A program made the position numbers and the translations under genes. Positions 1 through 64,000 of a stretch of DNA of 64,000 nt are shown here, piece after piece. Numbering within the stretch: the stretch's first letter is position 1; the number at the start of each line of letters is the position of its first letter. Source of the DNA: Patiria pectinifera (lineage: Eukaryota > Echinodermata > Asteroidea > Valvatida > Asterinidae); the NCBI GenBank assembly GCA_029964075.1, contig CM057149.1:16630197-16694196 (forward strand). The letters are read 5' to 3'. The notes under the pieces are model-generated. The model was not told the origin of the DNA and did no database searches. It saw only the letters and a list, made by a program, of their open reading frames with translations.

Positions 1-186
1 ATTTTAACTTTAATTGATATGCAGAAGATGTTCATTATTGCTTTTTCTATCATATAAAGCTGTTTTTATTGTTCAAAGGCCTATACAAAATTTGTTGACG
101 CGCACTTAACGACTACTAAAACTTGTTGACGCTTGTTGACGCGCTTTAGTAGGACCCAATATATCTTATAATTCAGCCCTATCTTA

Positions 187-490
187 GAGAGTAAAGCGCA
201 CTCTGTTGATAGGGATTGTCACCAGCAAACCTTTAGTAAACGTTAGCTTGCCGGGATTACCGCCGGCAATATATCCACTATCTTTAAGATTAGCTTTGAA
301 ACTGAAAGTGTCCAGGGTTGGGGCATCCTTGACGTGATTGGGTAGTTTGTTCCAGAGGGTGGGGGATGCAAATGAAAATATGCATTTTGCGGACCTCTTG
401 GTGCCGTACAGCACGACTTGCATGCTCAAGGTACATCGCGCGGTGATCGCCATCTTCATTTTCGTGTTGCGTTTTGTTGTTGTCAACCGT
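187..490 (-). mobile_element. LINE reverse-transcriptase C-terminal relic
   Basis: The minus-strand frame contains CIFSFASPTLWNKLPNHVKD, then APTLDTFSFKANLK. This resembles the WNxLP...FK.xLK ending shared by many jockey/CR1/RTE-type reverse transcriptases. Only this C-terminal piece remains and the rest of the element is absent, so it is a dead fragment. Family is not certain. Confidence 0.6.
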
Positions 491-649
491 CATTTAGGCC
501 TACCCCAAATTTCCCTCAAAATTCAAAACCCTGCCCTATACCTGAATCTTAATGTCGCCAACTAGTTTGGTAAGTCAAATAATTTGATTTTGTACCCTTA
601 TTAATATTAATTATACTACATTATGTACTAGAACCGGACCCGTAGATAT

Positions 650-1544
650 TAGCCCCATAAATGTGGCCAGTTTACTGGACTGCCTCCGTAAACATAGGCC
701 ACACACCGACCGTATGGGAAACGTACTCGGCGAAATGTTCAACATGTTGAAAAAATGTTGAAAGTGATTTCCACCATTTGTCCACATTGCGACTTCAGAC
801 CCAGTTTATTTAAGCTTTAAAAGTACACTTACCCTCTTAATAACAAAATGAGAACCTTCGGCCAGTGTCAGTTGTCCAGCTGCTGCCTAATTTACGTCCT
901 TTTCTGGAGCCTTTTTGGCAACTTGGATTCTACCTCCATCATTGTCCGTGGTCCAACTGAACAATGGCGTCGCGCAATATCAAAGGGGCGGCGCAGGCCC
1001 GGTGGCTGTTACCTGCCTTCTGTCAATCCTTCATGTAAAGCGCGCCCGTACTGACGTGTCCATACATACGTACGTACGTCGTACGGCCAGCTGGCCGAGG
1101 GTGTATACGCATGAGGGCGCGCTTTACATGAAGGATTGACAGAAGGCAGGTAACAGCCACCGGGCCTGCGCCGCCCCTTTGATATTGCGCGACGCCATTG
1201 TTCAGTTGGACCATGGACAATGATGGAGGTAGAATCCAAGTTGCCAAAAAGGCTCCAGAAAAGGACGTAAATTAGGCAGCAGCTGGACAACTGACACTGG
1301 CTGAAGGTTCTCATTTTGTTATTAAGAGGGTAAGTGTACTTTTAAAGCTTAAATAAACTGGGTCTGAAGTCGCAATGTGGACAAATGGTGGAAATCACTT
1401 TCAACATTTTTTTCAACATGTTGAACATTTCGCCGAGTACGTTTCCCATACGGTCGGTGTGTGGCCTATGTTTACGGAGGCAGTCCAGTAAACTGGCCAC
1501 ATTTATGGGGGCAGTCCAGTAAACTGGCCACATTTATGGGGCTA
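650..1544. mobile_element. Foldback transposon with 9-bp target duplication
   Basis: Two nearly identical inverted arms (about 650-1047 and 1115-1544) around a 67-bp centre containing CATACATACGTACGTACGTC. The ends read TAGCCCCATAAATGTGGCC. The flanks are the 9-bp direct repeat CGTAGATAT at 641-649 and 1545-1553. Long terminal inverted repeats plus a 9-bp duplication fit a non-autonomous Mutator-like element. The overlapping frames on both strands are mirror images of the arms, not genes. Confidence 0.85.
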
Positions 1545-1660
1545 CGTAGATATATGATCGCCGAAACTATGACAGATTACTTGTTAATTATACACCCCTT
1601 TAAAAATCCAGGCAATTTTGTTGCTTGAACATGTTAAAAATTGTGCACAAAAGAAAATCG

Positions 1661-1871
1661 GGAAAAAATGTTGCAACCTGACGCCACTTCCGCGACTGTC
1701 AAGAAAATTGTCTAGCAGTACTAGCAATAGCATAGTATTTCCTAACGCTAACAAAATTGGAAATATTTCTCAGTCCCAGATTCATGTGTTATCGTCATTT
1801 TTGCAATGAAAGACCTTCATCGAGATGATATATGAAGAAAAAAGTGGCATCAGGTTGCAATATTTTTTTCC
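1661..1871. mobile_element. MITE, ATGTTGCAACCTGA family, copy 1
   Basis: Inverted ends GGAAAAAATGTTGCAACCTG and CAGGTTGCAATATTTTTTTC. The flanks AAAATCGG and TAAATCGG are a near-match 8-bp pair. A second copy is at 17593. Confidence 0.7.
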
Positions 1872-1900
1872 GTAAATCGGACTCATTTTTGAGCCAGTGT

Positions 1901-1973
1901 CAACTCGTATCCGAGTCAACTCGTACCCAAGTCAAGTCGTACCCGAGTCAAGTCGTACCCGAGTCAACTAGTT
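1901..1973. repeat. 16-bp minisatellite
   Basis: About 4.5 units of CAACTCGTACCCGAGT with small variants. Confidence 0.75.
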
Positions 1974-3238
1974 AATTCTACACCCGCAACGCTAACGTAA
2001 CTTCGTAAACAGTGGTGCACATGCATGTCGACTCGACTAACATTGTGACAAGTTAATTTTACTCTTCTGCTAGTAATCCTCCTGTTAAATTTTCCAAGAT
2101 TTTACTCACCAAGAAGCACACAAACACTAGCTTTTGGCACGGGTACTGAGGAGAAGTGGGGATGTCCACGTCTACATTTGTTTGCACTTCTCAGCTGCGC
2201 GTACATGTACGTACTCAACTTAACTAGGCCTGTACGTGTACGTACGTGTACCGTACAGGTCTATGCATTACGCATGATGCAAGTCTCAGCTCAACGACCT
2301 TTGACCTTTGTATTTAAAGAACATACGGTACCACGTGGTTTCTGCAACTTTTGCAAGTAAAACTCGTCTACAAACAAACTATTTCATCTTTGGGAAGATT
2401 CCCATATCTGGCCAACACAAATTTTTCCCTTCAGTGACCTATCACTTTATCAGACATCAGGACGTGATAATATGCCCTTAAAAGTCAAATTTAGCCGGGA
2501 AAATGAAGTAGGCCTACACTTGGAAATGTTCCGACCAGATAGGGTTGTGCAGTGTGCACAGGTTAACAAGTGATGGCCAGATAGGGAATCTTTTGACTTT
2601 GTTCTTAAATTTAATACCTTCTTTGTGATAATTTGACATAATAATTTGTGGAGTTGGATTTTTGGGCATTGACTCGAGTCATAACAACTCTGGATTTGGG
2701 CCATTTGGGCAAAAAGCTGAAATGTTTGTTTTCTCCCTAGATCCTGACTGGAGTGAGCTGAAATGTCTAGGGCCCAGGGATTCATTTCTCAGGCCTCATT
2801 TCTGTACAGATCTTTTTTTTTATGGATGCACGTGACACCCCCTCCCAACCCCCGCTCCCAGCCCCCCCCCCAGAGAAAAAAATAAACTCTTAAAATAGGA
2901 CTACAAATGATGAAACTGACAAATTTGGTTTCAGTGACGCCAGCAGGTCATTGTTAACAGAGGAACTGGCCAGAGATTATGGGATATATTTCTCCCATAA
3001 TCTGGATATTTTGGTTACCATAGAAATCTATTGTAAAAAAAAAAACATTTGATGGTCCTTGTCCGTACTCTTTTTTTTTATTTTTCATTTTTTCCCCTTG
3101 TATTTCGCTATAAAAAATGCATAGATTAATATTTTGATTCTACTTACTATTAAGGCAGCTTATTAAAAGCTGGCGGTCATTTTGAACCAAATTTGGCGGC
3201 CACTTTTAATTTAATACTTCAAATTAGGTTTTTTCCCT
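1974..3238. other. Intergenic stretch without a recognised gene
   Basis: Contains a GTAC-rich alternating tract (about 2200-2260) and C/T- and A-rich low-complexity runs (2810-2880). Nothing else recognised. Confidence 0.5.
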
Positions 3239-3833
3239 TCACCGACGTATAAACACTGAGAACTCAGTGTGTTACTTCCCGAGTAAAAGTTAGACAAAAT
3301 CACTCAGGTGGGACTTGAACCCACGACCTCCTGCTTTCCAGTACAGACGTCTTACCACTCGCCCACCGAGCTTACGGGATCGGTTGGCTGGTTCGAATCT
3401 GATGCATGTACATAGCAACGGGTACCCGCGCATTTCACTATTCATAAGATGGAATTTTGCGTCGGGGTGATGTAAATCAAATGAAGTTTTTGCTCATTTA
3501 TCACTGACGTATAAACACTGTATTCTCAGTGTGTTACTTCCTGAGTGAAGGTTTGACAAAATCACTCGGGTGGGACTCAAACCCACGACCTCCTGCTTTC
3601 TAGTGCAGACATCTTACCACTGGACCACCGAGCTTATGGGATCTGTTGGCTGGTTCGAATCTGATGCATGTACATAGCAGCGGGTACCGCATATCACTAT
3701 TTATAAGATGGAAATAAGATGGAATCTCCCGAGTGATTTTTTCCAACTTTCACTCGGGAGGTAACACACTGAGTATACAGAAGGGCAAAAATCTAATTTG
3801 ATTTACATCACCCTGACGCAAAATTCCATGAAT
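3239..3833 (-). mobile_element. Two tandem tRNA-derived SINE-like units and an inverted fragment
   Basis: Units at 3239-3496 and 3499-3725 share the sequence from GACGTATAAACACTG through the tRNA-like segment to TGATGCATGTACATAGC. A third, partial copy at 3726-3833 is inverted. Each full unit has on the minus strand a tRNA-like body (3371-3302 and 3633-3564) with box B (GTGGGTTCAAGTCCCAC in the first) and a foldable acceptor stem with G-U pairs. Confidence 0.7.
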
Positions 3834-4559
3834 TTAATACTTGGCGGCCATCTTGGGAAAAAATAAAATAAACAGGCTCTCTTTCTCTTTTTGAAAAAAA
3901 AACCCAGACGATCAATTGTTTTTTTTCTTTAAATGGCCTACTTAAAGTGGAAACACTGAATCAAAAGAAACTGCTTTAGAAAACTAAAACATTATGTACA
4001 TATCATGCATTTATTAAGTTCTGATGTCATTACACCATAAATATTCATTTAAACATTACATAAATTGAACAAAATTTCCCTTCGTAAAATTTCATTAAAA
4101 TTTTCTTGAAAAGTATAAGTGTCGTTCAATTTCAACATGATATGCTGACGGGCATTTTTAAAGTCCGAGACAGGGAGGTAATCTTTAGGTTTGGAAATCA
4201 CATTCACTTTAGAACATTCTTGACAACGTTTTATTAGAATTATTAGTGACGAAACATGACACCAGTTGAATAAAATATATACATAATTCAAAATATTTAC
4301 AAAAGAATGGAGCAAAGATTGTGATTCAAATGAAAGATTCAAGAGCTGTATTTCTTGAATTGTGTAAAAAAAAACCTCAAAAAAACCCCTTCAATTTCGT
4401 TTAAGCCTATTTTAAATGGGATCATTTGTTCTTTGTTCATTTGAAGCAACAAACGTGCTTGAGATCTTAAAAGTAGCGTCCATTATTTTTAATTTGTGCA
4501 TTGTGGTCGTTTGAAGCAACAAACGTGCTCAAAATCTAAAGACGGGTGCTGAGCAACTA
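3834..4559. other. AT-rich intergenic stretch
   Basis: Homopolymer runs and two diverged copies of GAAGCAACAAACGTGCT (about 4443 and 4513). No gene seen. Confidence 0.45.
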
Positions 4560-4860
4560 AACCTGATGAAGTTTCAGCTCAGTGAATGTATAATGTACGA
4601 ATTATAGAAACGGTATAGGAAAGTTTTTAGACGCATCATTGGAAAGGCCTTCTTTCATTGATTTCTTCAAAATGACAGCTTGCCAGAAGGAATAATTTAA
4701 CAGAGAGTTTAGTCCCATTATTATCTTTAAACCAAGTAAGCTTTTCAACAATAATTTCTTCAGTTACTTTTTGGATACCGTAGCTGCGAATGATGGACTG
4801 TACTAGGTTCCATAACAAATATTGCCTGTGAAAGTTTCAGCTCAGTGCTTGCTATACATT
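4560..4860. repeat. Unclassified interspersed repeat, intact (empty-site) copy
   Basis: Related copies lie at 29490-30130 (split by a transposon) and, more diverged, at 36060-36330. Shared blocks are GAAGTTTCAGCT, AATAATTT.ACAG.GAGTTTAG and CTTTTCAACAATAATTT. It keeps ATCTTTAAACCAAG uninterrupted. Confidence 0.7.
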
Positions 4861-5817
4861 TTGAGAAAACACAGAAAACATTTTCAAAGTTTTTCGGGTT
4901 TCATATCTGGATTCTGATGCTAACGCACAAAAAAAAGGATGCACACAGGAACACTTTTTTTTTTTCAAAACCACCGTCAATCAAACCATTTCTGATGTTG
5001 CCATGATGTCATTTCAGGAAGACACCGTTCAGTTTAGGGGTTTTCTGTTCAAATTGTGAACTCAAAATTTGCTCACTGGAAACATTTGTGAGAAAATTTT
5101 GCTCATTGGCTTACTGTCATGTACTGATGCAATAAATCACCAAAGAAAAGGAAATTTACGGCAGCAAAATATACACAATTCTGGCAACTTTTGGGTGCTG
5201 AAATAGCTGTAACATTGAGGTTTCTTCCTGAAAGGACATCACACTTTTGCTCATGAATGTGGAAATTCACATTAGCACAAAAAAACATAGACACCAAAAT
5301 ACCCTTGAAAATGACAAACTGACAATTGAAAATAAGGTTAAATGGGACACAAAGGTGCATATTCAAGGATTTCATTTTAAGAATTACATTGCATGGACCT
5401 TTAAAGTTCATTGATATACGCACATCAGTGATACATGTACTGAAAGCACAACTGGAACAGTGGAATTTGAACACTATCTTGTTCAAACATTTTGCACAAG
5501 TGAAAACTGATGTCTATAGTGCACCAAAAAGAACACAAAGAAAAATAAGCAAATTGTACTACAGCCATTGGTTTTTGTTTTGATTTTGATTACGATTTTC
5601 ATTGTTGAATCCATATTATTCTAATGAAACTTTGTCATGCGTACTTTGCGCACTCATGCTTTCGCGTGTTGTCACATGCCATCTACATTCCCGCACAGAT
5701 TTCTTTGACCTCGTTCCCATGGGTAGGATCTTGCTGTGCCATGTTGCCTTAAGATATCTTAACCCCGGTATTAATTAGGACTTTAAATTAGGACTGCAGT
5801 TGATGTATTAATGGAGT
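4861..5817. other. Intergenic stretch without a recognised gene
   Basis: Frames of up to 127 codons on the minus strand (5103-5486) show no domain, repeat or splice pattern I recognise and are probably chance. Confidence 0.4.
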
Positions 5818-6160
5818 ACTGTGGCCTCTTGGTTAAGGGCACTGATTCGTTGTCTGCGGGTAAAGCTGCAGGTTGTGGGTTCGAGTCCTGGCGGGGTCAT
5901 GGTGCGTGTGCCCTTGGGCAAGGCACTTTGTCACTCATTGCTTCTCTCCACCCAGGAGTAAATGGGTACCTATGAGGGCAGTGATGGTTATTGTGATTGA
6001 ATTAGCTTCCTTGCGCCTAACAGGCTGCATCGAGCTGTATACTCCCCAGGGAGCTGAGATGGTATATGAAATGTTTAATTAGCCCAATGATTAGGGGTAA
6101 TAATGTAAAGCGCTTTGATCTTAGTTAAAAGCGCTATATAAGAACCTGTTATTATTAATA
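5818..6160 (+). mobile_element. Full-length tRNA-derived SINE
   Basis: tRNA-like head (GTGGCCTCTTGGTTAAGG with box B GTGGGTTCGAGTCC). The central domain has GGGCAAGGCACTTTGTCACT and CCACCCAGGAGTAAATGGGT. The tail is AAGCGCTTTGATC...AAGCGCTATATAAGAACC followed by TTATTATTA. The same central domain occurs inverted at 36344-36700. Confidence 0.75.
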
Positions 6161-6354
6161 ATGCAGGATGCAGTGCTTTCAATTTTGAAAAATCAAAATT
6201 TTAGAATCAATCCTTTGAAAGATGAGATTTCGATGTCGCGTTGCTAGAATTTATAGCATCGCACAGTCTTGAAGAAATAAACGTTCGCTCCTGATGCAGG
6301 AGGTAACGCGAGGGCATATAGTAGACTGATCCATTCAGGCTCGCCCAATGGTTT

Positions 6355-6605
6355 TTAAACCAAAAATAGCTGTGGCTAACCCTCCTGCTATTCAAAGAGT
6401 CACAGACAGTCAAAAGTCACTTCCACTTCCCCTGCTATACGTTTAACAAAGGCTAGTCACCAGCAGTCAGATCATATGATAATGTATCGCAAGCACTGTG
6501 ACTAGTCAAACTGGGTCAGCAGACAAAGCAGGCACAGCTGTTTTATCACTCACCCGGAGTCAAAGCATAGCTGTATCAAGTTTCATAACTGTTGAAAACA
6601 GTCAC
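6355..6605 (+). repeat. Unclassified repeat R2, copy 1
   Basis: Matches the reverse complement of 14230-14468 over blocks such as GTCACAGACAGTCA, CAACAGTCAGATCA-like and AGTCAAAGCAT.GCT. The pair is inverted, one 3' of TAF3 and one in its second intron. Confidence 0.6.
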
Positions 6606-6982
6606 TTGTTTGATTTTGACTAAAAGATCTATTTGGCACAGCATGTATGTTTGCATAGGAGGGTTAACATAGGTTGACATTTTAATAAATACAGATATCA
6701 TTTGGGTGTGAAAAGGTTGACTCTTCTGATTGATTCCAATAGGCCTTAGACGTAATGATGTCACGGTTTGTTTGCATGTGCGCTTTCTTATGTGGTAGAC
6801 GGTCCCCATAGGAAAGCGCAAATGTAAGCAAAGCCTTTACGTCATTACGTCTCGGGTGTTCTGTGCCAGATTCTGATAAAAGGTCCATCACTCAAAAGTA
6901 GCTGTGGTGAATACTGCAAACACATGTTGTTGGGTTGGGTCCAATAAGCGTACCGTAGTTGATTACGAGTAAGTCGTGTTGG

Positions 6983-7082
6983 TTATCTGGATTTCTTTTT
7001 GCCTTTCTTTTTCTTAGGGACCCGGCATCGTGGACAGTACCAGTCGGGCTCCTTGGGTTCTTCTTTGATGCCCACACAGGGC
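6983..7082 (-). CDS. TAF3: TAF3 exon 8: PHD finger end and C-terminus
   Basis: Residues 993-1025: WPCVGIKEEPKEPDWYCPRC, completing the C4HC3 ligands with C995, C1009 and C1012. A Lys-rich tail (VPKKKKGKKKSR) and a TAA stop at 6985-6983 follow. Acceptor CACCTTGTGCAG. The basic tail matches the KKKDKKHKKRK end of vertebrate TAF3. Confidence 0.94.
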
Positions 7083-10000
7083 CTGCACAAGGTGAAGGAA
7101 ACAGGAGAGAAATATAGGGAGGGTAGATGAAAGGAGTACTGCTGAGGTCAAAGGTCAGAGTGCAAAGTTCAAGACTAAGACGTATGCATTTGAAGCGGGA
7201 CAATTTCATTGAGCAATTTATTGAATTAGCAACAACTAATACCGACCAGAATTAAAAATTCCCAAATTATCAATGGACAGAATTTTTCTCACAGACTATT
7301 CTTGGCCTGTATTTTCCACCAACAAAGCTCGGAATTCCATAGTAAGTCTTCCAACAATGCCCCATCACTGCTTTGTTTCTTCAGTATTTGGCACTTTGAA
7401 ACTGCAACACAACAGTGACACTAAAATGCTACCGGTTTTATTTTCTACTATCTTGCTGGAAATCTTTCAAGGATATTTACATTATATACAGATGATAGGC
7501 ATGATTCCAGCTGCAACAATTTCTTTTGCTGGACTCGAAGGGCAAGCCAACTGTCCTCTAACTGACATTCACTGACTCCCTCAATGACTGACTGAGTCAC
7601 TGACTCCCTGACTGACGTAAAAGAAACCCAACCACAAAATTCAAATCCCGGAAGTTGTCTGAAGGGCTTTTATAGACTTACGGTGTAAACTTTCGCGAGC
7701 GTCATCTTTCGCGAGTCAAGTCTTGCTGAAAAAGAACAATGTTAGAATGATAGAAATTCCCTCTTACCAGTGGTACCAATCGTCACAAGTATCACAGCCC
7801 ACCATGGGACTGCCGTCATCAGGCAATTTGCAGGTGGGACAAATCCAGATCTTCTCTCCTGTGTCACTCTAAAAAAAAAAAAAATGGGAAAGGAATTTCA
7901 ATTTTTCGGGTTACTTTTTTAATTTCAACTTGTGCATGGCAACTGTGAAATAACTGGTATTCATTTGAAGGTTTAACTCTAAGACTCTAACTGTCAAGAA
8001 TTTTTACTTATAACTTTACCAATAATCCTTCCAAATCAAAACAATGGCTGTCATAGACTTTCTTAAGTCAAAACTAATGAAATTAAGCCCCTCCCTCCCT
8101 CAAATGGGTTACTCACGTTACGAAAATGTAACGTGAGTAACCCATTTTGTGCGTCTTGTTTATCATACATAACACATTTTTCTGGATGTCATCTTTGGTG
8201 CTTAGGTAGGTCTAGGTCTACTCTATCTACCATGGGGATAACAGTTATTAAACCTTTTCAGTATGGTATTTACAGCCCAAGGAAACTCAAAAGTACATCA
8301 AAAATGTAACGTGAGTAACCGTGGAATTGCCCCTCTGATGATTCGTTTTTGTTTACGCACATGGCAGTATAAGCCGGTGAGTAAACTTTTTTCACAAATA
8401 TTTTCAATAAGCAAATTTTTGGTTCATTATTTGAACAGAAGAACCCTCTAAACTGAACACTGTCATTCCTGAAATGACATCACAGCTGCAGCGCCCTCAG
8501 TTTCAGAAAAGAATGGAACAATTTCAAATGTTTAAAGAAGTACACTTTTCAAAAAAATAAACCAAAAAGGATGACAAAGAGTCGAAAATGCACAAAATAT
8601 ATTCCTCAGAAAAATTTCACTTCAGATAGATATCAAAATGACCACAAAGATGGCCGCTGAACGCAAAAGATCTATCTACAACTCAACTCAACGAGATAAT
8701 TGCGATAAAGAGAACTTTTTAAAAATTCCTGTTGAGTATTATTAAAAAGAAACTAAACTTACCACAACAGTTCCAACCGTCTCGAGAATCACGCTGCGTT
8801 GCGCTGATCCGCCGACTGTCACTCCGCCACTAGGGGGCGGTGTGCCTGGTGCCTTTTGCGTAGAGGGTCCCTTGCTTCCCTTGGCCGGCGGCTTCTCCAC
8901 TGGGGCTTTCAGGGAAGCTTTGGTCGGGACAGAGATACCCTGACAAGAGAGAATGTGGGATTGACAATGGTAATTGCAACAGGGTGTGACTTTGAATCGC
9001 ACCACTCTGCACCACTCTTGAAAAGCAAGTCTGAAACATGTCTTACTTTTCCCAGATGGAATAGGCCATTTAAAAAAATAAATAAACAGCCTGAAGACGG
9101 TGGGCAAGTGCCTACACAACACCGCCAACTTGGAGCACCTACAGCTAGTGACAAAGGCGAGGGGGATGGCACTGACAAGGAAAATCATTGAGAGGGCAGA
9201 AACGAAACTGACAGAATATTTATGACAGCAACGCAAAAACTGCTTCACCCACACACTCATGTCAGGAGTAGGGTTGGTGGATTGGTTCATTCCTCGCCTT
9301 CCTGCTCTGTGACCAGCACCCGATTTCACGAAGCACTGCGACGCGTCGCAACTCGAGTTACGACGTGTAACACGTCACAACTCATGACGCGTCGTATCAT
9401 CCATTTCACGAAAGTTGCGATGTGTTGAACGCGTCGTAAGTTCCTTGACAACGGCTTAAAACACGTCGCAAGTTACGACGTGTCTAGTGGTCATCGCAAA
9501 ATAAGAAGAGTCCCTTTCTTAGCCAGTTTAATGCCATAAACATTACATAAACGAGATTATAATACCGAGGTAATGTGTGCAAAGTTGTAAATAGAAAATT
9601 CATTGAATAATTGTGAATTAGACTGGAATATTGCAGTTGAAATTTCAAAGTAGCTATACCGTCCACTAAGAGCTTGTTTTCCTTCAAAATTGCATTGCAT
9701 GGCCACCATTTTGTTTTACGTTTTAACAAATTTCAAGCTGAGATCCGACGACTCTTTGTTGAATATCAGACGACTATTTACTGTACGCTGACTAAATACA
9801 TAAAACAGTCACCGAGTTGTGCTATAAATACACCTACGATGCGTCGCACTTACAACGTGTTTTGTGAAAATGATTGCAGGACGCGTCGCAGCTGCGATGC
9901 ATCATAGGGATATGACGCGTCGCAGCACTGCGATGCATCGTAAGTTACGAAGAGTTTGATGAAATCGGGTGCTGATTCTGTGGATTTCCCTAGATTTTCA

Positions 10001-13000
10001 TTCCCGGATTTTCCTCCCACCTCTAAAACTGTAATTTCCATCCTCATCTCTTACCAGTTGGTCCAATGGGACTAAGTTCAAAGACTTTCAACCTCACTCT
10101 CCATGGTTTGATGTAAACATCAGGAAAAGGAAAGAAGGTAAGCCGCAAGCTTGAGAATTAATGGAGAGGTTCACATCTTCAAATTGATCGTGAAATCCAC
10201 TGTGATCAAAAGCAAGCAGTAATCCATGACAGTAAACTCGCAAAAACCTTTCTAGCTTTCTAGCAGATATTGGTGTGCAATAAGACTGTTATTGTTATTA
10301 TTATTTTTTATTTGTTCACGGACTATACTAGCCAAATGCAAAATACTAAATAAATTTGCCATCTTTTCAGGTTGTTATCACAAATTTGCTTAAAATTCTT
10401 GGAACTTGGGCTTGTATTACCTTGAATGGAGCCTGGGACTGAGCAGCTCCTGGCGACAACGGCTGGGAGACCTTGGTGGGATTGGCGATGGCCGAGAAGG
10501 CCTTGGAGGCTGCCTTCCTCACTGGGGGTACGGCCACAGGTACCTTGGGTGGCGGGGGCGACTTGGGCTGGGGTGGTGGCGGCGACTTGGGCACTGAGGG
10601 GGGCGAGCTGGGGGGCGAGGCAGCGGGTACCTTCTTCGGAATCGACTTCTTGACAGGGGGAGCCTTCCTGGAAGCGGGCGTCTTTTTGGGCGGAGGGTCG
10701 GGCGTAGGCAAAGGCGAGGCAGGAGCCGGGGAGGGGGAGGGAGAAGGGGAAGTTGACGGGGATGGGGAGTGTGGTGGAGGGGAAGGGGAGGGTGATTTTC
10801 GCCGAGGTGACGGCGAGGGGGACGATGATGAAGAGGAAGAAGTTGAAGACGATGATGGGGATGGAGTGCGGGGTCTTGGTGGCAGCGACTTGGGCTTCTC
10901 TGAAGGTTTCTTGATAATGCTGAAATAACAAACCAATATGAATGCCATTGATGCTAAAGTACAACGTCATGCAGTTGTGGATATTGACAGGTTAAGGACA
11001 CTTCCATGAAAAACAAATGTTCAGGGAGTTACGTTTCATGAGAGACAGGCATCATCTATAACACATTTCAATGGGCATAAGACTCTAGGTTAACAATGTG
11101 GGAAGTTTGTTGAGGGAAGTTCTGAGATCTGACCAACAAAAGGCAACTAATTTACGAAATAAAAAATGGAGAATTGTTTTATCACTCACATTTTTGTAGT
11201 CTCTCCACTGGAAGATGCTGAGCCAATCTTGAGCATCAGTTTGGGTACAGTCAGCTGAGGAACACGAAAAACATTCAATGAAGACGGTCTTTAGTTTATG
11301 AACTGTTAAGGTTTGAGAGTTTGTAAATCCATCAGTTACTCGACTTTGTGCCAAGAAATGTAGATTTATAACATGGCTGACCTTAATAAACCGAATATTT
11401 GATCATCAACCAAATATTCAAATAGCTTTTAGCCGCTTTGAATATTGGGAAAATAAACTAAGCAAAGACACACAGTTGTGTTTTACATAACTCTCGAGGA
11501 CAAGGCATTGTCTTTCCCTGTGTCTCTATAATACAACACTCACCCATAGAATAAGCACACAAAGTCACGATCGAGGACTGTTTGCAACAAAAGATGAACT
11601 ATCGCGGACAACAAAGAATCTGTTGTTCTCCCTTTGTCTGTCTGTCCTCTCGGTGAATGAAATTCCCTTACACACCCACAGATTTGATGTTATTTTAATC
11701 ATAAAATTGCAGTACTTTATTGACTGATGCCACTTTTTTTGTTGACGCAGTTCCTTGTGCCTATCCTTTCAGCAGATTAAAGCTCTTGACAGTTATAGAA
11801 TACTGCTAATCTCTCCAGCAGCCCATAACACCATCACCGCATATAAACATTTTAACAGGCGCGCTTTGTGTGCAACTTTTGACCAAGTTGCAGCTGGCGC
11901 ATGTAAAACTTGATCTCCAAGTTTCGATTAATCAGGCAAACGCAGTTTGGAATAATCCAATACTAAATTATTTGAAAATGGACAGCCATAATTTATAAGA
12001 GATAAAGTTTGATAAACCATCTTTGATTTGATTTGATTTGATTTCATATCATTCGATCCGATATCTAAGTGGTTTGCCCTACCTAGTTAGAAAGCTGATC
12101 TGGTGAAAATTTCAGTTTTGATATATCTGTGATTAATGAGAGATATGCCTACCTTTGCGATTTTTTCAGGTGGTTCCTCTGAGGGATTCTGTTCTCCTTC
12201 CTTCTCTCCGGGATTCTTCTTACCCTCCTTCTGTTTGGCTTTCTTAAGCGAGTCTTTAGCCGCCTTGATCTTCGCCTTGCGCTCCTTCTCTTTCTTCTTC
12301 TTCTTTAGGCGGGTCTTGTCCTTCTGTTTGGAGCTCAGCTTGTCTCGGCTGGGGCTGCTGGCTGGGCTCTCTGATTGAGAAACAACTCGGACCTTCATGG
12401 ATTTGGGGTTCTTGGTGATGATGTTCAGCTTGGCAATGATGGGCTGTTTCAAGGAAGAGTCTGTTTGTGTCTCTCCGCTGGAGGAGCTGGCAGTCTTGCC
12501 AGCCAGCTCTTGCAACCGCCGCTTCTTTTCCATTTTCTTCTTTTTCAGCTTGTCCTTTTTCAGCTGCTCCTTCTTCCGCTTAGACCGCTCCTTCTTGGAC
12601 TCCTTTCCCAATGGTGTCTTCTCGTCGCCGAACTTCTTGGGCTTGTCTTTCTTGTCCTTACTCTTGTCTTTTGGGTCCGAGGTCTTAATGAGCAGTTTAG
12701 GCGCAAGTCCTGGTGATGTTTCCATTTTGATGGCCGAGGTGATGGCTCCTTCGCTCTCCCGCCAAGCATGCTTGAACAGAAGCTTTGGGGGTAAGGAGTG
12801 TCCTTTACTGGATTTCTCTGCATTGCTCTTGTTTGCCATGTCTAGGAGTCCACCTTTACCCTTCTCGACACTCCTGTCTTTGCCTTTGTCCTTGCTTTTG
12901 TCCTTTCCCTTTTCTTTGGTCCTTTCTCGGTCGCCATCTTTGCCATTCTTCTTGGCTGATTTGGACGTGCTGCCACGGGCCATCTTGGAGATCACCGACT

Positions 13001-16000
13001 CGATCGTATCCTCGATGCTGGCAGCGTTAGCCACCACTTCCTGTTCCTCCTCCCTGATCAGCGTCGCCGAGGGCAGAACAGCCTTGGAAGGGTCTGGCAA
13101 CTCCCCGCAAGGGTCAAAGGTCTTGGACGTCCTGGGCTTAGTGTCCTCGTCCTCAAAGTCGTAAACGTCTAAAGCAGAAGGCTTCTTAGGGCTGGGACTC
13201 TTATCGTCATCGTCATTGTCCTTGGCAGAGGGGACAGGGGGAATTTCTACAGTCTTCTTCGTTGTAATCAGCAAGGTCCCGATATTTGGTCCCACCACTT
13301 TGATATTCTTGCCTCCTGAAGGCAATAACTCTTTGACTTTGTCCATGATGACCACAGCGGGGCTCTTGGGCTTTACCTGGAAAACAGACGGCGTCCCTCC
13401 TGACGAAAAGAATAGATGCTTTGGGGATTTGGGTTTTGGCTTCGGCGGAGTGATGCCTTTACCCTTGATGACTTTGAGGTCCATGGCCGGGCTGGAGCGG
13501 GGCAACTTAGAAAATTTGGTCAACAATCCATCGGGTTTTGAGTCCGTCCTCGAGAGCGGAATGACTGGCACCCCGCTCCGACGTTCCACAAGAGTTTTCT
13601 GGGGTGGGGTGGTGGCAACCGGGAGCCTTCCCTCTCTCTTTGGGGTGATCTCGCCGTTGACCCCCATCGATAAAGCCGTCAGCTCACGGGGAGTGCCGTC
13701 CTCCATCATCCGAAGCCTCTTGAAGGCAAAGTAGTCCGTGGTGGGACTCAGGAGTTCGCGTTTCTCGCCCCGTGGGGAGGTAGGGCTCAAGAGTGGCGTA
13801 TGCGGCTCGTAGCTGTCGGCGTCAAATGAAGCCCGAGATGAATGAGAGATGTCCATTGCATCGAGGCCCTCACCAAACTCTGGCCGAGAGGAGCAACAAA
13901 TAAATACAACTGTTACAAATGGTGGCGAAGAGAGTTGCAGAATATGACCCTGCACAAGGCGCACAATACATGTACACGCATATTTACTGGCAATGAGGTC
14001 ACTAGTGCACATCTATGCACCCCTATGAACTGTGGGTGATCAAAAGAGGGTTCTATTTCCCATGGTCATACACCGAGGGAAATAGAGCCCACTTGTGGTC
14101 ACTCACAAGCCTGCAGGGGCATATCAACCCTCCCTCTCTGGCTGGCAGTTTCAACAAGGCCAGCCCAGCAGTCAAAATAAATCAGGCGACTATTTTTAAC
14201 AGTTGAGTGCTCCCTGCTTTATAAAGCAGGATTGACTGACTGTGATTGTTTATGAAACCTGATATAGCCATGCTTTGACTGTAGGAGATTGATAAGCCAG
14301 CTGTGCCTACCAGTCACCTGCTTCTGTCTGTTGATGGAATTTGACTGTCTCAGTGCCTTCAAGAAATGTGATCTGACTGTTGATGACAAGCTTGTGTAAA
14401 AGGCGTGGTAGGGGAACAGGATTGACTCTCTGACTGTCTGTGACTGATCCAACAAAAGGATGGTTAAAGGTGAACAACACATAACTGTAGCCAACCAGGA
14501 CGCAGAATCAGCGAGAAGTGTGTTAATGAAAAAAAAGTGAAACTATCTCCAACCTCCGGCGATATCCACCAGGGGCGGCATATGCTCCGGGATGTACTCC
14601 AGCCTCTCCCGGCAATCTCTGCTCCCCGGCTGAGGGATCTGGAGGTTGTTCCTCTTGGCCACAGGGAAGGACGGCAGAGGGTGGGCAAACGGGATTGGCT
14701 CCACCTCCTTGAGGTAGGTCTCAAGCTCGTTGAGGCGGACGTGCATGTGGGCGAAGGCCAGGCCCACGTCATCCAGAGTTGGATCTGTGCGGCCATCTGG
14801 TAAAGAGAACCAAAAAAGAAAACCCCCAAAACTATTTATTTTCTTGAATTTCTTTCAAAAAAAAATTTTTTTAGGCTGTCCATTTTCGAATAATTTAGTA
14901 TTTAATTATTCGAAACTGCACTTGACCGAATATTTGAATATTCCCCGAGAGATCCCCGTTTGCCATTTCCCAGGTCTGCATCATTACTTTGGGACGTGAT
15001 CCCTGGCTGCGTGGCATACGGGTTTATGGCTTCTGACTAGCGCCCCTTGAACAAAGATATGGACAAATTGGGTAACCGCCAACATACATGTAGGGCTGGA
15101 TAACTCAGTTGGTAGAGCATCAGAACGGTTATCCGTAGGTCGCAGGTTCAAACCCCGCTCCAGTCAATTTCTTTGTTCAACTTTCCAAAATAATATAAAA
15201 TTACATAAAGGCAATGACACACTGGCAATTGTTTAAGAACGCAATATCCATGTGACTAACCCCCTAGGCCCTTGTTGCTTACAACCATCCTCAATCCTCC
15301 AAAATCCTCCAAAATGTTTCAACTCTGCCTAAATTTTTCAAAATTGTCACACAGTCCTGCCTCAAAATGCATTCATCCTCAATCCTCCAAAATCCTCCTC
15401 ATTCCAAAACTTTGCACTCGTGTTTAAATGAAGGATAATAACAACAAAAAATTTCAAATCAATCATCAGTCCTGCCTCAAAATCCTCATGTGTTCAATCA
15501 CCATTCATCCTCAATCCTCTAGCATCCTCCCTCATTCATTGATCACCATTCATCCTCCTCCTAGAATAGAATCCTCCTCCAAGAGGGAGATTTTTTTGAG
15601 ATATTTAGGCAGTCTTAATAATACCGGAGTCTTATATAGTGCATGTATCTACTAACAATTAGGTACTCAAGGCACTGGAAATTATGTCTATTATTAAAGA
15701 AAGGTAAATAAAGTATATGAGATATGAGACCCATTATGTACTGTAGTACCTTATAAGGGTTTACAAGGTGCTGTGGCGCATATTGCAGCCACTGCCAGAA
15801 ACACCGGGGCAAACCCCTTCTCTTAGCGATGTATTACTGGGTTCTTCAACATGCATTACACAACACACGGGACCTACAATTTAAGTCCCATCCGAAGGAC
15901 GAAGTAATAATGGTAAAGTGCCTTGCTCAAGAGCACAAGCACCATGTTCCCACAGTCAGGATTCGAACCCATGTCCCACAGCACGAGTCGACCACTGTAA

Positions 16001-16228
16001 CCATTGGACCACAGCACCCCACTTCTTCAGACCCCACTTCTTCAGACCAATTATGTCCTTACACTGTTCAGCGTAGCGATGGGTGTGTCTAGCCAGGTGC
16101 TCTAGATACCTCTGCAGTACGTCGGTCAGCAGGTCGAAGGGCGTGGTGTGTATGGTGTGCCAGCCCAGCCCCTGGCACAACTGAGCTACGGCCACCTTGA
16201 GCAGGCTACGGCAGTACTCCTCTACCAT
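6983..16228 (-). CDS. TAF3: TAF3, TFIID subunit 3 (whole gene, 8 coding exons)
   Basis: TAF3 is a TFIID subunit. Its N-terminal histone fold pairs with TAF10 and its C-terminal PHD finger binds histone H3 trimethylated at K4 at promoters. Coding exons read from the sequence, 5' to 3': 16228-16063, 14796-14554, 13879-12153, 11254-11190, 10919-10421, 8939-8763, 7868-7768 and 7082-6983. Every junction has GT-AG borders and keeps phase, giving 1025 residues and a TAA stop. Order of parts: histone fold (about 1-75), conserved proline-rich stretch (to about 136), long basic linker rich in Lys/Glu and Ser/Pro (137-900), PHD finger (969-1012), short Lys-rich tail. Length is close to vertebrate TAF3 (about 930). 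The start is the ATG at 16228, in a good context (GCC before, G after). No confident poly(A) signal was seen downstream. Identification is by clear similarity at both ends; the middle is recognisable only by composition. Confidence 0.95.
7768..7868 (-). CDS. TAF3: TAF3 exon 7: PHD finger, first part
   Basis: Residues 960-993: SDTGEKIWICPTCKLPDD, then GSPMVGCDTCDDWYHW. It carries zinc ligands C969, C972, C984, C987 and H992. The Trp before the first Cys, the Met of SPM and the Asp/Trp of CDDW are the positions that form the H3K4me3 pocket in human TAF3, and all are present. The Trp codon is split across the intron (phase 2). Confidence 0.95.
8102..8147. repeat. 20-bp perfect stem, 6-nt loop hairpin
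   Basis: Stem AAATGGGTTACTCACGTTAC, loop GAAAAT. The right arm core GTAACGTGAGTAACC recurs at 8306-8320, which suggests a deletion-derived or folded MITE end. Confidence 0.8.
8763..8939 (-). CDS. TAF3: TAF3 exon 6: segment before the PHD finger
   Basis: Residues 901-959: GISVPTKASLKAPVEKPPAK, then a Pro/Gly-rich stretch and RSVILETVGTVV. The last part matches the conserved VTETVSTYV just before the vertebrate PHD finger. Acceptor TTCTCTCTTGTCAG, donor GTAAGT, phase 0 at both ends. Confidence 0.88.
9316..9972. mobile_element. MITE with GCACCCGATTTCACGAAGC ends, copy 1
   Basis: About 657 bp in TAF3 intron 5. The ends are inverted (left GCACCCGATTTCACGAAG, right ATGAAATCGGGTGC). The outer parts are dense in ACGCGTCGTAAG-like palindromic words and the centre is AT-rich. 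A second copy lies at 20852. No transposase frame. Confidence 0.8.
10421..10919 (-). CDS. TAF3: TAF3 exon 5: Ser/Pro low-complexity region
   Basis: Residues 734-900. It opens IIKKPSEKPKSLPPRP, followed by a poly-Ser run and many SP dipeptides, then PP-rich and Lys-rich segments. It is probably disordered. Acceptor TTGTTATTTCAG, donor GTAATA. The tract of TCC/CCC-type codons is a candidate for length polymorphism. Long Gly/Glu-rich frames on the plus strand are antisense shadows. Confidence 0.85.
11190..11254 (-). CDS. TAF3: TAF3 exon 4 (65-nt small exon)
   Basis: A short exon needed to keep frame between exons 3 and 5. Acceptor CGTGTTCCTCAG, donor GTGAGT, phase 0 in and phase 2 out. It reads LTVPKLMLKIGSASSSGETTK and then completes an Ile codon with exon 5. 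This resembles the vertebrate stretch with IPRLTLRVG followed by DKIVISK. It was inferred from splice signals, phase and weak similarity; transcript support would settle it. Confidence 0.8.
12153..13879 (-). CDS. TAF3: TAF3 exon 3: long basic linker
   Basis: Residues 137-712, the largest exon, as in other TAF3 genes. It contains short Ser/Pro-rich islands (about 150-330), then long tracts of alternating Lys, Asp and Glu (for example KGKDKSKDKGKDRS) typical of the disordered middle of TAF3. Donor GTAGGC after ...EKIAK, phase 0. Several long plus-strand reading frames over this exon are antisense shadows caused by its biased composition. Confidence 0.9.
14230..14468 (-). repeat. Unclassified repeat R2, copy 2
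   Basis: Inverted relative to 6355-6605, in TAF3 intron 2. Confidence 0.6.
14554..14796 (-). CDS. TAF3: TAF3 exon 2: end of histone fold and conserved proline-rich stretch
   Basis: Residues 56-136. It starts with RTDPTLDDVGLAF and continues with LNELETYLKEVEPIPF, then a PxFPVAKRNNLQIPQPGS stretch and an EYIPEHMPPLVDIAG end, all in the order seen in vertebrate TAF3. Acceptor TTTACCAG; it ends in phase 1, and joining to exon 3 makes a Glu codon. Confidence 0.93.
15094..15165 (+). pseudogene. tRNA-like sequence (tRNA pseudogene or SINE head)
   Basis: A 72-nt tRNA shape. The 7-bp acceptor stem GGCTGGA/TCCAGTC is fully paired with one G-T. Box A-like TAACTCAGTTGGTAGAGC and T-arm GCAGGTTCAAACCCCGC are present. 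The anticodon arm (TCAGA...TCCGT) does not pair, so it is probably not a working tRNA. Confidence 0.6.
15773..16018 (-). mobile_element. tRNA-derived SINE in TAF3 intron 1
   Basis: On the minus strand: GTGGTCCAATGGTTACAGTG, box B CATGGGTTCGAATCCTGAC, then GAGCAAGGCACTTTACCAT and a body ending GCGCCACAGCACC. A 15-bp tandem word (CCCACTTCTTCAGAC) lies at its exon-side edge. Confidence 0.75.
16063..16228 (-). CDS. TAF3: TAF3 exon 1: histone-fold domain
   Basis: Codes for residues 1-55, beginning MVEEYCRSLLKVAVAQLC and including LLTDVLQRYL, the core of the TAF3-family histone fold. It ends in phase 1 at a GTAAGG donor; the split Tyr codon is completed by exon 2 to give the conserved YGRTDP. A two-codon upstream ORF (ATG CTG TAA, 16252-16244) precedes the start if the transcript extends that far. 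Confidence 0.93.
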
Positions 16229-16293
16229 GGCAAGCAACTCAGTTTACAGCATCTAATAGTGGGATATCAGAAAGAAATAGACAGTGATGCTAA

Positions 16294-16645
16294 GGCCCAA
16301 AAAAAAAAGTCTCCGGTTTCTGGTATGCGCGTGCGTCGCCGTAGCCATGCACGTCGGCAAAATGAAAAAGTTTTTTTTCAATGAAAGATGATGTCTCAAA
16401 AAAAACACTGGTTTGACTGGGGGAATCCTGCTGCCTGCTGCTTAATTTTTTTTTTAAGGGTAATTGGGTTATGGTCGAGCTTATGTGTGGCCTCTGGCCT
16501 CTCATATATTATATATATTTTTTAGTCGGTTTTTATTCGCATTCATCAGCGCACATTTGAAGCAAAAAGCAAAAAAAAAAAAAAAAAAAAAGCCCAACCA
16601 CTTTTTTTTCAAGCTCCCATCTAGAAAACCGAGACTTTTTTGGCC
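16294..16645. mobile_element. TAA-flanked MITE, subfamily B copy 1
   Basis: Ends GGCC(C)A-run...GGTTTCTGG and ...GAGACTTTTTTGGCC, flanked by TAA at 16291-16293 and 16646-16648. A 3-bp TWA duplication is the signature of PIF/Harbinger elements. It starts 65 bp upstream of the TAF3 ATG. Confidence 0.75.
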
Positions 16646-16778
16646 TAATAGTCAGCGTTTTAATAGTCAGTGGCAATTAACTAGTGGTTCACTTCCAATA
16701 TCCAATTTATTCAAAATTGTTCGACAAGTTCAGAACTTTTATATCCAATTTATGTATTTTAAAAACTGTTCTCGACAG

Positions 16779-17198
16779 AACTACCATTGGTTTGGCAGCA
16801 TATCTTATTTGCTTCTTGGTATTAGCAGTGTCAGCATCACAAGCGAGTTCCGATATTTCGCCTTCTGTTTGGAGAACAAACAGAGATTCTCGCACATCGT
16901 CTGCCAATTTGCCATTCTGTATTAGAAATCAGAATTGTGTTACAGCACCAGAACTGGCAGTAGTGAAACCGTGCAACAGAACTTCAATTTTTGCGGTGAA
17001 GCCAGCCGGACCGTGCGTTGGGACGAATAATTCAAAGACATGTGATCAACAATCCACTAATCAGACGACAGGGATTTTTTTTCAGTTGTTGTATAAAAAA
17101 CAAATAATGAATGTTTACGAGTGCAATGGAAAGAATAATTTCATTCATTATTTGTATTCCATTCAAACGTGTACTGCACATGTCCTTTTGCCTTAAGC
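16779..17198 (+). other. Unexplained open frame with a signal-peptide-like segment
   Basis: A 170-codon frame ends here but has no ATG near its start (it opens at a GTG at 16684). From about 16781 it reads TTIGLAAYLICFLVLAVSAS, then a Cys-rich stretch with three N-glycosylation sequons (NRTS, NNSK, NQTT). A possible acceptor TTCTCGACAG precedes it. It could be an exon of an unrecognised secreted protein, a relic, or chance. I do not recognise it. Confidence 0.25.
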
Positions 17199-17233
17199 TG
17201 GCCACAGGTCGACCTGCGATTTACTTGCGCAAC

Positions 17234-17495
17234 GACAGAACTACTGGTAGCCTTGGTCAAGGCATTCGTCGATAGATACATAATGTAGTGTCTGTGATGG
17301 TATCTGGCCACTAAACACATAAACACCAGCCGCGCGCTATGCACTGTACGATTTGCAAACAGAGTCGGACACCTTACGTGGCTACATCCTCATGAATATG
17401 CAAATCAATTAGTGGGGCTTGGTGAAGAAGGAACGTTTGTTCACGGACACTACTGACAAACGCCTTGACCAAGCATGCCAGCGGCTAGTTCTGTC
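17234..17495. mobile_element. Inverted-repeat element with TAGCCTTGGTCAAGGC ends
   Basis: Outer arms GACAGAACTA and TAGTTCTGTC, inner CCTTGGTCAAGGC and GCCTTGACCAAG. The interior resembles the element at 58748 (CGATAG, ACTGTACGA, ATATGCAAATC). Confidence 0.65.
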
Positions 17496-17592
17496 ACGCC
17501 ACAACAAAATTGTAGCGCAGGTCATCATCAGGCTGGCCTTAGGCAATGGGCCCCCAGACATTCCCTACTAGTACAAAGAACTATAAAAAAAA

Positions 17593-17786
17593 GGGTAAAA
17601 ATGTTGCAACCTGACGCCACTTCAGCGGTTGTGTACAAAGTCTATGGAGAGTCAAGAACATTTCGTAACAAAATTGGAAATGTTTCTCAATCCCAGATTC
17701 ATGTTTTTATCAGTTTTGCAATGACTGACCTTCATTGAGATGATATATGAAGAAAAAAGTGGCATCAGGTTGCAACATTTTTTCCT
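17593..17786. mobile_element. MITE, ATGTTGCAACCTGA family, copy 2
   Basis: Same ends and interior as the copy at 1661, including TGAGATGATATATGAAGAAA shortly before the right end. It lies between TAF3 and UBA3. Confidence 0.7.
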
Positions 17787-17864
17787 AAGTAAAAGTAAAA
17801 AAGCAACAATTTTAATTGTAGGGCCTAATAATAGGTTAATATTATATTTATAGTAGGCCTACAA

Positions 17865-18226
17865 GGCAAAAAAAAAAAGTATCCGGTTTCTGGCATGCCC
17901 GCGCGTCGCTGTAGCCATGCCCGTCGGCAAAATGAACAAGTTTTTTTTCAATGCAAGATGATGTCTCAAAACCGCCAAACTCACTGGAATCCTGCTGCTG
18001 CACAATTTAACATGTTTTTAGATGGGGTAACGGTCGAGTATAAGCTTTATGTGGCCTCGCTCGACTCCCATATATTTTGCACTAAATTTAGTTGGGCACC
18101 ATATGCATTCATCAGCCGACATATGATTATGTCTTATGAAGGAAAAAAAAGGAAAAAAAAAAAGCCACGTCGCCGCACCACTTTTGGGGCATGCTCCATA
18201 CCAGAAACCGGAGACTTTTTTTGGCC
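17865..18226. mobile_element. TAA-flanked MITE, subfamily B copy 2
   Basis: Same ends and interior as the copy at 16294 (GTCGGCAAAATGAA..AAG, TTTTTTTTCAATG.AAGATG). Right flank TAA, left flank CAA (one change). Confidence 0.75.
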
Positions 18227-18229
18227 TAA

Positions 18230-18828
18230 AAAACTAAAAACAGTAAACACATCCCCCATTCCCCCCCCCCACCAACGCAGAATGTCTATCCCCACCCCCC
18301 ACCACCAAATCAGATACTGAGATAGGCCTACATAATCTAAGTTATTAAATTATTGCAAACAGGGCCTATATTCCTTTTCAAAAAGTTAGTTAGGAGTAAT
18401 AGGACTGAGAATAATTTTTTTTGGGGGGGGGTCTCAGCAAAATTTCCCGACTTCCCACCATACGGTCTGACGGTCACTCATTGATTGACTTTGTACACAA
18501 CCAACAAAGTGGCGTCTAAACACCACATTTACTCCATTTTCGACGTAGATGCGCAATTCACTATGTTCTACAACCAATCAGGTATCCATCACCACACAAT
18601 GCATTCTTACCCAATTGAAAAAAAAACCATATTCTGGGCCAACAAATTTAATCATCCTCGCCGCTCGAGCAGTGAAAATGGGCGCTGTAAAATATCCGTG
18701 ACCGTTGAGGGCGCTAGAAAATAAGGTTTAGTCTGCATGGTACCTGGAAGCCGAAACACATTTACATCAGGAAATACACGCCGAGGGAGCAGACTATTTA
18801 AAACTTTCACACACGGAAGATTCCGAAG
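18230..18828. promoter_or_regulatory. Region upstream of the UBA3 candidate start
   Basis: Holds a C/A-rich run (18250-18305), a G-run (18422-18431), CCAAT near 18573 and TATTTAAA near 18794. Whether this is the UBA3 promoter is inference from position only. Confidence 0.3.
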
Positions 18829-18848
18829 ATGACAGACCAAGGAGAATC
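18829..18848 (+). CDS. UBA3: UBA3 candidate first coding exon
   Basis: A 20-nt coding piece, ATG ACA GAC CAA GGA GAA TC, followed by GTAAAG. Its phase 2 end joins exon 2 at 20116 exactly: TC+G makes Ser, giving [19 protein letters not shown]. Acidic residues after Met fit the family. The donor is weak (TC before GT) and no other copy can be compared. The alternative is initiation at the ATG at 20123 inside exon 2. A CCAAT at about 18573 and a TATTTAAA at about 18794 lie upstream. Confidence 0.45.
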
Positions 18849-21800
18849 GTAAAGTTTCATCTTTTTCTTTGAAATACATGATTGGATTTTTAAGTGGTTG
18901 TGCTGAACAAGTGTACGATCCTTTACTTCTTGATCGGAAAAATCTGAATAAAATTGGTTTCTTCTCTTCAGCCTAGTCCTAGGCCTATTTCATTTTGTTT
19001 CTGAGTAGTCGCACTGGATTTTTTTATACAACCCGGTAGGGCGCAGTCAGACTAGGCCTACTTCCTTTTCTCTTTGATTTTTTTTCAGAAACCTCTACTG
19101 AAGTGGTTAAACCTATTTAAAGATAAAAACAATGCGATTTTAAAGATAAAAACAATGCGATCGGTTCCCATAAGAGAACAAAATCTACTTTTAATTTATT
19201 TGCCACACTTAGGCCTATTTTGCTGGAGGGAAATTTGGGCATTGGGGTAAAATGACGGTAATCCTTACTTTTAGGACCCCTTTCCTATATAAGGTTAAAA
19301 GACTCACCAAAACAGCTGACTAAATGACACTCAAAAGTGACATTCTGATATTTATTGACACATTTGAACATTTGGCAATGACACCTCTTGAATATCAGCA
19401 GGTTTGATTTTGTAGAAAGAGGGCAGGGTTTTGATTTATGAGGGGTTAAAGACGACGATGACAAACAGAAAATAATTTAAAAAGCAAGATGGCGAACTGC
19501 AAATAAAGGTAGGAAAGTCGATTTTCTTTGAAAGTGCTTTCAAAATTATAACTAACATGAGTTTGTCTGAAGAAAAAAGACTTCTTTAGCCTGCAAAAGT
19601 CACTTTGGTACTGGACAGTCATCTGCAAAAGTCAGTTTTGAACAGAACTCGTACAAAATAGAGGTGTCCTAAAAGTAAGGATTACCAAAATGACGATGAC
19701 AATGTCAATGACAAAACGCAACACGAAAATAAAGATAGCGATCACCGCGATGTACCGTGATCGTGCAAGGCACGCTGAAACGCACGCGCCAACCCTATAA
19801 ACTGCATATGAAAATCGTTATTACTACCCCCAGAAAACACCCTTGACTCTAATTTGATTGAAACTAAATATTAATTAAAAACTTAATTACAGGATCGCTA
19901 TAAAAATTAGGGGGTTTTTTTTTTGGGGGGGGGAGAGGGGAGAACAAAAAGGGAATGCCTATAACCGGATGTAGGAAAAAAATGTATCCAGTGTGAGTGG
20001 GTCTGGAACAGAACAGAAGAATGCTGAAGTTACTGTATGCCTAAGAAAATTTTGTGTATGATTTTTTCCCATGAATTATCATAACCTTGTTTACCGCACC
20101 CTCCTTTTGTTACAGGGTTGCCATGGAAACTGGCAGGGCTGAACCTGATTGGCCCGGCAGATGGACCCACGTCCGGAAAGTTTTGGAGAGGAGCGGCCCG
20201 TTTGCGCATCCTGATTTTGAACCGAGTACAGAGGTACAGAAATGGTGACTAACAATTTGACTTGACACGTTACGGTACAATGAGGTATCAGATTTAAAAA
20301 AAAATCAAGTTTATTCACTTAGCTCTTAAAAGCTTTGTCACGGACATTACATAGTGTTGAAAATTTCCCCAAATGTTCAAATGTGTTTACAAATGTGTGA
20401 TTTATGTTGGGGGTATTGTGGTAAAATGTCAAGGCATACTTCTAGAATTAGAAGGCACCCGGTTTGTGCCTTCTAATTCTACAAGTAGGCTTATACGAGG
20501 CTATTTACCTTTTCTTTTTGAAATGCATTAATGTGAAAATTTGTAGAGAAAGCTTGTTCTGATTGTTTTGATTTTGGTGGGGTAGATTAAACGTACAAAT
20601 GTACACTATTTCTGTATTTCATACTTCTTTTTGTCTGTTTGCTTTTTCCCCCTGTTATTTAGATTCTGGACTTCATGCTCAACAACTGTAGAATACTCGT
20701 GGTTGGGGCTGGAGGACTCGGCTGTGAGATTCTGAAAGATTTGGTACATTTCACTGGACTTTTAAGGACAGTTTTGTGTCATAGGGCAAAACAGTACTCT
20801 ATATTTTAGGATAGCAATTGACCAAGTTATAAATCAGTCACTGTCAGGTCAGCACCCGATTTCACGAAGCGCTGCGACGCGTCGCAACTCGAGATACGAC
20901 GTGTCATATCTTCCATTTCACGAAAGTTGTGATGTGTTGAACGCGTCGTAAGTTCCTTGACAACGGCTTAAAACACATCGCAAGTTACAATGTGTCTAGT
21001 GGTCATCGCAAAATAAGAAGAGTAATTTCTAAGCCAGTTTTATAACACAAACATTACATTAACGAGATTGTAGTACCGAGGCAATGTGTGTAAAGTTGTA
21101 AATAGAAAATTCATTGAATAATTATGAATTTGACCGGAATATTAGAGTTGAAATTTCAAAGTAGCTATACAGTCCAATGAGAGCTTGTTTTTCTTCAAAA
21201 TTGCATCGCACGGCTGCCATTTTGTTTTACGTTTTAACAAATTTCGAGCTGAGATCCGACGACTCTTTGTTGAATATCAGACGACTATTTACTGTAAGCT
21301 GACTAAAGACATAAAACAGTCACCGAGTTGTGCTATAAATACACCTACGACGCGTCGCACTTACGACGTGTTTAGTGAAATGGATCGCAGGACGCGTCGC
21401 AGCTGCGACGCATCGTAGAGTTACGACGCGTTGCAGCGCTGCGATGCATCGTAAGTTACGAAGAGTTCGATGAAATCGGGTGCAGAAGTAAAAGAGGAAG
21501 TGGTATAGCTTTTCACTTGACCTGTCGTGACAAGCATAGATATGGCCAGGTTTAAAATATGCATTGATGTTTACCAGCGCTGTGTGACTATTGCAACCTC
21601 AAATTTCTTTAAGGAGTCGGTTGGATTATTTATACATTTATGAAATTATCATAGCACTTTATCAAACAAATTACTCAAAAAAAAAAACCCAAATAAAACT
21701 CCACCATCAAGAAACTGGATGAGTGCAACATTGTCCAAAATGCTTTCTTAGCGTAGATAGACCTAGCTGTATCAAAATAGTGCTCTATAAATCCAAGATA

Positions 21801-24800
21801 TTTCCTAATATGTACATCATGGCAAATAGTCGCAACTGGTCGGGTAGAAGTGACTTTTGATCAAATGTCTAGTGAATTTTACTAGTTGCACAGTTTATTG
21901 CTTTTTCACTGTAGCACACCACTTGCAGAAATTGAAGCCATAGATCTGGTGTCCTGACTTCATTTCCTTTTTTGACCATAGGCTCTGATGGGATTCAGGC
22001 AAATTGACGTCATCGACATGGACACCATTGATCTGTCTAACCTCAACCGACAGTTTCTATTCAGGTACAGGGTTCAGTTGTCATGTTGAATTATTTCATC
22101 ATAAAATTGAAATGGAAAGCACCTGGCTGGAAAGAATACGGTGAAGTATATTTTAAGTTGCTCAGTCGGACACATTGGAAATACTGACGGGCTCCGTGCA
22201 CAAGTACCCCCTCAACGGTAAGAAAGGGAGAGTTGGGGGGGACCACTGGGAGAGACATTCAACGCACTGCCAATGATGCCTGACGCTCACGCAAAGATGC
22301 TATGACTTTTGTAAAAATTCAGAATAAAACAGGTCGAGCATACTTCGGGCTATCCGCTCTGTTCACAAGTACCCACTCACCGGCAAAGGAAGTACAGTTG
22401 GGGGTGACCGACCGACGCCATCTTGCCTGACTGCAATTCATTTACCGCGAAGCGTGGCCACTGCATGTACATAGTACAATTCCCCTGGTGTACATGCGTC
22501 ACACACAAGGAACGGTGCGCGTCAACCAGCGAAATGTCCCGCCCATGGGACGTTGTGGCTAGGTAAAAGGGCGCCCTCTTTTGTTGGCACATGGAGCTCA
22601 TAAGCGCGCGAACCAGTACGTGCACTTGGTGTGTCCTGTCCACGGGGCTCTCAAAAAGTGGTCAAAAAGCGCCCGCTCTTGTTGGCGCACGGAACCCATA
22701 AGGAGATTGACATTTTGGTTTTCAAAATGTGCCTTCAGATTGCTCTGATACTGATACTTTTTTATATTTAAAAAATATTGGAAGATTTTCTTGCAATGAA
22801 AACAAGTTAGTCCCTCACTTTTTGGCCAGTGTGGTTTACTTTCTGGCCCACTTCCTGCTCGATGTCTAAATAGCAACCAAAATTGCTAGAAACCTGCTTG
22901 GAATCCTGCTGCTCTGTTTTAAAGGGGGAAAATGGTGTACTATTTTTATTCCAATCAAAGGGCTGCTGCAATGTAGAGTGGAAAAAATATACATGTACAG
23001 TCACTTTATGAGCTCCATGCGCCAACGAAAGAGGGCGCCCTTTTACCTAGCAACGACGTCCCATGGGCAATACATTTAGCTGGTTGACGCGCACCGTTCC
23101 TTGTGTGTGATGCACGTACACCAGGGGATTGTGCACGCAGTGGTACGGCCGCGCGTCGCGGCAAAATTGCAGTCAGGCAAGATGGCGTCGGTCTGTCACC
23201 CCCAACTGTACTTTGTTTGCTGGTGAGGGGGTACTTGTGAACGGAGCGGATAGTCCAATCTTTTAGAACTGGAGTTTTGCCAGTGGGCCCATTGGAAAGG
23301 ACATTGAATAAGCTGTAGAATATGAGAATCGGACAAAATCTGATGGAGTTATATGTATTTTCAGTGCCAAATTTTCGGGCCTCGGAAAGTTAAAAAAAAA
23401 TCGAGAAATTTGTTGTTAGAAGTTTGCCAAATGAATTTCTCAGCAATGCACATTTCTATAAAAGCCATCAGAATGGAACTTGGAGTATACATCATCAATA
23501 ATCTATGGATTTTAAGATGTATCTGAAAATATAAGCCGTCCGACTGGTTTTGTGCTGGATAGTCACATCTGATAGCCACAGATTCTGTATCTTGATTGGC
23601 CGAGAACCAGCCACGGGACAGTCACTATTTTTGCTATCTTGCTGTGCACGGCCAAAAAGACTTTACTCAATGGCTGAAAAAGTATTACATGTATACGCAT
23701 AGCAACCAAAGTACTATACGCGTAGCAATCGGTATGCATGTGTGCAAAATGCATACGAGTGTGCGCATTGCGCGTATTGTTCCCAAGCGCTAACTGGTCT
23801 CAAACATTTTGTGAAGGGGTAGTTTGGAAAAGTAGTTTGGAAAAGTGTAAGTAAATTTTCAACTAATTTCGTATTGAAATGGAAGTAAATGTAAATTTTA
23901 TTTGTATTTAGATTAAGTTCATCAGTTATTTCTTAAAATCAAGCAGAATCTGTTGTGAGGTTTTTAATATTGAACAAATATTAACTGCTTTAATTTGTGG
24001 TGTAGTAAAACTAGCCTCCCACAGTAAACAATAGAGCATTCCATTTCCCTCGGCTACACCTTGGGAAACAACGCTCCGTGGATCACCTCAGGAGGCTAGT
24101 TTACTCCACCACTCAAAGCACTCAATGTATACAACATGTATACCCAACCATTTTGTCACCTCAGAAAACAATCATTTTGATCTGATCTTTATTTTCCTGA
24201 AGAAAAATAATGACGAACATCAACAACTGGCCTATTATTCATTCTTCTGATTGTTTGATTCATTACAAACAGACTGAAGGACGTCGGCAAACCAAAGGCC
24301 AATGTTGCAGCTGATTTCATCAACCAGAGAATCCCTGGCTGCAATGTCACACCGTATCCTTTGTAGAGCGTATTTATTTTCCTGATCAAAGATGCCGACG
24401 ATTCTTGAGTTGTCAAAAAACAGATGGTAGTTGAAGGGTCCAGTATAAATAGACTGCCACCTTAGTGGTAACTATGCACACCTCTCAAAAGTATTTAAAA
24501 TACTCACAAATCCTTGAGGTGTTCAAGAGATGCATCAAATTAAAGCTTGTTTCATCATCTTTCATTTTCTGTTAATTTTTTTCGGGGTAATCTGATGACT
24601 TTTGGGAGAAATTTCCATCTGAAAATGATCACCCCTAAAAAAAATCCAGAAGCCTGTTGTCATTTTGAAAAATGATGCCTACGCTCCATTCCAAAATACA
24701 GCGCTTTTAGGGCCCAATTTCATCCAAATTTCACAGAAATACAATCTTACACAATCTTCCAAAAAACCACCCTTCTTTTTTTACAAACCCTCAAGTTCAT

Positions 24801-27800
24801 GGCCCACAAAATGCCTATTTACTGGCCTGGACCCTGAAATAGCTCAGTTGATAGGGTAACTGTACGGTACTTCAGAGGTTGCATAATTGAATTTCGCTTC
24901 TGTCAACATTCTGAGATCCACCGAAAAGATCATCAAATAGTATTGTAACTGATAAGGCCAAAACAGAAAAATTATTTCTGCTTCCAATTCCATGGCATTT
25001 GAAAATAGGGTAGGTAGGTAGGGAATTTTTTTTTTTTTTTTGGCAATTTTTTTTTTGTGTACGATCATATGGAGGCGTCTGTGTGAAATCAAGGGTAAAA
25101 GGTAAACATTGATGGTTTTGGGTGTTTTTTTTCTATTATTTTCCATAAAAAAATTAGGGTAGGGGCTGTCAGAATAGGGTGGGTAGGGAAAGCTAATCTT
25201 ATTAAAACAATGAAGATGTTTGCAAACTTCAAATGGCAGTTTATTAATCCAAGTAGATTAATCGCTTAGATAATAAATGGGATAAATGCAGATGATCCCG
25301 TATGCCTTTAACATACCTATTTCCGTTTGAACAAATATTGTGAATGGTCCGGTGTCTGACTGTTTCTACACTCCCTGATGAAGTGTTGTAAACCAGTAAC
25401 AGAATATCATACAACCCTTAACAGTAGTTATCAGGCACTTCAAAAAGATCCAAGATTATGACGACACCTTTTATAGACGTAAGTATCAATTTGTCTTTGA
25501 TTTAAACAGTTTTGAAAAACCAATCGGTGTGGTCCAATGGCCTTGTCTTAATATGTGTGTTAACTTGCCCCTTCTTTAATACTTCTGATTTGATTAATTT
25601 TTCTATTTGATAGAGTTTCACATCGTGATCAATGGCTTGGATTCCATTGTTGCCAGGCGCTGGATGAATAGCATGATGGTGAGTTGCTTTGCAAACCAAT
25701 CAGTCCTTTTTTTTTACAGCCTGTTTACAGATAAAAAGTAGTCGGAGTTTGTATAAGGCCAAAAAAAAAACAACTCGGTCTCTGGTCAGCGCGCGCGTCG
25801 ATTTTAATCATAAGTGTCAACCTTTTTTTTTTCTTCAAATTAACACAGAAGCTACAACAGCGCCCTCTATTGCCGCACCTCCTCAAATTTTTGTACCAAG
25901 GAGCACCAAGGAATGGGGAAATTGCACCAAGGCAAATGATAAAAGGGCACCAAGGCATATTATGGAGGACACCAATGTATAATGAGGACACAAAAAAGCA
26001 AAATAATACCCACCTTGTCTGTACAAAAAAAAAAAAAGCCACCCCCCCCCAAAAAAACCACGTCGCCGCATCAATTCTGGAACTTTGGTCTGAGCAGAGA
26101 CCGACTATTTTTTTGGGGGGCCTAACTTTGAAATTTGTTTGTACTAATACTTGGCAGGTCCATAGGGATGGTTAAATACAAGCTGGGTTCAACTTCGTCA
26201 GTTTTGTTCATTTTATTTATTATTTTGTGCGTGTGATAAAACCTGATTTGCAATAGACTCTTTGTGTTTGACAGCCATTTTAGAGGGTTTTGGGGTTATT
26301 TAATTAAATTAACAATGAATGCACAAGAAGTCTACTAGATGGCTGAAATGCAGAGTGTCTATAGTGGCACGTACATATTTAAGAAAATTCACATGCACAA
26401 CATACAGAATACGTGTGATATAAACTAGTGGTTGAGGTCCCCCACCTGCCTCACCCCCCACTCCCACCCTATCCTATCCCTTATCCCATCCCCAGCCATT
26501 CCCCTATATCATCCCTATCCCACCCCCCTTCCTCCATCCCCTACCCCAACCCCTACCCCGTCGCCCACCCCTACCCAATCCCCTACTCCATACCGTTACC
26601 CCAGCCCCTACTCCTACTCCATTCCTTACCTCATCCCTTACCCCATCCCCTACCCCATCCCGTACCCCTACCCCATCCTCTACCCCTACAAACTCCCCTT
26701 CCCCTACCCATCCCCTATCCCTACCCCATCCCCTACCCCATCCCCCACCCCTACCCAATTCCCTACCCCATACCGTTACCCCATCTCCTACTCCTACTCC
26801 ATTCCCTACCCTTACCCCATCCCTAACCCCATCCCTTACCCCATCCCCTACCCCATTCCGTACCCCTACCCCATCCTCTACGCCATCCCCTACCCCTACC
26901 CCATCACCTATCCCATCCCCTACCCCATATCGTTACCCCATCCCCTACTCCTACTCCATTCCCAACCCTTACCCCATCCCTTACCCCCATCCCTTACCCC
27001 ATCCCCTACCCCATCCCGTACCCCTACCCCATCCTCTACCCCTACCCCATCCCGTACTCCTACCCCATCCCCTACCCCATCCCCTACCCTTACCCCATCC
27101 CGTACTCCTACCCCACCCTACCTCTGACACCCTACCTCTGAAACAATATTTAATTGCTGGTTTTGCAAACTTAGAGGTTTTGTTCTTTATCTAGTATTTG
27201 ATTTTATGCGTCCATTTCTCCATCACATCCCCAGCTGAGCCTGGTGAATTACGAAGATGGAGCCGTCGATCCTACGTCCATCGTTCCCATGATCGACGGT
27301 GGCACGGAGGGCTTCAAGGGCAACGCCAGAGTCATCTTACCTGGAATGACAGCTTGTGTTGAGTGCACACTTGAGCTCTACCCACCTCAGGTATGTATTG
27401 CGTGTCATTGGCATATCCAGGTTTTTGGCTGGGGGGGGGGGGGAGGAGGAGGGAGGTGGCATTTGAAGCAAGATATGCGATGGAAGGACCCACCTCCCCC
27501 TTTTATGTTTGTCATTGTTGTTCCTGGATCAGGGGTGTGAAATATCAGCTATTTAGCTGATTTAAGCTTTTTTATTTTGCATTTCACCATTTTTTCCTCA
27601 CTTGCTGTGTACAAAACTATAGGAGATTTCAAAATATTTATGCCTTCTTCAGCTGTTTCAGCTATTTTTAACATCGGTCACTCACACCCCTGCTGGATTT
27701 TTTAGAGTATGTATGGGGATCAGGGGGGGGGGGGGCATGGCATTACCCTCCCTATTCCAAAGCCAAAATCTGGCCAATTCATAATCATCTTCAATACAAA

Positions 27801-30800
27801 CAAAATTATGGCATGGTGACAGTTTTTGTTGAGATTCAAAACAGAGTCTGAAAGTCAGACGTGTAAAAGTCTGAGTTTTTAAAGTTATTTTTTTTGGTAC
27901 ATTGATTTCTCAAGGAATTCACCATTGGAAAAAGGCCTTTGTACAATTGGTAATATAGCATCTCAATTTATGGAAACTGAAAAATCGCATGATGTGAAAA
28001 GAGAAATATCGTGTCAAAAACTGACCCTCTCACTTCCAAAAATCTAAAATACATGTAGACTAGTGGAACTCGGTGTACTCGTACATTTATGAAATAATTT
28101 TGTGGCAATCATTGGGTGAAAACTGAAACTAAATAGGAGACTAAAATGTTTTTTGGGACACAAGAGTTTTGTTGAATAAACTTGAAGGACTAATTCTCAT
28201 TTTACAAACAAATCTGAAATGACCGTTGATAACAACTGTATTCAAGCAAGCCCGACTAAATCTGGAATCCATCGGATGTAGGTAGGTATCAAAATGTTCG
28301 CGTTGTTATCATTTTCGTTCTCACGCAAGTACGCGATGTGAAAACAAACGTGATCGAAAAGGAGACCTAGGTACAAACATTTTTGTTGTAAAAGGTCGTA
28401 AGTAAAATTCCTTTTTACCCATCTCCAACTGATTTCTCATTAAATGTTCTTGTGGAATGCCAAGATAAAATTCCAATATGAATGTTTCTCGGCGGTGATT
28501 GCGGTTAGAAATCATTCTGTCTACTATTATAGCAAGAGAAAGGGCAACCCCATGTTAAATGCCCATAGAAGGGTCGCGAAGGGGTCGGGAAGCTCAAAGA
28601 CAAAATGGCGTACTTTCAGGCTCTATGCGTAGTAATGAAAGATTTAACCCTAAATTTTATTTCATTTTAATATTGGGACTGAAACATCAGAAACTGATGA
28701 ATATGCATTTAAAATGAACATACACAAGCATGGGCGTCGCGAGGGGGGGTGGCCAAGGGGGGCGCTTGCCCCCCCCCCCCCTGGAAAAAAAAAAAAAAAA
28801 ATATATAAAAAAAAAAAGGAAGAAAAAAAAAGAGAAAAAAGAAAAAGAGGCGCGAAGTCATAGTGGTGTAAATTTAATGAGTTGGGGGGAGGGGCAAAAT
28901 GTCCCTGCCCCCGTCTAAAACTGAGAAATCGAGAATTTGTTCAGAAATACAAGATGTTTTTTTGGAAAAATATGTTTTGCCCCCCCTCTACAAAAAATCC
29001 TGGCGACGCCCATGTACACAAGCCAGGTGTTTGTTTACGTTCGTCACACGATTCTTTGATTTCTGCATAAATTGTATAACTATTGAATAATTATGCATTT
29101 GAGATGAATGTTTTAAAGCCAGGTGACTTTGTAAGTTTACCAAGTCACCGGACAGATTATGATTATTAACATATTGGAAATGCCTCCATTTCAGATTACT
29201 TTTCCCATGTGTACCATCGCCCACACACCCAGGCTACCCGCTCACTGCATAGAGTATGTCAAGGTCTTACTCTGGCCTCAAGAGGAACCATTCGGAAGTA
29301 AGTCAACACATTCTTCGCTTTATCCATTTTCCCCTTTGTAATTCACATTCATAGACACCTCAAACAGTTTACCCATTCCTATTGGTCGAGAGCCCGTCAC
29401 ATCGCCGGTTTTAAACGGTTGATAAAGACCGGTTGGCTGATCTTAAACACTTTTCCAATGTCACATGAGATTTGGACTCCTATGAAATTCAGTGCCTTTT
29501 ACCATTTTATTTAAAAGAAAGAAAGAATAATTTCACAGGGAGTTTAGTACCATTACTATCTTTAAAGAGGTTGTGGAATGCTGGAAGACATTTCCGTCAT
29601 TTTTTGGGTATATGTAGCCTAAGGTGTGATGAAATAAAAACGACTATTGTTTCCGTCATGAAATGAGTACAAAGGGTACTTTTGAGAGCTATTTTTCAGG
29701 TCCTGTTTCGAGCCGAACGTGCAATTTGTGTAAAAGTCGTCGTTGCGGGCAGCAAACAAAACACAGTAAATCGTGACGTAATAAACAGGACTTGTTTATG
29801 CTACTCTGCATCGGGAGTCCTGTTTATTACGTCACGATTTACTGTGTTTTGTTTACTGCCCGCAACGACGACTTTTACACAAATTGCACGTTCGGCTCGA
29901 AACAGGCATGACAGGACTTGAAAAACAGCTCTCAAAAGTACCTTTTGTACTCATTTTATGACAGAAACAATAGTCGTTTTTCATCACACCTTAGGCTACA
30001 TATACCCAAAAAATGACGGAAATGTCTTTGAGCATTCCACAACCTCTTTAAACCAAGTATGCTTTTCAACAATAATTTTGTCAGTTACTTTTTGGATAGC
30101 TGCAAATGATATACTCTACCTTTTTTTACCTACTCATATTTTTGTTTCTGCAGAAGACGTAGCTATAGATGGAGATGACCCCACCCACATACAGTGGATA
30201 TTTGAAAAGGCACAGGAAAGGGCAGACCAGTTCAACATCATGGGGGTGACATACAGGTTAACACAAGGTAGGTCGATAGGGGCGACACATGGGTGGGCAG
30301 TTGGTGTGACATTTAGGATACTACAAGATGGAGTGGTGGGTGTAACATAGGGTGATACAAGGGACGAAAATCAGTGTGACATACTGACAAAAATGAAATC
30401 TTTTGAGAAATATACAGGGCGAGTCAAAAAAAGCGGAACCCAAACCCCCAAAAATATATTTTTTATATGCAGCACCAAAAATAATAATGACTGGAAAGCC
30501 AATTTCATAAACTGCGTTTAGATGAAAAATATACTGAAATTGCTCAATCCGTTCAAAGTATATCACCATTTAAACGCAATGACCCTAAAAACTCAAAAAA
30601 TGTGATTTCAAGAATCGTTGTCACAATTGTCTTCAAACATCACCAGCAATAAAACCTCAGTTTAAAAGTTAAAAATATTCAACATTGTCCTTTTGGACAA
30701 AATCTTCTTTTTTTTAAAGTTGATTTTATAAATCATATTATTTACCTAAGCACGATTGTTAGTAAAGATATTGTGTACTACAGTTGCTAACAGTTGTTGA

Positions 30801-33800
30801 AACAAGTATTCTGTGTCATTTTCTTTGTTGCTCCAAACAGTCAGAACACGCAGTAAATTGGTGTTTTTTTTTGACAAAACGGGTTTTAGGGTCATTGCGT
30901 TTAAATGGTGATATTCTTTGAACGGATTGAGCAATTTCAGTATTTTTTTCATCCTTAAGTAGTTTATGAAATTAGCTTTCCAGTCATCATTATTGTTGGT
31001 GCTACAAATTTTTGTTAACCCTTTCCTTACCATGGGCGACTTTTGTTGACAAGAAGAACCCCCCTGCTGGTTCCCATGGGCGACTTTAGTCGACCAGGAA
31101 ACCACACACAGAACACCCTCAACACAGATATATTCACTACTTTTCAGAAATGTGGCATGTTGATATGTTTGGCCGCCCATACATCAACCATATACCAGCT
31201 GAAAGAGTGTTTTCGGATCATTCTAAAGGTGTAGTTTATTTATAGTGTTGCCATTACAAAAAAAATGAGAAAAGTGCTTCAGGAGTATCCACGCACAAAG
31301 TGAGGTATGGAGTGCCATTTGGCCATGTGGTGAAATGGCTTGCAGTTTGATAAGTGGTTCAAGGAACAAACTTTACACACAACACCTATGATTTAAATCA
31401 CTCCTTGGCAGTGAAAATCTGGGTTGAAAAAATGAGTTTTGGACTTGTGGTCATTTTGTTCACGCTCTAGTGATTTCCGCATGACTGAGCAAACAATTTG
31501 GTCCTGGGGAGAGCCTAGTCAATAAACAATGTGGTAATGAAAGGGTTAAATATGAAATATTTTTGGGGGGGGTTTGGGTTCCGCTTTTTTTTTTTACTCA
31601 CCCTGTACAGTGGCACAGAGGGTGGTACCAGATGGGTTCATGGATGTGACATAAGGCTGGCCAATAAGCTAGTTCAGTATTTCAACTGCGCATGTGCAAA
31701 TGATATGGGTCACGAGTCATTTGGGATAATAGAACGTTTTGAAGGGACATGAACCCGGACGCACGACCCTTTCGTGTAAATTACCAGCAGAACAGGCGGG
31801 TAACATTGCATTACATCACGTCAGTGATGTTATTGATTTAGTTTCCGCAAAATTTTTTTTGTTTGACTGCTGCATATTTTTGGAGACACCCTGTATTTTC
31901 ACTTGCATGTTGACCGTGGTTCACTATTCGAACAAAATTTGTCCAAAGAGAACTCAAAGAAATAAGATCAGTGCAAAATTCAATCCCTGGTGGTTTATAA
32001 CTTCTAGGTGTTGTGAAGCACATCATCCCAGCCGTGGCATCCACCAACGCAACGATAGCAGCGCAGTGTGTCACTGAAGCCTTCAAGATCGCATCAAGGT
32101 AAAACAAAAATCTTTCCAAATTTGTTTTAATTTTTATTAAAGCAATGTACACTTTTTGTGGAAAAGCAAGAGAGATTAACAAATATGTGAGGCTTTCTGG
32201 CAAAATGAGACGGCACTGGGCATACCAGTAGGCTGCAGTAGGGAAAAATGCAAATTATTGCAAATTGCCAATTTATTGATGTTTGTAATCTTTGATGTGT
32301 CTACTACACATTTTTCTAAAGAAATAGTATAAAAATCGTGGAATACAAGTGTGTTTGAAGGGAAAACAATTGGCATCTTTCACTTTCATGAATGCAAAAC
32401 TTGAAACTTTAAAGGCCTTATTCTCAGCATTTTACTTTTTTTGACATATTGATAAATGCAAAATTTAAACAGCCTTAACTTGTCATTGGAATGTCTGTTA
32501 CAACTGATAATGTATCACCAACCGATAATGTCACACAAATTGACCGATACTGTATCACTAACCGATAATGTAACAGAAATTGACCGATAGTGTAGTAAAA
32601 ATGCACTACACTATCAGTCGATTGTTGTTACATTATCGGTCTTAACCGATAATGTAACAAATATTGACCGATAGTGTACATAGTAACATTTACTACACTA
32701 TCGGTCAATTCCTGTTACATTATCGGTGAGTGATACAGTATCGTTCAATTTGTGTGACATTATCGGTTGGTGATACATTATCAGTTGGTTACTACATTAT
32801 CAGTTGTAACAAATGTCTGATTGAAGTGCAACAAACAGTTTTGTAAGGAGCATTGTATTCTCTATCCTGATACCCACAAACCCTCATTTCAACCTCTACC
32901 CAGTTCTGTCTCATTTTGCCAGAACGCCTCACAAGCATACCTACCGACCATTCCAAATTTAGCGGAATCATTCCAAAAATATGTGCTGTTATATTACTAA
33001 ATGTACTATTAGGGAGACACGTTATGGTAATTTCTTCAATAATAGGGAGACAGCGGCTTTTAGGGAGACACACAACTGTCTCCCTAATGGCGCAGCCCCC
33101 CTTTAGAGGCAAAATTTTACCGTCGCAATTAGGTTATATTTGTTGCTCGTGGTCTAATTAGTAAAACTGCCGAAATTCGTGGAAAAAGGACCAGGGAATA
33201 TTGGGTTAGGGCACATTTAAGTTTGAAAAATTTTGTGCACAAGTCTATGGGCATGTCTCCCAAATGACCCATTCCCCGTAATTATTATTTTTATTATTAT
33301 TATTGTTTATTATTAGCTGTATTCAGAATTACAACTTTATCACCCTTTATTACAAATTTCCCTTGAAAAAAAGTTAACATTGTTCATTAAATACCGTGAT
33401 TTTATGACAAAATGCTGAAAAAATCGGTATAAGCCGTGTACGAATTGTCGGCTACGGCTTGAAATTTGCACACGCGTCTATGGGACATGGCTGCAGCCGC
33501 TACCATAGACACGTGTGTAATTTTAAGCCGTAGCTAAAAAATCCGACATCAATTCTACCGCCGGGCACCAGCCAGGGCCAAGTTCGCGCAAGGACTATAG
33601 TTGACCAATGGTTAACTAACGTTTGCCCGAACTCTGTCTAGTCGACGGTGGTTGACTACGCTAGTCGACTATTTGGAACCAGCCTACTGGGGTTGGTTGT
33701 ATCGCTGGTAACCAATAGCCGCGCGCATTCATAACGTACAGCAGGGAGCCAGGATCCAGAAGTTTTGCGATGACATTTTGACCGGCGTTTGACTAGAAAA

Positions 33801-36800
33801 GTTCGCACGTTGCTAATAGTGCGCAGGCGTAAGGTACGTCACAAATCAACCACTAGTGGACTAATGGTCCTTGCCCGAACTTGGCCCAGTTTGTATAACA
33901 CTTGTGCGCAAACAACTTGGAACCAGCGTGTGTGTCATACACTCGCTTTTTTTAAGATGGCGCCCGAAAGATTGCCATGTGAGTCTGAAGTTTTCATCAT
34001 GTTCGTATTATTCGCGAAATGTTTTTCGAACTTTATGCGACATCATCAAGGCAACAAGAAAGGGACAATGTTATAGTGACAAGTATTGAAAGGAGTTTGA
34101 GTTTATCACAACATACAGAAAAGATAAAACAGAGTGCGTTTTGCAAGGTATGTCAGCGGGATTTTTCTGTCGCGTACGGTGGCCCTAATGTAAATGTGTG
34201 TAAAAACATAACGAACTCGAAACTCAACATCGATAGCATGCATCTCAGAAAAATATGCGCACATGTTTTTTTTTTTATAATTTATTTGACTTCGACAAAC
34301 AAATACAGACAGTAAAAAAACATTGTATTTAAGGCCCCCAAAAAAAAAATAGTCGGTCTCTGGTCAGACCGAAGTTCCGGAATTGATGCGGCGACGCGGG
34401 TTTTTTTGGGTTGTTTTGGTGGCTTTTTTTTTTTTTTTCAAGCTTGTATTGTACAGACAAGGTGGGTACTATTTTGCTTTTTTGTGTCCTCATTATACAT
34501 TGGTGTCCTCCATAATTTGCCTTGGTGCCCTTTATCATTTGCCTTGGTGCAATTTGGCCTTTCCTTGGTGCTCCTTGGTACAAAAATTTGAGGAGGCGTG
34601 GCAATAGAGGGCGCTGTTGTAGCTTCCGTGTTAATTTGAAGAAAAAAAAAAGGTTGACGCGCATGATTAAAATCGACGCGCGCGCTGACCAGAAACCGAG
34701 TGTTTTTGGGGGGGCCTAAACAAAAATTTGAAGGGCCTAAAAACAAAGAAGTTGCAGTTCCGATTGTTCACAAATGTCAACATGATTATTCTACCACATC
34801 TGCGCGTCAGTGCAGCAGTTTCATGTGTGTACAGTCACTGTGAGCTTTATAAATAGCTTGATGGTGAAAACTGCAACGTTCGCGAGCGTTATAAATGTGA
34901 CATCTGTTTTGTTTGTCCATGTAGCCAGGTTTTCACTTTGAAAATTCCCACAAATGACATTCAAAACCTTTCATTTTCATTGTCTGAGAAGTTACTAAGT
35001 AATTGTAAAGTTGGTTACGGGTACCCAATCCCATAATCTGGAACCGGTTTCTGACATCAGTGGTTGGTTACTCGGGTAACCGGTTCTGATACACAGCTCT
35101 ACTTCAGATTGTTAATTCAAATAATCCAATATTTAAATATTCAAATTTCCATGTTTTGGAATATCCTAGTATTTGATACAAGTGAAAATAGATAAAAGAA
35201 ACAATGACAATTGCAATATAATCTACACAACTTTGTAGTATTATAATTGTGCTGGCTTCTCTTATCAACTACCAACTGCAGCAAGCAATAATTTAACAGA
35301 GGTCACAGCTGAAGAGAAATACAATTGTGGTATCAAAAAATTGTTTACAAATTCATTGCTACGGTTTGCCAGTCACTAGAAGTGGTACAATCCGGTTTGC
35401 AAGATACAACATAATACAGGCCTGCATTTTTAATGCATGTGTTCGTTTTGTGACTAATGCTAGATTACTCACTGTGTGACTACATGTTCGCTGAAACGTA
35501 CACAACCATTTCTTCTTTTCTCACAATTATTATTATTATTATTAAACAAAACGAACCAGGTAGAGTGGGAAAAGTGCAAGCTCTATATAAGTTGCTTAAC
35601 TGAGCAACCCCCACACACCTGAAGCGTCGATGAAGAAAACAAAATCAGGAGACAATAAAAATTTAAAAAAAAACTGAGAAAACAAGAACACGTGTGATCG
35701 ACAAAAAACTGGACAATAAGAGCAACACTAGAAAAAAAATTAAGTGGACCTAAGGAACCTTAAGTGGACCGAAGGAACAAAACAAAAAGGAACTATTCTC
35801 CACAAAATTTGACGTCAGTACCTCAACGTTGGCTTTGCTGGACAGTTAATCTGTCGTTCTGAAAATCTCAAAACTATTGAATACATCTTTAACCGAAACT
35901 CCCTAGAAAGCCTTTTTAACCTTCCTGAACCTTTCAAAATCTTCCCAAAACCAGTGGCACACACTTTGCTTTTAAAAGCATTATTGGGTCATTTGCTTTC
36001 CTGCATTTTCTTGAATATTTCCAATGAGAACACCACTCAGCATCCAAAGAGAAATGTTTAAAACTAAAACCTGTTGAAGTTTCAGCTTATTGGATATTAC
36101 ACTTATTGAGAAACCACTGTAAAATCGTGCACAACCTTTTGATAACGAAACACAATTTCGTTTGTAGCACTCTCCAATTCCCAGAACCAGTCAATTGACT
36201 GATCGTTGGAAATCACCTACATTTCTTGATTTCTTCTAAATGACAGTAAGCCAGACGAAATAATTTCTCTGGGTGTTTAAGTTGACTTAGCATTAAACCA
36301 CTGAGAATATTTCTACTCCCCCTCCAACTCAGGCCACTCCCTAGCTAATGTCGGTTCCCATTTATACTTCTGGGTGGAGAGAGGCAAGTGGGGGTGAAGT
36401 CACTTGCCCAAGGACACAACATATGGCCAGCAGCTGGATTCGGTCCTTGGCCCTCCTATCACAAATCCTAACCACTAGGCCACACTCTCTCACTCAAACG
36501 CTCTACTCATGGTCATTGTGCACAGCTGTCGAGGTCTTTCCCAGCTAATGCGGGTACCCATTTATACTCCTTGGTAGAGAGAGGCAAGTGGGGGTGAGGT
36601 GGCTTGCCCAAAGACACAACATATGGCCAGCAGCTGGATTTTGAACCCCTGACCCTCCTATCACAAATCCTAACCACCAGGCCACACTCCCCCACACACA
36701 CACCCTCTACTCGTGGTCATTGTGCACAGCTGTCGAGGTCTTTCCACAAATCAGCTGCTTGAGACCCTTCCTGAATGAGCTGTACTTAATGGTGTAGATG

Positions 36801-39800
36801 ACAGGATTGATGCAAGAGTTGGTCGCAGCGAGAACAGTAGCTATGCTGTAGGGTAGGCCGGGTATGTGAGCAGCCAGCATGACGGTGTTCGGCAACCAGC
36901 AGATGAAATAGGCCAAGCAGACCAGGACGAGGGCTTTGATGACGTTACGACGAGCGCGGAGGAGCGAGTCCCCTTGGGTTTCGGGGATGTGCTCACCCGA
37001 AGATGACTCGGGCGATCTGGCCCCGTCGCTCCGGATGTGGGTCATCACGACCGTTCTGACGGACACCGGTTCGGTTTGCCTGGCGCCCCGCTTGAGCACG
37101 ACGGCCATGTGGATGTACGCGAAGAGCATGGTCCAGGCCGGGATGAAGAAAGTGACCACATTGCTGGCCTGGACGAGATTGTTTAGCCGGTGCCCTGTGG
37201 GCGTCGGTAAAGCTACCTTGCACTTATTGTCACGCTCAGAGAAGTCAATCAACGCGAAGATGCACAGCCCCATACTGATGCCGACGAGCCACGTCGCGGC
37301 GATCCCCACCGCTGGTACCCAGCGCCGCGCAAAGAGTGAACGGTACTTGAATGGATACACTATCGCTAGATACCGCTCCAGGGTTACCAGCACGAGACTC
37401 ATGGTGGAGGTGAAGAGAAACATCCACATGACGCTCTCTGATTCCCATAAGTAGCAATACAGCCAGCCCCAGGCCCCCTTCGGTAAAACCTCCAAAGTTG
37501 GGATGTTGAAAACGAGCATGAAAATCAACGATCCGAACAAGTCCGCGACAGCTTGATTAAACAAGCAAGCATTGGTCACTGTGTGCATGTGCGGAATGCG
37601 CCATATGACGACACACACCACGAAATTTCCCAGCAGGCCCAACGTGCCGATAACCGCACTGATAATGCCCAAAACGTCCGGCATTGCTCGCAGAAATGTT
37701 TCCGTGTCCGATGCAGAGAAACAAACTGCGGAAACCACACTACTGCAATTTTGCCAAAAACACAAATGACCGCAACGCGTAAATGTAAATAAATTTCTGG
37801 CCAATTTGGTTTTATCACCGATAGCCGCAATCCATTATCTACCAACGAGCAATCCTCCTCCGTTAATTTGATTAAATAATACTTGGCCGTAGTTTACGGG
37901 TCATCCGCTGAAACAAGCAACTATGATACGTGTACAATCTCCACAACCTTCAAACTAAATCTCCTCCATTGTACACACAATCAAAGTCCACAAACTGCAT
38001 GTGTTCGTGTAATCACTTTCAAGTATTAACTTTCCCACGCAGGCCCCGCGTCCGATATCTCCAGGGTACATGCACACTTTGTTTATTTGCGCTTTCACTT
38101 TGCGCAGCGCGACAACAGTTGATGTGAGAAGTATGTGGCCGGCCCCGGGACGGAGCGGAGTCACTTCCGCGCATTTAGGGTTCGGCGCATCGGGCCATTA
38201 AGTGAAAGTGATACTTGTTTGCTCTGTTGCGAGACGCTGTCACTTTGTGAGTGGCTTCGTAAATGTTGAAGTGGAAATTTCAGGAGCAAAACTGTAGTTG
38301 CTAAATTACATTGTACGGCATAGCATCAGTCAATGTGTATTTTTCATTAATTGAAATGTCATTTTATTAACCTTTGAAAAACCAACCCATTTGATTGCAA
38401 AAACCCAGAACTGAATGATGTATGCTTGCAGGTCCCGTTGGAAGCATAGCTTGTTAATGATAAACCCTGTAAAATAAGTGGCCAAGTTTTGAGCGCAGTT
38501 GCTGGTTTTCGAACAAAGAACCGGTTCTTTTATGTGCTCTGTATTCTTACTATGCAAAAGTATGTCATTCTATTAATCCTACTCTATTATTAACAACATT
38601 CTTTACTCTGTTAATTAATATTCTTTTTGTTTTGCCCCTGAAACATACATGTAATTGACGGTCAATTTTGCATTTTTTTTTTGACAATTAGATTTGAGAT
38701 GAAGTTATCAGGTTACCTGTTCATAACAAATCCAAAAAATTGAATACATGCTGACTTTTTTTTCTTAATTCATGTTTCCTTTATTGTCATAAGGGAAAAG
38801 ATAAGATTGGTAGGTTTGCATAGTGAACACATGGTGAAGATAACAATAAGAAAGATTAAACTTATTGTAGAACCGTGTAACAAATTTCTTTTGTGAGTTT
38901 GTGAGGCTCTGAAAAGAAACAGGGAAACTTAACATTTCAGTCAGTGTATGCTCTGCCTGTCATCTGGAGACTATAGGGAAAAGATGTTTAGCAAACTAAA
39001 AAAATCCCCAAATCAAACTGTCCATTGCTGAAGCACTTTTAAGCAGACACTTAATTAATTATTTTAAAATAATTAATTATGTGTCTGCATAAACTGTTAA
39101 TTGTTCCATAAAACAACAACTACGGTAGGAACGAACAGCATGGGGAAAAATAACGTAATTTTGTGTCACCCAAATTAGTTATTTTGTCCTTTCAAAATAT
39201 TTCAAAGAAAATATATAATAATAGTAAAATATGATAAATGTGTTGTCAGCTTTAGCTTTATCTTAATTGCATTTACTAATCAAAAGGTTGTTCATGTGTT
39301 ACTTTTCCATGGCAGATTATCACAAATCAAAGAAAGGCATTTTTACCAATTTATCACAACTTGAAAAAGAATGTAATCTTTGCTAGTGTGCCAAAATTCA
39401 TGTTATTGTGTGCATTCCTACACTATGTTAAGGGAAAGTTTTTTTATTGTTAGGCAAAATTGGACAAAGTTATTGGGACTTTCTGCTGTCCCCACAGCGT
39501 TTTTGGTCCCCACAAATACCTCGCACAGACGAGTGTATGTCCTCACAACTACGGATGTGAATGGAGCAAGTTGTGTATTGCAACAGATTATTCTTGTTTT
39601 TGTTTTTTCTCTCAATTATGAATTGACTGAACCTATCACATATAAAACATATTTTCTCTTTGACTTTTCTCTTTGATAAAACATTCTCCTCGGTGTAGAA
39701 TATGTAGAGAGTATTTCCCAAATGACGGAATTTCTTTTCGGAATTTTTTCCATGGGAAATATTACGGTAAAGCTTTTGGTAATTGAAGGTGCTATACAGG

Positions 39801-42800
39801 GTGGTGCAAAAAGAAAGAAACCCACTTTTGATTGCAATTTTCACCTACTTGTTGAGCATATTTCAAAAATTCAATTTAATGGTATTGAAATATTGATCTT
39901 TAAACATTCGTGACAAAAAAAACTAATTGCAAAAGCATGTTTTGTCTCTGAGATATGGCAGTTTAAAACTTCCAAGTGCCAAACCTGTTTGTCCACGGAC
40001 GGCTTTATTCCAACAGCTTGACTGAGCTCGGGAGCTTGATTTGAAGACAAAAAACACTACACTTGACTTACACGTGGACAACAGTGATTTTGGTGACTTG
40101 TATTCAAATTAGCGTCATAACACTATTCTTGCAATTTTTTTAAAGCATTTTTGTCAAAGATTTTTTCACCATGTATGGTTGAAGAGCTATACTTCACTAC
40201 ATCATAAAAAAAAAATCCAGTTCAAATAAGATAAGTAAGCAGGTTAAAATTCCTGTCAAAATTGGGTTTCCTTCTTTTTGCACCTCCCTGTGGGAGAAGA
40301 ATCAAAGTGTGCCAGACTAGTAGACGCACCAGGTTTAATGGCTGACATTAACTTAATTGCTCCTGACAAAATTGTATTGGCTTGTCTCCACCCTCAATTT
40401 TTTTGCTGTCACACTCCCTTTATATCATTCCTAATCCATCCCCATGGACCGATCCATTACGTCCAGCCCCTTTTGCCCAATCAAATGCCCGATTAAAGTC
40501 CAAAAATAAAAAAGTCTGACATGTTTGCATTTGTGCATGGGCGTGCTTCTGGAAAATGCAGTGTGGCATATTTGGAGAGCTGAGTATGTTGTTCATTACG
40601 TGGGCAGTTTGCAAAGCCTAATGGATCCGTGTTATTAATCTCAATCCATTCTTATCAATCCTCTACGGTCCAAATAAAGCTTGACATTTGCAATCTGATT
40701 TCAGCTGCTGCGGACCTCTTAATAACTACATGGTGTTCAACGACACGGACGGCTTGTACACGTACACTTTTGAAGCGGAGAAAAAGGTGAGAGGTCTCTG
40801 TCCTTTTGTGTGGGGAGTAGACACGGTGTCCAGCAAACTGAAGGTTTAGGTCTGTAGACATTTTTTTAAACAGAAACGGTTGAATACTGTTGATACTCTT
40901 CCACAGTTTTTGTCTTCTTTTTTTTACTCGGTTATACTAATTTTAAACCTGTATGTTTAATTTAAACTAAAAAGTATTTTTGTCAATTTAAGGCATATGC
41001 AACCTCTTGACAAAAATCTTCTATTAATTTATTGGTATTTTTTTATTATTGTTTTTTTTACAAGACAGACAAAATACAATTACATAAACATAAAACTACA
41101 ATGAAAAAACAAAACACCCCATAATTGCACACAAATTGCACATTAAAGGACCCAATAACATCTAAACCTCTACCATGATCAAGAGAAAATAAACTATGCA
41201 TGTTTATCCCCCACATGCTACCAAAGACTCGAGAGACCGGAATCAGAGGCTGCGCACTCGCCATTCTTTTGTTACCTGTGGCCTGAGCAGCCGTTTATTC
41301 AATATGCCAAACTTCTTGTTCCCGCCCGAAGCTGATAGCGCAGAACTGCAATATTTAGCAATATTATCACAGATTGTTCAGCAATATTATCACAGATTGT
41401 TCCCGCCCGAAGCTGATAGCGCAGAACTGCAATTATACTTAGCAATATTATCAAAGATTGTTTGGCAATATTATCACAGAATGTTCCCGCCCAAAGCTGA
41501 TAGCGCAGAACTGCAATTAGCAATAGTATCACAGATTGTTCTCGCCCGAAGCTGATCAGAGCGCAGAACTGCAATATGTACAATATATACAAAAGAATGG
41601 CGAGTGCGCAGCTCTAGGCACCTCGTGTGAACTTTGGAACACATTTGATTAATTTGTATTTTTGGGTCAAAAACTGACTTTTTCGATGATGCCGGCTATG
41701 GAAAACGTTGAAGTTTTGGGGGCATTTTGTAAAAAACCTAAAATGTTTCTTTTCTCACTGGATACTGAATGTAATGAGTTGAACTCTTCAGGGAATTCAA
41801 TTCTGGCCTCTAGGCACCTCGTGTGAACTTTTGAGGAAATTTGGTGAAGTCAGATTTTTGGGTCAAAAACTGACTTTTTCGATGATGCCGGCTATGGAAA
41901 ACGTTGAAGTTTTGGGGGCATTTGGTAAAAAATTAAAAAGTTTTGTTTTCTCACTGGATTCTGAATGTAATGAGTTGAACTCTTCAGGGAATTCAATTCT
42001 GGCCTCTAGGCACCTCGTGTGAACTTTTGAGGAAATTTGGTGAAGTCAGATTTTGGGTCAAAAACTGACTTTTTCGATGATGCCGGCTATGGAAAACGTT
42101 GAAGTTTTGGGGTCATTTTGTAAAAAATCTAAAATGTTTCTTTTCTCACTGGATTCTGAATGTAATGAGTTGAACTCTTCAGGGAATTCAATTCTGGCCT
42201 CTAGGCACCTCGTGTGAACTTTTGAGGAAATTTGGTGAAGTCAGATTTTTTTGGTAAAAAACTGACTTTTTCGATGATGCCGGCTATGGAAAACGTTGAA
42301 GTTTTGGGGTCATTTTGTAAAAAATCTAAAATGTTTCTTTTCTCACTGGATTCTGAATGTAATGAGTTGAACTCTTCAGGGAATTCAATTCTGGCCTCTA
42401 GGCACCTCGTGTGAACTTTTGAGGAAATTTGGTGAAGTCAGATTTTGGGTAAAAAAATGAATTTTTAGATGATGACGGATATGGAAAACGTTGAAGTTTT
42501 GGGGCATTTTGTAAAAATCTAAAATGTTTCTTTTCTCACTGGATTCTGAATGTAATGAGTTGAACTCTTCAGGGAATTCAATTCTGGCCTCTAGGCACCT
42601 CGTGTGAACTTTTGAGGAAATTTGGTGAAGTCAGATTTTTGGGTCAAAAACTGACTTTTTCGATGATGCCGGCTATGGAAAACGTTGAAGTTTTGGGGCA
42701 TTTTGTAAAAAATCTGAAATGTTTCTTTTCTCACTGGATTCTGAATGTAATGAGTTGAACTCTTCAGGGAATTCAATTCTGGCCTCTAGGCACCTCGTGT

Positions 42801-45800
42801 GAACTTTTGAGGAAATTTGGTGAAGTCAGATTTTTGGGTCAAAAACTGACTTTTTCGATGATGCCGGCTATGGAAAACGTTGAAGTTTTGGGGCATTTTG
42901 AAAAAAATCTAAAATGTTTCTTTTCTCACTGGATTCTGAATGTAATGAGTTGAACTCTTCAGGGAATTCAATTCTGGCCTCTAGGCACGTCGTGTGAACT
43001 TTTGAGGAAATTTGGTGAAGTCAGATTTTTGGGTCAAAACTGACTTTTTCGATGATGCCGGCTATGGAAAACGTTGAAGTTTTGGGGGCATTTTGTAAAC
43101 AATCTAAAATGTTTCTTTTCTCACTGGATTCTGAATGTAATGAGTTGAACTCTTCAGGGAATTCAATTCTGGCCTCTAGGCACCTCGTGTGAACTTTTGA
43201 GGAAATTTGGTGAAGTCAGATTTTTGGGTCAAAAACTGACTTTTTCGATGATGCCGGCTATGGAAAACGTTGAAGTTTTGGGGTCATTTTGTAAAGAATC
43301 TAAAATGTTTCTTTTCTCACTGGATTCTGAATGTAATGAGTTGAACTCTTCAGGGAATTCAATTCTGGCCTCTAGGCACCTCGTGTGAACTTTTGAGGAA
43401 ATTTGGTGAAGTCAGATTTTTGGGTCAAAACTGACTTTTTCGATGATGCCGGCTATGGAAAACGTTGAAGTTTTGGGGCATTTTGTAAAAATCTAAAATG
43501 TTTCTTTTCTCACTGGATTCTGAATGTAATGAGTTGAACTCTTCAGGGAATTCAATTCTGGCCTCTAGGCACCTCGTGTGAACTTTTGAGGAAATTTGGT
43601 GAAGTCAGATTTTTGGGTCAAAACTGACTTTTTCGATGATGCCGGCTATGGAAAACGTTGAAGTTTTGGGGTCATTTTGTAAAAAATCTAAAATGTTTCT
43701 TTTCTCACTGGATTCTGAATGTAATGAGTTGAACTCTTCAGGGAATTCAATTCTGGCCTCTAGGCACCTCGTGTGAACTTTTGAGGAAATTTGGTGAAGT
43801 CAGATTTTTGGGTCAAAAACTGACTTTTTCGATGATGCCGGCTATGGAAAACGTTGAAGTTTTGGGGTCATTTTGTAAAAAATCTAAAATGTTTCTTTTC
43901 TCACTGGATTCTGAATGTAATGAGTTGAACTCTTCACAGAATTCAATTCTGGCCTCCAGGCACCTCGTGTGAACTTTTGAGGAAATTTGGTGAAGTCAGA
44001 TTTTTGGGTCAAAAACTGACTTTTTCGATGATGCCGGCTATGGAAAACGTTGAAGTTTTGGGGGCATTTTGTAAAAAATCTAAAATGTTTCTTTTCTCAC
44101 TGGATTCTGAATGTAATGAGTTGAACTCTTCAGGGAATTCAATTCTGGCCTCTAGGCACCTCGTGTGAACTTTTGAGGAAATTTGGTGAAGTCAGATTTT
44201 TGGGTCAAAAACTGGCTTTTTCGATGATGCCGGCTATGGAAAACGTTGACGTTTTGGGGTCATTTTGTAAAAACTCTAAAATGTTTCTTTTCTCACTGGA
44301 TTCTGAATGTAATGAGTTGAACTCTTCAGGGAATTCAATTCTGGCCTCTAGGCACCTCGTGTGAACTTTTGAGGAAATTTGGTGAAGTCAGATTTTTGGG
44401 TCAAAAACTGACTTTTTCGATGATGCCGGCTATGGAAAACGTTGAAGTTTTGGGGCATTTTGTAAAAAATCTAAAATGTTTCTTTTCTCACTGGATTCTG
44501 AATGTAATGAGTTGAACTCTTCAGGGAATTCAATTCTGGCCTCTAGGCACCTCGTGTGAACTTTTGAGGAAATTTGGTGAAGTCAGATTTTTGGGTCAAA
44601 AACTGACTTTTTCGATGATGCCGGCTATGGAAAACGTTGAAGTTTTGGGGTCATTTTGAAAAAAAATCTAAAATGTTTCTTTTCTCACTGGATTCTGAAT
44701 GTAATGAGTTGAACTCTTCAGGGAATTCAATTCTGGCCTCTAGGCACCTCGTGTGAACTTTTGAGGAAATTTGGTGAAGTCAGATTTTTGGGTCAAAAAC
44801 TGACTTTTTCGATGATGCCGGCTATGGAAAACGTTGAAGTTTTGGGGTCATTTTGTAAAAATTCTAAAATGTTTCTTTTCTCACTGGATTCTGAATGTAA
44901 TGAGTTGAACTCTTCATATATGTCGATTCTTGCCTCTACGCACCTCGTGTGAACTTTTGAGGAAATTTGGTGAAGTCAGATTTTGGGTCAAAACTGACTT
45001 TTTCGATGATGCCGGCTATGGAAAACGTTGAAGTTTTGGGGTGATTTTGTAAAAATTCTAAAATGTTTCTTTTCTCACTGGATTCTGAATGTAATGAGTT
45101 GAACTCTTCAGGGAATTCAATTCTGGCCTCTAGGCACCTCGTGTGAACTTTTGAGGAAATTTGGTGAAGTCAGATTTTTGGGTCAAAAACTGACTTTTTC
45201 GATGATGCCGGCTATGGAAAACGTTGAAGTTTTGGGGGCATTTTGTAAAAAATCTAAAATGTTTCTTTTCTCACTGGATTCTGAATGTAATGAGTTGAAC
45301 TCTTCAGGGAATTCAATTCTGGCCTCTAGGCACCTCGTGTGAACTTTTGAGGAAATTTGGTGAAGTCAGATTTTTGGGTCAAAAACTGACTTTTTCGATG
45401 ATGCCGGCTATGGAAAACGTTGAAGTTTTGGGGTCATTTTGTAAAAAATCTAAAATGTTTCTTTTCTCACTGGATTCTGAATGTAATGAGTTGAACTCTT
45501 CAGGGAATTCAATTCTGGCCTCTAGGCACCTCGTGTGAACTTTTGAGGAAATTTGGTGAAGTCAGATTTTTGGGTCAAAACTGACTTTTTCGATGATGCC
45601 GGCTATGGAAAACGTTGAAGTTTTGGGGTCATTTTGTAAAAAATCTAAAATGTTTCTTTTCTCACTGGATTCTGAATGTAATGAGTTGAACTCTTCAGGG
45701 AATTCAATTCTGGCCTCTAGGCACCTCGTGTGAACTTTTGAGGAAATTTGGTGAAGTCAGATTTTTGGGTCAAAAACTGACTTTTTCGATGATGCCGGCT

Positions 45801-48800
45801 ATGGAAAACGTTGAAGTTTTTGGGGCATTTTGAAAAAAATGTAAAATGTTTCTTTTCTCACTGGATTCTGAATGTAATGAGTTGAACTCTTCAGGGAATT
45901 CAATTCTGGCCTCTAGGCACCTCGTGTGAACTTTTGAGGAAATTTGGTGAAGTCAGATTTTTGGGTCAAAAACTGACTTTTTCGATGATGCCGGCTATGG
46001 AAAACGTTGAAGTTTTGGGGTCATTTTTTAAAAAATCTAAAATGTTTCTTTTCTCACTGGATTCTGAATGTAATGAGTTGAACTCTTCAGGGAATTCAAT
46101 TCTGGCCTCTAGGCACCTCGTGTGAACTTTTGAGGAAATTTGGTGAAGTCAGATTTTTGGGTCAAAAACTGACTTTTTCGATGATGCCGGCTATGGAAAA
46201 CGTTGAAGTTTTGGGGTCATTTTGTAAAAATCTAAAATGTTTCTTTTCTCACTGGATTCTGAATGTAATGAGTTGAACTCTTCAGGGAATTCAATTCTGG
46301 CCTCTAGGCACCTCGTGTGAACTTTTGAGGAAATTTGGTGAAGTCAGATTTTTGGGTCAAAAACTGACTTTTTCGATGATGCCGGCTATGGAAAACGTTG
46401 AAGTTTTGGGGTCATTTTGTAAAAAATCTAAAATGTTTCTTTTCTCACTGGATTCTGAATGTAATGAGTTGAACTCTTCAGGGAATTCAATTCTGGCCTC
46501 TAGGCACCTCGTGTGAACTTTTGAGGAAATTTGGTGAAGTCAGATTTTTGGGTCAAAAACTGACTTTTTCGATGATGCCGGCTATGGAAAACGTTGAAGT
46601 TTTGGGGTCATTTTGTAAAAAATCTAAAATGTTTCTTTTCTCACTGGATACTGAATGTTATGAGTTGAACTCTTCAGGGAATTCAATTCTGGCCTCTAGG
46701 CACCTCTTGTGAATTTTTTAGGAAATTTGGTGAAGTCAGATTTTTGGGTCAAAAACTGACTTTTTCTATGATGCCGGCTATGGAAAACGTTGAAGTTTTG
46801 GGGTCATTTTGTAAAAAATCTAAAATGTTTCTTTTCTCACTGGATTCTGAATGTAATGAGTTGAACTCTTCAGGGAATTCAATTCTGGCCTCTAGGCACC
46901 TCGTGTGAACTTTTGAGGAAATTTGGTGAAGTCAGATTTTGGGTCAAAATCTGACTTTTTCGATTATGCCGGCTATGGAAAACGTTGAAGTTTTGGGGTC
47001 ATTTTGTAAAAAATCTAAAATGTTTCTTTTCTCACTGGATTCTGAATGTAATGAGTTGAACTCTTCAGGGAATTCAATTCTGGCCTCTAGGCACCTCGTG
47101 TGAACTTTTGAGGAAATTTGGTGAAGTCAGATTTTTGGGTCAAAAACTGACTTTTTCGATGATGCCGGCTATGGAAAACGTTGAAGTTTTGGGGCATTTT
47201 GTAAAAATTCTAAAATGTTTCTTTTCTCACTGGATTCTGAATGTAATGAGTTGAACTCTTCAGGGAATTCAATTCTGGCCTCTAGGCACCTCGTGTGAAC
47301 TTTTGAGGAAATTTGGTGAAGTCAGATTTTTGGGTCAAAACTGACTTTTTCGATGATGCCGGCTATGGAAAACGTTGAAGTTTTGGGGCATTTTGTAAAA
47401 ATTCTAAAATGTTTCTTTTCTCACTGGATTCTGAATGTAATGAGTTGAACTCTTCAGGGAATTCAATTCTGGCCTCTAGGCACCTCGTGTGAACTTTTGA
47501 GGAAATTTGGTGAAGTCAGATTTTTGGGTCAAAAACTGACTTTTTCGATGATGCCGGCTATGGAAAACGTTGAAGTTTTGGGGTCATTTTGTAAAAAATC
47601 TAAAATGTTTCTTTTCTCACTGGATTCTGAATGTAATGAGTTGAACTCTTCAGGGAATTCAATTCTGGCCTCTAGGCACCTCGTGTGAACTTTTGAGGAA
47701 ATTTGGTGAAGTCAGATTTTTGGGTCAAAAACTGACTTTTTCGATGATGCCGGCTATGGAAAACGTTGAAGTTTTGGGGCATTTTGTAAAAAATGTAAAA
47801 TGTTTCTTTTCTCACTGAATACTGAAAGTAATGAGTTGAACTCTTCAGGGAATTCAATTCTGGCCTCTAGGCACCTCGTGTGAACTTTTGAGGAAATTTG
47901 GTGAAGTCAGATTTTTGGGTCAAAAACTGACTTTTTCGATGATGCCGGCTATGGAAAACGTTGAAGTTTTGGGGCATTTTGTAAAAAATCTAAAATGTTT
48001 CTTTTCTCACTGGATTCTGAATGTAATGAGTTGAACTCTTCAGGGAATTCAATTCTGGCCTCTAGGCACCTCGTGTGAACTTTTGAGGAAATTTGGTGAA
48101 GTCAGATTTTTGGGTCAAAACCTGACTTTTTCGATGATGCCGGCTATGGAAAACGTTGAAGTTTTGGGGGCATTTTGTAAAAATCTAAAATGTTTCTTTT
48201 CTCACTGGATTCTGAATGTAATGAGTTGAACTCTTCAGGGAATTCAATTCTGGCCTCTAGGCACCTCGTGTGAACTTTTGAGGAAATTTGGTGAAGTCAG
48301 ATTTTTGGGTCAAAAACTGACTTTTTCGATGATGCCGGCTATGGAAAACGTTGAAGTTTTGGGGTCATTTTGTAAAAGATCTAAAAAGTTTCTTTTCTCA
48401 CTGGATTCTGAATGTAATGAGTTGAACTCTTCAGGGAATTCAATTCTGGCCTCTAGGCACCTCGTGTGAACTTTTGAGGAAATTTGGTGAAGTCAGATTT
48501 TTGGGTCAAAAACTGACTTTTTCGATGATGCCGGCTATGGAAAACGTTGAAGTTTTGGGGTCATTTTGTAAAAATTCTAAAATGTTTCTTTTCTCACTGG
48601 ATTCTGAATGTAATGAGTTGAACTCTTCAGGGAATACAATTCTGGCCTCTAGGCACCTCGTGTGAACTTTTGAGGAAATTTGGTGAAGTCAGATTTTTGG
48701 GTAAAAACTGACTTTTTTGATGATGCCGGCTATGGAAAACGGTGAAGTGTTGGGGTTATGTTGTAAAAAATCTAAAATGTTTCTTTTCTCACTGGATTCT

Positions 48801-51800
48801 GAATGTAATGAGTTGAACTCTTCAGGGAATTCAATTCTGGCCTCTAGGCACCTCGTGTGAACTTTTGAGGAAATTTGGTGAAGTCAGATTTTTGGGTCAA
48901 AAACTGACTTTTTCGATGATGCCGGCTATGGAAAACGTTGAAGTTTTGGGGTCATTTTGTAAAAAATCTAAAATGTTTCTTTTCTCACTGGATTCTGAAT
49001 GTAATGAGTTGAACTCTTCAGGGAATTCAATTCTGGCCTCTAGGCACCTCGTGTGAACTTTTGAGGAAATTTGGTGAAGTCAGATTTTTGGGTCAAAAAC
49101 TGACTTTTTCGATGATGCCGGCTATGGAAAACGTTGAAGTTTTGGGGGCATTTTGCAAAAAAATCTAAAATGTTTCTTTTCTCACTGGATTCTGAATGTA
49201 ATGAGTTGAACTCTTCAGGGAATTCAATTCTGGCCTCTAGGCACCTCGTGTGAACTTTTGAGGAAATTTGGTGAAGTCAGATTTTTGGGTCAAAACTGAC
49301 TTTTTCGATGATGCCGGCTATGGAAAACGTTGAAGTTTTGGGGTCATTTTGTAAAAAATCTAAAATGTTTCTTTTCTCACTGGATTCTGAATGTAATGAG
49401 TTGAACTCTTCAGGGAATTCAATTCTGGCCTCTAGGCACCTCGTGTGAACTTTTGAGGAAATTTGGTGAAGTCAGATTTTTGGGTCAAAACTGACTTTTT
49501 CGATGATGCCGGCTATGGAAAACGTTGAAGTTTTGGGGTCATTTTGTAATATCTAAAATGTTTCTTTTCTCACTGGATTCTGAATGTAATGAGTTGAACT
49601 CTTCAGGGAATTCAATTCTGGCCTCTAGGCACCTCGTGTGAACTTTTGAGGAAATTTGGTGAAGTCAGATTTTTGGGTCAAAAACTGACTTTTTCGATGA
49701 TGCCGGCTATGGAAAACGTTGAAGTTTTGGGGTCATTTTGTAAAAAATCTAAAATGTTTCTTTTCTCACTGGATTCTGAATGTAATGAGTTGAACTCTTC
49801 AGGGAATTCAATTCTGGCCTCTAGGCACCTCGTGTGAACTTTTGAGGAAATTTGGTGAAGTCAGATTTTTGGGTCAAAAACTGACTTTTTCGATGATGCC
49901 GGCTATGGAAAACGTTGAAGTTTTGGGGTCATTTTGTAAAAATCTAAAATGTTTCTTTTCTCACTGGATTCTGAATGTAATGAGTTGAACTCTTCAGGGA
50001 ATTCAATTCTGGCCTCTAGGCACCTCGTGTGAACTTTTGAGGAAATTTGGTGAAGTCAGATTTTTGGGTCAAAAACTGACTTTTTCGATGATGCCGGCTA
50101 TGGAAAACGTTGAAGTTTTGGGTCATTTTGTAAAAAATCTAAAATGTTTCTTTTCTCACTGGATACTGAATGTAATGAGTTGAACTCTTCAGGGAATTCA
50201 ATTCTGGCCTCTAGGCACCTCGTGTGAACTTTTGAGGAAATTTGGTGAAGTCAGATTTTTGGGTCAAAAACTGACTTTTTCGATGATGCCGGCTATGGAA
50301 AACGTTGAAGTTTTGGGGTCATTTTGTAAAAAATCTAAAATGTTTCTTTTCTCACTGGATTCTGAATGTAATGAGTTGAACTCTTCAGGGAATTCAATTC
50401 TGGCCTCTAGGCACCTCGTGTGAACTTTTGAGGAAATTTGGTGAAGTCAGATTTTTGGGTCAAAAACTGACTTTTTCGATGATGCCGGCTATGGAAAACG
50501 TTGAAGTTTTGGGTCATTTTGTAAAAAATTTAAAATGTTTCTTTTCTCACTGGATACTGAATGTAATGAGTTGAACTCTTCAGGGAATTCAATTCTGGCC
50601 TCTAGGCACCTCGTGTGAACTTTTGAGGAAATTTGGTGAAGTCAGATTTTTTTGGGAAAAAACTGACTTTTTCGATGATGCCGGCTATGGAAAACGTTGA
50701 AGTTTTGGGGTCATTTTGTAAAAAATCTAAAATGTTTCTTTTCTCACTGGATTCTGAATGTAATGAGTTGAACTCTTCAGGGAATTCAATTCTGGCCTCT
50801 AGGCACCTCGTGTGAACTTTTGAGGAAATTTGGTGAAGTCAGATTTTTGGGTCAAAAACTGACTTTTTCGATGATGCCGGCTATGGAAAACGTTGAAGTT
50901 TTGGGGCATTTTGTAAAAATTCTAAAATGTTTCTTTTCTCACTGGATTCTGAATGTAATGAGTTGAACTCTTCAGGGAATTCAATTCTGGCCTCTAGGCA
51001 CCTCGTGTGAACTTTTGAGGAAATTTGGTGAAGTCAGATTTTTGGGTCAAAAACTGACTTTTTCGATGATGCCGGCTATGGAAAACGTTGAAGTTTTGGG
51101 GTCATTTTGTAAAAATCTAAAATGTTTCTTTTCTCACTGGATTCTGAATGTAATGAGTTGAACTCTTCAGGGAATTCAATTCTGGCCTCTAGGCACCTCG
51201 TGTGAACTTTTGAGGAAATTTGGTGAAGTCAGATTTTTGGGTCAAAAACTGACTTTTTCGATGATGCCGGCTATGGAAAACGTTGAAGTTTTGGGGTCAT
51301 TTTGTAAAAAATCTAAAATGTTTCTTTTCTCACTGGATTCTGAATGTAATGAGTTGAACTCTTCAGGGAATTCAATTCTGGCCTCTAGGCACCTCTTGTG
51401 AATTTTTTAGGAAATTTGGTGAAGTCAGATTTTTGGGGTCGCCACTGCCTTTTTAAATGAAGCCTGCTATGGAAAACGTTGAAGTTTTGGGGTCATTTTG
51501 TAAAAATCTAAAATGTTTCTTTTGTCACTGGATTCTGAATGTAATGAGTTGAACTCTTCAGGGAATTCAATTCTGGCCTCTAGGCACCTCGTGTGAACTT
51601 TTGAGGAAATTTGGTGAAGTCAGATTTTGGGTCAAAAACTGACTTTTTCGATGATGCCGGCTATGGAAAACGTTGAAGTTTTGGGGGCATTTGGCAAAAA
51701 GCCAAAAAGTTTGGTTTTCTCACCGGATACTGAATGTAATGAGTTGAACTCTTCAGGGAATTCAATTCTGGCCTCTAGGCACCTCGTGTGAACTTGTGAG

Positions 51801-54800
51801 GAAATTTGGTGAAGTCAGATTTTTGGGTCAAAACTGACTTTTTCGATGATGCCGGCTATGGAAAACGTTGAAGTTTTGGGGTCATTTTGTAAAAAATCTA
51901 AAATGTTTCTTTTCTCACTGGATTCTGAATGTAATGAGTTGAACTCTTCAGGGAATTCAATTCTGGCCTCTAGGCACCTCGTGTGAACTTTTGAGGAAAT
52001 TTGGTGAAGTCAGATTTTTGGGTCAAAAACTGACTTTTTCGATGATGCCGGCTATGGAAAACGTTGAAGTTTTGGGGTCATTTTGTAAAAATCTAAAATG
52101 TTTCTTTTCTCACTGGATTCTGAATGTAATGAGTTGAACTCTTCAGGGAATTCAATTCTGGCCTCTAGGCACCTCGTGTGAACTTTTGAGGAAATTTGGT
52201 GAAGTCAGATTTTTGGGTCAAAAACTGACTTTTTCGATGATGCCGGCTATGGAAAACGTTGAAGTTTTGGGGTCATTTTGTAAAAAATCTAAAATGTTTC
52301 TTTTCTCACTGGATTCTGAATGTAATGAGTTGAACTCTTCAGGGAATTCAATTCTGGCCTCTAGGCACCTCGTGTGAACTTTTGAGGAAATTTGGTGAAG
52401 TCAGATTTTTGGGTCAAAAACTGACTTTTTCGATGATGCCGGCTATGGAAAACGTTGAAGTTTTGAGGCATTTTGTAAAAAAATGTAAAATTTCTCTTTT
52501 CTCACTGAATACTGAAAGTAATGAGTTGAACTCTTCAGGGAATTCAATTCTGGCCTCTAGGCACCTCGTGTGAACTTTTGAGGAAATTTGGTGAAGTCAG
52601 ATTTTTGGGTCAAAACTTACTTTTTCGAAGAGTGCGGCTATGGAAAACGTTGGAGTTTTGGGGTCATTTTGTAAAAATCTAAAATGTTTCTTTTCTCACT
52701 GGATTCTGAATGTAATGAGTTGAACTCTTCATGGAATTCAATTCTGGCCTCTAGGCACCTCGTGTGAACTTAGTAGGAAATTTGGTGAAGCCAGATTTTT
52801 GGGTCCAAAACTGACTTTTTCGATGATGCCGGCTATGGAAAACGTTGAAGTTTTGGGGTCATTTTGTAAAAAATCTAAAATGTTTCTTTTCTCACTGGAT
52901 TCTGAATGTAATGAGTTGAACTCTTCAGGGAATTCAATTCTGGCCTCTAGGCACCTCGTGTGAACTTTTGAGGAAATTTGGTGAAGTTAGATTGTTGGGT
53001 CAAAAACTGACTTTTCGATGATGCCGGCTATGGAAAACGTTGAAGTTTTGGGGTCATTTTGTGAAAAATCTAAAATGTTTCTTTTCTCACTGGATTCTGA
53101 ATGTAATGAGTTGAACTCTTCAGGGAATTCAATTCTGGCCTCTAGGCACCTCGTGTGAACTTTTGAGGAAATTTGGTGAAGTCAGATTTTTGGGTCAAAA
53201 ACTGACTTTTTCGATGATGCCGGCTATGGAAAACGTTGAAGTTTTGGGGCATTTTGTAAAAAATCTAAAATGTTTCTTTTCTCACTGGATTCTGAATGTA
53301 ATGAGTTGAACTCTTCAGGGAATTCAATTCTGGCCTCTAGGCACCTCGTGTGAACTTTTGAGGAAATTTGGTGAAGTCAGATTTTTGGGTCAAAAACTGA
53401 CTTTTTCGATGATGCCGGCTATGGAAAACGTTGAAGTTTTGGGGGCATTTTGTAAAAAAATCTGAAATGTTTCTTTTCTCACCGGATTCTGAATGTAGTG
53501 AGTTGAACTCTTCAGGGAATTCAATTCTGGCCTCTAGGCACCTCGTGTGAACTTTTGAGGAAATTTGGTGAAGTCAGATTTTTGGGTCAAAAACTGGCTT
53601 TTTCGATGATGCCGGCTATGGAAAACGTTGAAGTTTTGGGGTCATTTTGTAATATCTAAAATGTTTCTTTTCTCACTGGATTCTGAATGTAATGAGTTGA
53701 ACTCTTCAGGGAATTCAATTCTGGCCTCTAGGCACCTCGTGTGAACTTTTGAGGAAATTTGGTGAAGTCAGATTTTTGGGTCAAAAACTGACTTTTTCGA
53801 TGATGCCGGCTATGGAAAACGTTGAAGTTTTGGGGCATTTTGTAAAAAATCTAAAATGTTTCTTTTCTCACTGGATTCTGAATGTAATGAGTTGAACTCT
53901 TCAGGGAATTCAATTCTGGCCTCTAGGCACCTCGTGTGAACTTTTGAGGAAATTTGGTGAAGTCAGATTTTTGGGTCAAAAACTGACTTTTTCGATGATG
54001 CCGGCTATGGAAAACGTTGAAGTTTTGGGGTCATTTTGTAAAAAATCTAAAATGTTTCTTTTCTCACTGGATTCTGAATGTAATGAGTTGAACTCTTCAG
54101 GGAATTCAATTCTGGCCTCTAGGCACCTCGTGTGAACTTTTGAGGAAATTTGGTGAAGTCAGATTTTTGGGTCAAAAACTGACTTTTTCGATGATGCCGG
54201 CTATGGAAAACGTTGAAGTTTTGGGTCATTTTGTAAAATATTTAAAATGTTTCTTTTCTCACTGGATACTGAATGTAATGAGTTGAACTCTTCAGGGAAT
54301 TCAATTCTGGCCTCTAGGCACCTCGTGTGAACTTTTGAGGAAATTTGGTGAAGTCAGATTTTTTTGGTAAAAAACTGACTTTTTCGATGATGCCGGCTAT
54401 GGAAAACGTTGAAGTTTTGGGGTCATTTTGTAAAAAATCTAAAATGTTTCTTTTCTCACTGGATTCTGAATGTAATGAGTTGAACTCTTCAGGGAATTCA
54501 ATTCTGGCCTCTAGGCACCTCTTGTGAATTTTTTAGGAAATTTGGTGAAGTCAGATTTTTGGGTCAAAAACTGACTTTTTCAATGATGCCGGCTATGGAA
54601 AACGTTGAAGTTTTGGGGTCATTTTGTAAAAAATCTAAAATGTTTCTTTTCTCACTGGATTCTGAATGTAATGAGTTGAACTCTTCAGGGAATTCAATTC
54701 TGGCCTCTAGGCACCTCGTGTGAACTTTTGAGGAAATTTGGTGAAGTCAGATTTTTGGGTCAAAACTGACTTTTTCGATGATGCCGGCTATGGAAAACGT

Positions 54801-57800
54801 TGAAGTTTTGGGGTCATTTTGTTAAAAATCTAAAATGTTTCTTTTCTCACTGGATTCTGAATGTAATGAGTTGAACTCTTCAGGGAATTCAATTCTGGCC
54901 TCTAGGCACCTCGTGTGAACTTTTGAGGAAATTTGGTGAAGTCAGATTTTTGGGTCAAAAACTGACTTTTTCGATGATGCCGGCTATGGAAAGCATTGAA
55001 GTTTTGGGGGCATTGAGTAAAAAATCTGAAATGTTTCTTTTCTCACTGGATTCTGAATGTAATGAGTTGAACTGTTCACGGAATTCGATTTTGGCCTCTA
55101 GGCACCTCGTGTGAACTTTTGAGCAAATTTGATAAATTTGATGATGCCGGCTATGGAAAACATTGAAGCTTGGGGTCATTTAGTAGAAAATCTAAAAATT
55201 TTCTTTTCTCACTGGATACTGAATGTAATGAGTTGAACTCTTCAGGCCTATTTGCGGTCTTGGAATGCAATTCCCGCCAAACTTTAACTCAGTCTGTGAT
55301 ATTGCCGATTCTAAGAAAGGCGACAACCCCCTCAAAAACCACAGAGGGAAAAAAGGGGGGAAATTCCTGGGTCCGCTAATATATTGCAACCGAGTACTGC
55401 GAGTTCATGATCACTGCGTCAAACACTCTAGGATCGGCAAATTATCACGCAAACATATCATGCAATACGAACACATCCATTTTTACCATGGCAATGTTTA
55501 TGCGGAATATGTGCAATTAGGTGGCTACGAACAGGGAGGGGGAGGGATTTTTTCCAGTAAGACGAAACTTTTTCGCCAAACCTAACCGCACGGTTGCTCA
55601 AGCAAAAGTGACCGTGTGCTCAAACTTACAGTTACAGTTCAATTACAGTGAACTAGTTCATGCACTTAAATCATTGTGACCGCAAGGAGAGTGACCTGGA
55701 ATGGCTAACCTTCAAACCAGCCCTGTCAACGGTCCAGCGGTGATAAATTATTTGAAGCTGCAATTCCATTTGCCTCAAATCGAATATAGGCTAAATGAAA
55801 GACGACAACCAAAAATCACAAGAACACAAGGAGCAGCCTTGCATGATAACAAAAAAAGCAAACTAACTTACTATCTTGTTGGTCTTCTAGTGCTACTTAA
55901 CCACAAAAAAAACACCAAAAGATCAGACAAACACATCAAACCTACAAATACAAAACCTCTCACGAAAACACAAACGGAAAACAAACAGACAGTCAACCAG
56001 ACAGACAAACAGCCACACACGGTGACAAACAGACAAGCAAACAAACAGACACACAAATTGGCAAGACAACTGCATAGTTAGGGTTGTTTCACACAAAAAC
56101 AGATCTGCCTATGCTGCATTTTTAACAGGGGTGTGAAATCTCAGCTTTAAAGCTGACTTCAGCTTTTTTCTGTTTGGGATTTCAGCTTTTTTCCCTCACT
56201 TGCTGTGTACAAAAGTATAGGAGATTTCCAAAGTTCACAGCATTTTTACACCTTTTTCAGCTGTTTTTATCAGTGGTCACACACACCCCTGATGTAAGTT
56301 GTTTTTCTCATGAGTCTTGGTGCCACTCTCATTTCTGCTATAGGAAGACTGTATAGCGTGTAGTCAGGTGCCTCAGGTTCTAACTCTGCCTGAAGATGCC
56401 ACCCTTCAGAACTTGATTGACCACCTCACGGAGAGCGCTAGCTTGTGAGTATTTTACCAAAAACAATACAGAAGTTTACAACATTGTTTTAACATCATCC
56501 TCGCTTGTAAGAACTTTACGCCTTTTCAATTAACTAGCTGAATGTAGCGCTTTGCGTGGCATCCCGCTAGCTGGTTGACCTTTATTTGCAGGTTGACCCC
56601 CAATGGGGGTGGTAAACCTAGGTGAAGTAATTTTGCCAAATTTCTCATCATCAACGTTATGTTTAGCGTAATAGCGATACGTTTGAGAGGGGTTTTTAAT
56701 GTTTTCATAGAGATAATGTAATATTTAACCATTGAAAGTCTGAAAGAAACAAATTTGCCAACAAAGCAAAAAAGTGTCTTTGGAAGATAGTGAAATCGGG
56801 GCATATATATACCACTGTATACAATAACCGTTGTTTTTTGTGGCTTTTTTTTTTGGTTGGCTTAGACAAATGAAGGCACCGGGCATCACCACCATCGTGA
56901 ACGGCAAGAACAAGACGTTATACATGCAGAATCCAGAAGCCATACGCGTCCGGACTAAAGAAAATCTGCCCAAGAAACTCACAGGTCAGTTTGTAATCAA
57001 TTACCTCATCCGCTCTGCAAAACTCTTATGGATTTTTGCTTTAAACTAACATTTAATGTGGTTGTATATGAAAGGGTGGTTTATTAGTTTTCCCATCAAT
57101 AACCTTTCTTCAGTGTTCCCAGAATTTTATGAAAACAAACTGCCCAGAGTTTCCCTTGATATTTTCATGCAAAAATTTCCGGAATTCCACAAGAAATATT
57201 TTTAACTTGAACAAGGTTGCTGGGAAGTCAAGAGGTATATGTAGCACAGCCAGTTGTTATTGTCTGGAGAGGTGTGTAATACTCACACTGCATAAACACT
57301 AAAAAGCCACCATAGTCAGTCAGTCAATGGACACAACATGGACACATGATACAAGACGCACATATACCAAACTGGCAACAAACCATTCCCTTCCGGGTGG
57401 TCACTGTCAAATTCCCTAAGTTTGCTGGGAAGTCAAGAGGTGTGTAGCGCAGCCAATTGTTATTGTCTGGAGAGGTGTGTAATATTCACACTGCATAAAC
57501 ACTAAAAAGCCATCATAGCCAGTCAGTCATTGGACACAACGTGGACACATGGCGCAAGATGCACACACGCCAAACTGGCAAAAACCATTCCCTTCTGGGT
57601 CACTGTCAAATCCCCTGAGTTCTCCTTGATTTTGTTTTTTCCCCCAAATTCCCTTAGTTTCCCTGACTGGAAAAATGGAAACTATTCTCAAGGTTTCCCT
57701 TATTTCCAGAGTTGCTTGGAACCCTGTAAGATGCAACCACAATGACATTGGTCAAGTCCATCAATTTAATGTACTATCCCATCATTTTAGGATTATCTTT

Positions 57801-58552
57801 TTTTTCTGATACATCTTGTTCATTAGTAAATAAACAAACCCTTGCTCACAGCAAGGGTCTATGATATGCGAGCAGAATCTGTGATTAATAATGCAACTAG
57901 ACTGCGTCTTGACCTCGAGATTCTGACCATGCAGGGGGCGCCTTCTAGGGGTCTTCAGTTACCCGTTGTCATCTATAGACATCTCTAAATGAAACCCAGA
58001 CACGACATCTATTATGCTTTTATGTTGCGAATTGAGCACAAAGCGGCTGCGCAGCCTGTAAAGAGAAATATTACGTGATGTGCCAATTACATCCTGTGGC
58101 TTTGAATGAGCATCACATGTGCATATAATGCGAATGCCTTCTTGCGCTGCACGTAGCATTTTGCTGACAGCCAGTGTCGTGTCTGGGTTTTATTCAATGG
58201 TTCTATTATCTCTCGATGGCATCCACATTGACCAATCAGCACCTTAGTCCAGATTTCAGAATGAAATGACGTCACGATTTTTAGTAAAGTCAACCCCAAT
58301 TGGCTGGCTTGTGGGGCGCATAAATTTGCATGAATATCAGACCAGAGTCAGAGAGGGCTTCCTTAGACAACGGGGGATACTCAGACTACCTGTTTATCTC
58401 CCCGATGCAAAATTACACTATTGGTTTGTTTAATCTGATGGTTCTTTTTCTGACTATTTTTGGCAGAGCTTGGACTTGCAGAGAAACAAGAACTCGTCGT
58501 CGCTGACATCACAGCGCCAAATGCTCTCATCTTCTCCCTGTCCTTCAAGTGA
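18829..58552 (+). CDS. UBA3: UBA3, NEDD8-activating enzyme E1 catalytic subunit (whole gene, 15 coding exons)
   Basis: UBA3 with NAE1 forms the NEDD8 E1. It adenylates NEDD8, takes it as a thioester on its active Cys, and passes it to UBC12 for cullin neddylation. Exons: 18829-18848 (candidate), 20116-20233, 20663-20743, 21982-22064, 24273-24353, 25435-25478, 25614-25678, 27235-27390, 29195-29297, 30154-30267, 32008-32098, 40705-40786, 56344-56444, 56866-56984, 58467-58552. All borders are GT-AG and all phases match, giving 447 residues (human 463/442). Motifs: nucleotide-binding [10 protein letters not shown] (59-68), [14 protein letters not shown] (85-98), GLDSI (150-154), zinc pairs C205/C208 and C349/C352, active C222 in FPMC, C-terminal ubiquitin-fold domain (about 353-447). 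The span of nearly 40 kb is due to introns packed with repeats, including a 13.6-kb satellite. Nothing in the coding sequence looks broken. Confidence 0.96.
18849..20662 (+). other. UBA3 introns 1 and 2
   Basis: Intron 1 (18849-20115, if the first exon is right) holds the LINE scrap at 19700 and a G-run near 19925. Intron 2 (20234-20662) has a hairpin at 20443-20481: a 16-bp perfect stem TAGAATTAGAAGGCAC with a 7-nt loop. Confidence 0.6.
19700..19780 (+). mobile_element. Short fragment of the same LINE
   Basis: Matches the minus strand of 420-485: both encode KRNTK(M/I)K(M/I)AITA next to TGTAC. Too short for more than a family match. Confidence 0.5.
20116..22064 (+). CDS. UBA3: UBA3 exons 2-4: N-terminus and nucleotide-binding core
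   Basis: Exon 2 (20116-20233) gives [19 protein letters not shown], then HPDFEPSTE. Exon 3 (20663-20743) gives [20 protein letters not shown], then CEILKDL. Exon 4 (21982-22064) gives [20 protein letters not shown], then LNRQFLF. These are the Rossmann glycine loop and the DxDxIxxSNLNRQF motif that bind ATP-Mg and the NEDD8 C-terminus in all E1 enzymes. Intron 3 contains a 632-bp inverted-repeat element. Confidence 0.95.
20852..21483. mobile_element. MITE with GCACCCGATTTCACGAAGC ends, copy 2
   Basis: Same orientation as the copy at 9316, in UBA3 intron 3. Both contain a similar 77-codon open stretch that is probably not coding. Confidence 0.8.
22349..23255. mobile_element. Long inverted-repeat (foldback) element in UBA3 intron 4
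   Basis: Arms of about 255 bp (22349-22603 and 23006-23255) starting CTATCCGCTC.GTTCACAAGT around a 400-bp centre. A separate partial arm copy lies at about 22195-22260. No target duplication was found. Confidence 0.75.
23256..25434 (+). other. Rest of UBA3 intron 4 and intron 5
   Basis: Holds a small inverted-repeat element at 23998-24112 (arms GTGGTGTAGTAAAACTAGCC) and poly-T rich sequence with GGGTAGGTAGGG-type words (25010-25190). Exon 5 (24273-24353) lies within this span. Confidence 0.6.
24273..27390 (+). CDS. UBA3: UBA3 exons 5-8: adenylation domain
   Basis: Exons 24273-24353 ([16 protein letters not shown]...), 25435-25478 ([14 protein letters not shown]), 25614-25678 ([17 protein letters not shown]) and 27235-27390 (LSLVNYEDG..., [16 protein letters not shown]..., [14 protein letters not shown]). 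The sequence follows human UBA3 closely, but VINGLDS replaces VCGLDS, so one residue and the Cys differ. The CxxC in TACVEC is half of the zinc site. Intron 7 (25679-27234) carries a MITE and a C-rich tandem array. Confidence 0.95.
25757..26122. mobile_element. TAA-flanked MITE, subfamily A copy 1
   Basis: Ends GGCC-A-run...CTCGGTCTCTGGTCAG and CAGAGACCGACT...GGCC with TAA on both sides. The interior has repeated CACCAAGG words. In UBA3 intron 7. Confidence 0.8.
26440..27130. repeat. C-rich tandem array (CCCCTA/CCCCAT)
   Basis: About 690 bp of mixed 5- to 7-bp units such as CCCCTACCCCATCCCCTACC in UBA3 intron 7. The minus strand is G-rich with runs of four G, so it can form G-quadruplexes. 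Long [11 protein letters not shown] frames are a by-product. Confidence 0.9.
27530..27692. mobile_element. Short MITE with CAGGGGTGTGA ends, copy 1
   Basis: Ends CAGGGGTGTGAAA and CTCACACCCCTG, flanked by CTGGAT (27524-27529 and 27693-27698). The terminal CAGGG suggests the hAT type. In UBA3 intron 8. Confidence 0.75.
28730..29014. mobile_element. MITE with ATGGGCGTCGC ends and 9-bp target duplication
   Basis: Left ATGGGCGTCGC, right GGCGACGCCCATG. Flanked by TACACAAGC at 28721-28729 and 29015-29023. The interior is C-, A- and G-run rich. In UBA3 intron 8. Confidence 0.8.
29195..29297 (+). CDS. UBA3: UBA3 exon 9: active-site cysteine exon
   Basis: Reads [20 protein letters not shown], then [14 protein letters not shown]. 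The Cys of FPMCTIA (codon at 29210-29212, residue 222 in this model) is the thioester-forming residue of UBA3. Acceptor CTCCATTTCAG, donor GTAAGT, phase 1 out. Confidence 0.96.
29566..30047. mobile_element. TTAA-flanked inverted-repeat element in UBA3 intron 9
   Basis: 482 bp, nearly all inverted repeat. Ends AGAGGTTGTGGAATGC and GCATTCCACAACCTCT (right end CATTCCACAACCTCT). Flanked by TTAA at 29562-29565 and 30048-30051. The flanking repeat is continuous at 4720-4735 without it. TTAA targeting fits piggyBac-type elements. Confidence 0.85.
30154..32098 (+). CDS. UBA3: UBA3 exons 10-11
   Basis: Exon 10 (30154-30267): [20 protein letters not shown] and [12 protein letters not shown]. Exon 11 (32008-32098): [20 protein letters not shown], then VTEAFKIAS. 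Both are strongly conserved in UBA3. They are separated by intron 10, which holds a mariner-like element with a second transposon nested in it. Confidence 0.95.
30415..31605. mobile_element. Mariner-like non-autonomous element, split by a nested insertion
   Basis: Ends CAGGGCGAGTCAAAAAAAGC and rightmost TTTTTACTCACCCTG, TA on both sides (30413, 31606). Long inner inverted arms (CCATTTAAACGCAATGACCC and its complement) and no transposase. In UBA3 intron 10. Confidence 0.8.
31019..31545. mobile_element. TTAA-flanked element nested in the mariner-like element
   Basis: 527 bp. Ends CCCTTTCCTTACCA and TGGTAATGAAAGGG, flanked by TTAA (31015-31018, 31546-31549). It has two CCATGGGCGACTTT repeats near the left end. 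Terminal CCCTTT fits the piggyBac type. Confidence 0.8.
32498..32811. mobile_element. Palindromic element made of ACCGATAATGTAACA words, 8-bp duplication
   Basis: Two inverted arms, each a chain of alternating words ACCGATAATGT(A/C)ACA and ACCGATA(G/C)TGTA. Flanked by AATGTCTG at 32490-32497 and 32812-32819. In UBA3 intron 11. Confidence 0.8.
33442..33887. mobile_element. Two adjacent inverted-repeat elements
   Basis: The first, 33442-33556, has arms from GAATTGTCGGCTACGGCTT and its near complement. The second, 33575-33887, has ends AGGGCCAAGTTCGCGCAAGG and CCTTGCCCGAACTTGGCCC. No clear target duplications. Confidence 0.65.
34333..34716. mobile_element. TAA-flanked MITE, subfamily A copy 2
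   Basis: Inverted relative to the copy at 25757, with the same interior (CCTTGGTG repeats). TAA on both sides. In UBA3 intron 11. Confidence 0.8.
34717..36343. other. UBA3 intron 11 sequence, no gene seen
   Basis: AT-rich, with a TTA microsatellite near 35528 and a diverged repeat copy at 36060-36330. Confidence 0.5.
36344..36747. repeat. 200-bp tandem duplication: SINE segment plus GPCR 3' end
   Basis: Two units, about 36344-36543 and 36544-36747. Each has a SINE central domain (GCTAATG...GGCAAGTG...), an inverted tRNA-like head (CCTAACCACCAGGCCACAC), and the last 39 bases of the GPCR frame. The SINE part is read on the minus strand and shares its central domain with the SINE at 5818. Confidence 0.8.
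36503..36541 (-). pseudogene. Duplicated last codons of the GPCR gene
   Basis: Repeats the end of the receptor frame ([10 protein letters not shown] and TAG stop) with one silent change (CAC to CAT). It lies one 200-bp tandem unit downstream of the real 3' end, so it is a by-product of the duplication at 36344-36747. Confidence 0.8.
36707..37684 (-). CDS. Rhodopsin-family (class A) GPCR, intronless coding frame, nested in UBA3 intron 11
   Basis: A seven-helix receptor of 325 residues from the first in-frame ATG (37684). Landmarks, numbered from that Met: TM1 with GNFVV (N20), TM2 NQAVADL (D48), C77 at the top of TM3, ERY 103-105, TM4 W132, C155 in loop 2, TM5 P182, TM6 CWLPN (262-266), TM7 NPVIY (293-297). 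A Ser-rich third inner loop (about 200-245) and a short tail follow. All class A hallmark residues are present, so it looks functional. The frame stays open to 37834 with no ATG, and the N-terminus before TM1 is only 6 residues, so an upstream exon may supply the outer segment; AG acceptors occur between 37684 and 37760. The ligand cannot be told from sequence; the general look is that of peptide-type receptors. It lies antisense to UBA3, with GC-richer codons than the flanks. Confidence 0.9.
   Translation of the reverse strand: MPDVLGIISAVIGTLGLLGNFVVCVVIWRIPHMHTVTNACLFNQAVADLFGSLIFMLVFNIPTLEVLPKGAWGWLYCYLWESESVMWMFLFTSTMSLVLVTLERYLAIVYPFKYRSLFARRWVPAVGIAATWLVGISMGLCIFALIDFSERDNKCKVALPTPTGHRLNNLVQASNVVTFFIPAWTMLFAYIHMAVVLKRGARQTEPVSVRTVVMTHIRSDGARSPESSSGEHIPETQGDSLLRARRNVIKALVLVCLAYFICWLPNTVMLAAHIPGLPYSIATVLAATNSCINPVIYTIKYSSFRKGLKQLICGKTSTAVHNDHE
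37685..39796. other. UBA3 intron 11 upstream of the GPCR and beyond
   Basis: 37685-38230 is moderately GC-rich and would hold the receptor's 5' region. A 46-bp near-perfect palindrome sits at 39043-39088 (GCAGACACTTAATTAATTAT...). Nothing else recognised. Confidence 0.45.
39797..40290. mobile_element. Second mariner-like MITE
   Basis: Ends CAGGGTGGTGCAAAAAGAAA and TTCTTTTTGCACCTCCCTG. TA on the left, TG on the right (decayed). No transposase. In UBA3 intron 11. Confidence 0.75.
40705..40786 (+). CDS. UBA3: UBA3 exon 12, immediately upstream of the satellite intron
   Basis: Reads [20 protein letters not shown], then YTFEAEKK, matching the human [22 protein letters not shown] stretch. Donor GTGAGA at 40787 opens intron 12, 15,557 bp long and about 88% satellite. 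Confidence 0.95.
41249..41612. mobile_element. Element with 24-bp inverted ends and an internal minisatellite
   Basis: Perfect 24-bp inverted repeat (GCTGCGCACTCGCCATTCTT core) at 41249-41272 and 41589-41612. Between them are four copies of TTCCCGCCCGAAGCTGATAG, starting near 41319, 41399, 41482 and 41538. The satellite begins at its right end. Confidence 0.75.
41612..55246. repeat. Satellite array, about 70 copies of a 195-196-bp unit
   Basis: Head-to-tail copies in UBA3 intron 12. A typical unit starts CTCTAGGCACCTCGTGTGAA and contains GACTTTTTCGATGATGCCGG and CTCACTGGATTCTGAATGTA. Most copies differ by a few bases, mainly in A-, T- and G-runs; the edge copies at both ends are more diverged. 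A 63-codon frame recurs, but the common 196-bp unit is 1 modulo 3, so frames do not join and the array is not coding. Confidence 0.97.
55247..56125 (+). other. UBA3 intron 12, right of the satellite
   Basis: Holds an ACAAACAGAC-type low-complexity tract (about 55905-56060). No gene seen. Confidence 0.6.
56126..56291. mobile_element. Short MITE with CAGGGGTGTGA ends, copy 2
   Basis: Same ends and interior (CTCACTTGCTGTGTACAAAA) as the copy at 27530. In UBA3 intron 12, 52 bp before exon 13. Confidence 0.75.
56344..58552 (+). CDS. UBA3: UBA3 exons 13-15: second zinc pair and UBC12-binding C-terminus
   Basis: Exon 13 (56344-56444): [20 protein letters not shown], then [13 protein letters not shown]. 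Exon 14 (56866-56984): [20 protein letters not shown], then [19 protein letters not shown]. Exon 15 (58467-58552): [20 protein letters not shown], then LIFSLSFK and TGA. CIAC is the second zinc pair. The rest is the ubiquitin-fold domain that recruits UBC12 in the human enzyme. Confidence 0.95.
57216..57620. repeat. Tandem duplication of about 203 bp in UBA3 intron 14
   Basis: Two units starting TGCTGGGAAGTCAAGAGGT and ending CATTCCCTTC.GGGT..CACTGTCAAAT. Confidence 0.85.
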
Positions 58553-58727
58553 AGAGGAGAAACACTGAGAAAAATCTATACAGTATTTATTTATACATTT
58601 GAAAGCATTTTTTTGTACATGCAGGTTGTGTCTAATTTTGTGGTAGCACAAAAATGAGAGTTTTTATACTAAAGGATCGTCATGGTATTTGCAGATTTAC
58701 TGTTGGATTGAGCATGTACAGAGTTAG

Positions 58728-58733
58728 AATAAA
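58728..58733 (+). terminator. UBA3 poly(A) signal
   Basis: AATAAA 175 bases after the UBA3 stop codon. The 9-bp duplication left by a foldback element starts at 58739, so the expected cleavage zone overlaps the element edge. Confidence 0.65.
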
Positions 58734-58747
58734 AACTACTTCAGCTG

Positions 58748-59318
58748 TAGCCTTGGTCAAGACATTCAACGATAGTGTCCCATGATCGATGTCTGGCTGT
58801 TAACCGTAGCGGTGCGCTTAATTTATATGCACTCACACGTACTGTACGAAGTACGAACAGAGACCTCACGTGACCAGGCTACAGTATGCAAATCTGTTGG
58901 TGTTGGTCCAACAGACGCCTTTGAACAACTGTTCCCCTTGGCTTTTATTTTTTTATTTTGTCGCTGGATTGCCATCGACGGCCTCATTTGCTAATAAAGG
59001 TGAGATTATTGTTCAGTGCTTGGTTGTGGAGGCTCATATTTTACCTGGACATAGAGCTGGATAGTGTGGCTACATTCTAGATGTAAATCCAGCGACAAAA
59101 TGACCAAAAATGCCCCAACAAGATATAGGCCAACACAACCGTTGTGCCAACGCGTTCCACTAGCGCCAACTGACTTGCATATTGTAGCCGATGCATGCCA
59201 AGATGGTGCTTGCACTTCGTACACAGAACATGTGAGTGCATAGCACATGGCTACTGTTTATGCTAGCAGCCAACCATCCATCATTTGGTACTGTTGTTGA
59301 ACGCCTTGACCAAGGCTA
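58748..59318. mobile_element. Foldback element with 9-bp target duplication just past UBA3
   Basis: Ends TAGCCTTGGTCAAG and CTTGACCAAGGCTA. Flanked by CTTCAGCTG at 58739-58747 and 59319-59327. Its right end and flank (about 59264-59360) are duplicated in tandem at about 59366-59461. Confidence 0.85.
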
Positions 59319-59461
59319 CTTCAGCTGTTACAAATAATCACTTTTCACATATAATCACTTTTAACATATAGCAGCCAACCATCGATCATTTGGTACTGTT
59401 GTTGAACGCCTTGACCAAGGCTACTTCAGCTGTTACAAATAATCACTTTTAACATATAATC

Positions 59462-62040
59462 ACTCATCCAAGCTTCAAACCCCCCCCCCCCTCTCCATTC
59501 TGCCCCTAAATCAATTGCAATGGAGGTGCTAGCCTAGTGGAACAGCACTTTTGATCTTTACAACCAGTGGTGCATATTTTCGGGGTGGGGTAGGGTGGGT
59601 ACCAAATTTTGTTCCCCCAAAAATTTAATTTGCTGATAACATACAGCGAGCCATGCGCAAGCAAGGCGGGTGCAGAGTGCACATTCATTCAAAACCCTGA
59701 TCAGATGTGCTGCTACTCCTTCCATCCCCCCCCCTCCCCCCCAAGCCTCCCTTTTGTTATCAGGGGGCGGGGGTTACCTAATCCCGGTTACTTCCAATCC
59801 CCACTGTTTTACAACCAATCCGCTTTGCAGGAAACCTAGTGAGATTGTATTAGCTTCAAAACTTTAGTGTCAACACTTTAGTGTCAAAACTGACTTTCAC
59901 TTGAGTCCACAGCCCTTACAGTGTCAGCATTTTAAGAGCTTTCCCGAAAAATGCCCACTGTGCACCAACCATGTGCACCAAATAAGCACTCATGAATTGA
60001 GGTATGCAAAGGACTTGAGTTGTTTTATCTGGCTAAACAGTACACTGCAGCACTGAAAGAATACATTAAAAGAAAATTATGTAAAAATGTACATCACAAA
60101 AAAGCTGTATAACGTCACAAATAGCTGTATGCATTGAATCCCATCAAATAAAGATGCATTATTAAATAACAGTGATCGGTGCGCTTGTGTTTGTATTTGT
60201 CTCGAGTTTCATTTCTGAGATCTTTTTTGAAAAGAGTTTTAAATGTGTTTACGATTTCACTGTGACATATTACTGTAAAAGAAATATCTGAGCTCACGTT
60301 TGCTTTGGTAAATGGGTCATTCAATAAATTCAGCGTCCAAAGTGCGAGATTTTTCCTGTCCCCGTTACCTTGACCACTTTATAGTTTGCCATTCAGGTAT
60401 CATTGTGAATGCGTTCAAGCTATTTGTTATTTGTTGGGTAGGTAGTGTGCTATTCGTAATCACCCTTGAAGGACAACTGCAGGTCTAATTCAGGAGTTAT
60501 AGACCGGACTGCCGGGGAAGCCATTTCGATCGTGTTCCCTGAATCTATTTTATAAATTGTAAACTGTTGAAAGGGATGGAGCCCGACTATTTTATGATCG
60601 GAATGCGAACCACATGCCTCACTTTCAAATTTTTGTTTGAAAAGTGGCTGATTTAAAGGGAATATACAACATTTGCAAACATCAAAAAATAAAACTACCA
60701 AGTTTTTAAGAGATTTCTTACTAGAATGTTGGTAAATGACAGTCTAAAGCATCCTGTAAAATTATGGCACCTGGTGTGAAGTCATTTTCAGGAAAATGGT
60801 ATTTTTGTATACATTTCCAACGGTGGTCGGCCGGAAAAACCTAACTATATTTCAACTACTGCTCCAAATTTACCTTTTTTCAGTCCAAATTTTGATTGGT
60901 ATTGGTTACATGTTCATGAACGGGTGCAGGCCAGCTAGACTGGTTCCCTTACCTTACAATTTTCTGGCAACTATAAATTGATCCATTTCATTTTAGTGGA
61001 GTCAGGGAACCAGACTACTTGAACAATTTTGTTTTTCTTGGTTTTTCCAGCATTTTCGAACATAAAACTTCAAACATGTCAGTGTATAACAGTATTTGAT
61101 ATATTATTCTAACCCCTCAAATACCCCATTGCTGAAAATTACAGCAAAAGCCAATGATGTACATTCCCTTTAATCACAAATTTTCAAAAATCATTCTTCA
61201 TCAGAGCAGACTGGTATTAATTTGTAATGAACATTTATTTATTTCACTGCTTTCGTTTCTACTCACAGGTTCCAAAAATGAAAACTTTACCTTGCTTTCA
61301 ATTCAATATGGCCGACGCTTGAATAAAGTCTTCGACTGGCTCCTTGGGACCACCAACAAAATAAGAAAACCTCAATTTTCACTGTTGCCAAAATGTGCCT
61401 GATTTGAACATACTCTTGTTTCCCCAATGTCATTTTTAATATCACCGTTTCTGTCTAACACTAAATTACCTCGTAATTGCACTCTTAAGTTGCACTTTTT
61501 CCACTCAAAAAGACATTCTCATGATTGATGAGTATAATTGAAATGGAAATCGTCTAGACAACCCGACAGCTCGCAGTTCAAAATTGATCACTGCACTTTT
61601 GGGAGATGGTGCTCCAATGCTTTTGATTGTCATGATTGTGGACTTTCACCAGCAATGATGTGGCAATATTTTTTAAAATTGCAGATCTTGTTCTTTCGGG
61701 GTTTGCACTCTTGAAAATATCCCTATAACTTTTTCCCGAGACAAAAAGTGGTTTTGTGCTTAAACAGCACTTCATATTTAAATTGTTTTGTGCAAACCCA
61801 GACACACTTCTGCAGACATATTTTGAAATCCTGTTGGCATAAGCATAGAAAACGACCAACATGCTAATTAAATTTCATACATTGTAATTTGTTGCAAAGT
61901 GGAAGTTTAGGTGTGTAAATAAATATTTCCCATCATCGAAGGAAAATTACATGATTGATACCTAAACCTTAAGTTTTCACAGTAGAGTTAAGGTAGTCTC
62001 CCACGGGGCGATTGTGGACCTGTGAGTGGTAGAGAGTGCC
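59462..62040. other. Intergenic stretch, no gene seen
   Basis: AT-rich with C-runs near 59480 and 59727. Open frames up to 94 codons show no recognisable domain. Confidence 0.5.
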
Positions 62041-64000
62041 AGCGAGGGCATGTAAGCCTTACATTTTTGATCCAAATTTGGCCTCAAATTGACTTTTCTC
62101 AAAACAATGCAGATATGTCTTTGGATGCAAGAGGAAAATCACTTGACCTTCAGACACTAAAAATATTGAAGATTTGGGCAAAAATCACTGATTTATTGAG
62201 ACAAAAATGAATAATTTTCCCTAATTTTGACCCAAGTTATCGATACAATCTTTCTCTTAAATGCCCAATCTGTCCCAAATTCCAGTTGGAATGTGCTCTA
62301 GAGACCTTCAGGCATCTTTCCTGCAAGTTTCAAGCAATTTCATTTTTCGGTCAAAACTGACAAAAAATGCAAGGGGTTAGCCTTACATTTTTAATCAAAT
62401 TTGGCCAAAAATTGGCTTTTCTCAAAACAACTCAGAAACGTCTTTGGATGCAAGAGGAACATCAATCGACGTTCAAACACTAAAAATATTGAAGATTTGG
62501 GCAAAAATCAATGATTTATTGAGACAAAAATGAATAATTTTCACTAATTTTGACCCAAATTATCGACGCAATCTTTCTCTTAAATGCCCAATCTGACCCA
62601 AATTCCAGTTGGAATATGCTCTAGGGACCTTCAGGCATCTTTCCTGCAAGTTTCAAGCAATTTCATTTTTCGGTCAAATTTGAAAAAAAATGCAAGGGGG
62701 TAGCCTTACATTTTTGATCAAATTTGGCCAAAAATTGACTTTTCTCCAAACAACTCAGAAATGTCTTTGGATGCAAGAGGAACGTCACTCGACCTTGAGA
62801 CACTAAAAATATTGAAGATTTGGGCAAAAATCACCGATTTATTGAGACAAAAATGAATAATTGTCACTAATTTTGACCCAAATTATAGACGCAATCTTTC
62901 TCTTAAATGCCCAATCTGTCCCAAATTCCAGTTGGAATATGCTCTAGGGACATTCAGGCATCTTTCCTGCAAGTTTCAAGCAATTTCATTTTTCGGTCAA
63001 AACTGAAACAAATGCAAGGGGTGAGCCTTACATTTTTAATCAAATTTGGCCAAAAATTGACTTTTCTCAAAACAACTCAGAAACGTCTTTGGATGCAAGA
63101 GGAACATCAATCGACCTTCAAACACTAAAAATATATAAGATTTGGGCAAAAATCAATGATTTATTGAGACAAAAATGAATAATTTTCACGAATTTTGACC
63201 CAAATTATCGACGCAATCTTTCTCTTAAATGCCCAATCTGTCCCAAATTCCAGTTGGACTGTGCTTTAGGGACCTTCAGGCATCTTCCCTGTATTCAAGC
63301 AATTTCATTTTTCGGTCAAATTTGAAAAAAAATGCAAGGGGTTAGCCTTACATTTTTGATCAAATTTGGCCAAAAATTGACTTTTCTCAAAACAACTCAG
63401 AAACGTCTTTGGATGCAAGAAGGAACATCAATCGACCTTCAAACACTAAACATATTGAAGATTTGGGCAAAAATCACAGATTTATTAAGACAAAAATGAA
63501 TAATTTTCACTAATTTTGACCCAAATTATCGACGCAATCTTTCTCCTAAGTGCCCAATCTGTCCCAAATTCCAGTTCGAATGTGCTCTAGGGACCTTTCG
63601 GCATCTTCCCTGCAACTTTCAAGCAATTTCATTTTTCGGTCAAAACTGAAAAAAATGGCAAGGGGTTAGCCTTACATTTTTGATCAAATTTGGCCAAAAA
63701 TTGACTTTTCTCCAAACAACTCAGAAATGTCTTTGGATGCAAGAGGAACATCAATCAACCCTCAAAGACTAAACATATTGAAGATTTGGGCAAAAATCAC
63801 CGATTTATTGAGACAAAAATGAATAATTTTCACTAATTTTGACCCAAATTATCGACGCAATCTTTCTCTTAAATGCCCAATCTGTCCCAAATTCCAGTTG
63901 GAATGTGCTCTAGGGACCTTCAGGCATCTTTCCTGCAAGTTTCAAGCAATTTCATTTTCGGTCAAATTTGAAAAAAAATGCAAGGGGTTAGTCTTACATT
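62041..64000. repeat. Second satellite, period about 322 bp, cut by the window edge
   Basis: Six copies visible. GCCTTACATTTTTGATC-like starts occur at 62056, 62380, 62703, 63025, 63345, 63669 and 63991 (spacing 320-324). Copies are fairly similar, the first more diverged. It continues past base 64000. Confidence 0.95.

Follow-up and report, generated by a model that had tools for sequence, protein, structure and literature searches.

A long array of a dispersed 195-bp satellite family, nested in a mobile-element copy within a UBA3 intron of the starfish Patiria pectinifera

Satellite DNA in or near genes has been described in several settings. The Drosophila Y-chromosome genes kl-3 and kl-5, which are expressed in spermatocytes, have introns with megabases of simple satellite that are transcribed through and need a dedicated expression programme (PMC6508621). 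In Tribolium, TCAST repeats are grouped and, in euchromatin, enriched in introns, but they are mostly single repeats with few multimers (PMC5844308). In the oyster Crassostrea gigas, 7,151 satellite-like arrays in 13 clusters, the longest of 29.3 monomers, belong to dispersed Cg_HINE Helentron elements (PMC7492417). The Patiria pectinifera locus described here resembles kl-3 and kl-5 in having a satellite array in an intron that would be transcribed through, TCAST in the grouping of its repeats, and Cg_HINE in the position of the array inside a dispersed mobile element. Unlike kl-3 and kl-5, however, the Patiria satellite has a 195-bp unit and lies in housekeeping genes, with an array of 13.6 kb and another spanning 47.6 kb, and unlike TCAST it forms long homogenised arrays.

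The species thus offers a natural series of array sizes (0.9 kb, 13.6 kb and the 47.6-kb span) in a chromosome-scale genome, with which one may ask how satellite DNA is accommodated by splicing, transcription and chromatin, and whether strand orientation restricts the places in which satellites can expand. In the UBA3 case the point of entry of the satellite is also readable, as the array interrupts an element copy with its junctions preserved.

The array and its host gene

The window, that is the whole 64-kb stretch of DNA analysed, contains no N at any position. A query built from exon pieces matched the NEDD8-activating enzyme E1 catalytic subunit (E 3e-34), which identifies the host gene as UBA3, and tblastn with P. 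miniata UBA3 (P0001) gave 13 rows, nine of them at 93-100% identity; two of the other four reach far into the intron (61% and 43%), and two (88% and 93%) run a few residues past the exon. Exon borders were placed by alignment to P. miniata UBA3 and to human UBA3. The features concerned are:

40705..40786, plus strand: UBA3 exon before the array, matching P. miniata UBA3 319-346 at 28/28 residues
40787..56343, plus strand: UBA3 intron with the array, 15,557 bp, canonical borders AAG/GTGAGA and CTATAG/GAAGAC
41612..55246, plus strand: satellite array, 70 units of 195-196 bp (TRF, unit-start search, pairwise identity)
56344..56444, plus strand: UBA3 exon after the array, matching P. miniata UBA3 347-380 at 33/34 residues
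2640..2800, plus strand: diverged lone relic of the 195-bp unit (76% over 68 bp, E 3e-9), 39 kb upstream of the array

A previous sequence-only reading had described about 70 head-to-tail units in one fixed orientation, filling nearly 90% of the intron between intact, in-frame conserved exons, and on each of these points our data agree with it. The array takes up 13,635 of 15,557 bp (87.6%) of the intron, which is UBA3 intron 12 provided that the gene has a further, separate first coding exon upstream. TRF reports a single array (41612-55131, period 195, 69.2 copies, 97% matches, score 25,471), and the unit-start search finds 70 starts on the plus strand and none on the minus strand, spaced 193-198 bp apart (195 bp in 29 and 196 bp in 21 of the 69 intervals). 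The final unit carries an internal deletion of ~30 bp and brings the array to its end at 55246. The unit is non-coding, and no ORF longer than 82 aa was found wholly within the array. Mean pairwise identity among the 68 inner units is 96.9%, and it stays flat at 96.8-97.5% over lags of 1-35 units, so that no clear period emerges and a higher-order repeat structure was rejected over this range. Rare variants are shared in mild excess at lag 19 (13 vs 5.7 expected) and at lag 50 (7 vs 2.0 expected, six of the seven from a single unit pair). Variation is star-like, with 22 of the 68 inner units free of any substitution relative to the consensus, and 70 variants are singletons vs 41 shared.

Other candidate identities were considered and set aside. 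A relationship between the unit and a neighbouring 323-bp satellite was rejected, as 110 of 200 shuffles scored as high; an Rfam scan of the window for a hammerhead-ribozyme satellite returned only three tRNAs at gathering thresholds; and a CENP-B box-like match in the unit (7/9 positions) was, by rough estimate, no better than chance and was disregarded. Pfam gave no support for a MED1-like identity of the 12-14-kb minus-strand ORF.

A satellite family with separately homogenised arrays

The sequence-only reading had proposed a k-mer search for the unit elsewhere in the genome, and its outcome changes the status of the array. With up to three mismatches allowed, a core 37-mer of the unit has 4,831 genome matches (2,384 + 2,447), while reversed-pattern controls have none. 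The array is real and intronic, as had been claimed, but it is not a lone oddity of euchromatin: the number of core matches, the clustering of the arrays and the array in NUP205 all speak against uniqueness, and the unit belongs to a satellite DNA family with long arrays, many copies and concerted evolution within arrays. One array on C3 (16.28 Mb) has 98 unit starts, and several arrays lie inside genes. In a NUP205 intron the same satellite spans 47.6 kb from edge to edge, with the interior sampled only, which is more than three times the length of the UBA3 array. UBA3 and NUP205 are essential housekeeping genes. Our literature search found no starfish or Patiria satellite paper among the entries listed, and the word 'satellite' occurs nowhere in the main text of the P. 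pectinifera genome paper (PMC10511450).

The sampled positions form dozens of groups, clustered within chromosomes and away from chromosome ends. In a test on 67 positions chosen by the author among the 227 matches listed, with 15 small-contig rows dropped and groups more than 30 kb apart counted as separate, the mean distance between pairs on the same chromosome was 0.059 of chromosome length vs 0.335 in simulation (0 of 2,000 simulations as low), the mean distance to the nearest chromosome end was 0.377 (p 0.0009), and 12 chromosomes were occupied vs 16.7 expected. Judging from position, these clusters distant from chromosome ends probably mark pericentromeric regions.

Homogeneity among the copies and local homogenisation, both proposed from the window, were confirmed by comparing 323 units from seven arrays: identity is 96.6% within the UBA3 array vs 88.6-93.2% between it and the six others, and for 68 of 69 UBA3 units the closest relative is another unit of the same array. 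Every sampled array has its own diverged consensus, and each was homogenised separately. The homogeneity seen may have been shifted in either direction by short-read polishing of the repeat.

These data also bear on whether the assembly placed in UBA3 an array from another part of the genome, an artefact that we consider very unlikely. The assembly rests on Nanopore data, the heterozygosity of the genome is 5.16% (PMC10511450), and three other sampled edges (C3 17.30, C13 15.06 and C18 9.98 Mb) abut 500-N scaffold gaps, which makes the satellite a weak point of this assembly. However, the read N50 of 21 kb given in that paper exceeds the 13.6-kb array, the consensus of the UBA3 array is private to it, the window is free of gaps with junctions made of real mobile-element sequence, and exon-adjacent arrays with gap-free edges are also present at NUP205 and at an EGF-domain gene.

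An interrupted mobile element and the origin of the array

The array does not lie in plain intron sequence: both of its flanks are pieces of a single dispersed mobile-element family, and the array interrupts an old, broken copy of this element, which is unrelated to the satellite. The pieces are:

41204..41575, plus strand: left element piece, its 5' end with its 75-90-bp minisatellite (here 2.8 copies of an 84-bp unit)
41576..41611, minus strand: inverted fragment of the element 5' end beside the array start, with a 24-nt perfect inverted repeat to 41249-41272
55244..55787, plus strand: right piece of the same element, starting at the array end, 91.6% identical over 549 bp to copy L075

With 40 of 70 candidates scored, the left piece has 150 genome matches. 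Its identity to copy L075 is 89.9% (327 bp aligned) and to copy L076 82.8% (366 bp aligned). For the right piece, scoring 40 of 103 candidates gave 39 matches besides itself. Fifteen of these are longer than 400 bp, and each of the 15 starts at query base 45, corresponding to window position 55244; the remaining 24 cover only the final 126-157 bases. At the junctions with the array there are overlaps of ~1 and ~3 bp. Terminal inverted repeats shared between the left and right flanks scored at shuffle level (36/200 as high).

The nested position suggests that satellite units were probably captured at a break in the element and then multiplied locally. Alternatively, the element itself might have captured the units and brought them into the intron by transposition, which seems to us improbable. 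The copy in UBA3 apparently retains both outer termini, by comparison with L076, the element carries a minisatellite of its own, and the oyster Cg_HINE elements carry satellite-like repeats (PMC7492417). Moreover, five of six gap-free downstream array edges end at unit phases 102-138 (P 0.03), a bunching that capture at random breaks does not predict. Against this, in 11 of the 15 other long copies, those in which the spacing could be resolved, the two element pieces lie 465-549 bp apart. This leaves no room for an array and separates the element from Cg_HINE: the array does not recur in most copies, as central repeats of the Helentron/HINE type would, although any of the other four copies might carry satellite. 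The fetched copies L075 and L076 contain no satellite, and upstream array edges fall at scattered unit phases. Among gap-free edges (15 upstream, 6 downstream), flanking sequence is shared only within a duplicated pair on C14 and when NUP205 is compared with itself.

The explanation that we favour, and regard as likely, is that P. pectinifera has a non-coding 195/196-bp satellite family of which the UBA3 array is a local member, captured at the element break, amplified locally and passively spliced. The UBA3 intron would have existed already when the element copy within it broke, and repair of this break, through end-joining or template switching, would have taken up a few units. These would then have expanded to 70 through unequal exchange or gene conversion, processes that would also preserve homogeneity. 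The intron would be transcribed through and spliced out whole.

Splicing and strand orientation

UBA3 probably tolerates the array because the unit, read in the direction of transcription, has only weak competing splice donors and lacks the main poly(A) hexamers. The best donor in the unit scores 3.7 in sense, whereas those in antisense score 5.3, 5.1 and 4.1, and eight poly(A) hexamers are absent from both strands of the unit; a ninth, AAGAAA, is present in antisense, with one copy in every unit. Under the same scoring, eight of 13 real UBA3 donors reach 7.0-10.7 and one 6.8, but three (3.2, 1.6 and -2.4, the last probably a misplaced border) fall below the unit's best, which weakens the splice argument. 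The units are probably spliced out passively.

All seven independent arrays with a recognised neighbouring exon, to which the orientation count is restricted, are sense to the gene: four by homology (UBA3, NUP205, the EGF-domain gene and a DUF2465, FAM98-like, gene) and three by reading frame only. One two-unit copy is antisense. Among the arrays counted, the one on C1 has an upstream frame with a score of only 5.7, against 5.4 for the opposite strand, and by eye a simple splice does not join it in frame to the downstream one, and downstream of the one on C10 a minus-strand frame (14.1) outscores the plus-strand frame (9.9), with nothing found there by Pfam. The codon-usage exon finder, trained on the window, also gave similarly scoring frames at C3 14.94 Mb (13.7, ~4 kb from the array), C13 15.27 Mb (10.9) and C21 16.99 Mb (8.5), all opposite in strand to the array, and at C20 (12.6) and C14 17.14 (11.8), where the strand agrees with that of the array; these were judged non-exonic by eye and left uncounted. 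The finder recovers 1-2 of 14 known UBA3 exons at thresholds of 7.5-9, so that the absence of found exons near other arrays proves nothing.

This hint of a sense-only orientation, together with the dedicated expression programme needed for the kl-3 and kl-5 introns (PMC6508621), might suggest that the array has a part in UBA3 regulation, by way of heterochromatin, the timing of the transcript or RNA made from the satellite. We think a regulatory role unlikely, more so than delivery by the element, as every sampled array has diverged to a consensus of its own and the UBA3 array has no Rfam match at gathering thresholds. Alongside the favoured account of passive splicing, we tentatively raise the possibility that in this starfish intronic satellite arrays survive in a single strand orientation, which might be due to the higher scores of cryptic splice donors in antisense. 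If this applied genome-wide, transcription polarity would decide which satellites can grow inside essential genes.

The array in UBA3

A PDB search with exon pieces identified the host gene as that for the catalytic subunit of NEDD8-activating enzyme E1 (E 3e-34), and its closest relative among 5.8 billion proteins is UBA3 of Patiria miniata (98%), which matches at 93-100% in 9 of 13 alignment rows. The features relevant here are listed by position in the window, which occupies C21:16,630,197-16,694,196.

20117-58549: exons aligned to P. miniata UBA3
26513-27118: 600 bp of CCCTACCCCAT-type minisatellite, about 120 bp short of a UBA3 exon (near 27238)
36710-37834 (-): rhodopsin-type receptor ORF without introns, antisense, in the UBA3 intron before the array-bearing one (Pfam 7tm_1, E 2.7e-35)
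40787-56343: array-bearing intron, 15,557 bp, borders canonical
41225-41541: left flanking piece of a dispersed mobile element
41612-55246 (+): array of 195/196-bp units
from 55244: right flanking piece of the same element family
62055-64000: second satellite, some 6 copies, about 92% alike, of a 323-bp unit, continuing past the window end

The sequence-only reading had placed some 70 satellite units within this intron, and such an array is indeed real, as supported by TRF (41612-55131, 69.2 copies, period 195, 97% matches), by a unit-start search (70 copies, plus strand only, spaced 193-198 bp) and by the exon alignments; it occupies 87.6% of the intron. The 68 inner units have a mean identity of 96.9%, with few substitutions (2.5 per unit; none relative to the consensus in 22 of 68) and star-like variation (70 singletons versus 41 shared variants). 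Their comparison revealed no clear higher-order period at lags of 1-35 units and a mild excess of shared rare variants at lags 50 and 19. No open frame longer than 82 aa is fully contained within the array, two longer ones (104 and 117 aa) merely touching its ends, and an Rfam scan of the window returned three tRNAs only, all outside it. The Patiria pectinifera assembly (PMC10511450) combines Nanopore reads (N50 21 kb) with Illumina polishing; a 13.6-kb array is thus within reach of the reads, and polishing may have altered its apparent homogeneity.

A dispersed, locally homogenised family

In the 613.5 Mb searched (22 large contigs), a core 37-mer with up to 3 mismatches gave 2,384 forward and 2,447 reverse matches, and the reversed-pattern control gave zero, so that the array belongs to a family and does not stand alone. 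Among 100 listed core places and the matches of four rarer-variant patterns (14, 77, 12 and 24), units lie on at least 13 of the 22 chromosomes. Grouping 67 hand-chosen positions at 30 kb yielded 38 groups. Four of these were set aside, one an 81-bp fragment on C7 and three made up of two-unit copies within a C2 segment that is duplicated, which left 34 groups on 12 chromosomes. Same-chromosome groups lie 0.059 of the chromosome length apart versus 0.335 at random (0 of 2,000 simulations), and their distance from chromosome ends is 0.377 versus 0.25 at random (p 0.0009), from which we infer that the clusters represent candidate pericentromeric regions. On C19, units at 17741743 (+) and 17755483 (-) are oppositely oriented about 14 kb apart, and arrays at C3 17.30, C13 15.06 and C18 9.98 Mb (fetched loci L059, L068, L071) adjoin 500-N scaffold gaps and may be longer than assembled.

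The homogenisation proposed earlier proved to be local: among 323 units from seven arrays, identity is 0.966 inside the UBA3 array and 0.888-0.956 inside the other six, versus 0.886-0.932 between UBA3 units and those of other arrays. The most similar array (0.932) lies 0.3 Mb off on the same chromosome, and for 68 of the 69 units at UBA3 the nearest neighbour is another unit of the UBA3 array. Kinship of the 323-bp satellite to the 195-bp unit was rejected, the two being unrelated; a 61-base stretch of the former has two exact genome matches, both at this C21 site.

The 195/196-bp satellite is a new family with unusually large genic arrays. The kind of feature is already known, since both intronic satellites and satellites within mobile elements are described (PMC6508621, PMC5844308, PMC7492417). 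Of greatest interest are a possible strand rule and the bunching of downstream edges.

Entry point and array edges

Matches to the flanking pieces were scored for 40 of 70 left and 40 of 103 right candidates. Among these, the right piece starts precisely at the array-end position in 15 of 15 other long copies, in 11 of which the left-to-right distance could be settled, at 465-549 bp. As the pieces lie close together in those 11 copies, the UBA3 array replaces or interrupts the middle of an element copy; the satellite is absent from both fetched copies (L075, L076). Ahead of the array lies a 24-nt stretch from the 5' end of the element itself, in inverted orientation, and the array's junctions overlap by about 1 and 3 bp as read by eye. 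These traits fit a break repaired with template switching at an element copy, after which the units would have expanded locally. In addition, a 73-bp direct repeat (86%) and an inverted pair at the edges of a C2 array in NUP205 suggest a similar entry, but into another repeat. The element occurs at L076 (C4:7793800-7797400) in two tandem copies (period 1,964 bp, 99.9% over 1,407 bp), and, among the left-piece matches listed, similar pairs occur on C6, C7, C10, C14, C19 and C21.

After removal of three 500-N gaps, the 15 upstream and 6 downstream edge flanks compared share no sequence, barring a C14 pair and NUP205 with itself. Unit phases are scattered at upstream edges; downstream they fall at 102-138, within or adjoining the A-rich part of the unit, in 5 of 6 gap-free cases (C3b, C1, NUP205, C10 and a C2 two-unit copy; P 0.03), which tells somewhat against capture at random breaks.

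Orientation and tolerance in genes

The C2 satellite (minus strand, edges 10,907,947 and 10,955,577; L073, L033) spans 47.6 kb, its interior sampled by pattern matches alone and possibly containing a scaffold gap. It sits, sense strand, in a NUP205 intron, between an exon for residues 491-539 (E 1.6e-13) and exons for the next residues (tblastn with a NUP205 stretch, E 4e-10 and 2e-19); a further upstream exon (residues 407-446) is weaker (E 0.05). C10 carries an array of 884 bp on the 3' side of an exon with an EGF domain (PF00008, E 4.8e-7); downstream of this array there are frames on both strands, the minus outscoring the plus, with no Pfam match. On C14, an array follows a PF10239 (DUF2465) exon (E 1.2e-10), which we take to be FAM98. 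A second C14 array 14 Mb away has the same flank (90.0% over 712 bp; L060, L063), which argues that arrays also spread with duplicated segments; the exon in that copy appears frameshifted by eye. On C3 (98 units, 19.2 kb), C19 and C1, the array begins a short way 3' of a frame that looks like an exon; these frames score 21.6, 17.0 and 5.7, respectively.

The unit is sense to the neighbouring exon in 7 of 7 counted arrays, a count omitting opposite-strand frames near three further arrays, judged non-exonic. The opposite orientation occurs in two-unit copies at C2 6.66-6.85 Mb, beside an exon recognised by eye (L025). Two-sided sign tests give p 0.016 for 7/7, 0.07 for 7/8 and 0.125 for the four homology-based cases alone, a hint that genic arrays might follow a sense-only strand rule.

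As to tolerance, the simplest account would be that the whole intron is spliced out passively. Both the donor and the poly(A) comparison used one 196-bp unit, too small a sample for significance. With a splice-donor matrix, the unit's best score is 3.7 sense and 5.3 antisense. The 13 UBA3 donors score 7.0-10.7 in eight cases, 6.8 in one and below 3.7 in three, so that the unit and the real donors are not cleanly separated. Eight poly(A) hexamers were sought, and all are absent from both strands of the unit; the AAGAAA variant is present once per unit, on the antisense strand.
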